Assembly (NCBI GenBank): GCA_037833965.1
Contig: AP031351.1
Span: forward strand, 7,514,501-7,578,500
From: Marchantia polymorpha subsp. ruderalis
Taxonomy: Eukaryota > Streptophyta > Marchantiopsida > Marchantiales > Marchantiaceae
Direction of reading: 5' to 3'
DNA length: 64,000 nucleotides
Made by a program: the position numbers and the translations under genes. The notes beneath the pieces were generated by a model. It did not search any database. It was not told the DNA's origin and saw only the letters and a program-made list of their open reading frames with translations. Shown in pieces: positions 1 to 64,000 of this stretch (within the stretch, counting starts at the first letter, position 1; every line of letters starts with the position of its first letter).

Positions 1-376
1 ATACGAGGAGAGAAATTATCTATGAAGATAGCAGATTTGGTTATCCTGTAAACCTTCACAAGATTTTCTTTTTTAAACTTAGATAACTGGGTGCTTCATG
101 TCGTGATGGATGACACCTCAAAATGTTGAAAATGGTCCCAGTAAAAAATTACATTTCAAACTAGAAAACCTCACCATAACAAGTTTCGACATACGAGTAT
201 AACAGCGGAATCAGTTGCCAGAATTCAAAATAGGGCTAATAATATAGAAGAGTCATGATCGATATATATACTGAGAATAGTGACCATGTGTTGTCTGTGA
301 CATTAGTAATGCTATTCTATTTCAAAATTGCAACGACTGGTTGAACATGCCGAATGAGTGGAAAAGAGATAGGAAC
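1..376. other. Intron sequence at the left edge
   Basis: Follows the last placed exon in the direction of transcription. A possible acceptor lies near 45 (GGTTTACAG|), but the sequence after it meets a stop in the required phase, so I did not call an exon. No other feature seen. Confidence 0.4.
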
Positions 377-553
377 CTGACAGAGTAGAAGTACGCGCCG
401 GCCTTTTACGTGTAAATGTGAGACCATCCGTTGCAACGTCTCAAACTTCCCGCACAACTGAATCCCGGCATCTACAAGACTTTGTTCCGGTTTGAGATTG
501 AGAAGCAGATTTTCTTGCAGAGTTGGATCAACGAGAAATGGATGGTTGCACAC
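377..553 (-). CDS. Exon with SNF2 signature VCNHPFL and start of helicase C lobe
   Basis: The 59 codons lie between acceptor CAATTGCAG| and donor TGTCAG|GTTCCT, phase 0. It begins VCNHPFLVDPTLQE, the highly conserved SNF2-family block. It ends with GKFETLQRMVSHLHVKGRR, which matches the 'SGKL-x-LL-x-LL-x-L-x-GHR' entry of the helicase C domain, then VLLLCQ in place of VLIFSQ. The remaining helicase C motifs and any MOM1-specific C-terminal region must lie outside the window. Confidence 0.92.
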
Positions 554-3500
554 CTGCAATTGTTGGAAAAAGCTTATGAGGTGTATGGAAATTCAGACCT
601 AGTGAACTTCCCAGCTTTTGTACATGTACCACTAGAGTAAGGGGAAATTTTCAAGTGCTTATTGACAAAGAGTGACCATCTGTCACATCCGTGAGATCAT
701 AGCACATACAGAATTTGTAACTTTACAACCGTAAAAGAAACAGAGTGGACCTCCACGTGACCTTCAGAACGGAAGAGGAAGCAAAATGCGGAAGAGTTTC
801 AAGATAAAACTGGACCAAAATATAAAGAAAGCCAAAGATTAAACCTGATATTTTCAAGGGGTGGTTAGCTCAACAGTTGTGACCCATAAGAGTATGACAT
901 AGTCAAGCTCTGTAACTCGGAGAAAAGTATTATTCAGATCATCTCTTGAACAGGATAAACAAAATTACTATAATATCATTTGAATCGTCTCACATTCCTA
1001 ACAAGGTTAAAGAAAAGGTCCATCACCTCCACGATCAAAATCACGATCAAACGTAGTTGTGAAAGCCACACATATTAGACACAATACATACAAGAAAGCA
1101 GCAATCTGCTGTCTCGCTGAGAAAGTAAACAAAAGCTGGCAAGGAGTAAGAAAAATTAACTGTGAGGGTTACCATTAGGGTTCGGAAGTATACATGTATA
1201 ATACATTGATTATACAAATTATACAGGTTATACATGTATAGTATAAGTACATTATACACTGTCCAAAAAAACTTTATTCCTGTTCATTTTCTTCTCCAGA
1301 AGCATCTACATCATGGTCCTTTGTTCCTTTGAAAAAAGGAACAATGAACTAATCCTATGTATGCTTCCTTATGATTTAGGCATTTAATCTCTGGATCTTC
1401 CTGCTGCCTACATAATTCTCCTCTCTCCGTTCTTGAGAGTCATCATGACTCAGTCATGCTCTAGGCATCTGGCTGTCTGGCTAGGAAAACCAACCTTCCC
1501 TGTTCGGAAGTATACATGTATAATACATTTCATTATACAAATTATACATGTATAAAGTGTGTAATTTATTATACATGTATAGGTATAGGGCAAACCCTAG
1601 TTACCATGAAAGAACAAGAAAGAGATCTGCTCGTTTAGACTCTTTTCATGCTCGATAGAAGTCCAGAGGCTGGAAACAGCTAGGCAGAATATCTATATCG
1701 TGGCATTCTTCTCGCATTGTCGTCTGCAAACTCAATCCATGAACGAATGACGCATCTACTCTGTAAGTAAAATTGTGATGTATGGAAAATACGAAAGTAT
1801 GTTAAGAACCGCCATCGTTTCCTCTTCCCAGAACCCAAGTCTTTCTCCGGAAGGAGATGTTAGAGATACAGCGTATGGAACCTACCTTCACTACGATGAG
1901 AGGTTGTTGCGAACAGCACGTCTCGGGATTTATAGTCAGGCAAATGTACTCGGGCTACTAGCCATCATAAAGACTCCATCCAGATGCGGATCCCGGAAAC
2001 CGTCACAACCAAGTGAATCGATTGATGGCTTTCCCGTTTACTGTCCCTTTCCCTCCATGTGACAAGTTGCTGGCCTTTTGCATGACACAGCGACTGAACC
2101 TCTAAATACGGAGCCTTTTCGCTCTGTATTCGTTCACGAGTTCTTTTCAGTTGTATCAAATCCGATTTTCTTCCGCTTTAATACAATGAAATCACCTACA
2201 AAGAATGTTCTGAGCCACTGCAAGTCACTTTCTTCTGCACTGTTTTCTCAGTTGCGATCAACCACCACTCTTCGAAAAGCTACTGGTGAGCTTAGCAACG
2301 GAGTGTCCTAATTTTGACATATTCCCATGAAAACTTCAACATATAGAATTCCGTCCAAAATAGAATTTGGTGGATTCTTATACAAATCGCGTATGTGTAA
2401 TGAAACCAGCTGCTTAAAGTCTATGTGGTCATAATGCCACAATTGTTTTCACTTCGCTTTATATGTGATCCGTTTTATATGGTCAGACTAGCCTGAATAT
2501 CGTCATTGAATATAGACAAGATTCAAAATATCGGTGATAGCTAGAAATCTCCCAGTTCAATGTCAAAAGCAATAAGCTGTTCGATGGTGAAGACGGTGCA
2601 TTCTTCCGTGATAAATATTCAAGCTATACCTGGCACACTTTCATGGAGGCATGGATACGAAAGGGAAAAAAACGAAAGAAAACAGCAAGGATGCTATTCA
2701 AAATTTCCAGCTTCTTCCTAGTAGCCAAGGTCCTCGTCCGCCCTGGCCACCTTGTGACGATCAATCACAGTTGTTAACCAAACGAAGCAAAAACGGCAAT
2801 GGATTGGCTTAGGTTAGCAGATACTAGTAAGTTGGAACAACGGCTGTAAATGCAGAGGGGCACCCAGACCCAGCACGTGTTTTGTCTACTGAACTTGATA
2901 GAGATGTCATGACCATGATAGTCACTTATTCCGTAAGGAATGACAGACTGTACCAAAAAGTTCAAAGAAAAGATGAATATCAATGCTCGTACCACTCTAG
3001 TCGTCTTCAGAGTTATGAATGTGGTTGGTCCGGTGCTGCACACCACAGAAGGGTGGAGCGGATTTGAAAGTGCTGGTAACTGACATTCCTAAAACGTCAA
3101 AAGAGTTACAGAGTGAAGAGAAATTAACTTACCATACGGTCACAATATTCACGATATCTACTGCAGAGAAGAGAGAAGAAAGAGATGGCAAATTCATCAT
3201 CACACTGAGAAAAGATAAGACACTAAATGCCTTTTGATATTACAGTTTTGCCATCTAGAAAGGGACCGCCTATATAAAGATGGTGATGGTAAATGAATCG
3301 GATTCCAGGCGCTAAAAAGTACAGTTACAGTGAAAGGTTTGAGAAACACGGACATAGAACCACATCAACACTAGTTAAGAAAAATGGATGAATTTGTTCT
3401 ATGGCGTGTTAGGGACTAGTTAAGAAGAATTACGCCTGGTAGACGCAGTCATAGCTTCATCAACCCGTACAGTCAATATAATCGCTATTAGCAAGAAAAC

Positions 3501-6500
3501 ACTACTATACTCCAATATTGATGTAAGAAAATAGACAGGATTCGCCTAGACATGATAGAGGTAAATCCTCTTGTGCCCCACGGCGGCATTTCTACAACTA
3601 ACGGCTCAAGATATGTTGAAAATTTAAATGCTTTTGAATATTTTGCTTACTACAGACGAGAACACGAACAAGGGGTAAGGTCAACAACTCGAGAGGAGTC
3701 TCGAGTTGTGTCCAGACTAATCTCTTCACTTTCAAGTAGTCCTCTTTTTTCCCATACTATTTGGAAAGGTTCAATGTTAATCCTAGGCCAACTATAACAT
3801 TATTATTTGGGGTTCAACATTGTCCGTTAAAAAATGTTCGCGACCGGATGAGACTTCTTTGTATTACTGAGCCTTCTTTCTGTAATGCAAAAAGGAAATC
3901 CCACTGGCAAATAAATCATATTTCATCTAGTTTTTGGATTATAAAATGCAGCAATATGAGATTTGGACTAGAGCTAAAGAACGACTTTTTCCTTCTTCCT
4001 TAAGCCCAGTTAAGTTGGACGGCTTGTTGACTAGCGGAAAAAGTTTCTCTCATGGTTTTGAAAGCATCTGGTCCAAAATGATCATTACAAAAGAACGTCA
4101 GAAGAACTCTATGCACAAAAAAGGAATTGGATGCCAAAGCGGATAACTTCCGTACGTTGGCACAAGCGAAAGATCTGTACTAAAAATGTGCACTGTGTAG
4201 CCACCCCGAAGTAAGGGTTTAGGGTTTCAAATAGTTTTGTCTGCGAGAGGCGGAGATCGCGACGAGAGCAGCTTCGTACTTGACGAAAGGGAAAGATTGC
4301 TGCTACTGATTGAATGCAAAAGACTCACACGTACAGATGGCTCTACAAGTATGAAGTAACAACATAGAAAATGTCGGGATTGCTACAGTTGGTAGTCATA
4401 GTGCCATTAAAACCACATTAAGGCGTATCCTCCAATCAGGTTATGAAGTAAACTGTCCCTTTAGGACGCATGTCTAAACGTGGGTCTTCTAGGGTTCACG
4501 AATAATTCGAGGTCGTCGATGGACGATATCCGGTCAAAATCATCCAGGAAAAGTTAGTAAATCATTCCACTCCCTTTGCATCCTCCCAACTCATCTTCTT
4601 CTACTACTCAAGGATCTCCTTATACGAGCACCGTCTAGAAAGGGCACGGAATCCACAGGTTGCAGGCTAGACAGGCGCTTACTAATCAGTACAAAATCTT
4701 CAAAGACTTCGGGCAGAAGAGCAGCTCTAGAGCCAATTCAGATGAGACAAGGAAGTTATTGGTTGGAAGAAATTGAGATATAAATTTGCCACCTCTGCCC
4801 CATCTTGATGACTTTCTCGTGGTGTCAACGGTGGAGCTATCATCCTCTTTCACTTAAATGATCCACACTGGTGTAGAAATTTGCTGCTCTCGTGCAAAGA
4901 CCTGGAAGCAGCAAGAACATGCACTCGAGTGGTCGAATGCCTGATATGGTTGCTCAACTTAAGTGACGATACGTACTAACGCGGCCAATTCGCGTAAGCT
5001 TTCCTCCGCGGTGAAACTTGAATTTGACCCAACACCTTGTTCGGAGATTATCCCTCCTATCTACCATATTAAAACGGATTACAACAGTAACGGATTCAAA
5101 CGCCAATCTCTATCATGTTCACACAGTCTCCCACCGTACACAGTAAGTCATATTTAACATTCGTACTGGCTTGGTTTCCAAAGCTGAGACCAGCACAGCT
5201 ATACATCTGATCGCACACTGAGAAGCTTGTGAACTTGTCAAACGAAGACGAGTGCTGCTTTTGTTGTTGTTCCCCATTGCATCGAGCACCTTCAAACGCA
5301 GAGGTGTCTTGGTCCAGAATGTGTTAGAAATTTATGACCTTGCATGCTCATAACACATGTACAGCCGCTCACCATGGAGTACCCAGGTTCGGTCTCCTCC
5401 AGGAAAATCGAGGGGCTTGTCCCAGGATTCTAGAAACGTCAGCAACAGAAATGGTTAAGTGATCTTCAATAAGAATGAAAAGTACACAATTCTCTAGAAT
5501 ATTGGACGCAGACAACCAACCTGGTAATATCATACAAGGTCTACGAGTTGAAAGAAAAGGAAAAAGAAAAACAATAGTATATGCCTTTCAAGGCCTGTAC
5601 ACGGTAGGCCACGCACCCCAGCTGACCAGCTGAGAAAATAAGATCAGTGATTAAGAACACAAGAAGAGGGATGGATTGGAGGAGGGAAATTGAGGCCTAT
5701 TTGGCATCGGTGTTATTTTTCATTTAAACCTTTATCATAAGTTCTGCAAGACACATGGTGGGAACTGCCAATATCGTATGATTTTCGGTTATCCACATAA
5801 TGCAAAAAGTCAAAATCTTGTAAACAAGAACTATCAAACCTACTTTTGAAGAACATGCATTCAGCAGCAAAAAGCATTCCAAGTCGTTTCTACTGCAGTT
5901 TAACAGACTGCAACAACTGAAAAAAAAAAAAAACTTGTAGATGTTATCAGAAAGATACTGAGTGAAATGGTAGGAACTTCAAACTGACGATAAGTTTAAA
6001 CCCTTTTACACTGACATGTAATTAGAAATAACGACAAGATGTATGAAATGACATTTCAACTTAAATTGTAGGAAAACACTACACAACATATACACTCTGA
6101 TGTATATACATAGGTAGATGTTTCAGAAAAAGTAGAAATAAACAAGAAATAAACACAACTGAACTTGTATTTTCCCACACTCTAACAACCCCTCAGCCTG
6201 ATTTTCTATATCTAACAAAGAAAAACGCAAACATAACAAAATGCTCGACATGCAAACAAATATTAAGAGAGAAACGTATACGACTTCCAAGGGAGACGGA
6301 TTCAACTGTGATCGAAACCAGCAGCAGATCCCAAGTAGGATAATAAAACGAGGAGGTTAAGTAATAGCTACACTCACAATAGTAACGATGGGAAAAACGA
6401 AACACATTGTTTTAATGTACTATCAACACATCAGAAAACACCGGTCCATGCAGTTAACATTCGACGATGAACATGTCAGCACGAGGACAGCGGATTTTCG

Positions 6501-9500
6501 ACATAACTGCATCCGTGTTACTACCGACTCAATATATGAACAGTTTCTCCAAATGTCTCATCCATAGATAATGCGCAAGAGAAACGCATAACCTGATTAG
6601 ACTTCATAAAAATGGCCTACAAGGAACAATATAGGTGTATATATAAGCGTGTAACACCGCTCCACACCACACTAAACACACACATATTTCCATTGATGTC
6701 ACATCCACGAGCAAGTAAGCAAAAATGAAATTTTGAGATAAAGGGAAGCACCACGTCTAAACGTATGCAGCAGAAGAACATAGAATTACGTTATGGAAGA
6801 ACTTACATTTCTAAGGGTTGCGATAAGCCCATGTATAGAAGACGAAGTCTGATCAGAGCGCATACGGCCAAAGTACAGCAGGCTGTAATGTTTGGTCAAT
6901 TCAGTGCAGTAAAGATGTACTTGAGTGGGTGTCATCTGCCCTGCGGCCCAATGCTCTTTGAACTCCAGGCGAATTGTTTCATCAGACCTGCTTTCTCCGA
7001 CCATTTTCTCCCCAAGCTTGCCTTTCAAAAACGTAAGTTGAGTCTCCTCATCCCATTCCCCCAGCTGCTTTTGTAATTCTGACTCAAGACCGTGGTTCTC
7101 TGGCTCCAAATAGACCACAAACTGCTGCAATTCCCAAACAGAACACTGCGACAGAGAGACAATTCACAGGTTAGTTCAGATTTTTACATCAATCCTATTT
7201 TCAATTGGAGAAGGAAAAACTAGTCAAATTAGTCATTTCTAAGCACAACCCTTACAACCCTTGAGTCTTCATTCACAGGATTTGTCAAAAGCGTAAATGG
7301 CAATTGCATCGTCGCAGGGAGCGGGCCGATCAGCTCACAACCTTGGAAAAGTCATTCAGAAGAATTAATCGATGTGGTGCAATAAACTGCATATGGCGAT
7401 ACGACTTCGTTACCCTCGAACGGTGGCCTTCATCCAAGACAACTGCTTCCCATTCAAACTTCATCAAATGATCATGATCCTGTGATGCAAGTAACATGAT
7501 GTTAAGATCAATGAGTTAAAATGATATGATTCAGAAACGTTCTTATTGTAAATTAGACAGATAGGAAAACCGACACGAAGTAACAGCAAACATCTTGAAA
7601 TTTGATTTTTCTTGTACGATCTTAAGCTACATAGTGTGCAACGCAGTGCGGGAAGTAACTCACAATGTTGGCAACGTCGAAAGTTGTCAACACTATTTGG
7701 AATTTGATTGGTTTCTCAGATGGATTGAGCTCATGACGTTGAATCACGGATCTCCCGCTCGTACTTCCAGTATATACAACTGTGTATACGTGCTCAGCAG
7801 ATCGAAGTAACTCTGATTCCCACATCTGACACCCATTCAACGGCACTATGACAAGTATCGGTCTGAACGATCCATACTCCTCTATCAAGGAGAGAAGAAA
7901 AGCTACAGCAGTTCTTGTTCTCTCCTGTTTCAACGCCCAATACATCAGATTAGAACACGTCCACAATATGAAGGTAAAATACCTACTGAAGCATATTAAC
8001 ACTAAAGAATATCATCCCGGTTTACTAGCATAGCTTACCAAATAGGTATAAGTTTAAATTTTCCAGCATTCGACCTAAGCTAGGAACTGTCCAAGTGTTC
8101 TTTACAATCAACATGAAGTAACTGATCACCATTTGGAAAAACACGTGATCAAAAGCAAGGGCTTAACAGTAAAGGAGAACCAAGAGCACAGACCCGGGAT
8201 GTAACTTGTAAGCATACGCTATTTACACACCTGATCACTTTCATCCACCATCAACGTGTTATGATGGTGATACCAGCGTTCGCGTAGACCGTTTAGTTCT
8301 TCCAACTGGTGAGTACTCAATTTACACCCTTGGAACCAATCTGGCTGCTTGGCAAGAGGCTTGAAATCAGCCTCACGTAACCTCATAACCTGTGTGAGAT
8401 GAGCCCATATAACAGGTCTTAGGAAACCCCGTGAATGGCGATATAACACTCACGAAAGAAGATTAAAAGGAAAGATCTGATCAAATTTTTTTTAAACTCT
8501 TCATCTAAAGTGCCCGTTGTGATAAGCAACATTAGCTGGATCCTTGCGTGCTGAATCAAATGCAACAGACCTCCTCAATACGAGTTGGATGCGACCGCCG
8601 CCTCGCACCTTCACACCATCTGTCATAATTGCTTTCTAGTCTTTTAGAAATTTCAACATCCAAAAGGCCTGACTGAGCTTGCTCCCATGAGCAATGCTCA
8701 TAACCCAGATCTTGCCACTTGACAAACCACTCCAGGCCAGCATCCATGCCTAAAAAGCCTCTGCCTCTCCCTCCACCCGGACGACGAGGGGGTGCATTGA
8801 GCCTTCTTAAAAGAAACCGTTGAGGCACTTGCCAGGTTGACTGCCACTTGATGCGGCCCTTAATTATTGCAATACACCAAGACAATCAATGCACATTCAG
8901 AAAGATTGTTTAGAAGAAGAGTGTGAGTGGTGCGAATAACACAAAGCACTTGGGATGTTGAGCTCCTCCTCCAAAAGGAGGACCTTGAAATTCATTGTCA
9001 TTGAAGACCAGATATATATGACACCACAAAGACAAAAGTACGAGACACTTTGAAGCCGAATAACGCTACCACCGATATAAGAATGGATGGACTATTTCTA
9101 ATTGTGTAATAAAGCATCATTACTGGCACTAGAATCGCAATCGAACCCCAACGGTAAGTGCAAGGAAGATGAAGTGCACTCTGTACTCAGACCCTATAGA
9201 TTAGAACGAAATGAAGATAACAATATACTGTATATACCTGATTCGGATTATCCGACTCCAGCCTTTTCTTAAAAGTCTCAAGCATTTTCGGAGCAGCCTT
9301 CTTGAGCTCGGTTTCGCAAACCCAAGCATTGTGTATATGAGAAAGGTTTTTATACTTAACAAAATACTGCTTGTCGCAACCTCCGCAGGGACCCTCTGCA
9401 GATTGGGACACCACAGCGGACGCTGCTTCGGTCGAGGGAACCACATCAGCCTTACGTTTCTCTAACTGTCTACGAGACTCAAGTTCCGACTGCTTCCGCC

Positions 9501-12500
9501 TGGTTAGTCGTTGAGGTATAGATGTACTTGAGCTTGGGGAGTCTTCCACCATCCCAGGTCCCTTATCCTGAGCTTTCATCGTGAGATATGAAACGTCCTC
9601 TACTTCGTGTAGCATCCCAGAGAGCTCCCCTAATACATGCCTATTCTGATCAAGTACGACACCAGGAGAACCATTGCACGAATGGCAAATGCAATCTCGA
9701 ACTTCCCAAATACTTTCGACGGCTTTGAGACTCGCATTAACTCCAAACGAGAGACGCTTCTGGGTACAAGTAGGGCAGTACCACTTGCCCTCAGGAACCT
9801 CCTTCATATTTGGATCAGCACATTCCAGGTGGTATGTAACTTTACAACCGCTCGCATCACAGCACCTATCGAGAAGCAGCAGGAACTCAACAAACGTCAA
9901 TGGCATAAAAAGAGCAAGCAGAAAGTGTCAACATGTCCATCAAGACACACTTTAGCTTCAATCCGAATTCCCTACCGGTTTCAGGATATGAGTACATTTC
10001 AAGTCAAAAAGTCTGAAAATAAACGATTTCCACGTTGACAGGAACGTTACTATATACGCTGCACGTACAAACGATAAATGAAACGAAAAGATCACGACTA
10101 TACAATACAGTTAGGAACAAAATGAGCTTCTGAAAGTGATATGCGGAACGTTCTTTACAAAGCAGGATATTAAAACACAGAACAAGAAGAAAGTACACAA
10201 AGAAGTGGTACCGAATGAGCAGCATCGAATAATCGACACGGCAATCTTAGTTCAAATGTTTCACTGCATTTGAATACTATAATCAACATATGTACCCAGT
10301 CATTGTCATCTCAACCCGGCTGTTCAATTTGTCATTATATTTATACAGGATTCAAATTTCAGGAGCTTTGTTGGTCATGAGTACGCTTACAGTAGTATTC
10401 CTCCCAAAAGGCAGGCCTCACAGAAACTGTTGTGGTCATCAACCTCTGATGCTTCTTCAGAATGATCATCGTCAACATCTTCAATTGTCAGATCGCCCAC
10501 AGCATGGGTGTCTGTAGTCTGGTCATGGAGTGCTACTCCTCCAGCCAAAGACCTGTAGACCTCCCGATCCTCGTCATTGTCGGCTGTTCGAACAACGTTT
10601 TGTTCGAGGATAGAGAATTCATCTGATTCTTCCTCTTCATTAAAAGCTGAATATCTATCATCGACGAAGGAGTTCTTGGTCCGGGATCTGATCCTGCTTG
10701 GAGCATCAATAACGGAGAACATATCCTATTTAAGAGATTGATACTCATACCGATATTCACGTTCAGGAAGAAGCATATTGGTCGTAATCCTCTCTAGTCT
10801 AATGTGGACAGACATCCACATGCAAATAGGTTTGGCAGCACACCAAATTACAAAGGGTCTGTACAGAATCATCACATTACCTAAAATCTGCTAAGAGGAT
10901 TCCCTGGGCACTGTCAGACAGGTAAACTTCATACAGACCCAAGCCCAAAATTCACTTTCAGGATGCAAAGAATGACTCCAAATGGAGCTTCCCAGCAAAG
11001 CGATTGCTTTGGATCACGACGCTCCAAAACTTGAGTTCTCTGGTCTGGATTCTCTAAGACTCGAACCTACCAACCTTTGCAGCCATTCCGTAATGGTCAT
11101 GGCTCAAATGGATCATACTTATCGGTCACAGTGCACAGTTCATACACGTCTCGTCTTGCTTCTAGACATATTGGTCAAAACAAAGGAGCTCGGGCATTTC
11201 TCTAAAGTTTTCAACTGTAGTGGTATTTTTGAAAGACTGCCACCAGGCGCTTCTCACTGGGACCAGGCAAAATTCAGATCTGGAGATCTTCATTTCTATT
11301 AATTCTTATTGTATAAAGATCACCTTCTTTCAAATGAGGTAGAGTGTCCACTTAGAACTAAGTTAGCAGTATGGAACAGCCAGTCCGACTCCAAAATGGT
11401 AGCCAGTGACCAACTACTTTCGAAGCAGTACATATAATTCGGGCTGTTTACTCAGTGGATGCCTTAATGTGCAAAGTGTCTGCACTGGATCGAGCAGAGG
11501 CTGAGGATAACTCGAACCCAAAAACTATGAAGAAAATGATAAGCCAAAAAGAAAGCAGATGGCAAGAGAGCCCGGAGAGTGCGAAGAAACGGGAGAACCA
11601 TCGGATATAGCGGGAGAAACGATGTGCTGCACTCGTAACGGCATATATAGATACAATATGAAGTGCGATTAGTTTTTAAAAAAAATGTATATAATCGACG
11701 GCAGTGGCTTGACATGCAAGTGGGCCGGAACTATATATCGACTAAAAGAGAAGAGAGAAGGAGATCTGAAGAGTCGATTTGAAAAGTTGAAATAACCGTG
11801 CGTCTAAAGAATACAATATAAAAATCGGAAGGAAAACTCAGGTGCAGCAAAACGAGAATAATGACTTACAACAAGCTCCTCGCGTGTATGTGTAGGATGG
11901 ATTGGAACATACCCGAAGCTGAGTAACCAGAATAAACATCAGCTCAGCATAAGACAGAGGCTAGAGTACTATTATCAGAGTAGCAAAGTGTAAATCTGGG
12001 GTCAATTATTCCCAGTCAAAAAGGCTGTTGCGCCTGCTAGATGTCAAGAAGTAACTACTCCAGAGAAACGATCCACTTGGGCCTTAATCACGCGTCTTCT
12101 AGATTTATGATGTTGTCTAGAATGTAGCTCTCGTCGACAACCGAGAGCACATGTTGATATTTTCCACCAAGAATTTGATCGCAGGGTTAAATAGACCTGG
12201 ATATCAAGGTTTGACAGATAAAAGACAAAATGGGAAACTGCGCAGTCCATCAAACTGGTTGAATTCGCAAGAGTGCCAAGGATAGATACCCCTGGAATAT
12301 TTTTTGACGAGCTGTACATGAGGTCCTCAAATTCAAGAACAGCGGGAACGTAGATATCGTCCACGCATCGTCGAACATTGATGAATCTAACGACGAGATT
12401 CCAGGACCAAGCGTAACAGGTCAACGAAGTCGAGTTCGTACTTGTCATCCTCCATTTTTGAGACCTGCAAGGTCGATGTTCGTGTACAAGTTGTAAAGCC

Positions 12501-15500
12501 GTAGCCTTGGAGCGGAGGGCAGGCTCCAGAGTACTGGCGACTACGGTTTATACTCTATGTCTCTCATGTCGTTTAGTGTGATCATCAGTATTTGTCCAGC
12601 ATAACCTAAAGTTATTTGACACCGAGTCCTGGCTTAGCATTGTAAATATCACAACACTGGGTAGAGAGAGAAGTAGGATGAGATCACTTTGCCAACATGC
12701 ACAAAAATGATATCGGGGGTCCATCGGTTTCTGCACTAATCTTAAATGAACTGAGTGCTAATCTAATTATGTACTATCTCATCTATTCCTTGTACCTTTT
12801 ACTTATGTTTTTGAAGCACTTAATAATGTCGCCTGTGATCTTTATGTAGTGAAGGATACTTCCTGTATTCAAAAGACACAGCTTTTCTTCGAAACGATGG
12901 TGCGACTTCATTGCCTAAAGCTCTTCAAGCACTATATACCGTGGGCAAAACATCATGATAGTCGTTCTCCAGTCCAACTAGGACTCGAAGGACATTTTGA
13001 ATGTCCATTTTGATATATTTAATAGCAAGATCGAGTACATGTATTCGATCTTGCTGTTACATACATAGTAAATGTATAGATCAAGTCCCAAAAACTATGT
13101 CTGACATAAAAAGGTGTGACAATACAATGAGGCACTACTGCGACCAGCAGATTGCAGATTAGATTTAAAGGATGGCACATGTGCGGCAAAAGCTGCAACC
13201 TACTTCACGAAATTTCAACTTGTCCAGTATGGGCAAGTTGCATGAACAAAAACAGCAACATTAGCATCAAGAATTCGTGCCACATACATGCGGCGGACAG
13301 AGAAGTGGGAAAGAATTGTTAACAGGAACCATCAAGGTACCCTGTAAAGTGTATGGAATCGTAGACCCTAATTATATAAGAGGAGTCCAGAGGCTGTGAT
13401 GAACGTGTAACGTGAGAGAGCATCAACCCGATCCAACTCCAAGATCTCAAAAGTGCCCTTAACGAGTCTCTTGTATAAAAGCAAGTATTCACGCCTTAAT
13501 TCTAAATTGAAGGTCACTGCAACTGGAATAAATTTCAGATGAGCTGGATGTGACTATTATGTGAGAAAAAAACACAAGCAGGTGATACGGCGAGCAGTAT
13601 ACACTGTATATCCCTCCTAGCTGGTAGCGATAGGTCACATCAACAAGTCAGGCTTTCGCAAAAAGCTCCTACCAAGACGTTAAAAACTTTCAGGAATTAG
13701 CTAGTTGAACTTCTTTCATTCGGAGTCTGACTAAAATATGTCGCTCTTCAACTCGCACTTTTACCTTCGAAATGTGGAATATCTGAGTGTTCAGAAGTCA
13801 CAAGATATGCAACAGTTGATCAAATAGTAACTACAATTCAAGACACTAGTACCTTTCACTGAGCACATTTGACAAACTCATGTCGCCATCTCCCTCAACC
13901 GAAGTTGCCGCACTGCCTTCCCTCCTCGCATCAAGTTGATCATTTGACTTGTCCGTTGCTACCTCCGCTTCAGGTCCTTGACCAGTTCCTGGTAGTGACT
14001 GCTGACTTCGGGTTCTTGTATCACGGATGATGTCCAAACAAGACTCTCCACCGAGCCCAGTTGGCTTTGCCAGACCTTCACTAGGAGGCCGAAGCAACCT
14101 GCAGACGAATACCTGTTAAATTCGTCGACAGCTGATCAACACAGCAACTCTACTCCACTGAAAGCTAATGATTAGTGACGATGAAGTATCCATTTGGATT
14201 TAGTCCTGACAACTGTAAAGGATGAAAGAAAATGTGATCAACAAGATAGTTTAGCAGAGCCCCGGATTATCTCCTGTGGAATACGATTAAATCTAAAGTA
14301 CTGTAAACAGAAAAAGAAACCAAAGGAAAAAAAGGTTATTGACGGATATCTGCTAGAAGGGTATTATACCTCGCAGCAGATATTAGGACCGGAGATAACG
14401 TCGTATAGACTGTTCACATAAAAGTTTGAGTATTCTATGTTGCATCTGTATTTATATACAAAAAATACTATATCCTCGTAGAACTACTCTTGATGTATCC
14501 ACAATTTGAAAAAGAAAGATCATCAATGGGCTTGTTTTGATACCCCTTATGGCGGACACCAGCAAAAGAGATCACGCTCAATTCAACCCGGACGTATAAG
14601 CGATAAAATGTCCATTCTAAATAAGGGCCTTCGCAGATAAAAAATTTCGACCGAAGGACAGTTTCATGTAGCTAAGGAGACTGAAAGGTGCCGGTATACA
14701 GAAAAGATCCTGTGGAATAAAGTGTAAAAACTAAAACCCTTGAGCTTGTTGTAACACAGGCCCCAATTAATTTACAAAACAAAACCTGGAAAGAGAAAGT
14801 GAATAGGCGGAAGGTACAGGAGGCGTTTAAGCAGTCATGATATACAAATGAGGAAACAAAATGAAAAAGATAATACAAACAGAAAACCCCACAGTGGATG
14901 TGGAGGGCGTTTCTTATTCACAAAAACCACACGATACATCAACCGACAAGTTTCAACACCAGTCATGGATAAGCTCATTTCTGTACAGCATTGCTTCTAA
15001 ACCGTATAATGATTCACAAATGCTAAAACAGTTTGAATCACGGGGATACAAACCAGGAGAATAAATCACAGCTTTGGCCACAATCATACCTCACATAACC
15101 TCTAACCCGTTTCTATTATGTTTTTCAAACCGATGAGAATCTACGTACGTGGTATCAAGGACGCAAAAAAATCATGTTTGACAAAAGAGTGACTTGATAT
15201 GCACGTACAGTTTGAGCGTAAGAATGATAGGATCGAATCACCATATTGTGCATTTTCGATATACCAATGGAGCTATTCTATTGTCTATGACTTTCCCATA
15301 AACTGAGTGACCACAAAAACGAGCTCAGCTGAGGTACCCTTTAACTTCACTGGACTAACAAGTTAACATAAGCATATTTTTTCACAATTATCTATATGGT
15401 TCTAAAAATACTTCTTCAGAGGGATTCAGCCAATCAATCTTTCAATATCAACAGCTTTAAAATAATGTTATGGGCAAAGATGGAACCACCATAAACTCCG

Positions 15501-18500
15501 AGAGCCATGTGAGTGGATACCTTGATTCTCTATCTTCAACACTATCTTCCGAGACCTGCACAAACCAGAACGACGATAAAAAAACACCTCATAAATAATG
15601 GACCAATTTTCAAGAGTCCAAGTTTATATACAATGTTCTCTACGTCTTCAACAACACACTTTAAGGTCCACGCTATTTAGTTACAGACAGCTCTAGGTCA
15701 ACGCGACTCCCAGCTTCATAACTGACTGTTAAGTCTGTGGTCTCTAGCTATAAAATTTACCCTGAGAGAGAATATAAATACTGTAAGTACGAATCTGTAC
15801 AACATGAAAAGTAGCAAATAACCGTGCTCAACACCAGTTCTACACTGGTCACCGATCGGGACGAAAAGAGCTATATCTAAAGAGCTCTAAAATTGTTAAG
15901 AAAGAGAACAAGAGCCCTTCTAGGATACGCAGTAGAAACTATTCAAGTGGAAAAGATTAACGTATCTCAAATGAAAAACAAATTGAAGTGAATGGTTTAT
16001 TGTCAGTGTGTCAGTCCAAACTTTATGAGACGATCAGGTTGCCATGTTCTGTAAAAAAGGAGAACACATTTACAAATTCATTCGAGTAGTGTCCGTGTTT
16101 CCTCTTCCTGTGCAGATGCATTTATAGAGAAGACATGACGAAAAACCGAGTTTTACGAAACATCAGGAGTCGAACTCATCAAATTGAAAGTGTAGACCTT
16201 GTAGCATCAAATTCCTACAAGTGTACGTTGCACTAACCGATCGGAAACGGCTAGCCTTCAGCTCACGTGGGTCTGCCTGTTAGTTTTTTTCCTACTATCT
16301 TTTTCCCTGGCAGCCACCAGCAAGCTAGGCGCCTGCTTTATAATCCGATAAAACTAGTGAACAGACTAGAACAGTGAAAGACCCTTCGTTGGAAATAAAG
16401 AAGAAAGCAGTTTAGTTGACCCCAAGAGATCATGGGGTATCGGTGTTCCTCATCATATTCGTAGATATCCTTAGTTTCCTCCGTGCTGCATAGGCTTCGA
16501 AGTGGCGGGAGATATGCCGTAATATTGATCACCTTACACATTTTCACGCTACCAGCGTATCTCATTGCACACAAAAGCATGGGCTGCCTCCGCACAAGGA
16601 GCATAAGTACAAGACAAAATCGGTGGTAATTAGAATATATGTATAGATGGCGCGCGGAAGATGGGCTCGCTCAGTTTACAGCCTATGTGGTAAGCCCCAT
16701 TCACATAACTGTGTCATAGCGAGACCAAGTACAGGTACTCAGAAAGAGCCTTGGGGGTGCGACTGACATTAAAATGATTGCAGTACACTGAAGTCTTAAC
16801 TGAAGTTCCACAACGGTGACAGTGAATGTAAAATAGAACGTAAAGTAATAGGTGTGGACTCACGGGAATGAAACTGTAACCAAAAACATCGGTCCACTCC
16901 ACGAGCAACAGAGAACTGTACCCATGCAAATAAGAAGCTGGAAGCAAAATGGTACAACGGACCCCAGGTCCATGTACAGCAAACACAAACCGAGCGCGCA
17001 AGAAAGTCGACATCTCAGTGTGGGACGACTTGCGTTGATCAAAAGACGTAGAATGATGGCAGTCGATCTGCAGCGTGAATCCTTGACTGAGAGAACCTAA
17101 AATAAACATCCAATCCCGGGCTACTTGTCTACACATCCATCAGGCTCGCCCATCTATCACAAACACCACTCCCAGAAACTCATCGCAGGTACCTGCAAAC
17201 CTACGAGGCGAAGAAAAATACCAAGGGTGACTTCCGTAGCCTAAAGCGAATGTTGTTAGAATGCAGATCCCTTCAAGAGGTGCGATCCGTGTTCCTCTCG
17301 CAGCTTTTGGTCCTAGCCGGATTGGGTTTAAGTACCCAATCCGGCTAAACCCAATCCGGTACTTAAACCCAATCCGGGACACCTGTGTTTCATCCATCAA
17401 TCAAGCTTCAATCCTTCTTCAACTGTGACTGATCTCTCACCCTCAATTGCTCATCTAATCTTACAAATGTGAACGTTCCTCGACTACAAACTCCTGAAAC
17501 TCAACATCATATACCCTTCCACTGCAGAACTGTATGTGAAGTGCTCGTATCCTTCTATGAAATAAATCCGTCCCACGTCACCAGCCGAAGAAATGTGAAC
17601 TGTGCTGTAAGCTCCTTTCTTCAATGTCCACTTCTACAATCGTTTACTTCCCCGTGTATCAGAAATTTGCCAGGTTTCGGTTCTTCTCATGAAAACTGTA
17701 TTCTTTCCATCAATTTGGTCAGGTGGAACGTGGTTCAGGTATGGTTTCTTTGGCATGTCTCGATCTGATAAATAGAGGACAGGGCGATGCTAACTAGTGG
17801 CCAAGAACACCAGGTCACTCAGTTATCTCTGCGTACCGCTTGAAATAAGAGGTACGTAGAGATAACCGAACGAACCAAGTGCTAGTGTGGATCCTGTCAA
17901 TGCTAAATGGGAATCCACCACTCCCAGAAACTCATCGCAGGCGGCGGTACCAATGGTGGCTTCCGGAGCTCAACGCGAACGTGAACGTTCCTCGACTACA
18001 AACTCCTGAAACTCAACATTATATAGCCTTCCACTGCAAAGGTTGTTTATCTCTACGTACGGCTTGAAATTCGCGGTACACAGAGATAACCGAGTGAATG
18101 AAGAGCTAGTGTAGTGTCCGTACAAAATGGGAATCAAGAGACTATAATTAGCGAAGAAAATGATCAATTGCATCAACTAGCTCTCGCCATTTCCAAGACC
18201 TCATCAAGCCCCTAAGGCACTAGTGTCAATGAGCATGAGAATTACGCTCAGGTTCTAACTAGAAGAATCCCGTGAGATTTCGGTTGAGCTGATGAAGATC
18301 CATGTCTCCGAGGAAAACCCATATCTCCGTTGAAAAGCACATGGAAATGCGATTCCCTATATTAAAAGACCTTGGCTTCCGTCACGATTGCTGCTCATCC
18401 AAGAAGATGAGTAACTTAGGGATTCCTCATTAACTCTATCACGACATCTGCAAGCGCAAGTGGAAGCGTAACTTGGTCCTCTGGATCCAAATTTTTATCC

Positions 18501-21500
18501 GTATTCACTCATACCAACAAGCGTAACTTGGAGCTCTCGAACCAAAGTGAATCCGTAATCACTCATACCAACTCTCTGTATGTGAGGTATTCCCGTTCAC
18601 GCGCCATAAAAAAGGCATCACATCTCTGATGTCATTGTGCGTACCTATCCTCTGGATCCCATACTGGAATGAGTCAAGTGGATCCGTTCTGGATCTAGAG
18701 TAGTACCACAGTCACACGTGAGCAATGAGCAATGAAGAAGTGTAGAGAGGTGGACCAAACCCAAACAAAAACTCATTGCTGTTATAAAAGTAAGTGGTGA
18801 GAAAATTTAGAAACGGATCAATTCTAAAATGGTTGGAATAGATCGAGACACCGAACCCAGAGAGCGAACGTTTGAGGCAAAGAGCAAGCGGAAACATGCA
18901 GTACAAAAGTATCATTTTAGACATACTTTACAGTAAATATTGTGTACAACAGTCTACATGAAATACACAAGGAGATTGACAATGCAAGCGGGACGTAATA
19001 GTGTATGGAAACAAGCGAGGGAAAAGGCAGTAGGTAAAACGAAGTGAGTGAGGAAGAAGTGAGATGAAAGACGGAAATAGAAGGTAGAGGGCAAAAAGAG
19101 TGGACGTTCTTGAAATGGCACGAGTCCATCCACAATTACTCAAGACCATTAGAATCTAGGAGACCAGATCATTAATTGCAAAATGCTCCGTCAAGGAGGT
19201 GTATTCTTATGACTAGTAAAGTTGTAACTCAGGTTAGAGAATCGTTTAAGTGTGAAGAAACTCTGAATTTCCAGGCTTGAAGTTACCTGGCAAGTTAAAG
19301 AAAGTCTGAATTGAGAACGGTTTAGCAAATACTCATAAGATCTGAAACGTCTGTCAAAAAGAGAAGGGCTGTGGTTATTACACTTGATTTGTTATCACTA
19401 CCCTTAAACTTGGTACACCTACTTCTGACTCAAAATTAAATGATTGTGATCACTTCGTATCATGATGTACGAGGCCACAAACTTTGAGTTGTTGGGTCAA
19501 GCTCCATTTAACAGTAAAATCGAGCACAACTATTCCATAAACGATAACGAGAGCAGGGAAAGTGAATAAGTATAAGAGTTTCACTAGGCAGATAAGAATG
19601 CTTGTAAGAAATGCGCGAAGAAGAATATACATGATCAGACCATGGATTAGATTTGACTTGCATCGGACCTGGCATACTGGGCGGTCTTTTGTCTTGTCAG
19701 ATTGATACAATGCAGGAGCACTAATTTTTGTTCTCTCAATAGAGTTTCTAGTCATCGGCTTCGAAATATCACGGTCTTCCTTCTCTTCGTTGCGTCCCAC
19801 GTCCATATTTTCGGCGACCTTAGCTTCTTCACTCACCCCAATCAGCTGGTTACGGTCATCTTCAGTAGGACCCGAACCCCGCTTCTCCTTCCTGCTGTTG
19901 TCATTTTCTTCAATCCCATTGGGATGGTCTACCGCTTCGATACCGAATATGCCAGTCTTCTTCTTCTTCTTCTTCTTCCTTGAAGCCCTAGTGCTCTCAC
20001 CGTCTAAACCTCCGTCCCTGCTGTTGTCATTTTTTTCAAGTGTTTTCTGAGTTTCTTCTAACAAATTCCTGTCATCAATCAAAGCCATCCCATCGGGATG
20101 GTCTACCGCTTCGATACCGAATATGCCAGTCTTCTTCTTCTTCTTCTTCCTTGAAGCCCTAGTGCTCTCACCGTCTAAACCTCCATCAATGCTATTGTCA
20201 TTCTCTTCGGGTATTTTCTGAGTTTCTTCGGACAAATTCCTGTCATCAATCAAAGCCATCTCATTGGGATGGTCTACCGCTTCGATACCGAGTATGCCAG
20301 TCTTCTTCTTCTTCTTCTTCTTCTTCCTTGAAGCCCTAGTGCTCTCACCGTCTAAACCTCCATCCCTACTGATGTCATCAATGACTTGTGAGCCTGCACC
20401 TGCTTGTCCACCTACTCCATACTTCTCAGAGGCCATTGTTTTGTCACCAGCCTGGTGACTTTCTCCCGCTAAATGCGCAAGTGAGTGAACAATCGCCCTG
20501 CTTTCATCCTCGTCAACTGATGCTTGTTGCCCTGCGACTGTGTCCTTATCAGCCTTCTTGGTAGAAGCTACAGACTTCTCAACTTTGCCGTCAATGGACG
20601 AGCCTCTACATTTTGTTCTTGGAATACTTAACTCCTCGGACTGCAAAAGAGGAACCAACGTCGAATCATCTTCTCGGGGGCAGTCCTTTCCCGTGTCCAC
20701 ACCAGGATTCTTACTTCCTGCTTTCGAGACACAGAAAACTTCAGCGGGAACACTTAGGGAAGGCTTTGAGGGAGAAATTTCTCGCAGTTTCTCTGCACTT
20801 CTGGTCGTTCTCCTCTCAGATAACTTCTCGGCAGTTTCAAGGTCTGCATCTTTGTTTTCTGTGAGTTTCATAGTTACTGTTAATTTGTCCAACTTCTTAG
20901 CCGTATCTTTACCTTTACGGGGTGTTGATGACATATCCGACTCCTTGCTTGCATGATTGTCTAAATGTGCAGAAGAGATCACTTCTGTCTCAATATTGAC
21001 GGGTACTCTATGATCAGATCTCTTCGCTTTCTTTTTGAAATGGAGCACTTTCTCTGAGTTTGAAGTTTCCTCAACTCCCGAAGCTGCTGTCACGACTTCA
21101 TTGTCCACAAGCAACCGTCCGACTGCGTCTGTTTCTTTGGGCAAAATTCTACTGGCCGTTCGAAGTCGCCTCCCAACGTTACCCTGAATAATTATCTCTC
21201 TCATTAATCCATCATCTCGTGAACGTGACTCTGGTCTCTCTCTTAACGTAAGCTTCCTGTCTAAAGCTCTCTGAGCTTGCTCCAGTTCTCGGTATCTCCG
21301 TTTCCTACTCTCTTCATCGTCATATTCAGTAGTCTCCTTGCTGTCCCTCCCTTTCTTCTTCTTTGTCTCTTTCGGATAGTCTCGCTGCTCCTTGTCAGTT
21401 ATGTCAACTGTAGCTCCATTCTTGACTGGGCTTTGCTTCACTAAGTGTCGCTTCTTCCCTGTGTCCGGTGCTTTTGCACGTACACCTTCTCCGTCGTCGA

Positions 21501-23572
21501 GATCTAGGAGCACAAAATTAATACTCAAGGAATCAGAAACTGCAAAATACTTGAAAGCACCTGTTGGTCAGAGACGATACCCTCCTATTGATTTCAATAT
21601 TCAAGACGGGGCGCTGTCTGACGATGTCCGAACCGATTCTCTGAGTAGGCTCAGGCTCGATCAAACCCGATTCAGACCAGAAAAAAATCACGAATGTAAA
21701 CTCTGGGATCAATTCCCACTTTATTATCTGAGTTCGAAGAGAACGTGATTATAGAGACAGAAACCGGGAAGAGGATACCAGGAAGAATGTGGAGAGGTGA
21801 GAGTTTAAGGCCATAAACACAATCAATACCTGTCTCCGATGTTTTGACCTGTGTCATGTTCTTACCTTTTGAACCCTTCCTAGAACGTGGGAACTGTCTG
21901 CACTAGGCGGGCTTGAAGCAGTCAGAAAAAATAGATCCTTATATAGTGTTTCCCCCCTCTTGAAACGAGCAGTGAGACGTGTATTGTTAATTTCTGTCTT
22001 CAGAAGGGCTGAGGATGGCTAAGCCAAGTCATTGCACATACTGCAAATAACAATCACAAACTGCTGTTCCTTATGAAGGAGGAAACGATAGCCATCCCAG
22101 TATAGTTGATTTCGAATTTCTAGAGGTCTTGTGTGATGGTCATTGTGGGAGGACTTCCCCTGTAATGTGGTATATGGACTAAAAACAACAGGTACACAAG
22201 CCTTTCCCATGTACATCGACCGGGCTTTGCTGGAAGGTTTTCAATTTGGGTAAGTCGTTTGAAATAGTAACCCCAGGGTAAGACCTTTACTGTGCTGAAT
22301 GGGAACTTACGAATCGAAAGGAGGTGGTGGTTAACTGAAAACCTAAAAGACTCCTGAGTTGAACTTTGATACGTAAGTCTCAAGGAAAAGGTGATAATAT
22401 ATAGATAGATGTGAATCGACTTAGAACTATTGATGGGCAAGTTGTCGATACATGTAACAATTTCCTCACGGACCTAAGAAAACGAAACATCTCAGAACCG
22501 AAAATAGATACTGGATTATAGGCAGAGCCTTCAGTGATACTACATTCGCGGCAGTATACTAGAAAGGGCACCATCATAACATGATGCGGCAGAGAGGAGG
22601 AAAGAGCCGAGGCACAGCCATCGCAACAGATGAACATTGTGCATACCAAAACTTCAGTAATTCATCTAATGTACCCGTATTCAGGACGTCCCAGCAATTG
22701 GCCACCAGGGTGCAAAACCTTCAAGCCATCACAAATGATGTGTTTGTCGTACTTGAGATTCAGTTGGCTCATGTCTCGGGCGAAGGTGAAGACTTATAGG
22801 CGTGTTCATTGTATACAAGAAGGGAGTGAAAACCTCATGAAGAGGACACATAAACGGACATGAAAATCCTAGCGACAGCTATTTGCCCTTTGCTCAGCAC
22901 AGCAAACAGCTTTTGAGACGTCTTCCATGACCAGCTACCATTCCAACGGGACTGGATTCGTACCTTCCACTGCCGCTTCTTTCCTTCTGTCTCTCTTCTC
23001 ATTCCCAAGGCTGCCTCTCATTGGAGATTCGCTGGGGGAAATTTGTGGTATGACTGCCATCTTAGCTCCAGCTTTGTTGGCGGTTAATTCCTTTCGAAAT
23101 CTTCGTGCATCAAGGCTCTTAACCTTCATCTCGGAGACGCCTCCAGGTCCAGGACCCGGACCCGAGCTTTCAAAGTGAGGTGAGGTGGCAGGTTTATTCT
23201 GTTCAGGAACAAGATCCCTTGATTGGTGATGCCAGTTGTCTCCGAGCCGACTGCTTGGCCTCGCTCTCAATTTCCTTCTAGGAACAGAAAAAGCCTGCAT
23301 AACATGGGCGTCAAAGTTCGTTTAAAATCAATCTGTACCTCCTTTCAAGTCTCCTCTACCTGGAAAAAGAGTCTAAATTCTCGACAGTGATGGTTGAGCA
23401 TCCGTACCTTCTCATCGTCGGAGCTGTCTATTTTGACATCCTCATCTTCGTCGCTCCCCTGCCAGCCTGAAAGGATCAAATTTTCAGCCTGACTCCTCGA
23501 TTCTGCTCTGGAAGCTCGATTGGGCCTTTGGGCCATCTTCTTGGCGGCATCGTTCTGGCATGATTCATACAT
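377..23572 (-). CDS. CHD3/MOM1-like chromatin protein, multi-exon gene, 3' end outside window
   Basis: This is the overall span of one minus-strand gene, or at least its C-terminal two-thirds plus a probable N-terminal part. Twelve exons with GT-AG borders were placed by hand. From 10,725 down to 377 the eight exons total 2,325 nt (775 codons) and agree in phase at every junction. The order is PHD finger, chromodomain-like segment, chromodomain, SNF2 helicase-like core. PHD plus double chromodomain plus SNF2 is the CHD3 (PICKLE, Mi-2) layout. The decayed ATPase motifs resemble MOM1, a plant silencing protein regarded as CHD3-derived. The product should act in the nucleus on chromatin. The N-terminal exons (19,669-23,572) also agree among themselves in phase. 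Joining them to the PHD part through the exon at 13,853-14,098 leaves phase conflicts on both sides, so exons are missing or these are two genes. No stop codon is reached; helicase C-terminal motifs would lie left of position 377. Confidence 0.7.
1176..1599. mobile_element. hAT-like MITE, 424 bp, with 8-bp target duplication
   Basis: The ends are inverted copies beginning TAGGGTT and including TATACATGTATAAT. The element is flanked on both sides by the same 8 bases, GTTACCAT (1,168-1,175 and 1,600-1,607). TAGGG ends with 8-bp duplications fit the hAT superfamily. There is no room for a transposase, so it is non-autonomous. It sits in the large intron of the chromatin gene. Confidence 0.8.
3685..3708. 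repeat. Perfect 10-bp hairpin in intron
   Basis: CAACTCGAGA and its reverse complement are separated by four bases (GGAG). It lies in the large intron; role unknown. Confidence 0.6.
6807..7145 (-). CDS. Exon with SNF2 lobe 1 end / insertion helices
   Basis: The 113 codons lie between acceptor TCTGTCGCAG| and the near-consensus donor AAT|GTAAGT, phase 0. It encodes mostly helical, charged sequence (CSVWELQQFVVYLEPENHG, LFE-like EFKEHWAAGQMTPTQ) and ends HGLIATLRN. This joins across a 6.25-kb intron to VCNHPFL, reconstituting the SNF2 'LRxVCNHPxL' signature. That exact join is strong evidence that no exon lies between. Confidence 0.9.
7342..7479 (-). CDS. Exon with motif II (DEGH) and eroded motif III
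   Basis: The 46 codons lie between acceptor GCATCACAG| and donor TCCAAG|GTTGTG, phase 0. FEWEAVVLDEGHRSR is the motif II strand with DEGH instead of DEAH. APHRLILLNDFSK occupies the place of motif III (RL-LL-TGTP-x-QN), whose TGTP is gone. Reading past the donor quickly meets a stop, supporting the splice site. These changes together argue against ATP hydrolysis. Confidence 0.9.
7664..7924 (-). CDS. Exon with SNF2 lobe 1, motif Ia region
   Basis: The 87 codons lie between acceptor TTGAAACAG| and the strong donor ATT|GTGAGT, phase 0. ERTRTAVAFLLSLIEEYG follows directly on the broken Walker A segment and matches the helix after motif I (TIQ-x-IAFL in active enzymes). RPILVIVPLNGCQMWESEL equals the motif Ia strand and helix (P-x-LIV-x-P-L-S-x-W-x-x-E). 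IKFQIVLTTFDVAN matches the 'VLTTYE' strand. The fold seems kept although catalytic residues are not. Confidence 0.92.
8231..8389 (-). CDS. Exon entering the SNF2 core (motif Q/I region, degenerate)
   Basis: The 53 codons lie between acceptor CTCACACAG| and donor GATCAG|GTGTGT, phase 0 on both sides. The text KLSTHQLEELNGLRERWY corresponds to the L-x2-YQ-L-x-GLNWL entry of SNF2 proteins. HHHNTLMVDESDQ then replaces the usual ILADEMGLGKT. The Walker A lysine and the GKT are absent, as in MOM1-type proteins. Placement by phase and order is firm. Confidence 0.88.
8571..8858 (-). CDS. Exon with second chromodomain
   Basis: The 96 codons lie between acceptor AATTAAG|GGC and donor GAGGAG|GTCTGT, both phase 0. 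After a basic segment (PPRRPGGGRGRG) comes GLEWFVKWQDLGYEHCSWE, matching the chromodomain 2 consensus of CHD3/PICKLE (aromatic residues, VKW, then CSWE). The chromodomain helix follows (ISKRLESNYDRW), then a basic tail. In CHD remodellers the tandem chromodomains gate the ATPase and contact nucleosomes. Confidence 0.9.
9238..9865 (-). CDS. Exon with rest of PHD finger and first chromodomain-like segment
   Basis: The acceptor CTCGATAG| restores the split codon, giving ILLCCDASGCKVTYHLEC. Together with the previous exon this completes a C4-H-C3 PHD zinc finger (CEAC, C, C, H, C, WYCPTC). About 120 residues of polar linker follow (SSSTSIPQRLTRRKQSELES). The exon ends with QYFVKYKNLSHIHNAWVCE, the Y/F-x-V-K-(Y/W) to W core of a CHD chromodomain 1, and a helix (ELKKAAPKMLETFKKR). 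Donor AATCAG|GTATAT, phase 0; 628 nt. PHD fingers of this family usually read the histone H3 tail; which mark is bound cannot be seen here. Confidence 0.9.
10391..10725 (-). CDS. Acidic exon ending in the first half of a PHD finger
   Basis: The acceptor is CTTAAATAG| and the donor CTACT|GTAAGC (phase 2). The 111 codons begin DMFSVIDAPSRIRSRTKNSF and become strongly acidic (FNEEEESDEFS; TIEDVDDDHSEEASEVDD). They end in NSFCEACLLGGILL, the first zinc-ligand pair (C-x2-C) of a PHD finger. The second half of the finger is at the start of the next exon and joins exactly in phase. Acidic regions before PHD fingers are usual in CHD3 proteins. Confidence 0.8.
10726..13852. other. Intron-sized gap, possibly with an undetected exon
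   Basis: Lies between the linker exon and the acidic/PHD exon. Their phases do not match, so at least one small exon may be hidden here. A minus-strand frame at 12,044-12,448 contains the protein-like stretch PAVLEFEDLMYSSSKNIPG, but its splice sites could not be fitted. A hairpin with an 11-bp stem (AGCAAGATCGA) is at 13,024-13,055. Confidence 0.35.
13853..14098 (-). CDS. Probable linker exon (acidic, S/Q-rich)
   Basis: The open segment starts after acceptor GTCTGCAG| and reads LLRPPSEGLAKPTGLGG, then an S/Q- and E/D-rich stretch ending SLSNVLSER before donor GAAAG|GTACTAG. Composition matches the other disordered parts of the large protein. The weak point is phase: it needs two bases from the exon before it and one from the exon after it. 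The placed neighbours offer phase 0 on both sides. Either extra small exons lie at 14.1-19.6 kb and 10.7-13.8 kb, or its borders differ. Confidence 0.4.
17317..17377. repeat. Perfect 20-bp inverted repeat with nested copies
   Basis: CCGGATTGGGTTTAAGTACC at 17,317-17,336 is exactly complementary to 17,358-17,377. The 21-nt spacer itself contains further CCAATCCGG copies. The motif GGATTGGGT thus occurs repeatedly on both strands within about 60 bases. It could be the remnant ends of a foldback element. Confidence 0.8.
17822..17866. repeat. Hairpin, 16-bp arms, one mismatch
   Basis: GTTATCTCTGCGTACC (17,822-17,837) faces GGTACGTAGAGATAAC (17,851-17,866). A diverged copy of the same hairpin, with similar loop text GCTTGAAAT, is at 18,046-18,090. 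Role unknown; likely foldback-element remains. Confidence 0.65.
18046..18090. repeat. Second copy of the GTTATCTCT hairpin
   Basis: Arms TTTATCTCTACGTAC and GGTACACAGAGATAAC share the loop motif GGCTTGAAAT with the hairpin about 225 bp to the left. The arms now mismatch at a few places, so this copy is more decayed. Confidence 0.55.
18462..18575. repeat. Two-copy tandem repeat of about 55 bp
   Basis: Two adjacent copies begin AAGCGTAACTTGG and end CACTCATACCAA, with substitutions between them. Non-coding. Confidence 0.6.
19669..21503 (-). CDS. Large third coding exon: charged, disordered, with poly-lysine repeats
   Basis: The 1,835-nt exon starts at acceptor GTGCTCCTAG| and continues the phase 1 codon of the previous exon (G|AT, then LDDGEGVRAKAPDTGKK). 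It encodes about 612 residues rich in K, E, D, R and S. Near the start there is a charged helical stretch with coiled-coil potential (RRYRELEQAQRALDRKL). The last third holds three copies of a lysine-run repeat. The chosen donor is TGCCAG|GTCCGA after PVCQ (phase 0); an alternative GT lies six bases upstream, also phase 0. If neither is used, the frame runs on to a stop at 19,450 and adds a hydrophobic tail. No catalytic domain is visible. Function is unknown, and the link to the PHD/SNF2 exons downstream is inferred. Confidence 0.6.
19890..20373 (-). repeat. In-frame minisatellite: three poly-lysine repeat units
   Basis: There are two full units of about 57-59 codons and one shortened unit. 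Each begins DGGLDGESTRASR, followed by an uninterrupted lysine run (about 6 to 8, differing between copies) and TGI(L/F)GIEAVDHP. The full units continue with an ALIDDRNL..ETQK..E.NDNS segment; the last unit has lost most of it. The lysine runs are AAG triplets (CTT on the + strand), so length change by slippage stays in frame. Such tracts can act as nuclear/nucleolar localisation or nucleic-acid-binding segments. Confidence 0.85.
21504..22963 (-). other. Intron between second and third coding exons
   Basis: Bounded by donor AAG|GTACGA and acceptor CTCCTAG|. The phase 1 codon is restored across it. I see no further gene or repeat inside. Confidence 0.5.
22964..23294 (-). CDS. Second coding exon (basic, proline/glycine-rich)
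   Basis: The acceptor TTATGCAG| joins in phase 0 to the previous exon. The donor GTGGAAG|GTACGA leaves phase 1, which fits the next exon. The 110 codons encode a basic segment (AFSVPRRKLRARPSSR), a short GPGPGPGG run and a lysine/arginine-rich part (SLDARRFRKELTANKAG). It has no recognisable fold and is probably a disordered region with nuclear-localisation-like clusters. Confidence 0.55.
23408..23572 (-). CDS. First coding exon of the large gene (disordered N-terminus)
   Basis: The exon has 55 codons and ends at a clear donor (AAG|GTACGG) in phase 0. Two in-frame ATGs exist. The outer one at 23,572 follows an in-frame stop four codons upstream. The inner one at 23,536 starts MAQRPNRASRAES and has the better context (A at -3, G at +4). 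I extend to the outer ATG, but the inner one may be used. The peptide is basic at first and then very acidic (GSDEDEDVKIDSSDDEK), as in nuclear disordered tails. No domain is recognised. Start assignment is moderate; coding nature is supported by correct splicing into the next exon. Confidence 0.55.
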
Positions 23573-25790
23573 ATCACGGAGTCACACAATCAGCCTGTAT
23601 GTTGCCAGATTGCGATTGCATGAGGATTCACTTGTGTAAGCGTTATTATTTGACGGGTGCCGACGTAGATAGTGGCATCGTCGCAGTTCACCATTAAAAA
23701 ACAAGGCGGTCCAGACTCATAAACGTTGAGATATAAGTTTGAACGTGAGAATTGCATGTCCGTCGAGTCAGACGTTAGGAACACGTTATAACATGGCGTA
23801 GCGACAGGCCCATCCTTGGCGCTCCGCAGAAGATCATTCTGCACTTATATAAAGTACATCTAAGCTACATCCAACAAGAGAAGAGGTCCAAGCAGCTAGA
23901 CAATCTGCAATTTCTTACTTGACGTGGAAATCAATCCATCGAAAAACCGTTCCCTGACTAAGCTTTTCAGACTCCTTCAATCGTTAAGGCTTCAATATGC
24001 TCTTTCGTGCTAATCTATGAACAGGAAAATTCTAAGATTTCATGCATCGTAGATGTTTCATGAGAAAACAAGTAAGGCCCTTGCGAACTCCAAAATCAGT
24101 CACGTCAAACTTTATATATCGTATGATGAAGAAAACGTGTACAAGGAAGTCTCCGTGTATTTCAATTTGAGAATTCCATCCCCTAACAGATAAGTCGAGT
24201 TTACACAGGCCTCGATGCGTCGTCTCACGAATAAAACATCCTCAGCTTGCTTCAATTTGACATTCAGTCCGAAGTCTCAAAACTGTCAGTGCACAGTCTG
24301 TTTCACAACTGATTACAAAACACACAACTGATACATGGACAGAAGGCAGGTACAGAGTTTGGAGCAAAGATTACTGACATTCTTTATAATCTTCATAATG
24401 TAGTCTTAACACAATTTTCATCCAGCTTCTCACATACTGTTTGTGTCAGGGTTCAAGAAGCACCACCAGTTGTCTCTCAAAGTTTCAATAGAAATAAGAC
24501 ACTCCTAGCTTCCTCACACAATCTCTACAAAGAAATTCTCTGGTTTATGCACATATCTTGGCACCTCAATATTTCACATGCTCAACGGAAGGTTACAACT
24601 GTAGCTCCCACACTCATTTCTGTGGGTAGACAGAAAAGCCAGTACCATGTGGGCTCAAAGAATTTATACCCATTCCACCACCAACTCTTGTTGTCAGATG
24701 CCAAAACAATATCACACTGCCTCCAATGCCCCTTGGTGAGCAACAGTGACCAGTGACCACTGGCAAGCATTCCATAATTCAGGCTACTGCCCTACAGCCC
24801 GCCTACTACATAGCTTGCTTTATACGGTGTACGGGTCCTCCTCCGCTTCGGGTCCCACCACCTGCAGGTTTTCGAGGCTGAGCGTGCGAGCCTTCACCAT
24901 TCCAGGACCGTCAACAACATTTACACTGGTCCGAAACCCTTAAGCCCTCAAACGATTCTTTCCGAGCCTTGCTCTGACTTCAGCCTATGCCGTTACAACT
25001 GCAAAGTCGGAAGTTCTCTTGCACTCTCATTTCATGTGAACAATCGATGGTTAGTCGGTGGCCAAAGTTGCCGATTTTTTTCGCCGACATCTTCTCTGAT
25101 CAAAGACGAGATGTCATAAACAGAATTCCTTCTGTTCCACTCATCACCTTCCAAACTCAGATTAGGTCTTCTCCAAGTTTGTTGCAACACAAAACTGCAC
25201 GGTGTCTCGTCCAATCTATTCCATAACCACCTCTCAACTACGTATTCATGGCGCCCTTACAGTACACGAAAATCCACAATACTGAGCCCAGCATAAGCTC
25301 CAGAAATGCATCAGCATACTCCTGTACAGCTGTAAATGCACTGTAAAGAACCGTTGGCAAAGTAGGTGAATGCAGTCCAGCCCAGTAATCATGCCTACGG
25401 TAGGGCTGATGTAAGCGTCAAGTACACGCAGTATATCAAGACGGACGATCTTCATGAAGTTAAACGTCGGATTTCAAGTACCGCGGTAAACATCATGACG
25501 GGATAAGATAAGAAATTCATGAACTCATGTGACTCATATTTTTCTAAATGTGTCCATTTTTCGCCTTTTTACATCCCAGGAATGTGCCAGTTGTAAGGCT
25601 TAGGCTCTCTGACCACCGAAAAGTATATCGTATTCCAAGTTTAATTTGTCTGGAATAAGTCACGGGGTTTACCCTCATCGGCGGCTGGTAAAAAATAATC
25701 TCCAAATTAATAACGGACAACGTTGGCGTGACACAATCTGCAATTTCTACTGCCTTCACATTTTCACCTCGAAGGGTTAAAATTTTAGCG
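23573..25790. other. Upstream region of the large gene, no gene recognised
   Basis: Holds the presumed leader and promoter of the minus-strand gene. Base composition is still like that of the gene region. Short frames on both strands show no recognisable protein. Confidence 0.4.
23845..23851 (-). promoter_or_regulatory. Possible TATA box of the large gene
   Basis: The minus strand reads CTTTATATAAG about 275 bases before the outer ATG. The distance would allow a 5' leader of about 240 bases. Such AT motifs are common by chance in this DNA, and a leader intron cannot be excluded. Confidence 0.25.
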
Positions 25791-28700
25791 CCTTAATTAC
25801 CAGAAATGCAGTACAGGTCCACCTATACTCTTGGTTTGTAACCAATTTTGGCAAAAGCACATCGGAAATTGCGAGGAACCTGACTTCTTTAGTTGTTCTA
25901 TATTTAGTGGAGTGGAGAATATAAGCTCAGCCAGTCATCGTACGGATGACAACTGGCATTTAACGATAGCTTAGCTATCTCTAATATCATGTGAATCTTT
26001 GGATCTATGGACGATGACATCCGACTTGATCGTCCATCTGATAAATATCATGGACCCATAGTAAATGGGTTGAAGACTTCATCATGGTGAAAGCTAATCT
26101 AATGTCAAGTAAATAAAGTGAAGATATGAGAAGATCCAATCTCATGAAGAAACTAAAAGAAAAGTCTTCATCCGATATGATCACAGCAGTTAATGTGTAC
26201 TACATCACTTAAGATATATGAGATTTTAAATTTCAATTATAGTATAGTAAAATGGTATCATATAAACTATTGTGATTATTTTTATAAATATAATTATATA
26301 TATTACTTCAATAAGTTACACATTAGGTTAAGAATACGTTTTATCATGATCAATTATCCAAGTAAAATTTTTATAGATTTTTAAATCCCATCCAGAATAT
26401 GTGAAAATTTCAATAAAGAGATGATATCTCAATGTAATATCACATGTGAATTTCATCCATTTTGAAGATCTGTTTGTCTTTAAAATTGTAATTCTAGCAC
26501 AAGTGATACATTCTCAGAACGCGTTATATGTATTAATTTTATAGTGGTTTTTTTTTCTTTCAAAGGTTAGTGGCAGAGTGGATAAAGAACGACTGAAGAT
26601 ACAAATGTAAATAATTGCAGACGATGTTGATGTGATTACGATTTTTGGTTAAAAACTATTTGTGATACTCTAAACAACATCTTGTGAGCAATCGTCATCC
26701 TACTCCGAGCAATGACAATTGCTTAGCGTATGATGAATACACGCATCGAAAGAAAGAGTTCTATATGTGATAAGCTCATAGTCCTAGGCAATTTTTGTTG
26801 GTTGTATTTTGAGTGCTTAAAAGTTTACACTAGTTGGCAATCTTGCATTGTGATCAAGAATACTGTTTCTATCATGTTCGTTCTGATTTTGGATTTGCTA
26901 TAAGAAAAGAAAAAAAGACAAGACACACAATTTGAAAACTAAAGCAAGATGCCAATCAGGTAGATTTGCACATGACATAATCTTGAGGCAGAAACCCAGT
27001 CTAAATATTTTATTTAACTTAAAAACCTGAGAAAATAGCAAACTTCTTAAAGAAAATAGTAAGAAATCTCTTTATATCTATAAAAGTCATAAAACTTTAT
27101 CTAAAACACAACAAAATAGTCGGCACAAAATGCAATATCTGAATCAATATCGGCTATTACAGTTATAAACGGCCACATGAATGAATCAAACAATCTTAAA
27201 GACAGATTGCTCTTAGATATATTGAGTAATAATATGTCGGTTGTTAGGTGAAAATATGATACTTCATGTGATCATGATATAAGATCCAAAGAAAAACAGA
27301 ATCCTGAGAATTTTTTTCACCTTCAATTTATTTTGAACCCAAATCCAATACATTCACATTAAAAAATGGTTCAACAAGTATCAAGCTCCATCCATCAACA
27401 ACATGTAAAATAGCAACATTCAACATTACTGCATTATCAAAAACAATAGCATTGATCAAAAAATGATATTGATAACAATATCAGAATCTTTTTTGAATAT
27501 CTGTTATTATCAGTTATATATTTGAAAAAAAAATTAACCCTGAATTATATAATTTCAAAGGTTTCAATTGTATATTTCTGTTTTAAGTAAATTATAACAG
27601 TCAAGATAAATCCAAGGTTCAAAATTTTGATTCTAGTATAAAAATCTAAAAAAAAATGTTAATTTTTATTTCTCAAATAATTCAATTCTAAAATAAATAA
27701 AGCGTAAATTATGTTTTGAGTAAATCAAAGATTTTATTTATTCAGGTTATTCAGTTATCTATTTAAAATACAAATAAAAAATCAAACTCACAAAAGCTCA
27801 AAGTGACATATTTGAGGAATTTCTTAGTAAATGTCATGTTTGTACAGAAACCAAAATGATGAACCAAGAATCATGAAAATTTGTTGTTTTATAATTGTTT
27901 CAGTCATAAAATTAATCAACAAATTGACCATGATTATCACAGTCACAATCAAGGTTATGTTCACATATTTGTTTAAACAAATTTATCTTTGTATGTGCTT
28001 TTTTAGTGCTTGACGTTAGTATGTATTGTGTTACTTGAAAATAAAATTAATATTAGCTATTTTCTTAATGCTTGGATTTTTTATTACTAATTTCCATGAC
28101 TAGTTAAAGTCAAGCTTGGATGATAAGGCCTTATATAATTTGATTTTTCCTTTACAGACAAGTATACTTCTTATGATCTACGAGTTTATACTTATAATTT
28201 AGACCAAGATTGAATGTAACTCCATCTTAGGGTATACTTTCAAGTGCAGCTTATAACTCAAGTTGGAATACTAAAGTTTTGACTTGATCATTAACATAAT
28301 ATACTACCATCTAAAACTGTATATAAGCATTAGAAGATGGGAATTGAGCAAACTAGCTTTTAGTACAAGAAGAAGAAGAAGAAGAATTGAAAAGATGGAG
28401 ATTGCCACATTAAATTCCTTCAAGATCTGCTTGAATTGCTTTAGAAGCAATAAACAAGCTTACAAAGGACATTAAGAAAATCAAAGACAATCTAGTAGCT
28501 TGTTTGAACTAAGTGGAAGACAAGTTCAAAGCTCGATCCATAAGAGAGTACAAAATTGAAAATTGCTGACTCTAGTAAATAAGTTAAGGATTGTTGTGTG
28601 TTTGATCTATGCAAGCTCCATAAAAGAAGCAATAATGATTTAGCTAGAAATGACTTAAACGCTAGCTGATGATAATTTGTGCTGATAGGACCAATTGCAT

Positions 28701-28870
28701 TGATATGATATCTAGTGACAGATTTTTGCTACATATAATTGATCTTTTTGAAAATCCTATACTAAAATTGGACTATGTGATCTCTAGGCTGAATTTCATT
28801 AAGGTTTACTTTAGATAATATTTTGATAATCCATTATAATTTCATAAGATTGGAAATTTTCAAGACAATT
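25791..28870. other. AT-rich gene-poor DNA
   Basis: Composition drops sharply in G+C near 25.8 kb. No gene is seen. A stretch near 27.89-27.96 kb (ATAAAATTAATCAACAAATTG) resembles stretches near 29.39 and 59.42 kb, suggesting dispersed repeat remains. An (AGA)n run is near 28.37 kb, just past this segment's repeat-like start. Confidence 0.5.
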
Positions 28871-28879
28871 CAGCAGACA

Positions 28880-29170
28880 ATTATTTCAATTGCCAAAGCC
28901 CAGCACACTATGTCTTCAACTGTCTAAAGGCTAGAAGGCAAGGTAAAGATGCTTCTACTCCTCTGTATAATGTTTGCAAGAAGGATTATATACAGTATTA
29001 AAATGTTACTATGTGCTGGCTGCTAAGTCACAAGTGCAACAAGAAGTTAACTTTGTTATCTCTAAAATTGGTGTCAAAGAAACTATAAAGCAAGTAACTC
29101 CCGAAGCTCAAATCAAAATTTTTAAGCATGTCTTGAACAACCAGGAATTTTTATGCATGAATACATAAAA
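28880..29170 (+). pseudogene. Retroelement gag relic with decayed zinc knuckle
   Basis: The + strand reads NYFNCQSPAHYVFNC, matching the last three ligands of a CCHC zinc knuckle (C-x4-H-x4-C). The first cysteine is replaced by tyrosine. A stop follows soon after. A further open frame to 29,168 (KSQVQQEVNFVISKIG) has no recognised domain. Probably a decayed gag of an LTR retrotransposon; family uncertain. Confidence 0.4.
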
Positions 29171-32100
29171 ATGTGTCATGTATGGACACTCATATCAATG
29201 AGACATTTTGATTGGAGTTTCAACCAGATTTAATAAGAAAAATAAAAATAACTTGAAAAGAAGAGCAAGAGAAGTACAAAAGATCATATGTTCTTGTACA
29301 TAATAGAAGTTGAAAGTAATTTTTGTAGAAAACAAACATCTAACATAAGCATATTTGGTTCATAAACTTTTTTAAATTTTTATATGTGCTTTAGTTATAA
29401 AATCAATCAAAAATTGATCATAATTAGCTTATTCCTTATTGATTTTAGCTAATTATGACTAAGTTGAATTATCAATAATATAGTTGGAAAAAATAATAAT
29501 AATTTTGAAGTTATAGATGAAATTTTTTTTCTATTTCATATGAAAGTCTTGTTTTTAATAAAAAAAAAATCTTTACTAAATATTAGTTTGACTATGCAAT
29601 AGAATGTTATTGCTTAGACCAAGTCTGTAATTTGGATAAGTAACAAGTCAATGATCTACAAATTTTTAGGTGTTTAATGGCATCTTGGCATCTTTATCTA
29701 AGAACAAAAAGCATCGAAAGAATATAGGTAGACCAATGACATATAGTCATGTATTATTCTTCATGAAAAATAGTCATAACTACCAAGATTAATATTATTG
29801 AGAATAATCTAAATAATATTTGTCATTAGTTATCATAATAATTTCTCAAATAAGTGTAAATAGATAAATATATAATAAAATCTCAAGAAAGTATTAAATT
29901 TTTTTGTGTAAAGATTTAAGTAACAAATGATTATTATCATCGAATTTACCTTCACTAAAATAAATCATAATAGGTTTGATTAGTTTCCATTACATGATAA
30001 CATATCATTGGACTACTTAAACCTTCTAAATAAGTTGTTCTAGCTAGATTGTGATTTGGACATGTCATTTCAAAGCTTCAAATTTCTAAAATTTCCATAT
30101 GCCACTAGGTATTCTTTAAGCTTAATCTTATTAATCAAAATTTTCAATTTTTCATTATCATTAAGTCAAATCCTCAATCAAAACTAACTCGTAGTCAAGA
30201 CAAAATACAAACGTATACACATAGTTTGACAAAATACAAAATAAATTCTTTCATTCAAATTTTTTTAAATTATTCTTCCAAATATAGACATTACAGGTTA
30301 AGAATTCTAACAAGATCTCAATATGATGTGTGCAAAAAGCATTTGATAAGAATTGCATGCTTGCAATTTGTTAAAGGAAATCAAAACTTGTGCTATTTAA
30401 TATGTTAATAAAAAATGATCACTATTAGTATATTTCAAATACTTTTATACTTCAATTGATCAATTTTCTTCACTTTTATTCTATTAAATCAAGGCTTTTC
30501 ATTAGTCAATTGCATCACCAAAAATATTAATATTAAGTCCTAAAATTTATAATGTTAACCTAAATTTTGACATGAAAATTAAATCTTTAAAATTTACATC
30601 ATAATAAAAGATTGTTTTTATGAAATTTATGATCTTCGTGTTGAATTAACTTGTAGAATATATTAAGGAAAAATTAAAAGGAATTATTTTGTAGAATTTA
30701 CTTTTATTTTAATTTAATTCAAGTGTTTTTTAATCTTTATTTGTTAGATTAATTAGATTTACATTATACATAAGAACTCAAATAAGTTTTCAGTGTTATA
30801 TGTATCTGTTTGTTGAGACAATTTGATTTTCAAAATAAATTTTGATTGTACCTATTAATACCATAATATATTTGAGATTTTTTTGTACTATAGTGCAATC
30901 AAAATTTTGACATTATTTGAACTGAGACACAAACAAGTTACGAATTATACTTGTTTAAATTTTAAAATTGTTTGATTTATCTTTTCAAAGTTAAAAGACA
31001 TAGTATCAAGTTGGATATTATAATCAAAATATGATATTTTATTGTATATGATAGTGATGTAAAAGTTTAAAGACTATGTGTTTCAAGAGCTTGTACAATT
31101 ATTAGATAAAAAAAAAAATTTGAATGAAAATCCATCATTGAATAATAGAAAGATTTCTACTACTTTTTGTATTGTGAAGAAATTCTTTTTACTCACGAAT
31201 GTTGTTGAGAACTAGATTTATCATTAGGTAATGAATATTATGAAATAAGAATAAATAATATATATTTATATATAACAAAGATTTCAAAGAGTATGATTTA
31301 AATAACTAAGTTATCGTTGATGATATTCAAATATCTGCACAATACAATAAAGATCAGCCGATATGTCTACGAGGATTTTATCAAATCAAATTAGTAGATT
31401 ATCTATAATGTATAGATTAGTTAACTAATCTATTATGGATCTATTATCAACAAAATAAGTTATTTGATTGAAGAAACTTATCATTGAGTTGGAATTGAAC
31501 ACGAGGTTGTCAATGGTCATTGTGATAATAAGAGTATGTTACATATTGCTGCATTTAAAAAGTAAACAACAACAATAAAAATACATTAACATCAAAATCA
31601 TTATATCATTTTATCAAAATTGTATTTTTTAATGAAAATAATGAACAAAACAATATTAACATTAATTTCAAATCCATCTATACATCAATCAAAGATATTT
31701 CTTTGGAGAATTTTGGATTACATTAAATTACTTTGTTGATTTTGCATGAAGAGCACAAGTAGAATTCACTAAGAATTTTTGCTATCTTTCTATATTTGAT
31801 CTTTCTATCTTGTTTAACTTCAACTTAGTTATCATTTACTCTAATTTTGAAATTGCATATATTAGGTTATCTTCTAAAAATTTCTGCAAATTTATTATAT
31901 GGATTATGGATATTATTAATCTCACAACATGAATTAAGATTAAGAATGTTAGTATTAATTCAAGTTGGAGTTTAACTTTAGTTACCTTATTCATCTTTTT
32001 AGATTTTTCCTAGTTTTAGCGGTTTTGCTATCCATTATATATGTATAAGCAAGACATGGTTTGACTTGAAATTTTTTTTTTGATTTTCAATATATCCTTA

Positions 32101-32420
32101 TGTTCTTGTAGATATAGCTAGATTGAGTCAAATCATTCATATATATATATATATAAAAGATATTTGTGTTTGCGTCTGATGTTAATCTAATTTTTTTTAT
32201 TGAATTATATATATAATATTAAATTTTGAACATTTAAAAACTTTAATTTTCAAAGCTTTAAATTGAATTGGAATTTTCTAAAAATATAATTCAATAAAAA
32301 TTTCAACATAATCATGATTTTTTTCAAAAATTCAAATTTCAAAAATTTCAAAAATTCAGTATTTAGTTAAGAAAATGAAATAAACTTGACATGGAACTTT
32401 TAACCTAAGATCGTAACAAC
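29171..32420. other. AT-rich DNA without recognisable genes
   Basis: No coding region seen. The 29.37-29.62 kb part resembles 59.40-59.64 kb (TAGCTAATTATGACTAA versus TAGCTAGTTATGACTAA), so it is probably part of a dispersed repeat. A short (AT)n run is near 32.14 kb. Confidence 0.5.
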
Positions 32421-32787
32421 TAGGGCCCGACTAGGGCCACACCCGCTTTTGCAACGGCCACACCCACTACGTACAAAAAACTAATTGCGCGTCAAAGCAC
32501 GCCTCCCCTCAAACCCAGCTGCTAAGCCGAGCTTGTCCGCGAGGCAGAGGAGAGCGTAGTCGATAGGCTTCAAGGGGCGCGGAGCCGCTGCGGCCGTCAC
32601 TGTCTCCCTCGTTGCTGCTGCTTGTACATCTTCTACCACTGCCGCCGGTACTGCCGTTTTATTGATCTATTTCGACTGCCATGCCTGCAGAAGTGCGCTT
32701 GGGTAGTAGCAAAAGCGGGCATGGGCATGGTAATTAGCGGGCCGGTGTGGCCGTAGCAAAAATGGATGTGGCCCTAGTCGGACCCTA
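32421..32787. mobile_element. GC-rich terminal-inverted-repeat element, 367 bp
   Basis: The left end starts TAGGGCCCGACTAGGGCCAC. The right end, read in reverse, starts TAGGGTCCGACTAGGGCCAC. Further inside, CTTTTGCAACGGCCACACC pairs with TTTTTGCTACGGCCACACC. The whole unit is GC-rich inside very AT-rich DNA. TAGGG ends suggest a non-autonomous hAT-like element. No clean 8-bp flanking duplication is visible (GTAACAAC left, CAAATTAT right), so it is old or rearranged. Confidence 0.7.
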
Positions 32788-35060
32788 CAAATTATTGTAT
32801 AATCCGCAATAAAAAAATTCCTTGCAATGAATTCTTTTAAAAAAAAGTATAGATAAACTTAGATTGAAAACATTATATAAATATTAGATAATATTTTATT
32901 TTACAAGATTAAATAAAAAATATGTTAAAAAAAATTTAAAATGTTTTTTTTATGTTTTTTTATAAATCAAAATAGGTAATATATATCATTAAAATAAATT
33001 CAAGGATTGAAAATGCATCAGTGTTTTAATTTTTCATATGATGATTAAAAAAATGAATAATAATCAAATAATATAAGAAAGTTTAGTTAATTTCAAACTT
33101 GAATGAGGATATATATGATTGTTGCACTTTGTGATCATTTGCAAGTTTAATCATTACTTAACACAATGTGAATACTTCAAATATGATTGATATAACTTCA
33201 AATTTTCAATATATTTGTAATAAAACAATATTTCATATATTTTTTAGGTTTTATATACACAAAAAATATAATTTGATATTAAAAAAAATATTATAGGAAA
33301 TATTCAAATTTTTGAATTTTACTGTAAAATGATATGAATGCAATTTATTCTTATAATCATGAATTCATGTGTCAAACATATTTTTTCAAATCTAGTTTTT
33401 GAATTGGTTTCAACAAAGCTATGTAAAATGATTTTTGAAACCTCACAAAAGATCACAAAAGATGCAGAAAAAATTGTAACATCACGATTAACAATTATGT
33501 AGAGGTAACTTTTAAGTTAAATTAAAATGTATTTGATTGGGTAAATTTATTGATTGATTCATTTATAAAAATTTTTAATCAAGCATTAAGATTTAAAAAA
33601 AACTTGAATGTGTATGAAATGAACAAAAAAAATATATAGTAAAATAGGTATTTCAATTGATGATTAGAAAAAAAATTCTAGGTATTTGCTATTTTTTTCA
33701 TATAAAATATTATCTTCCTTAAGATATTAAATAGCTGAAAATGTTTACACATTTAATGATCTATATATCTATTATTAGTAATAAAAATAAGGTGAAAAGG
33801 AAAAATATTAAAATGAATGTGAAATACGTAATGAAAATTTCATTTTTATATCCATGAAAGTTTTCATTTTGAAAATTACATTTATACATAAAATGCAATA
33901 TTATACTATAACATAATATTGGCAAATAAGAACAATATTTAATTTTAATATAAAAAAAATCATCTTTGTGCATACTTTGAATAAATCATGAATACTTTTT
34001 TTACAAAATTAAAACTTTATTCAAATTTATAATTTTATTTAAAAATTATGAAAAATTTAATAATGTAAAGTTGATAATTTCTAATTTACATATTACATTT
34101 AATTATGAATTAATTTTATTTAATCATAAATTTATTTATTTTTAATTTTAACGCAAACTAAAGTGTTTTTAATAGGAATTATAAATATTTTCAAATATAT
34201 TTTAAAAATATTAAATTTAATACCATGTGCAAAATTTCAAAAAAATATTCAAACACAAACAACACAATATGTTTGTAATTTAGATTTATAGTTATATTAT
34301 AAGTTTGTTAGAAAAATTTTATTTAAATGATTTTTGTGAACTTTTTTATATAAGTTAAATATAACTAGCTTCAATCATTAAGATTCAGCTAATCTAAATA
34401 AATTAAAGACTTAAGTTAATTACGCTAAATATTAAGCTTATTTAAGAAAATATTCACGTCATTATCTCTGATGCTATATATGAACAATCTCAATTTGATA
34501 GAATTTACTTCAACATATATATTATTCACATCTACCATGTGAAATCAAGTTAGTCAAATTAAATAGAGAACATGAAAATGTAAAATCTATTACGTCATGT
34601 TAATAATTAATATGCTAGTTATTAATTCATGTGCATGTTAGATAAAAATCAATTGTGCTAGTTAGTGTGTTAGTTGGAAGCAATACATGAGCAATCTATG
34701 TGTTCATTCTATAATATCATCAATCTATCAGGAGGGATTGAATAGTGAAAAAAATAACTTATCTTAGTGTATGTATTTGAAGTATCTATATAAGGAAGAT
34801 ATACTCTTCCTTATATGCATACAATCTTATATACAATCTTACAATCATTGTCATTCTATAAATATAATCGATTTTGAGTCACATAGTGTTGTAACAAAAA
34901 AAGTGTATGGAATTGATGATAACATCATCTTTTTAAAAAAAATCATTAGTCAATATAGCACTTACAATCTTGTTATATGTGTTATTTTGTCTATCTCAAT
35001 GAAACAAGACACGTGATTGTGTATAATAAGATGCTTGAAGTAAACAAAAAAAATAAAAAG
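32788..35060. other. AT-rich DNA, possible LTR-like segment near 34.8 kb
   Basis: No gene seen. Near 34,787-34,822 there is a hairpin whose arms read TATATAAGGAAGA and TCTTCCTTATATG. Such TATA-plus-hairpin layouts occur in plant LTRs, but no LTR borders could be set. Confidence 0.4.
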
Positions 35061-35069
35061 CTATAATCT

Positions 35070-35260
35070 TTTCATCCATCTTCTTTCTAGTTATTGAACA
35101 TCAATCATAATATCATGAATTGCATTGATGTGATTTTGAATTTTTGTGCAAAAATCTTTCATCTTGAAAATAATTAGCTTCAAAGAATCATACAACATGT
35201 TTTAAAACCATTTGCGATGAAATTGTTATTGAAGAGATTCAAACTAAAGAATACATCTGT
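35070..35260 (-). pseudogene. Ty1-copia gag fragment (UBN2-like)
   Basis: The minus strand, allowing frameshifts, contains LKLIIFKMKDFCTKIQNHIN, similar in pattern to the copia gag block L-x2-LKMKEG-x-S-(I/V)-x-x-HI-x-x-F. A related fragment occurs on the minus strand near 59.2 kb. It lies left of, and outside, the LTR-bounded copia element. Confidence 0.45.
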
Positions 35261-35985
35261 CATATTCATCCATTTGGTTTAAGCAAATTGATGAATATGA
35301 TCAAAGATTGCAAATAAATGCTAACAATACTTGTTCATGGAGTTTTTTTCAATGAACGTTGTTGTTGGCCGATTTTGGCCTCAACATATTTTTGAGATCC
35401 ATGTTCTTCAACTTGCCTTTCACATCAATCTCTCAAAGCAGGTTATCACCACATTCGTCATATTTGACTAAGTTGTACTATGATTTACTTGAGTAAAATG
35501 ATTGTCATCTTGTTAGGATGAAGTTGTTTAGTTATAGCATGTGACATTTGAGTGAAAAGTACTTCTTTCTCATCCATTTGCTCACTACATGTACCAGATT
35601 TTCACTTCAAGAATATTTTGTCAAAAAATTATTTGAATGATCGAGGGTCATCCGTCTACAATCTTGCATTCAACCCATTCTAATTCAACAACAGTTTGTA
35701 CAATTGTTTGTTGTTTGTGTGAAATAATAGTAGAGTTAGTCAAAAAATTGATCATGGATAACTTAGAAATAAATAAGTGTATTTCATTATAATTAAGTTC
35801 ATCTAATTATGGTTAAGTTTAGTTAGTATGTCCATTGTTGATGAAATAATTAGCAAACTTCTAGAAGATTTAAATGAGCATAATTATTTTGTCTTTAATC
35901 AAAGTCTAAATTTCAAGAAGTGAAGACTTTGACTATATGTTAGTTTTGATTGGTTATGGAAACTTCATTGGTTAGACCAAGCCTT
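35261..35985. other. AT-rich DNA left of the copia element
   Basis: Nothing clearly recognisable. Text around 35.76-35.98 kb loosely resembles the dispersed repeat seen near 29.4 and 59.4 kb, including TTAGACCAAG. Confidence 0.35.
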
Positions 35986-35990
35986 AAGTT

Positions 35991-36300
35991 TGTTAGATTT
36001 TAGCTCTATGCTTCATACAAACTCATACATACAATACTCCACAAGAATCACACATGTTTATACGTGGTTCATCTCCACATGAGGCTATCTTCACGGCCAA
36101 AATAAAAAACTTCACAAAAGTTAGAATATACATTAGGCCTTCATAGCCAAGCTTTCCACTATCTCTCCATTGTGATGTACATGTGAGACTCAAACAAAAA
36201 CATACTTATACTCAAATTAAGTATCCCAAACTTTGACTAGAGTACAAACCTGACTAGTGTTAGACTAACTATGTTTCACAAGATGCGGATTAACCTTACA
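35991..36300 (-). repeat. 3' LTR of the copia element
   Basis: 310 bp, pairing end to end with the copy at 38,935-39,244. Shared blocks include CATACATACAATACTCCA and GCCAAGCT(T/C)TCCACTATCT. On the minus strand it begins TGTAAGG and ends CTAACA. It is adjacent to the polypurine tract on its right. Confidence 0.85.
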
Positions 36301-36559
36301 CACTTCACCTTAATTCAAATTTTGGAAAAGAATGTTTTTAAGATCCATATATAATTTTAGCGGAAATTTTTAAAAAGTAAAACTAAATCATAGCCTTTTC
36401 CCTATGAACAAGGGTTAACTATAACTAAGCTGTAGCTGACAACATGTCAGAGAAAAACTACATACACAGAAACTATTATATGTAATTTAATTCAATGTTT
36501 TAAAATTTGCAAAGTTGCATAGTGTTTTGAAAACTTATCAGAAGAAATCACCTTGGATT

Positions 36560-36960
36560 AACCATTAATCGGATTAAGCTCAACATCAATTTTGATGAGT
36601 TTAAACACGTTCTCAGACAGCTGACACACTTTATCAGACCTGCCTAATGTGAATGTGATTCATTCTACTATACATCATCTGAAACTCAACAAGGTGAAAT
36701 GCATTTTGACTTTCATAATGAAGATTGACATCTTGGTGAGACAATTCCACCTCAGTATTAAACTTGTTCAAGCAAATTGTTCCTTCATTGCCTTTGCTGC
36801 TACTACAACGTATTCAGCTTCCGTGTATGACAAAGACATGCACTTTTGAAGAATAAATATCTAACTAATGCAGCCATCTATAAGAGTGAAAATATACCTA
36901 GTCGTTGATTTTCTCTTGTTCCATAATTAACATCCATAGCAGTATTCCATAGCTTCAGCT
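36560..36960 (-). pseudogene. Copia RNase H remnant joined to integrase
   Basis: One frame reads NKRKSTTRYIFTLIDG and then SLSYTEAEYVVVAAKAMKEQ, the copia RNase H text around 'LDKRKSTTGY' and 'STTEAEY'. It has in-frame stops. It follows the integrase end within a few codons, so the intervening reverse transcriptase has been lost by deletion. Confidence 0.82.
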
Positions 36961-36989
36961 CAAAACGTATGAGTTTAATCAACAAGACT

Positions 36990-37290
36990 GAACATACTTT
37001 GAAAGCATTCCAATAGTGTGCGATTGAGTCTTTCAAACACATCACTTTGCTCTAAAATGTACGGTGTGATGAGATGGCAAGTGATTCCATCTCTTTTGCA
37101 ATATAACTAAAAATTTGTTAAGTTTTACTCGTGATGTTATCTATGCGCAAGTATGCCACCTTCTTTCCAGCCTGGATCTTCTTGTTTTTGAAAATTTCAA
37201 AGATTTCATATTTATGTTGCATGAAATAAATTCACACAAATCTTGAATAGTCATCCACAAAGGTTAAGTAGTATATATTTCAAGATTGTG
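36990..37290 (-). pseudogene. Copia integrase core remnant
   Basis: The minus strand reads YYLTFVDDYSRFVWIYFMQH, the conserved integrase core entry. KYEIFEIFKN and a degraded 'LRTDNGGEF' region (YLRIDN) follow. Stops and frameshifts come after that. It ends near AEAM, where copia integrase normally continues towards reverse transcriptase. Confidence 0.85.
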
Positions 37291-37312
37291 AGAAGGAGAG
37301 TAGGAGAATGTT

Positions 37313-37495
37313 TCACACATCAAAATGAATATAATCAAGAATGTATTGTGAGCTATGAACTCCATCGTCGAATGCAAATCTTGCTAGTTTGTCAAATACA
37401 CAATATTCACAAAATTTGAGCTTGCATTGTTTCATACCGAATAATAGAGTCTCTTTGTGTAAAATGATCAAACTCTTTTCACTCATGTGAATCAA
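37313..37495 (-). pseudogene. Copia pre-integrase (gag_pre-integrs) block
   Basis: HMSEKSLIILHKETLLFG, then CEYCVFDKLAR and YILDYIHFDV, match the copia block H-(L/M)-SE-x-G-(L/M) to C-x2-C-x-x-(G/D)K to LDYIHSDV. This includes the HHCC-type zinc residues before integrase. Clear and well conserved. Confidence 0.85.
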
Positions 37496-37942
37496 TCAGT
37501 TGTGTCACAAACGAGAAATCTTATTTATACTAGTAGTATCATATAACTCTCCAAAGATCATTGTAACCTTTAAGATCTGCAGATTTTTCAGACTTGAGCT
37601 CCTCATGAGAATATGAGTACCATCCATCACACTCATAATTCCACTATTGATGCTTCATTTGAATCGTTTCAAGTTCAATTTTTTAATTGAATTAAGTTCT
37701 TACATATACTAGAGATATACCGTACATTGATTAAGGTATGAATCATCCCATCAAACATTTGAATCTTCACAGATTCAATGACAAAAATTGTGCTAGACTG
37801 ATCATCTTCCACAAAAACTATATAGGTGACGGAAAGTACAAACTAAAAATCTCTTTATTGTGAAAAATGTGATAAGAGCAATCTGAATCCAACATCCCTT
37901 CATTCTTTTCAACATGGACGGAAGAATAATCAAAATTCTTAG

Positions 37943-38257
37943 TTACAGCCACGTTTTCCGAGCGTTCATCGGTTGCCTTACTGCAACAATCTTTACAGAA
38001 GTGACCAGACTTGTCACATTTTTAAAACTTGATTTTCTTAAAATCTCTAGACTTAAACTTGTATCTAGATTTGATCTTGATCTTTCCATTTCCTTTAATA
38101 AAAAATTGATTTCCAAGAAGAATCTTTGGCATGAAAAATTAATGACTGAAGGATTTTCAGCAAAATAAATTTCTTTGTCAACTACAATATGTATCACCCA
38201 GCAAAATTTGAAATCTAACAAAATCCGTTTGACTTTAAGTTTTTTATTCCATGGCAA
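37943..38257 (-). pseudogene. Copia gag remnant with zinc knuckle
   Basis: One reading frame near 37,980-38,035 gives KCDKSGHFCKDC, the GH and final cysteines of a CCHC knuckle. The position of the first cysteine is phenylalanine followed by a stop. Upstream sequence is open in a neighbouring frame for about 100 codons but is not clearly gag. Lies between the primer-binding site and the integrase, as expected. Confidence 0.6.
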
Positions 38258-38918
38258 TAATCAACTATATGAAAAAACGACTTTACAAAAAATCTTTTCA
38301 TAGTTTTTTACAATATCAACATGACGACATGTGTACTTTTCTGAGTACAAATCGCGTATGTATCAACCGTACTTCCTTAGTAAAAGAAAAAGTTGAAAAA
38401 TATAATCTTTAAACTTTAACTAATTTTAACCAATAAGATCTACTTCAAATTTATTTTTGCTATCAACCGATAGCGATGTATACAAATCTCTTAACATGAA
38501 CCAAACTCTAATTTTTCCTACACTCTAGGTCGCGTTGTTTTTAAAGAGAACACAATGTGAGACAACAAAGGCAACTTGCGTTTTGTAGATTTAGGGATTT
38601 GAATAGTGATACTAGAGTGACAACACCAACAATCACTTTGATGCAAAACATGTTTCTCCTTACCGCTTGAAATATAGTTCAACAAATGCAAGCAACAAAC
38701 TTGTTGCACAACCGATGGAAACAATCAACAAAAAAAAGTTTCTTATCAAAAAACAAATATCCAGCTCTCCAAGTAATCATAGCTCTGAAATTCAAACAAT
38801 TTCAAATATCACCTTGATGATACAAACTTCAATTTGGTTCGCTCTAGCTGTTCTTCACGTTAAGAAGATGATACAACTAGTCAGCAATTGTATGATGAGA
38901 TGTCACAACAAAAATACT

Positions 38919-38932
38919 GAGCTGTTATACCA
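38919..38932 (-). other. Primer-binding site of the copia element
   Basis: The minus strand reads TGGTATAACAGCTC directly inside the 5' LTR. This resembles the plant copia primer site TGGTATCAGAGC, complementary to the initiator methionine tRNA 3' end, with a few changes. Confidence 0.7.
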
Positions 38933-38934
38933 AT

Positions 38935-39244
38935 TGTTAAATCTTGACTCTGTTCTTCAGACAAACCCATACATACAATACTCCATAAAAATCACACTTT
39001 AATATACGTAGTTCAACTCCACATGAAATTACTTTCATGGCCGATATAATTAGCTTTACTAAAGCTAGAATGTACATCAAGCCTCCATAGCCAAGCTCTC
39101 CACTATCTTTCCACTGCGGTGTACGTGTGAAACTGAAACAAAAACGTGTTTATTCTTGGATTCAGTATCCTAGACTCTGATTAGAGGCCAAACCTAACTA
39201 GAGTTAAATAAACTATGGTTAACAAGATGCATGTTAACCTTACA
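38935..39244 (-). repeat. 5' LTR of the copia element
   Basis: 310 bp, same length as the left LTR and related along its whole length. On the minus strand it starts TGTAAGGTTAAC and ends TTTAACA. Two bases separate it from the primer-binding site. Confidence 0.85.
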
Positions 39245-39249
39245 AAGTT

Positions 39250-40640
39250 GACATAGTGACAAGTGGAGCTTTTAGAACTTAGAAAGTCTCAAAAGACATG
39301 TTGTCATCTCAACCTAAGTATAGAACTGAACTAGAATGCTTAATTATATCATTGACATATTGCCATGTATTGATACCTTCTCAAACTTATCATGATTTAT
39401 GCTCGTAAAAGTAAATCAAGATGTATTTACTATTTATTATTTCTATAATTTCTCAAATAATATATATGAAGATGTAGAGAAAAAACTCTCAAGCAAGTAT
39501 TGAAATCTCATTGTGTCGGGACTTGCTTCATCATTTTAAATTTGAGTTACACTATATCTTTTAGAGTATTGATGAGTGTTTTCAATTGAATGATGAATGA
39601 AGAGTTTGTTTGTAAGGATGTTTGGAACACAGTTAAGTTAAGATTATTATCTTTTGAAATCATGATGAGCTTCCACAAAGCCATCTAAGATAAACTTTAG
39701 TGAAAGTTAGCTGGAAGTTAAAAATCATACGTGCGTGTTTTATTTGTCTTGTCTAGCCTAGCCTTGCCTTGCACACGTGAACTTTTTAAATAGAAAGTAC
39801 TAAAAATTGAATAGAAACCCACCTTGATCATGAGGATGTGGCCAATTTACATCCAAAGCCCAGACGTGTGTGCCAAACTTCTAATTTGCAACACATGCGC
39901 TTGTTACTAGTTGTTGCTTTGTGGAAAGATTGGTGGTTTTTTTTTATCTTCGCGTAGCTACAAACATCAAAAGAAATCTTTAGCTTAAATCGGTCACTTG
40001 TTGCCGTAGGAAAATCACAAAGCTTTGTCAAGAGCAAAAGCAAACAAAATTCTAATTGTAGAGATGTAAGCAACTTTTGGACATATAAGGCAACTTCCGT
40101 AGGTGGCAACAAAAGGAGCAGAAGTATAAAACGGTGGTGAGACAAAGAATCACGAAGCAAAATTGATCCAACTAGATCAGAGGGACATCTTTAACATCTT
40201 GTCGTTCACTTCCTGCCACTCACTTATTAGACAAAAAGATTGCCTACAAAGAAAATTCAAAAAATTTCATTGTTGATGGATCTTAATTCTCCAATCTAGT
40301 TGCCGCCACCTTCAGCCAAGGCAAGATGTCTTTTTAGCATTGCAGTTGTTGCATGAACATGCAATAGCAATTGCTTGAAACCCAAGAGAATGATGTCACC
40401 AAGTAGAGATAGATTCCACAATCGATATGTCAATCATGAAGCAATTTCAAAAGAAACCGCGTTGCATTTCTTTAATCGAGATTAGGAGTCATTAGAAGCT
40501 CACAAAACTAACATGAATAATCTTAGCACAATCTTTGACTCGCGAACATGTAGACATCAATTCTACTTGTCAATCAATTTCCGTCCCAGATAAACAGTCA
40601 CGCAGTCTTACAAACAACATTTGCATGTGATTTTGCTCTT
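39250..40640. other. AT-rich DNA between two copia-type elements
   Basis: No gene recognised. The right half may be the decayed interior of the element whose primer-binding site is at 40,681. Confidence 0.35.
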
Positions 40641-41050
40641 CACAGTCCAATCAAAAGTTGTAAGGACTAACAATTTGTCTGTTTTGATACCAATTGTTAT
40701 GAAAATTCACGCAAAAAAGAATGCAAATGTGAAATAATGCACATGTTTGTCCTTTTGACTACATCCACAAGAACACATAAATAATTATATAGCACGACAA
40801 GCAGATTTGTCGGGCTAAATAATACAGAAGAGACACAATCAGTTTGGCTGCCAACATAGATTAACTGTCTTGTTCAATGAATTCACCGTGAATGACGATG
40901 TGTTATCAACACAACTTTTTGACCTGAAATAATTCTAACAAATAATATAGAATTGAAATATTTGTTCAAATATATTCAACTTGAATAAATAATTCTTAGA
41001 GCTTTGTCTAACAATAAGCCTTGTATCTAAGTAGATCAAAAGAGAAGTAA
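40200..41050 (-). mobile_element. Possible second copia-type relic (primer site and LTR edge)
   Basis: At 40,681-40,692 the minus strand reads TGGTATCAAAAC. It is preceded after a 2-base spacer by an end ...ATAACA, the same arrangement as in the copia element at 38.9 kb. Sequence inward yields only short gag-like pieces with stops. No second LTR copy was found, so the borders are guesses. Confidence 0.35.
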
Positions 41051-44000
41051 AACATCTTTCTTTACTTCATATTTGGAGTAAGACATTTGCTCTAAGACTA
41101 GAGTATGAGCTGATGTGCCCAATGTTGTAGTTTCATTTATGAAAATGTAACTATTAATTTCTCAATTGAGGTTTTACTTGATATCAACATATCTTAAGAT
41201 TTTTTAGTAGTATACTTGAAACTAAACTGAAATTAACTACAATCAAAACTCATTTGTGTAACCGTGTTATAATTTGCTTCAACGAATACTGGGAAGTAGC
41301 ACATGTTATTCAATGCCATAAGTTACTTGGCACTATAATTCTTTGCGCGTGTTCGGGATTACTTGGTTTTAAATGCTTCAACATAAACCAAACGCTTCAA
41401 TTATCAATGCAAGAGAACTAGAAAGAAATCACAAATTTGTTTGACTTTGGTGAGCCTTCGACTTCAGTATATTTTTCTCTTATATGATCAATGCGAGATT
41501 CCATATAGTTGACAGTAACATTACCACCCATGTAAGCAAACAAAGTAGGTTGTTGAGGTATCTTTGATAGGATTTGGCTGCACTCACAACCCGGTGATAA
41601 AGTGTGGTGGTGAATCAATAGAACCTCTTATATCATCTAAATCTTACATTGACCAACACCAATTGAGAATAAAATATTCGGAAGAGATGAGATGTTTATA
41701 GCAGGTCAATTTCCTTTAATTTACGAGAATGAAACCCTATGGACTTCACATGCCATACTATTAGCATTTACTGTACCCATAATGAAATTTTTTTTCCGGC
41801 ACTCATAATAACTCTCAAGAATTGGTTGTACTCATCTATGCATTTATCTACGCGGCATACTTATTGGAATTGGAATTTATCCACGGCCCTTACCATTGCC
41901 TTTAATGGCAGTCTAGTATGTTAGTCAAAGAGATCTCAACGTGACACGCAACTGACGCTGGCTCTGACTACAGGTCGTACTGATGTGCATGAAGATCCTA
42001 ACAAGGTCAACACGAATCTTTCTTTTCGAAATCATCGTACCTCAAATAGGCACGAGAATCAAAAGCTTTTTCGAGAGGAGCGTCACCGTACGTCACACGG
42101 CAGAAGAAGACATGTGGATAAATATCTGTTTTGATCCTGCTTTATATTAGCTGAGAGAGTCTCGCAGAGGTACGACCCGAGATTACTGGCATGAACGTTT
42201 GGTATGAACTGCTTGGACTAGATTTCTAGGTTTGTATTGTAAGAGCGCCATGGGACTCGATTTGTTTTCCTGCATGCGATAGTTGTGACCCACACGGAAA
42301 GATGGGCGGTGCCTTGTGGAACATGAGAAAGTAAAGTTGATTCATACACGTTAGAATGTGAGGCTGAAAGAGCCAAACAACTGGCGCGTTTGTTAAATAA
42401 GTGTCTTAGAGAGAATTTTACACGTGGTCATGGGGAGGTTTTATATATTGACATGTAGAATAACGTGTTACTTACCACGAGAGGTGATAAGCGAAATTTG
42501 GGACGTAATGGTGGAAATATTATTATTATTTTGATAGAGCTCGTACAGTTTTCAATCACCTTACTTTTTTTTACCAAGTTGAAGGGATCGTTGACAAGAC
42601 GTGGATGAATTCATGATATATCTATCATAAGCGATCCAAAAATTAATTCTTTTGCATGAAATCGGAATAAATTCATAACTCACTAAATTTGTAGAATAAT
42701 ATCAAATGAAAGAACTGGTTTTTATGTTATTATCATTCATAGTCATAAAATATATTGATTATTTTAATAAATTTTACATTTAAAAAATATTTTGAAAAGT
42801 TAACTGACATTTATTTCTATTTTTCCATCAGTTTTGAAAGTATAAGTTTTTGGCATAATCAGAATGAAACATGAATTATTTTGAGATCAGCTTTTTTCAT
42901 GTATTTCATATAAAAAATATGTCAATCTAGAAAGATTTTTTTATAAAGTACAAAATAAATACATAATTTCCACTATTTGAAAATCATGCATTCAAAATCT
43001 ACAAATCCATTTTTTTGGAGTATGCTGATAACAAGTGTGGTGTATATTATATGATTCGATCATGCATTAGCGCTTTTAGACTCTCACAAATCACTAACAC
43101 CTCAAGGAAAGTGTGCTTCAGCTTTTACATACTTCAATTTTTTATTGTTCACGTCTAAGTCTCAAACCAAACAACATTAAAAAGTCCTCATTTTAACTCG
43201 GTGCCAATTTGGAGGACAGAAAATAGGTACACATGATGCCATTAGATATGTGATACTTAAGAAGTACGTGACGTTGGACACTTCACATTTGAAATTATAT
43301 TGGTTAGTGTTGCAATTGAGTATATGATGGATTCAACTTTTGTTTGGAAACACCACATTGTAGATGTTCTATGAAGTAAATAGTTGTGATTATCAAAATG
43401 ACATATGCCAAAGTTTATGAAAGAATGACCACTTATTTTGACTGCAGCAACCCATGCTTCCAAGTAAAATTTTATAAGGAGAGATCAGTTATCCCTTATA
43501 TGTAGAAAATTTTAACATGTTCGTGAGAGTGTCTATTATGCAAGATTTATCACTTTCTTTAGCGGATTGTGAAATAAGTAAAACTTATTTCACAAATTGT
43601 GTAGAGTTTTTTCTAGCGTATTGTGTGATTCATATTTTTACAGCAAATTTCATTGTGCTACAAATATCACACGCTACCGTTATACATAATAGAATATTGA
43701 TTTTGGAAGATGTATCATTTGAGGCTTATATTGAAAGTAGATCATTTGATCTTAATAGTCAATTATTTGAAATGTTGTAAAAATTATATTTCATAATATT
43801 ACTAACTGGTTCTAGTTCTAGTTTTTTTGAATGTTTTGAGCGTAATTTGGATTGATGTGGTATTTTTTAGTATGAAAATTTATTGTAAGATTTAACAATC
43901 TAATTTACAAATGAGTATGCTATCAATTTAATTATTTTTTGTTTATACACATCTATATTCATAAAAATGTTTTTTAACTGTACAACAGTATATGTATCAT

Positions 44001-44830
44001 CAATCACAAGTAGATTTTCAAAATCAGAAAAGGATATTGCAAGTAGAAAACGTATATAATATTAAAATCAAATTGATTCAGCTATTTAATCACTTTAAAA
44101 TCATAAGAATATAAAAAAACTACTAGATAAGTATAACAAACATGACTATATCTTATATTGTATACTATTAGCATAAATCAAAGTCTGAAAAATTTTGCTA
44201 GAGGTAATATGTTAAAATTATGTTTGTAGGAAAACAATTTTTTTTTTCGATTTTTTTAGTTTTTAGAGGATACAGAAAAAAAACTTTAAATTGAACTCAC
44301 ATTGCAAATATCTTCAGTTTACCTTTTCTGTATGCTTTTATATGAATTTTCCATTAAATATAACAAATCTATGATACTGTTCGTCTTTCAATCAAAATTT
44401 TATTAAAACTTTTTTCATACGATTGATAATACAAAAACCCGTTGTAATTTTTTTACATTATGTCAAATTAAATCAAATAGTTTGCTATTGTACAACACAA
44501 GTATTTTAATTTTTTTGACAAGTCTTTATTTAATGAGAAGAAAATTATTTCTTCTTTTTTATGTTACAAAATTCTTAGATTTCAATAAAAAACACTAATT
44601 TTTTTAAATTTTTACTTAAAAATATGAGAATTTTAATATTAAAGGCTTTTGAAATATTTTTGCAAATAACTAAAAATATCTAACTTGATTTGCATTAAAA
44701 AAATTCCAAAATTCTATCAATAGATCTCATCTCATTCATTTAATTTCATACTTTATTTAAGATCTCATACACAAAATTGTTTACGTTCAAGATTTGTTTA
44801 CATTATCTTTTTGTTACGTTGTAATTCACT
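41051..44830. other. Mostly AT-rich DNA without recognisable genes
   Basis: The stretch 41.9-42.5 kb is richer in G+C than its surroundings but has no convincing reading frame. The rest is AT-rich. No repeats with clear borders seen. Confidence 0.4.
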
Positions 44831-47800
44831 GTTGACTGATTAGGATTTGGTGGTCGGCTATAAATACTATAGGAACAAGAACTTGCTTGTCCCCCTTGAA
44901 CATTATCAAAAGAAGTATCTTTTATTGTGGACGTTACCGAGTGATGAACTACGCCAGATTTCTATTTTGGTATTCTCTTCGTCGCTGTTTGTGGTTTCCT
45001 TGTGTGTACCAATGACACTTGGTTTTAGAGCAACGAAGTCCTCTGGCTGAATACTGGTGTCATGAAAATCTGTCGTCAGTGAAGAGTTTCCTCCGAGCGC
45101 GAGAAAGCGAGTGAGGTCAAATTCGGATGCCTGTGGCGACTAGAGTTTTAGAGCATGATTTGAAGGCTTGTATGCTTGATCATCCTCGTCTGACATTGAT
45201 CTTTACAAATGAAGCCGAAGGAGGAAAATTATGGCTGACAAGCGTTCCGCCAATTAGCAACTGAGATATATGTGGCGTACTAAAATTTTGTGCTAAATCT
45301 TAGGAAGGTTTTTGATTACTATCAGCAGAGGACTAGGGATTGTGGAATTTGGTTAAAATTCTGATGATTTAGGTTTGAATCTAGCAAGTACTTCATAAAT
45401 CTATTTGAATGATTACAAAAGTCGCAGAAATGATTTCAAACGAGAAGCTTGAGTTAGAGGTAGGAAGGGGAGAAGACATGGAAATTTCATGAATGTGAAA
45501 TGTTTGTGTTATGTTTGATATCCAAATTGTATCTAATACGATAGTACATAAATTAAGAGCCAAATGTCATAGGTTTCTTTTGGAAATGAAGGATTAGTTC
45601 ATATAAAGATCCAGGATTGCACAAATTCTCTGCGTAATGATGAGGAGAGAATGATATAATGTTCTCTGAAACTATCGGAAGTTCTTTCGGATATCTTTTT
45701 AGATCAAATGCCCAATTCTATTCAGCAATTTTCACCATAACACACAAATATAGATCACACTTTAGATGATCATATCAGGAAAAATGTTCCACAATATAAT
45801 AAATTTTATTCAAAAACTTTATAAATATACTAATCATATCTTGTTTTATATTTTTCATGATTTAAGATCTGTGAGAAGACAATCCAAATGACTAACTCTG
45901 CTGTGGAATCGCTTGGGCAACACCTTATTTTCTTCTTTCAAGTGACGTTTGTACCTTGAATTTTAGTTAAGAGTCGGCTCATTTGATGATACGCTATACG
46001 TCAGTGCGTGGTCAGATTGCATGAGAAGTTGCTCTTCAGCCTTGCCTTATTTGAATGCTGCTGGTTTTGCTCCTTCTCTCGCTGCATACCTTGATGCTGC
46101 CATGAAGCTTAATTTTTATAGGATACTCCATGTGGGCGAGACTTGAAATGCCCGCTTTGTAGACCTTGCTTCACGAGAAAATCGTTTATCGCACTCACGG
46201 AATGAGAATCAAATGATTCCATGCCTCGAAATTCCAGAAACCTGGAAGTAATGTACGCACAATGTAGATTTAGACACGATCCATACACTTTGCTATTGAC
46301 ATTATGCAGTGCCCAAATCCTGGCCTCGCGTAATTTCTATTGAAATGAGTTGCTGCATACTAGGATGGAAATTGAACCTCGACTGTACTCCAGTAGAACT
46401 GGTTTTCTTCTCTTCGCGTATCGATGTACCCCACTACTGTAGTACAAAAGTCCAATTTTAGACTCTGAGCGATGATATTAAAAGCTACACTCCACGGCGA
46501 TGGGACGTAATAAACACAATCACAAGTACCAAGGGCCAATCACTCGAAGTGACCGAGTTTCTCGTAATTCCCGTCCCGTTGATATATCGATAATCTCTTC
46601 TTATGGCTTTTATGCTCTCAGCCAATCTCCGTCTGCACTGGTGTTGAAATTGATGCTCACACCAGCTACAAACTTCCAACCAAATCATGTCTACGAACTT
46701 CCGGAGAGGCACTTGCTGACACTCTTTTCATTACACATAAACGTAATTGCATGATGAATATCTTCAGAAATGTTAAACATAGAAATTTGTCTAGATGCAT
46801 AAAAGAAATTATAGCAATCAGATTTTTAATGCTTCATACCCATAGATTTGAGCATAGAAAGATTGAATTAAATATCATATTAGATTGTAGTAATTCCTTC
46901 TAGTTCAATCCTACACGGACAGAAATTGGGCATATTCCGTTCAAATTATACCGACGGAACATGAAAAGCGTGAAACTCTGACCCTAATCCTATTTAGAAA
47001 GTGAGGGATCCAATGACAAATATGTTGCAAAGAAAGAAGAGGGATTAGATGTGTTTGTGCCAACATATCGTCTGCACAAAGTCAGACACCGTTACCGCAT
47101 GTCTACACTGTATCTCTTTTCTCCCAATTCAATTTCAATCCAATCAGAAATTTTTTTGGAAAATGGTATACTGTTCTGGTTTGTACCTATTCCAATTTGA
47201 GTTCCTTACGGACATGTTTTGCCTGACATTCCGCAACATTTTCTGTAAAAATATTTAACTATAATAATATATGTAACTGGATAACTGGATCTCCCTTGGA
47301 ACTAAGACACCATTACTTTCATCCTTCACAAGATTTACTCCAAAAGAGATTGTGGAGTCTTTGTTCACTCATTCATAACAGAGATAAACATTGCAATTGT
47401 CCATGGCCTATCTTCTACCATAGTTTTCATAGCAGCTCTTTGCTCAAACAGCAGATACACTGATCTTCAGAGAACAGATTTACAGTCACTGGTTGGATAC
47501 ATGAAGCACAATTTCACCACCGGATACACCGATCTTCATTGCCTGCCTCTTGAGTCTGAGGATCATGGACTTGTCGCCTGTACGCCTTACTTCTTGAGTT
47601 TTTCGTAGAATATTCTCTTCTTGGATCTTTTAAGAGAGATCGGTTTGTCACCTCTGTCCTTCACAATGGTTGGCTACATTTTCCTGATTTCAAGCTTCTC
47701 TGGAATTCACTCCATCGTACTCACAATCCCTTTGAAGGTGACGAGAAAAGGATGTATGATTGTAAGTTGGGAAAGGCGGGTAGCTTGCTACATATGTTTA

Positions 47801-49560
47801 TTATTTTTATTCAAGAATGAATGACTTGGACTAGAATTGTTACTCGACGTGACATAAAACTTGTCGAGCTGTTTACTGTAATCCCTACGCTGCTATGGTG
47901 ACAAACAAGAAATTCTGAGACTCCGTACCAGCTGCGCAAAATGCAAAACCAGATGAGGGAAATATCTGCGCGAAATGTCTGGCTAGCAACTAATTTCTCA
48001 TTCTCAGATGTTCATATGTACATCTCCTATCTATTCTTGGATGGATGAAATTAGCCACATATAATCTAATCTGATATTTTTGCTGATATGGAGAAAACCA
48101 TCGAATGTTAAACAGCTTATAAGAAAGTGGAGTGTCCGGTTTGTAGACAGTTTGCTGTCAGTTTGCAACTTCCAGTCTGGATTAACAAACTTTGTCCTGC
48201 TGCTTTGGGAAAGGTAAAGGTAATCTGATAAGCTGAAATTCCGTACAGAACTGCACGCCTCTGGAATTGCATTTTGCAATAGTATTCTCAGATGACTTAT
48301 GAGCAAGAATTTCGTCATCATTCCATGTCCGCTTCTTATTTGGACTTGAACGAATGACTTGTCTCAAGACGTGAGCAGCAAGGTGATATGTGATTATAAA
48401 AAATCCTAAAAAAAAAATTGATCTTGGTGTTCAAGTCATGTACTCTCTTTGCTTTCCTTCAATCTGTTTATATGAAATTCTGACATTTTCAATACTCTGA
48501 CATTCATTTCCACTTTCATAACGTGAATCTTCAGGTTGTTGAACAAGGTTACAAAAGTGTAGGGCACTATCTAAAAAAAAAGAAAACAAAGGTGACGAAC
48601 TCGTCTCTGTCAAAATTTCCTTGAGGAGAATAGTGGATGGAATATCAAGAAAGAGACGGAACAACGATGCTGATAGCCATTTCGGATCCAGTGGTGAAGG
48701 AAGATATTGCTCTATTCCTAAGCCTAGTGACATGATGCAATGCAATTCACCTCACAGTCAAAATCGCAATTGGACGATATGAGAAAATGCTTGTCTGTAT
48801 AGAATGATGCAATAAGAACTAACACAGGAGATAGCAATCGGAGAATTGCAGTTGCTTTTACTCTTTTGAAGGAGGAAACACAAAGACCGTTGTCTCACTT
48901 ATCAAAGAATTTGTGACGGAAGAAATCACTGATGATCCAGTGGCTTTGGGTATTGAATTGTGCAGGTAATCTTGCGATCTGCAAACAAAAGGCTCTGTTT
49001 TTAGAAAGCTACATATCATAATGTACACACACGCATAAAGTGTATGAATTACAAGATTTCTTGGGATCCGAGTGAATTGGAACACAAAGTACACACAGGA
49101 CAGACATGGGGAGAGGGCATCTGTCTTCTTCTTTGTTTGCAATGTATGCTCTATAAAAAAACATAGCTTCAAATTTAAGCTAGGTCGTTATAATAGGAAT
49201 CTGGTCGGCACAGCTTGTTCGGTGAGAACTCATCCCATGGTCCGACTTTCAATCTTTTAAAAGACGAGATTCAACTATAATTGTTCTATTTACTTGATAA
49301 CTTTTTCCCTCCACCGATCGGAGGAAAGATAGGAGTTAGAAATTCTAAGAGCTTTTCAGTTACTACATGCAATTCACGTACGTTAAGATAGAAATTTACA
49401 TGAGTTGCTTAAAAAGTAGGTGTCAAATCAAGTGGCTCTAGAGAAGAAAACTGGTCTCGACTCTCCCGACGGATATTCCAGATATGGCTTTGTGGGAAGT
49501 TGGAATCTAACAGTGATACAAATCAAGCTTGACACGAATGGATAGAAAGAACTGATGAGA
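44831..49560. other. Intermediate-composition region, no gene recognised
   Basis: G+C is higher than in the flanking AT-rich DNA, as in the introns of the first 25 kb. Short frames exist (for example minus 46,485-46,712, with CSWCEHQFQHQCRRRLAES, and minus 48,431-48,745). None shows a known domain or a consistent splice chain. It may be introns or decayed genes. Confidence 0.35.
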
Positions 49561-49562
49561 GC

Positions 49563-49899
49563 TAAAAACTGTATACACAATTGATGCAAGAATGAATTCA
49601 TCAAGGAACCCCACCTGAGGCTGCTAATGCAGAAACTGAAAGGAATCGAGTGGAATTTGTTAAACTCCTGCAAATGCAACAAATTTCCTGGAATTTGTTC
49701 ACGAAATTTGTGAAATTGTGAAATATGAGAGCATAAAAACTGTACACACAACTGATGCAAGTATGAATTCATCAAGGAACCCCACCTGAGGCTGCTAATG
49801 CAGAAACTGAAAGGAATCGAGTGGAATTTGTTGAACTCCTGGAAATTCAACAAATTTCCTGGAATTTGTTCACGAAATTTGAAATTTGTGAAATTTGTT
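49563..49899. repeat. Tandem duplication, two copies of about 171 bp
   Basis: Copy 1 starts at 49,563 and copy 2 at 49,734. They share long identical runs (for example GAATTCATCAAGGAACCCCA and GAAAGGAATCGAGTGGAATT) with few differences, so the duplication is fairly recent. A minus-strand open frame across it merely reflects the duplication. Confidence 0.9.
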
Positions 49900-50161
49900 C
49901 TTTAGTATGTTGAAACAGCATACTGAACACATTTGCTTTTCCGCAATATCTACACTGAACGCAATGAAAAGTATGTGAAAGCCAAAGAAACCAGTGAGGC
50001 GGCAGAGGATGAGGCCGAACATGTGAAATTTGCCTAAAATGCAAGAATTGTTATCCTCGTGGACATCGGGCTCAGCGATCTAAGCTCGAGAGCACTTTCT
50101 GAAAGTGGGCGTGCAGGTGGGGCCATATCTGTCAGCAGTTCCTTAAAGTTAGAACCTGCGA

Positions 50162-50608
50162 GTGTAAATTTGGAAAGTAGAAGCGTAGAGGAAACTTCTT
50201 CTCCCACGATCGGGAACTGAGCTCAGAAATTACTTCTCTAGGTTATGGTCGTTGTAAATTATTCATCTTTTTAGTTGACTCCGATTTTGATTCAAGGTGA
50301 CCGGATTTGAACCTGTAATTTTCTGCGCCGAAGGCAGACGAGCTACCAGATTGCGCTACACGTTGGCTCCCCAAAATAATATTATATCAATGGTTAGGAT
50401 TCGATTAATGAACCATCAGTCTGCTTTAATTTTGGCTCGGTCTATGGTATTTTAGGTTAGTAGGTGTAAATTTGGAAAGTAGAAGCGTAGAGAAAATTTC
50501 TTATCCCAGGATCGGAATTGAGCTCAGAAATTGCTTCTTTAGGTTATGGTCCTTGAAAATTATTTTTCTATTTTTTGCTCGGTCTATGCTACTCTAGGTT
50601 AGTCGGTG
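50162..50608. repeat. Direct duplication, one copy carrying a tRNA-like insert
   Basis: The sequence from GTGTAAATTTGGAAAGTAG to GGTTAGT(A/C)GGTG occurs at 50,162-50,463 and again at 50,464-50,608. The left copy is about 155 bp longer because of extra DNA at about 50,275-50,432, which includes the tRNA-like segment. Confidence 0.8.
50293..50365 (-). tRNA. tRNA-Arg(TCG)-like sequence, probably pseudogene or SINE-type
   Basis: The 73-nt minus-strand sequence folds as a tRNA. The acceptor has 6 of 7 pairs (CAACGTG/CACCTTG). The D-stem GCGC/GCTC has one mismatch. The anticodon stem TCTGC/GCAGA is perfect around loop CTTCGGC, giving anticodon TCG. The T-stem has 4 of 5 pairs around TTCAAAT. Pol III B box GGTTCAAATCC is present and the A box is recognisable. 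No T-run terminator follows, and three stems carry one mismatch each, so decay or a tRNA-derived element is more likely than a working gene. Confidence 0.5.
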
Positions 50609-52082
50609 GGGAAGGTCAAGATGCAAGTTGGCCTGCAGAGAACAATCCAAAAAGGATTGGTCGGGGGAGAGTGGTTGAATGGAAATTTCAAGAAGCGTGT
50701 TCTTGAAGCTTCCATTAGGTTGACGTGTATTATTCGTTTTACTTTCATGAGACGGCAACCGCCTCCCGTGTGATGTCCAGGTCATCCTTCGCGACGCTCG
50801 GGAGTTAACTGAACTAGGGAATGCGACAGCTGGTGCGGTGTCTTGTGCAGTAATTTTCTATTCTACGATATGATTCCTGAAGAGTGTAAATAATATTCAC
50901 TGGTCCGGCAGACCATTCGCAGTACAGTACTGTACGAACAAACATGATGGATTATACGAAGATCATAATGTGTCCTTTTAAAAATATTTTCAGCGGGTAG
51001 ATCGGCAAGCAGACGAAAGATCCACAATTCCAGTTTGTACAGGACAGCAAGAAAGAACGTGTTGAGTGTGATCTTTGATTACAAAAATATGAATATCAAA
51101 ATCGTACATATGTGAGTAGTTTTTGTACGAAATCGTTATCAAGCGTACTGAAATAATTTTCTAACTGGAGATGGCATATATTGAACCAGAAGTTCTACAT
51201 TCTAGGTATTTCAAAATAGTTACTCTGAAAAAATATTCTGGTCAAACAAAGCATTTCTTTTATATTAAGTGATAGTTTTATGTAAATTATATTTATAAAC
51301 TTTACGATTCACTTACATAATTAAGTTCTTACAAAATTGTCTCAAAATGATCACTTACTAATTTCTTCTGCTGTTTAAGAATAATTTGTCTATTTACTTT
51401 GACAAGTCGGAGTCATAAGTGTCTGAGAAGATTAGAAATGAGAAATAAACCCTGATAGTTTGTTTAATAATAAATTTTGAAAATATGTGAAATTATATAC
51501 ATCTCTGGATAGTACAACCCAATTATGATTCTAGGGTAGAGAACTGTGAGTATTTTGATAGAAGCGGATCAAAACCAACATTTTTTCTTGCTACATTCTT
51601 GACTATATTTCTGCCTTGCCAACTTGATCTAAAAAACACTCGTATAGAAATAGTTGCTCAGTTACAATTGATATCCGATCAAGTATCGTCAAATTCAATC
51701 TTACTGTGTGCACAATTCTTTTGAAGGCTGTTCACAAACTTGCATTTTTCTTACAATGTGTAGTTGTTGTTCAAGACATTCCCATCGATTACACAACAAA
51801 AAAATCTTCTAAATAAATACTTCAAGATTTATTCAGTGCATGGTTGTGATGATTGAATCATAGAGCAACAATTTTGGTTGCCCTTTTTATTCAAAGCTCT
51901 TCAAACGTTTTAGTGATATTTTAGAAATTACAACATGTTAGAAGTATCCGTTGACCTCCTGAACTATTTAGGACTTGCGTTGGCTTTCCTGACACTACGG
52001 TGATCCTGCGAATTGCGAATCTGCTGCGTGGAGATCTCTTCCCGAAGCTGATACCTGGCCTTGCGAAATTCTTGACCCAACG

Positions 52083-52310
52083 TTAACGATTTGTAATTCT
52101 CTTGTCGCTTGTCAATCGTTCTCTCTGGTGGAGACTGGTCCGGTGGTGGGTTGGAACTGGAAGTCCGGGACTCTCAGACTCTGTCGGAGAAATCTTTACA
52201 CACCAGTCACAACGAATTTTGTCTGGTGCTCGAAGCCACGACTGCAGCAGAGTGATCGCAAATCCCTTGATCCCCATGTATGCACCAAAATTGCACGTCG
52301 TGTTGCTGAT
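52083..52310 (-). other. Possible exon of unknown gene
   Basis: The minus-strand open segment reads YIISNTTCNFGAYMGIKG, then SWLRAPDKIRCDWCVKI. It has protein-like composition with a C-x2-C pair. A possible donor or acceptor cannot be settled, and both the overlapping + frames are also open. I do not recognise a family. Confidence 0.2.
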
Positions 52311-54785
52311 TATATATTCGGGAGACACTGCATAGCAGCGAGAAAATGGAATGAGTTTTTATCAGCTTTACATACTCTACAATGCATTAATTAACAGGGA
52401 AATTCTCCTTTTTGGTCTTATTCTCTCGTTGTGATGTTTACGACATTCAATTTAGAACCTAGCCGCACCTCCTTATAAAAATTTAATTTCAGTGATAGAA
52501 ACAACATACCGATCAGAACATAATTTGTCCTCTTCTTACACCGGTAGTTACTTTGATGCAACTTTTTCACAGAGAATTTTGTTGGAAACAGTAGTTCATG
52601 TCTATCTCAGCTAATGTGGACCAAATATCTTTTGTAAATTTTGAAGATCAAGTGCGTGTACAATTCACTCACATGCTAAATGAATTATTTCGGTTAAAGA
52701 CATCTACCCCAGCCACATGCAATACTCTTCTAGATGAAATTTGCTTCTATTCTATTGTGATGTGTAGAATCATACATCAGCTTAACGGTTGTTCGTCTGT
52801 TTCAGCATGTATTTTTTGAACGTGTCAGCCTTTTGACGCGTTCAAAGGGTACATATAAACGGCTATGATATATGGACTGTAATTTACTCTTCCAATCTAA
52901 CCATGTTAAGGCTAATACGTAATAACCACTTTCCATGTAGATTTTTTAAGGTCGATGTACATAATGTAAGATAACAGAAGATAATCTCGAACGTCATGTA
53001 GAAAATTGAAAAATCTATCATGGATATGCTATTTGATTTCGTTGCGGTAAAATCTGTAATACAATTTCTATTTTCTTTACAAAAATTATTAGACTTTCAT
53101 GTATCAAATCGCAATAAAAGAAGGTAACAAGAGTTCTTTGTACATCACCATTTTATGATTTATCATTGTGATGACACTGAACACGGTTTCATCATCTCTG
53201 TAAAAATTTGGACTCAACGACACTAGAGCTTAGATCCTTGCCGTTCTTCCGTCTGGAAACAACAAAAAAACATGGGTAGCGTGTGGTGAGCTCTAGAATT
53301 CTGTTTCTTCAGGCTACGAATAGTTTCGACTGGTCGGTACCTTGGCAAGAACAAATCAATTAGAGAGAAAAAAATCTTCCTTCAGGTCGGAGGGACGAGT
53401 GTTTTTTTCTACAGTCTCTACTTACTTTGTGCACCTTTGCACCACCTTGTATTCTCTTACGATCTTTTGCTCTACACAGTCTGCCCCTTTTTCTTTGTTA
53501 GCGTCTCATACACCATCGAAAGAAAACAATGAAGTTTTATTTTCTTACGACGAATGAGCCCTTGAGCCTTCTGCTATGATTTTGCAGGTGCATAGCAACA
53601 ACTATGAACTTACTGATTTTCACTGACGTTCAAAACTTCACCTCACAATCTCCCGCTGAGTACTACTCATCTCTTACTGGGCATCCCAAAGGTTGCTTCA
53701 CACTCTTGCTTCAAGTCTTAACGCAGGACAAGCCCAAATCTCGGGGGCTGAGAAAGAATTGTACATATAGCTGAATGGAAACTTGGAGAAACTAATATTG
53801 CTCGAAGGTAAAATCTCCCACGAAAATCATTTTCGATTTATGTTCCTGACGTAAAACTCGATGTTGGTTTTCCACGCCGATCACCCAACATAACCTATTG
53901 GTCCGAGCCACATGCTGCAGGAAAACTCTGAACAAGAAGATTTCTTCAAGAAAATAACTCCAGCTCAGTTCCAAGTTTTTGCCTCGTTGCTTTGAAACCT
54001 CTGCACTTTAACTACTTTCCAAATTTACTCTCGGAAACTGCTGAGAAATTTGCCCACATCTCTTCAACAAGTAGTCTCAAGCTTAGATTGCTGTACCATA
54101 TTCTCATGTTATCAAGAAACATGAGACTCTCCATCAACCAAAGTAAGTACATACTTCTCCTCAAAGATATGAGTTGGAAGTCCAAATGCATAATTGCTTT
54201 GACTTCAAAACTTACGATATTCTGAGTTATAATTATGTGTTTTCTCTTTCAAAATCACAGTTACAAACACATGATAATCTTATTGGTGTCCATTGTGAAA
54301 CTCTGAGTAAATTTGATTGGTACATTTTCACCCCTTTTCCCCTTAACTCTGAAGTTCTACTCTTCTAATTGGTAGACAATTACAAAATATCCACGCGTTC
54401 ACTCTCTAACATTCACTCGAAGCTCTCTACTCTTCTAGAAATTCTTCTACAGAAGCCAAGCCCACACATGTTGAAATTGAAGAATAATCCATCTTTTCCA
54501 TCCTCCTTGGTTGGACACAAGGGTACATCCACTAATCACAAAACTTAACCAGCATTGATTTCCATTCTAGCGTATTAAGATGTACAAAGCGAACTCACCT
54601 TTTCAGGCTCGTTCTCTGCTGCCTCACTGGCTTCTTTAGGTTAGATTGCCTCTTCAATACGCTAAGAAATTGACGAAAACAAACTCACTCATTGCTTTCA
54701 GTTACATGCCTTCCAGCCTTACATTCAAGGGAGACAGAAAATGCGGTAGGGGCTTATTGAATACAGAGATTACACATCTAAGTCT

Positions 54786-54814
54786 ACCTCCCCGTCCATT
54801 TCTGACGGGGAGGT
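54786..54814. repeat. Perfect 11-bp hairpin
   Basis: ACCTCCCCGTC and GACGGGGAGGT flank a 7-base loop (CATTTCT). No T-run follows on either strand, so it is not a simple terminator. Possible foldback remnant or RNA stem. Confidence 0.65.
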
Positions 54815-55609
54815 AACCGCGTCTGAAACTTCGCAGTCTGCTCGAGATTTTGATAAGGCTTCGAGATGTGAACATTCAATAAATATAGGATCTCTGTAGG
54901 ACAACAGAACAGATTCAGGCGAATCAACTTGAAGATTCCGTAACATTAAGATTCTTGATATTGGCTAGATTGGAATAGAAAGTGACAACACTTGCAAAAG
55001 AAAGATGTGTAATTTGATAAAAAGTTTCTGTGTGTGCACTAAGAGGTTCCAAGCCTCCCACCACTCGCCCAGAACATAGACAGTGTTTGCAGTTGAGACG
55101 AGCAGATTTTGCACTTGATTTGAAACTGGTAGTCATTGACGTGAGGACCGGTTTTGGCCATACTCAATATACTTCTCTCTGAATGGTGTAGCTAGGAGCT
55201 TACGTCATCCTTTGACAGGTTTCCCCTATATCGACTCGCCACCACGACGAGTGCCAGTTGTGTCACTTCCTTGAATCATACATCACAAGGACAAGACTCG
55301 ACTAGATGAGTTCCTTCCAATCGAGTGCCCTCGAACTTGGTCTGATATCATTGTCACAGTGGACATTTGGCACTTGAGGCTCTTGTTTATAACTGTAGAG
55401 CTATGTCCCAGATGGTGATTGGCGAGATGGTTGAGAGCAAGAAGATGTGCATTTTCTGCACGAATCTCATCAGACTTTCTCCAGTGAGGCCGGTGTTATT
55501 GTATCTAGTGTTTTACATCCTTTAACAGTACTCAAAGACTTACTACATGTCCTGCCACTTCTGCAGGAGAGTCTGCGCATATGCACAAGGGAGGCAACAA
55601 GCCGGAACA

Positions 55610-55783
55610 GTTCCGTTTTTTTTCTCCATTACCTACATAAATCCATTCTGGACTGACAGGTACCAATCTGTTTCCTAACATGTCAACTTTTACGTGCACT
55701 TGTGGATTCTCTTCAATCCTCCATTCCATTCTTAAGCAACTCGCCTCAGTGTCTGTCTTGTTGGACCATGTTTCACCAAACAT
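55610..55783 (-). other. Possible exon of unknown gene
   Basis: The minus-strand segment reads RMEWRIEENPQVHVKVDMLG and ends VSPEWIYVGNGEKKRN. GT-containing donor-like sequences are nearby. Composition looks like a real protein, but no family is recognised and no neighbouring exon fits. Confidence 0.2.
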
Positions 55784-55849
55784 ATGAACCCCTCCCCATT
55801 TTCACATCACATATTGTTGAGAGATGTGCAAACTCTTCCAACTAGTCTT

Positions 55850-55867
55850 CCTGGCTACGTAGCCAGG
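55850..55867. repeat. Perfect 18-bp palindrome
   Basis: CCTGGCTACGTAGCCAGG equals its own reverse complement. Isolated; role unknown. Confidence 0.65.
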
Positions 55868-56950
55868 TAAATACAGTTTGACTTGCTTTTGTGGGTTCTT
55901 AATTACCTCCAAAATGTGGAGTTTTTTTTCCCATGAATAAATGAGTGTTTCAATACTAGTAGCACTTATGTTGCTGAATGTTAACCTAAATAAGAATTTC
56001 TTCCAGGGCTTAAAACCTGGCGTTGAACATTCAAATTGATTGCTTCTGTGGAGAGGTTCGAGTTAACACAAAAATTCGCTCGACAATCGATATTGCATCT
56101 ACTCTCAAATTCTGTTACTGACGTCTAAACATCCATAAACATAACCACTATTATATTGTATTTTTTCGCAAATATGTTTGTCTGAAGTATTCTTCTCTGT
56201 CCCTTGCTTTTTCATAGATAGCGCAAAACCATAATGTGATGTTCAGAATCTGTTTGCAGTAACTATCTGATAAGTGTGGAGTCAAGAGCTGGCATGTGGA
56301 GGAACGTCTTCAAAAGCTAGACAAGCAGACCACGATAAATGAAATTTAATGCACCTGAGCTAACATCGGACATGTTTTACACCGATTACATCCGCCACTT
56401 GTAATATACCTTTTACGGACTTCAAAAATACCTCATTACGATATTTCTGAGCTATTAAGTGAGAAAAATTTACCTCAATTTTTTCCACAGTTTTGCATTC
56501 GAGCAGAGGATCAGACCAGATGGTACCTCAGCCGTCAAGAGCATCAAGAGGTTCTAGATTTTAAAGACTGCGTTGGTGATGTTCATAATCCTTCGAGGAT
56601 ACTCCATGCCTTCAGATAATCAAGATGGCAGGGTGATGGATGTTCGAGTTTTGAAGCATGAGATCGCATTTTATTATTCGGTAGGTCTGCTCACCGCTTT
56701 GTTTCTCGATGATTTCTGGATTACAATTTTCTCGATTTTCTAGATCTTTACAGAGGTAAAATTATTTTATATTCTCAGTGGCACCAGACCGCTAGATCTC
56801 GCCGCTCACGCTAAGCACTTCCCGCACAGAACACACCGTCTCTTGACCTACGTCACGCACGGTTAGCCGCTCTTGTAGGTCCCCGTATGAGCCACCCTCG
56901 TATTTTTGGCAGCTCTCACCAGTATACTTCTTAAATCAATTGTTATCCGG

Positions 56951-59150
56951 CTACAAAATGATAAATATTTCTAACTAAATCTACACAAAGAATATTCCAA
57001 ATTATAGGATTCCAGAAGAAGACAAGGTAGCTTAATAATGGTTCTAATTTTTTCAATAAGAGTGTTTGCCTTGACAATATTATATGAATCTAATTCTTAT
57101 ACAAATATTTTAATGAATTAAATTTGAAAATTTTAAATTGATTTTTGTATTAAAAAATATATTTTATTCTTAATCTTTCCTTAAGTTATTTGAAAAAATG
57201 AATCAGTCAACATTACATTATACATCTCTAATTAAAATGTAATCTTCAAGTTAGAATACATACATAGTTGAAAAATGTTATTTTCAAATTTTATACATAA
57301 TAAAATTCATTATAATATGACAAATTTCGAAAAATTTCAAAACCCATAATTTTAAAAGATCATAAATTTTCTTGAATTATCTGAAAATATATTATATAAC
57401 TTATCTATACAACTCTCCTAGATTTGGCATACGTTTGCTCATCTTTGACATAGTTGAAACAATATCATTTAATGACTAGCTCACACAATAATACACATCA
57501 TTGAAATTTCTTTCCTACATCATCTTTTCTTCCTCATTCATATAAATTGCACAACGAGTTAGTAAATGACTAAATGTATTGTCAAATTAAATCACAGTAG
57601 AACATCTTGTTTTAGTACATACCATATAAAATCTATTCATTGAATCACCTTTTTTTCAAATTTTTGCAAGCAATTATATCCACATTAAATTGGATCAATC
57701 CAATCTTTACTTGATTTTATCAACTTGAAATTGATTTTCTGTTAAGAGTTGTATCAAAATTTTTAAAATTTCTACAAGCTTAACCTTGGATAGTTAGAAT
57801 TATAATTATGCCATAATGTAAGAGATTAACCAAAACTATCAACAACAAATTTATAATTCACAATTCTAAATAAAAAAATTATGATATTGGGCATGTGGTC
57901 TCTCTAAGGGTTTAGAAGGTGATAATAGGTTAAAAAATTGTTCATACATAATTTTTTGAAGTAAATGTAAATCATGTATACATTTGAAAAAAATGAAAGC
58001 CAATTAATCTAAAATATGTAATACAAATTTATAATAAATATTAAAAAAATATTAAAGAACAAAAGCAGTTGCATACAAATCTCAAATTATGCAAACATGA
58101 GGTGAAAGCAAGAGAGTCAAAATAAGTTGGCAGATCGGTTTTACTTTAATGAAAGTGGATTTCACTGTTAGAAGAAATAGTATTTTTTAATCACGTGTAA
58201 TTTTTGTAATAATATATTACTCACAATAGATCAACAACATGTTTTCAAAATTTGAATATAAAGAATGAGATGATGAAACTAACTAAAAACAGATGAATAA
58301 CATCAACATCTTTAAACGGAGTAAGGTAGATTTGGACCAAACACCATGTATAATAATTGCTATCAAAACAAGTAACAAAATAACAGATAACAAATAACAA
58401 ATTTTGCTATCTATTTTACATGAAAAATTGCAAAATCAACAAGATTGATAGCGATTTCTATTTTATTGTGTGCAAGATTGAGATTAATGAGCTTTTGCAA
58501 AAAATTGATTGCAAGTGCAATGAATTTGCATAGCATATTTTGTTTATTCTAACATTTTAAAAAGATTTTAAAAATAATTTATCATATATAATTTTGACGT
58601 CAATTATTGTAGGTTTAACTTTATTGAAAATAAAAATCTTTTAAAATATTTGAAAAAAATATTCAATATTGTTGAATTTATAAAGCTAAAAAAAAATCAA
58701 ACAATTTTCAATCATTAAACATTTAATATAAAAATAACCTTTGAATATAAAAAATTTAATATAAATATTAATAATTTACACATTGTCAACATTTTTTCAT
58801 AACTTTCATAAATATAGTTAACCATGCTTAAGCAAGTCATACTTCTAAGCATAGATAATATTGAATCAGATTGACTACAAAAGCATAAACAGATTTTGTT
58901 TTGACGCACAATTTTTCTTTCTGTTATCTATTTTGGCACATTTACACCACCATGTTAATGTATTAGAATTTCTTTATCTGCTTAAATTTACTTTTTTTAC
59001 TCAAAAATTATGTTGTAAATATGTATTTCCACGTATCACATATAGTGTTGCATTACAAAAAATAGAACATGTAATTTTATAAATTTTATAACAACCTATC
59101 ACAAAAAAAAATAAAAATTAATTATTTTTTAATATATTTTTATTATGAAA
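56951..59150. other. AT-rich DNA without recognisable genes
   Basis: Composition returns to very AT-rich near 56.95 kb. No gene or bordered repeat seen. Confidence 0.5.
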
Positions 59151-59159
59151 TTCTGATAA

Positions 59160-59335
59160 ATTATATTTAAAATTTTGAATAATCATGGAACGCATTAATG
59201 TGATCTTGGATTTACTGAGCAAAATCTTTCAAATTGATGTTTGTCAACTTTAGAGAATTGTACAGCTTATTCCATAACTCTTTACAACAAACATTTTATT
59301 TAAAAATATAAAATTATCAATTTCATTAAATTTTT
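59160..59335 (-). pseudogene. Ty1-copia gag fragment (UBN2-like)
   Basis: The minus strand, allowing one frameshift or stop, reads LWNKLYNSLKLTNINLKDFA and QDHINAFHD. This matches the copia gag block 'LW-x-x-L...L..L-x-M-x-E...HI-x-x-F'. It is related to the fragment near 35.1 kb. The sequence to its right (59.40-59.64 kb) resembles the dispersed AT-rich repeat and may be its LTR side. Confidence 0.5.
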
Positions 59336-59712
59336 TCAAAAAAAATTGTGAATATAGTTTGATACTACTTCAAAATCCTACTTTTTCTTGTCTTGTAAAA
59401 CTTTTATTTGCATAAATGAAATAGTTATAAAATAAATCAATTGATTGATTATGATTTTTTTACTCATAACTACATATAGCTAGTTATGACTAAATTTTAA
59501 GTTGAAATATCTAACTAGTAAGTTTATACTTGACATATGAACTTATGTAATTTTTAGAATTTGTAGATGAAAATATTTATTTTATGTTGTATCAGTTATT
59601 AGTATTAAAGCCAAAAAAATCATCCATTACTATATTTTGATTAGTTTGATCAAATAAAAGTATTTACTCCGATGTACTTAATATAAGTTAAAATTAATGA
59701 TAGTTTAAAGTA

Positions 59713-60148
59713 GGGAGCCGCTAGTCACCACTCACTTTTCGCTATTCACCACTCACCCTCAATTGTAAAAAACAGGAAGCATGACAGCGGCCCAGAGCAA
59801 CGCTTGCACACGCGCGGATGACGCCATCTCTACTTCCGTTGGCATTGCTCAGCTTCCTTGCAGAACAATGCTGCTCAAACTTTCACTTTCACTCTGAAAC
59901 GGCAAATGGTCGCTTTCGATCCAAGGGCAGACACTCTACCTCCTCTAAAGTTTGAACTCCAATCTCCGGTTCGGGACACGGGACACGGCCCCTTGTCTCC
60001 GTCGCGGTCTGAAGTCCGCCAGACCCCAGCCAAGTGTAGCAAGCGGAGACCCTAAACTCAATCGGAGCGCGAGAAAAGTGCCTAGGGGTTCTTTAAAATT
60101 GGGGGTGAATGCTGAATAGCGAAAAGTGAGTGGTGACTAGTGGCTACC
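59713..60148. mobile_element. 436-bp inverted-repeat element with 8-bp target duplication
   Basis: The left end reads GGGAGCCGCTAGTCACCACT and the reverse of the right end reads GGTAGCCACTAGTCACCACT. Both continue CACTTTTCGCTATTCA and diverge after about 45 bases. The direct duplication TTAAAGTA is on both sides (59,705-59,712 and 60,149-60,156). The interior is GC-rich and encodes no transposase. An 8-bp duplication suggests a hAT- or P-like family, but the ends do not match one clearly. Confidence 0.85.
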
Positions 60149-60156
60149 TTAAAGTA

Positions 60157-62940
60157 TTATAAGTTCAAGATCTTCAATGGCATGTGATAATCTCACTTAG
60201 AGACACACAAAAAAGTAAAGGTATGATCATTGTGAATCTATTATCTATCTAAATTATGGAACCTTGTAAGTTGTATCATGTAATAAAATTAATTTACATG
60301 GTAATTATCATTAACAATTTTGAAAAATTCTTTTAAAAAAATAAAAAAATATTCAAGCAAGTTTAGATCAAACTTAGTTTGAAGATTTATTTCATAATGA
60401 AAATTTTGATTTGTGACTGATTTGAACCTTTATATGAAATGATTGGTGAAGAAATTTTGTGAGATGTTACTACAAACATATAGAAAATGTATCACCCTTC
60501 TAATTCATGGTGAACTATTGAAAAGCTATCTGACTTAAAACTATCAAATTTGAATGAAAATCAACCATTAGGTCACAATCTTTGATGTTAAAAATGTTAA
60601 ATCTCAACATACTATTGCATGTCTCGTACTTTACAATGATTTTGACTTACTTTTTTCATAGTGTGTAATCATCACATTCATTAAAATGATACTTTCAATT
60701 ATAGTTACCAATATTACAGTCAGATATTTTATTTTGTAAATCATTAGAGATTATACGTTATATCGTATAAACTCTACTCATATGAGTTTGAAAATGATAT
60801 CAAACTTGAGCCAACTTGCTAGATTCTAACTTACAAATCCTAAGACTCAAGGAACATAGGCATTTTAACAAAGATTTTCTCAACGCCACATTGTCATTTT
60901 AACTATATTACAATGGTGTCAAGTCATGACACATGTACTAGCGTAGTGATACTTTGGCTCACCAACATAACCTTTGCAATGCCTCAATCCTAACCTATAT
61001 TTGCATGAGCTCATATCTTGAAAATAACAATCCAACAACAGTTCATCTAGCATTTAATTGATATATGATATACTTGTTGCTCCGCTATCTAATCATCAAG
61101 ACAAAGCAACACCGTTGTCTTTGAAGAGTCTCGTATTTTATCGGGGACGTCTTTGCGACAGCTTGTATAAAAGGACAGAGTACTTTTTGGAATCTTTACA
61201 AGGGTAAAATAGATGATGGATTCAGCATTATAACCACATCAACAGAGTATTAGCAACTTGCTCTCGTCTAGTTACAACACTTTCTTTGAACGTAGGAAAT
61301 AAGTAATATAACCTTGAGCTATAAACATTGCAGATTGCATAAGAATGTGACATGTGTCGTGTCATGACACATGTCACATCATGATCCGTCTTCTCAATGT
61401 ACTCTTGTTCAAACTGTCATGTATTTTCTTATATACTAAAAATAAACGTCAAGCTAGGGTTTCAGTTCTGAAAATGTAGAGTCGCCGACAACTCAAAGAA
61501 CTTCAGTTCTTCAAGTCGAGCCTGTTAGCGTTGGGAGTAGAGCAACTGCCTGTAAGCGTCAACGTTGAGTTTCTTCGGAGTGGATTGGACTCCACTTATG
61601 TATGTAACGGTTTTAGTGCTAGTGGCGTAATTAAGACTTATGTGGTTTCCAATGGAAAAAAACACGTATTTTCACTAGAAGAACTAAAACCCTAGCTCGA
61701 TGATAGTATCAACACCCTAGATCGATATTGTATCCCCTTTTTTCTATCTAGTGTACTATGTGTGTGTATGTGAGTAGCATGTCAGCGATGTAGAATGTAT
61801 GGCTATTTATATTCACACGACAAAACTCTCAAACACATATCTTATCTTAACTCATACTACTCATACTCCACAATTGATAATTGTATTTAGTTTGCAAAGA
61901 AATGCAAACCAACAAATGACAACAAAATTCATTTTATTGAAACTTTAAACTTTCAGTTGTTGATAACTACAATCAAATCATTAACATAAACTTCTTATTT
62001 TTATCATATTTTTAGTCTTATCCAATTTAAAACCAACAAAAAATGAATGAATCGCTGACAATATAATGTGTTAAAAGATAAAATCAATACCGTAATAAAC
62101 GAGTTCACAACGAATGTTCTCTATATCAATCTAACAAGAACTCATATGTTTTGGATATAAATCAATGACATTGCTGCTAGCGGACTAAAGTCGTACTTTA
62201 GCGGCAATGTTAAGCCTAGTGGACATTGGTTGGCAATGTCAATTTTAGAGTTGACGAGTTGTTCACTTCAACTGTGAGTGCCCTTGTGTAAAATGAATGG
62301 CAACCTTAATCATCTATAGACACAAAACTGGCTGCAAAAGTTACATAACAGAGAATGACCCTATATCTAGAGAAGCCAAAGCTATATCTGAGGTAACATA
62401 TAATATCATCTAGTAAGATAATAGATGTTGCATTGAATATGCACATATGAGATATATTTCCATAAGAGCATGAAAAATCAGAGATGACATACATCACATC
62501 TTAGCATCATGCAATAAATTCTCATAAACCTACTCGCTGAGAACCAGAGAGCATGACATAATTGGATTTAATTATGTTTAGTATCATCAATAAAGTGTAG
62601 ACAAAGTATCGACATAAAATTTTCAAAAAAATACAAAGACATGCTGAAGATGGGACTCATGGATGTGAAGTAGATTTGCAATTTCATGCTCTTCTATATA
62701 ACGATTATTTCTTTGAAGTGTACTCCAAAAAAATTGGATCATTCTCCTCTCCATTTATCACATCTTTTTTCTCAAGGCATCCTCACCTTACTCCTTAGCA
62801 CGTCCGCCAGCTCCTGCTTTCTTCTCGGCTTTCACTATGATGAGTTTTTATTAGGACTTTGTTGCACAAACGATACGAAGCATACATAACTTCCAAGATT
62901 CTGATTTACTAAAACCTTGACACAACACACCATACATGAT
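60157..62940. other. AT-rich DNA with hairpins, no gene recognised
   Basis: No coding region seen. Contains a strong hairpin at 61,345-61,379 and a partial one near 62,170-62,210 (CATTGC...CTAAAGTCGTACTTTAG...CAATG). Confidence 0.45.
61345..61379. repeat. Perfect 14-bp hairpin
   Basis: ATGTGACATGTGTC and GACACATGTCACAT flank a 7-base loop (GTGTCAT). Palindromic motif TGACATGTGTC could bind a dimeric factor or be a foldback remnant. Confidence 0.7.
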
Positions 62941-62944
62941 AGGT

Positions 62945-63585
62945 ATTTACTTGATGAGACCCCATCGTAATCTTAACTGCTTGATGGGATTCATCAAATT
63001 TGGTTTTATCCTATGGGACCCCATGGAGTATACACGTCATTCCTATTCTAGTATGACCAGATGGTGGAGTAATTCTATCGCAATGCAATGGAACTCTATC
63101 GCGACGTTAGACGTTCTGTCTCAACACAATGGAGCTCTGATTGTGAATTTGTGTTGCGATCATTTTTGAATTCGCTAGAATAGATTGTTGAGTGTGTGCA
63201 AGAACTCAGAATCTACACCCGAATTAGATGATCGTTGCTCTTATTTGCGAGCTTGAGAAACCACATCAAAATTCTTGTCGCTACAACTAACTTTGTGAAA
63301 GATAGTCACGCATTTCCGTCTTAGAATCAAACACTAGTCGTGATATATCGAGCAAGTCGAATCTGCAAATGTAGAACGAGAAGATGTGATAGAACATAAA
63401 CACCAAAAGAATACTTAAAGTTTGATAATTGAGACCGCACACCACTGTAGTTTGTATCATATTTGTACAAGAACACTTATTAGAACTTTGTGACGATGTG
63501 AAGTGGGTGATGTCCCATCGACTTAATCAAATCATGATGGGTACCATCAAGCAGTTTAGGTTTCGATGGATCCCATCAAGTAAAT
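62945..63585. mobile_element. 641-bp element with long imperfect inverted ends
   Basis: The left arm starts ATTTACTTGATGAGACCCCA and includes AACTGCTTGATGG. The reverse of the right arm starts ATTTACTTGATGGGATCC and includes AAACTGCTTGATGG. The arms extend about 80 bases with substitutions and small gaps. No target duplication is evident and no transposase fits inside. Likely an old MITE or foldback element. Confidence 0.6.
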
Positions 63586-63588
63586 AAA

Positions 63589-63730
63589 CTCTGCTCATTG
63601 AGCTAATCAAGATTGACGATAAAATCTGATGATTGAGCTAGTCAAGATTGACGATAAAATCTGATGATTGAACTAATCAAGATTGATCGTAAACTCTGGT
63701 TATTGAGCTAGTCAAGATTGATGTAAACTC
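63589..63730. repeat. Short tandem array, about four copies of 35-37 bp
   Basis: Repeated text TTGAGCTAGTCAAGATTGA followed by CGATAAAATCTGATGA, with variants in the outer copies. Directly beside the right end of the inverted-repeat element. Confidence 0.8.
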
Positions 63731-64000
63731 AATTTAGTTGATACGTTGATCAAAGTTGTTTCTTTGGAGAGTTTCAAGTTACAATGTATTACTATGCAGG
63801 TTGTGCATGGAAACACAAGTTGCGCATGGGGAGCATAGATAGAGTTTGCTAGCATGATATCTTCATTTATCTTTTTATATAATTCCTCTATTTTGTGATG
63901 GTTACGGCTTAGTTGTAAATAATTCTTGTGTAAAGATTATCCTTGTGTTAGGTTTTTTCTAGAAATTCTCGCTTAGTAATTTTATAGGTTATAAGGTTTT
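63731..64000. other. AT-rich DNA at the right edge
   Basis: Nothing recognisable. Confidence 0.4.

Follow-up and report, generated by a model that had tools for sequence, protein, structure and literature searches.

MOM1 proteins have so far been described from vascular plants. In Caikovski 2008, PtMOM1 of poplar is reported to carry a PHD finger, chromodomains and a mutated SNF2 region, SmMOM1 of Selaginella is given the same layout, the origin of MOM1 is placed with the vascular plants and CMM2 is said not to be found in Physcomitrella (PMC2507757). Identical substitutions particular to MOM1 are the subject of its Fig. S5. Nishimura 2012 gives the same vascular-plant dating (PMC3276543). 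For Arabidopsis MOM1, the SUMO motif is described as dispensable, and the SNF2 part as largely dispensable, for silencing (PMC2507757, PMC6084981, PMC10338684); its CMM2 is reported to form multimers and to bind PIAL1 and PIAL2, both of which make contact with MORC6 (PMC10338684).

Here we analyse a 64,000-nucleotide stretch of the Marchantia polymorpha genome (the window; C2:7514501-7578500 in an assembly of 241,466,482 bases in nine contigs), together with 40 kb beyond its left edge that was fetched for the rest of the gene. We conclude, with a probability of about 0.93, that the gene at this edge is the Marchantia MOM1, a CHD3-derived protein whose SNF2 region lacks the residues of ATP binding and hydrolysis and which most likely acts as a silencing scaffold. 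A sequence-only reading of the window had proposed a CHD3-layout protein related to the MOM1 of flowering plants; the relation to MOM1 stands, and its scope has to be widened to a liverwort host.

Structure of the gene

The gene comprises 13 exons on the minus strand; it starts at window position 10722 and ends 6.46 kb beyond the left edge (C2:7508041-7525222). Its 2559 codons remain open across all exons with a single, terminal stop, giving a conceptual protein of 2559 amino acids, and each of the 12 introns is bounded by GT-AG; the exon borders are predicted from the DNA. The part inside the window (10722 to 377) covers about 60% of the gene span, and its eight exons with GT-AG borders hold 775 of the 2559 codons in one open frame. 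Five further exons, 0.3 to 6.5 kb beyond the left edge, carry the frame on to the stop and encode the C-terminus together with most of lobe 2. In window positions, the features are:

Exon 1, 10391..10722, minus strand: start ATG, acidic N-terminus and first part of the PHD finger; donor GTAAGC
Exon 2, 9238..9865, minus strand: remaining PHD finger sequence (PHD at residues 101-144), followed by chromodomain 1 at residues 276-312
Exon 3, 8571..8858, minus strand: chromodomain 2 (LEWFVKWQDLGYEHCSWE, residues 362-379), the second Pfam Chromo stretch
Exon 4, 8231..8389, minus strand: Q-motif, and NTLMVDESDQ as the first half of the ruined motif I
Exon 5, 7664..7924, minus strand: second half of motif I (ERTRTAVAFL) and motif Ia
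Exon 6, 7339..7479, minus strand: VVLDEGHRSR (motif II) and LILLNDFSKV, where motif III has been lost
Exon 7, 6807..7145, minus strand: remainder of SNF2 lobe 1
Intron 7, 554..6806, minus strand: 6253 nt
Exon 8, 377..553, minus strand: VCNHPFLVDP..GKFETLQRMVSHLHVKGRRVLLLCQ, start of lobe 2 (motif IV)
Intron 8, 1..376, minus strand: first part of the intron, which continues past the window edge
Exons 9-13, window -327 to -6459 (C2:7514173 down to 7508041), minus strand: motifs V and VI, DUF1087, the PF25029 MOM1 domain, CMM2, CMM3 and the stop

A possible splice acceptor lies 3 nt before the start ATG of exon 1, and the donor of exon 8 (GTTCCT) is weak. Intron 7, scanned in three minus-strand frames, gave zero Pfam matches at E 0.1. 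Exon 9 contains the broken motifs V and VI, a Helicase_C match below cut-off, a DUF1087 match above cut-off and a run of 84-nt tandem repeats encoding 5 x 28 amino acids; exons 10 and 11 encode the Pfam MOM1 domain.

A CHD3 layout with a degenerate motor

Pfam analysis of the 775-codon piece identified SNF2-rel_dom (5.3e-23), Chromo in two stretches (8.7e-14) and PHD (2.1e-6), standing in CHD3 order. The first reading had noted a PHD finger, two chromodomain segments and one SNF2 lobe in this arrangement, and both the profiles and the joined exons agree with it. In the full protein the order extends to PHD, two chromodomains, a two-lobed SNF2 region, DUF1087 ('CHD subfamily II'; 26.7 bits, cut-off 22.8) and the MOM1 C-terminus, the first four elements together indicating CHD3 descent. 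Among PDB proteins the closest relative of the 775-codon piece is CHD4 (196 bits), followed by CHD1 (135 bits).

The ATPase motifs are extensively altered. The Walker A block reads NTLMVDESDQERTRTAVAFL, is interrupted by the intron at 8230..7925 and aligns gap-free with the ILADEMGLGKT block of CHD4, bearing out the claim that GKT is missing; likewise TGTP of motif III is gone, with NDFS in its place. Overall, GLGKT is replaced by DQERT, TGTP by NDFS and RAHRIGQ by KVIYKVQ, and the motif V region, FILRKNTTGVSFQL, is broken. A block similar to DQER may occur in other MOM1 proteins. Motifs I, III, V and VI thus show the degeneration typical of MOM1, and the protein lacks what marks an active CHD3 remodeller, an unbroken Walker A, TGTP and the arginines of motif VI. 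Lobe 2 scores 20.3 against Pfam Helicase_C, below the cut-off of 23.5. The liverwort protein keeps 59 of the 99 columns that are invariant in five other CHD sequences (the same-genome CHR4-like and PICKLE-like genes, human CHD4, human CHD1 and yeast Chd1). When each of these five is set against the others in the same way, it retains 99 of 108 to 122 columns. In this alignment human CHD1 and yeast Chd1 stop before most of lobe 2, CHD4 has a gap represented by X, and the exons of the PICKLE-like row were joined by eye.

An alternative exon restoring GKT or TGTP would overturn this picture, but neither the 306-nt intron at motif I nor the 193-nt intron at motif III hides a GKT, TGTP or TGAP, and such an exon gains no support there. 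Elsewhere in the gene, the 6.25-kb intron 7, away from motif I, holds one stray GKT. The earlier reading had also listed motif II among the lesions. Its letters, DEGH, were read correctly; as a mark of a dead motor we reject them, because DEGH accompanies an intact GKT in three other SNF2 genes of this genome (L002, L003 and L005) and is a normal motif II. That intact motif II, together with an intact Q in the Q-motif, is what would be expected if the protein still remodelled chromatin through an unusual ATPase site. We consider this very improbable because substitutions have removed the lysine and glycines of the P-loop, TGTP, the core of motif V and the two arginines of motif VI; judged by these motifs, the MOM1 SNF2 region would lack ATPase activity.

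A MOM1 C-terminus beyond the window

MOM1-type C-terminal motifs had been suggested as something to look for to the left of the window, and three are present there. The Pfam MOM1 profile (PF25029) matches with 66.6 bits (E 2.4e-18, cut-off 27) over profile positions 26-125 of 127, the only match to this profile in the genome; PF25029 probably corresponds to the CMM1 region.

The second element is a stretch resembling CMM2, the coiled coil whose Arabidopsis MOM1 form is the crystal structure 3VEM. An 81-amino-acid query from exon 12 did not retrieve 3VEM from the PDB, and a 106-residue query extended back into exon 11 returned it as the best match among 177,635 PDB sequences, at a weak E of 0.072. 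In direct comparison, the stretch aligns with 88 residues of 3VEM at a semi-global score of 76, which 20,000 shuffles approach to 67 at most (full, heptad-phase, hendecad-phase and reversed controls; 0 of 5000 each reach the score), and no other windows of the protein score as high against 3VEM. We therefore assign it as CMM2, distant from that of Arabidopsis MOM1 and only remotely alike.

Finally, the protein ends in PEVIYLSDDD, which resembles the SUMO motif of CMM3 in place and letters. The Arabidopsis MOM1 motif is VVCLS at 1994-1998 of 2001 (PMC6084981), and the distance from the candidate motif to the protein end is equal in the two proteins. Given the composition of the liverwort protein, an end of this kind would arise by chance at that fixed place with a probability of about 7e-7, a figure calculated post hoc with the motif already seen. 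The liverwort protein thus has a CMM3-like end with a predicted SUMO motif; since silencing in Arabidopsis requires neither this motif nor the SNF2 part, their presence is no proof of function.

With the MOM1 domain, the CMM2 stretch and the CMM3-like end all in place, the protein is a complete MOM1 and not an intermediate. The proposed link to MOM1 accordingly holds, and the idea of an intermediate form, which rested on readers retained beside a lost motor, fails. That layout had already been described for PtMOM1 and SmMOM1 (PMC2507757).

Descent among CHD3 proteins

In a nine-row tree the protein falls inside CHD3 with support of 96/95, and trees that group it with CHD1 or with other SNF2 types are disfavoured (p 0.015 and p 0.014, respectively), so the phylogeny offers no foothold for clustering with an unrelated SNF2 family. 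Its nearest row is a gene within C5:94001-103000 that we take to be a CHR4-like CHD3 (91/81, not decisive). As sole sister of MOM1, the gene that we presume to be PICKLE-like is rejected (p 0.026), whereas a grouping of MOM1, PICKLE-like and CHD4 is not rejected (p 0.126). At E 0.001, DUF1087 occurs only in the MOM1 gene and a CHD3 gene on C6 among four candidates scored, which argues against the CHR4 placing. A motif scan of 11 further genome stretches showed one, L027, that resembles CHD1.

The MOM1 branch in this tree is very long (4.41), as expected if change were free, and the chromodomain-SNF2 part taken alone is slightly closer to CHD1 than to CHD4 in the PDB comparison (134.1 versus 121.6 bits), so the CHD3 assignment has to stand independently of that part. 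Both points would suit a CHD3 paralogue that lost its motor independently and has no kinship with MOM1; a 66.6-bit PF25029 match, CMM2 and a CMM3-like end, in MOM1 order, strongly contradict such an origin, to which we give very little weight. A long branch would also fit a decaying pseudogene, as would the size of intron 7 and the tandem repeats of exon 9. Decay is hard to reconcile with 2559 codons free of stops and frame breaks and with an intact MOM1 domain and CMM3-like end, and we regard it as highly unlikely. The evidence favours a retained MOM1 gene, which we infer to be expressed.

Genome context and a possible scaffold function

Around the gene, Pfam searches at E 0.05 gave no match at 10.8-25.6 kb (six frames) or at 45-56 kb (two plus-strand frames), and Rfam at gathering thresholds found one tRNA across the window. 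Marchantia belongs to the Marchantiidae, a group of liverworts. In vascular plants organelle RNA is edited, and DYW proteins would be expected. A genome search for DYW editing domains returned 0 matches; the same search gave no match in any control genome, so the zero is at most supportive. PPR motifs gave at least 150 matches (150 scored of 727 candidates). RNA editing is unreported in complex thalloid liverworts, according to a published account (PMC5295000).

By analogy with Arabidopsis, the Marchantia protein is most likely a silencing scaffold that retains its chromatin readers. The PHD finger and chromodomains would contact chromatin, CMM2 would pair two MOM1 molecules and hold a PIAL-type SP-RING partner, and this partner would recruit MORC and the silencing machinery. 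The liverwort genome has SP-RING matches at two places, presumably one SIZ-like and one PIAL-like, with an SP-RING protein encoded at C2:27405 kb, and MORC S5 matches at two places; these matches and the CMM2-PIAL-MORC6 contacts of Arabidopsis are the reasons for the scaffold reading. Dimerisation, partner binding and silencing by the liverwort protein are thus envisaged on the model of the Arabidopsis work.

Age of MOM1 and comparison with known systems

A complete MOM1 in Marchantia suggests an origin as early as the last ancestor that liverworts and vascular plants share. We think it probable that a complete, motor-dead MOM1 predates the split of these lineages, at about the origin of land plants, that its reported absence from Physcomitrella would then reflect loss, and that it may stem from a CHR4-type rather than a PICKLE-type CHD3. 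Retained readers with a lost motor have been known since 2008 from poplar and Selaginella MOM1; the comparison suggests that the liverwort host and the earlier date are new. No report of a bryophyte MOM1 was found in the open-access literature searched, which was covered in part, and the gene may well carry its name already in automatically annotated databases. How a remodeller became a scaffold is now a question accessible in a haploid model plant, with one copy found and the PHD finger and chromodomains still attached.

Compared with CHD3, Mi-2 and PICKLE remodellers, the Marchantia protein shares the order of PHD finger, double chromodomain, SNF2 and DUF1087 but lacks ATPase motifs I, III, V and VI and has an added MOM1 C-terminus. 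The CHR4-like CHD3 of the same genome has in common with it an FG...(Y/F)E block after motif IV, and differs in its intact ADEMGLGKT, TGTP and RAHRIGQ. Like Arabidopsis MOM1, PtMOM1 and SmMOM1, the protein combines a degenerate SNF2 region with a MOM1 domain, CMM2 and a CMM3-type candidate SUMO motif at its C-terminus, and like PtMOM1 and SmMOM1 as described, it keeps the PHD finger, chromodomains and both SNF2 lobes (PMC2507757). Unlike the MOM1 family as known from that source, its host lies outside the vascular plants (PMC2507757), and the tandem repeat of exon 9 is its own. At 2559 amino acids it is longer than Arabidopsis MOM1 (2001), and it provides a contrast for studying reader function: Marchantia MOM1 keeps its readers, whereas Arabidopsis MOM1 has lost them.

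An intron in the Walker A block of MOM1 and of a CHD3 gene

Besides MOM1, the second DUF1087 gene of Marchantia polymorpha is a CHD3 gene on contig C6 (G000:C6:31224001-31243000; stretches L016 and L017 of the assembly), which we take to be PICKLE-like. Introns split the Walker A block in both MOM1 (8230-7925) and the C6 gene (~C6:31236045-31235896), at nearly the same codon, and the MOM1 intron may be a CHD3 inheritance. In the C6 sequence, spliced by eye for the alignment, motif I is intact and motif V reads STQAG-VGINLA; a search for the HRLGQ exon (motif VI) between MARAH and VMIFRL found none. A micro-exon may have been overlooked here, or this may be another motor that has weakened.

Surroundings of the MOM1 gene

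Past the 3′ end of MOM1, 8.7 to 28 kb left of the window (L009-L012), lie transposon-like reading frames labelled, by eye only, as transposase-like, then copia-like and gypsy-like. Within the window, one open frame has lysine runs:

19453-21567, minus strand: 705-aa open frame

A 57-aa unit with these runs occurs about 2.6 times in it, and a Pfam scan at E 0.05 returned no match. Positions 28001-36000 are very AT-rich (25% GC), with CpG observed/expected ratios of 0.26 at 28-32 kb and 0.71 at 32-36 kb, and CWG at 0.60 and 0.52 of expectation, a depletion that might resemble the leftover of decayed methylated repeats.

A tandem repeat in MOM1

Exon 9 of MOM1 carries an in-frame array:

L009:8342-8758: tandem repeat, five near-identical 84-nt copies (28 aa each)

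The array is probably a recent expansion. The MOM1 of Arabidopsis carries its own repeats (PMC2507757).
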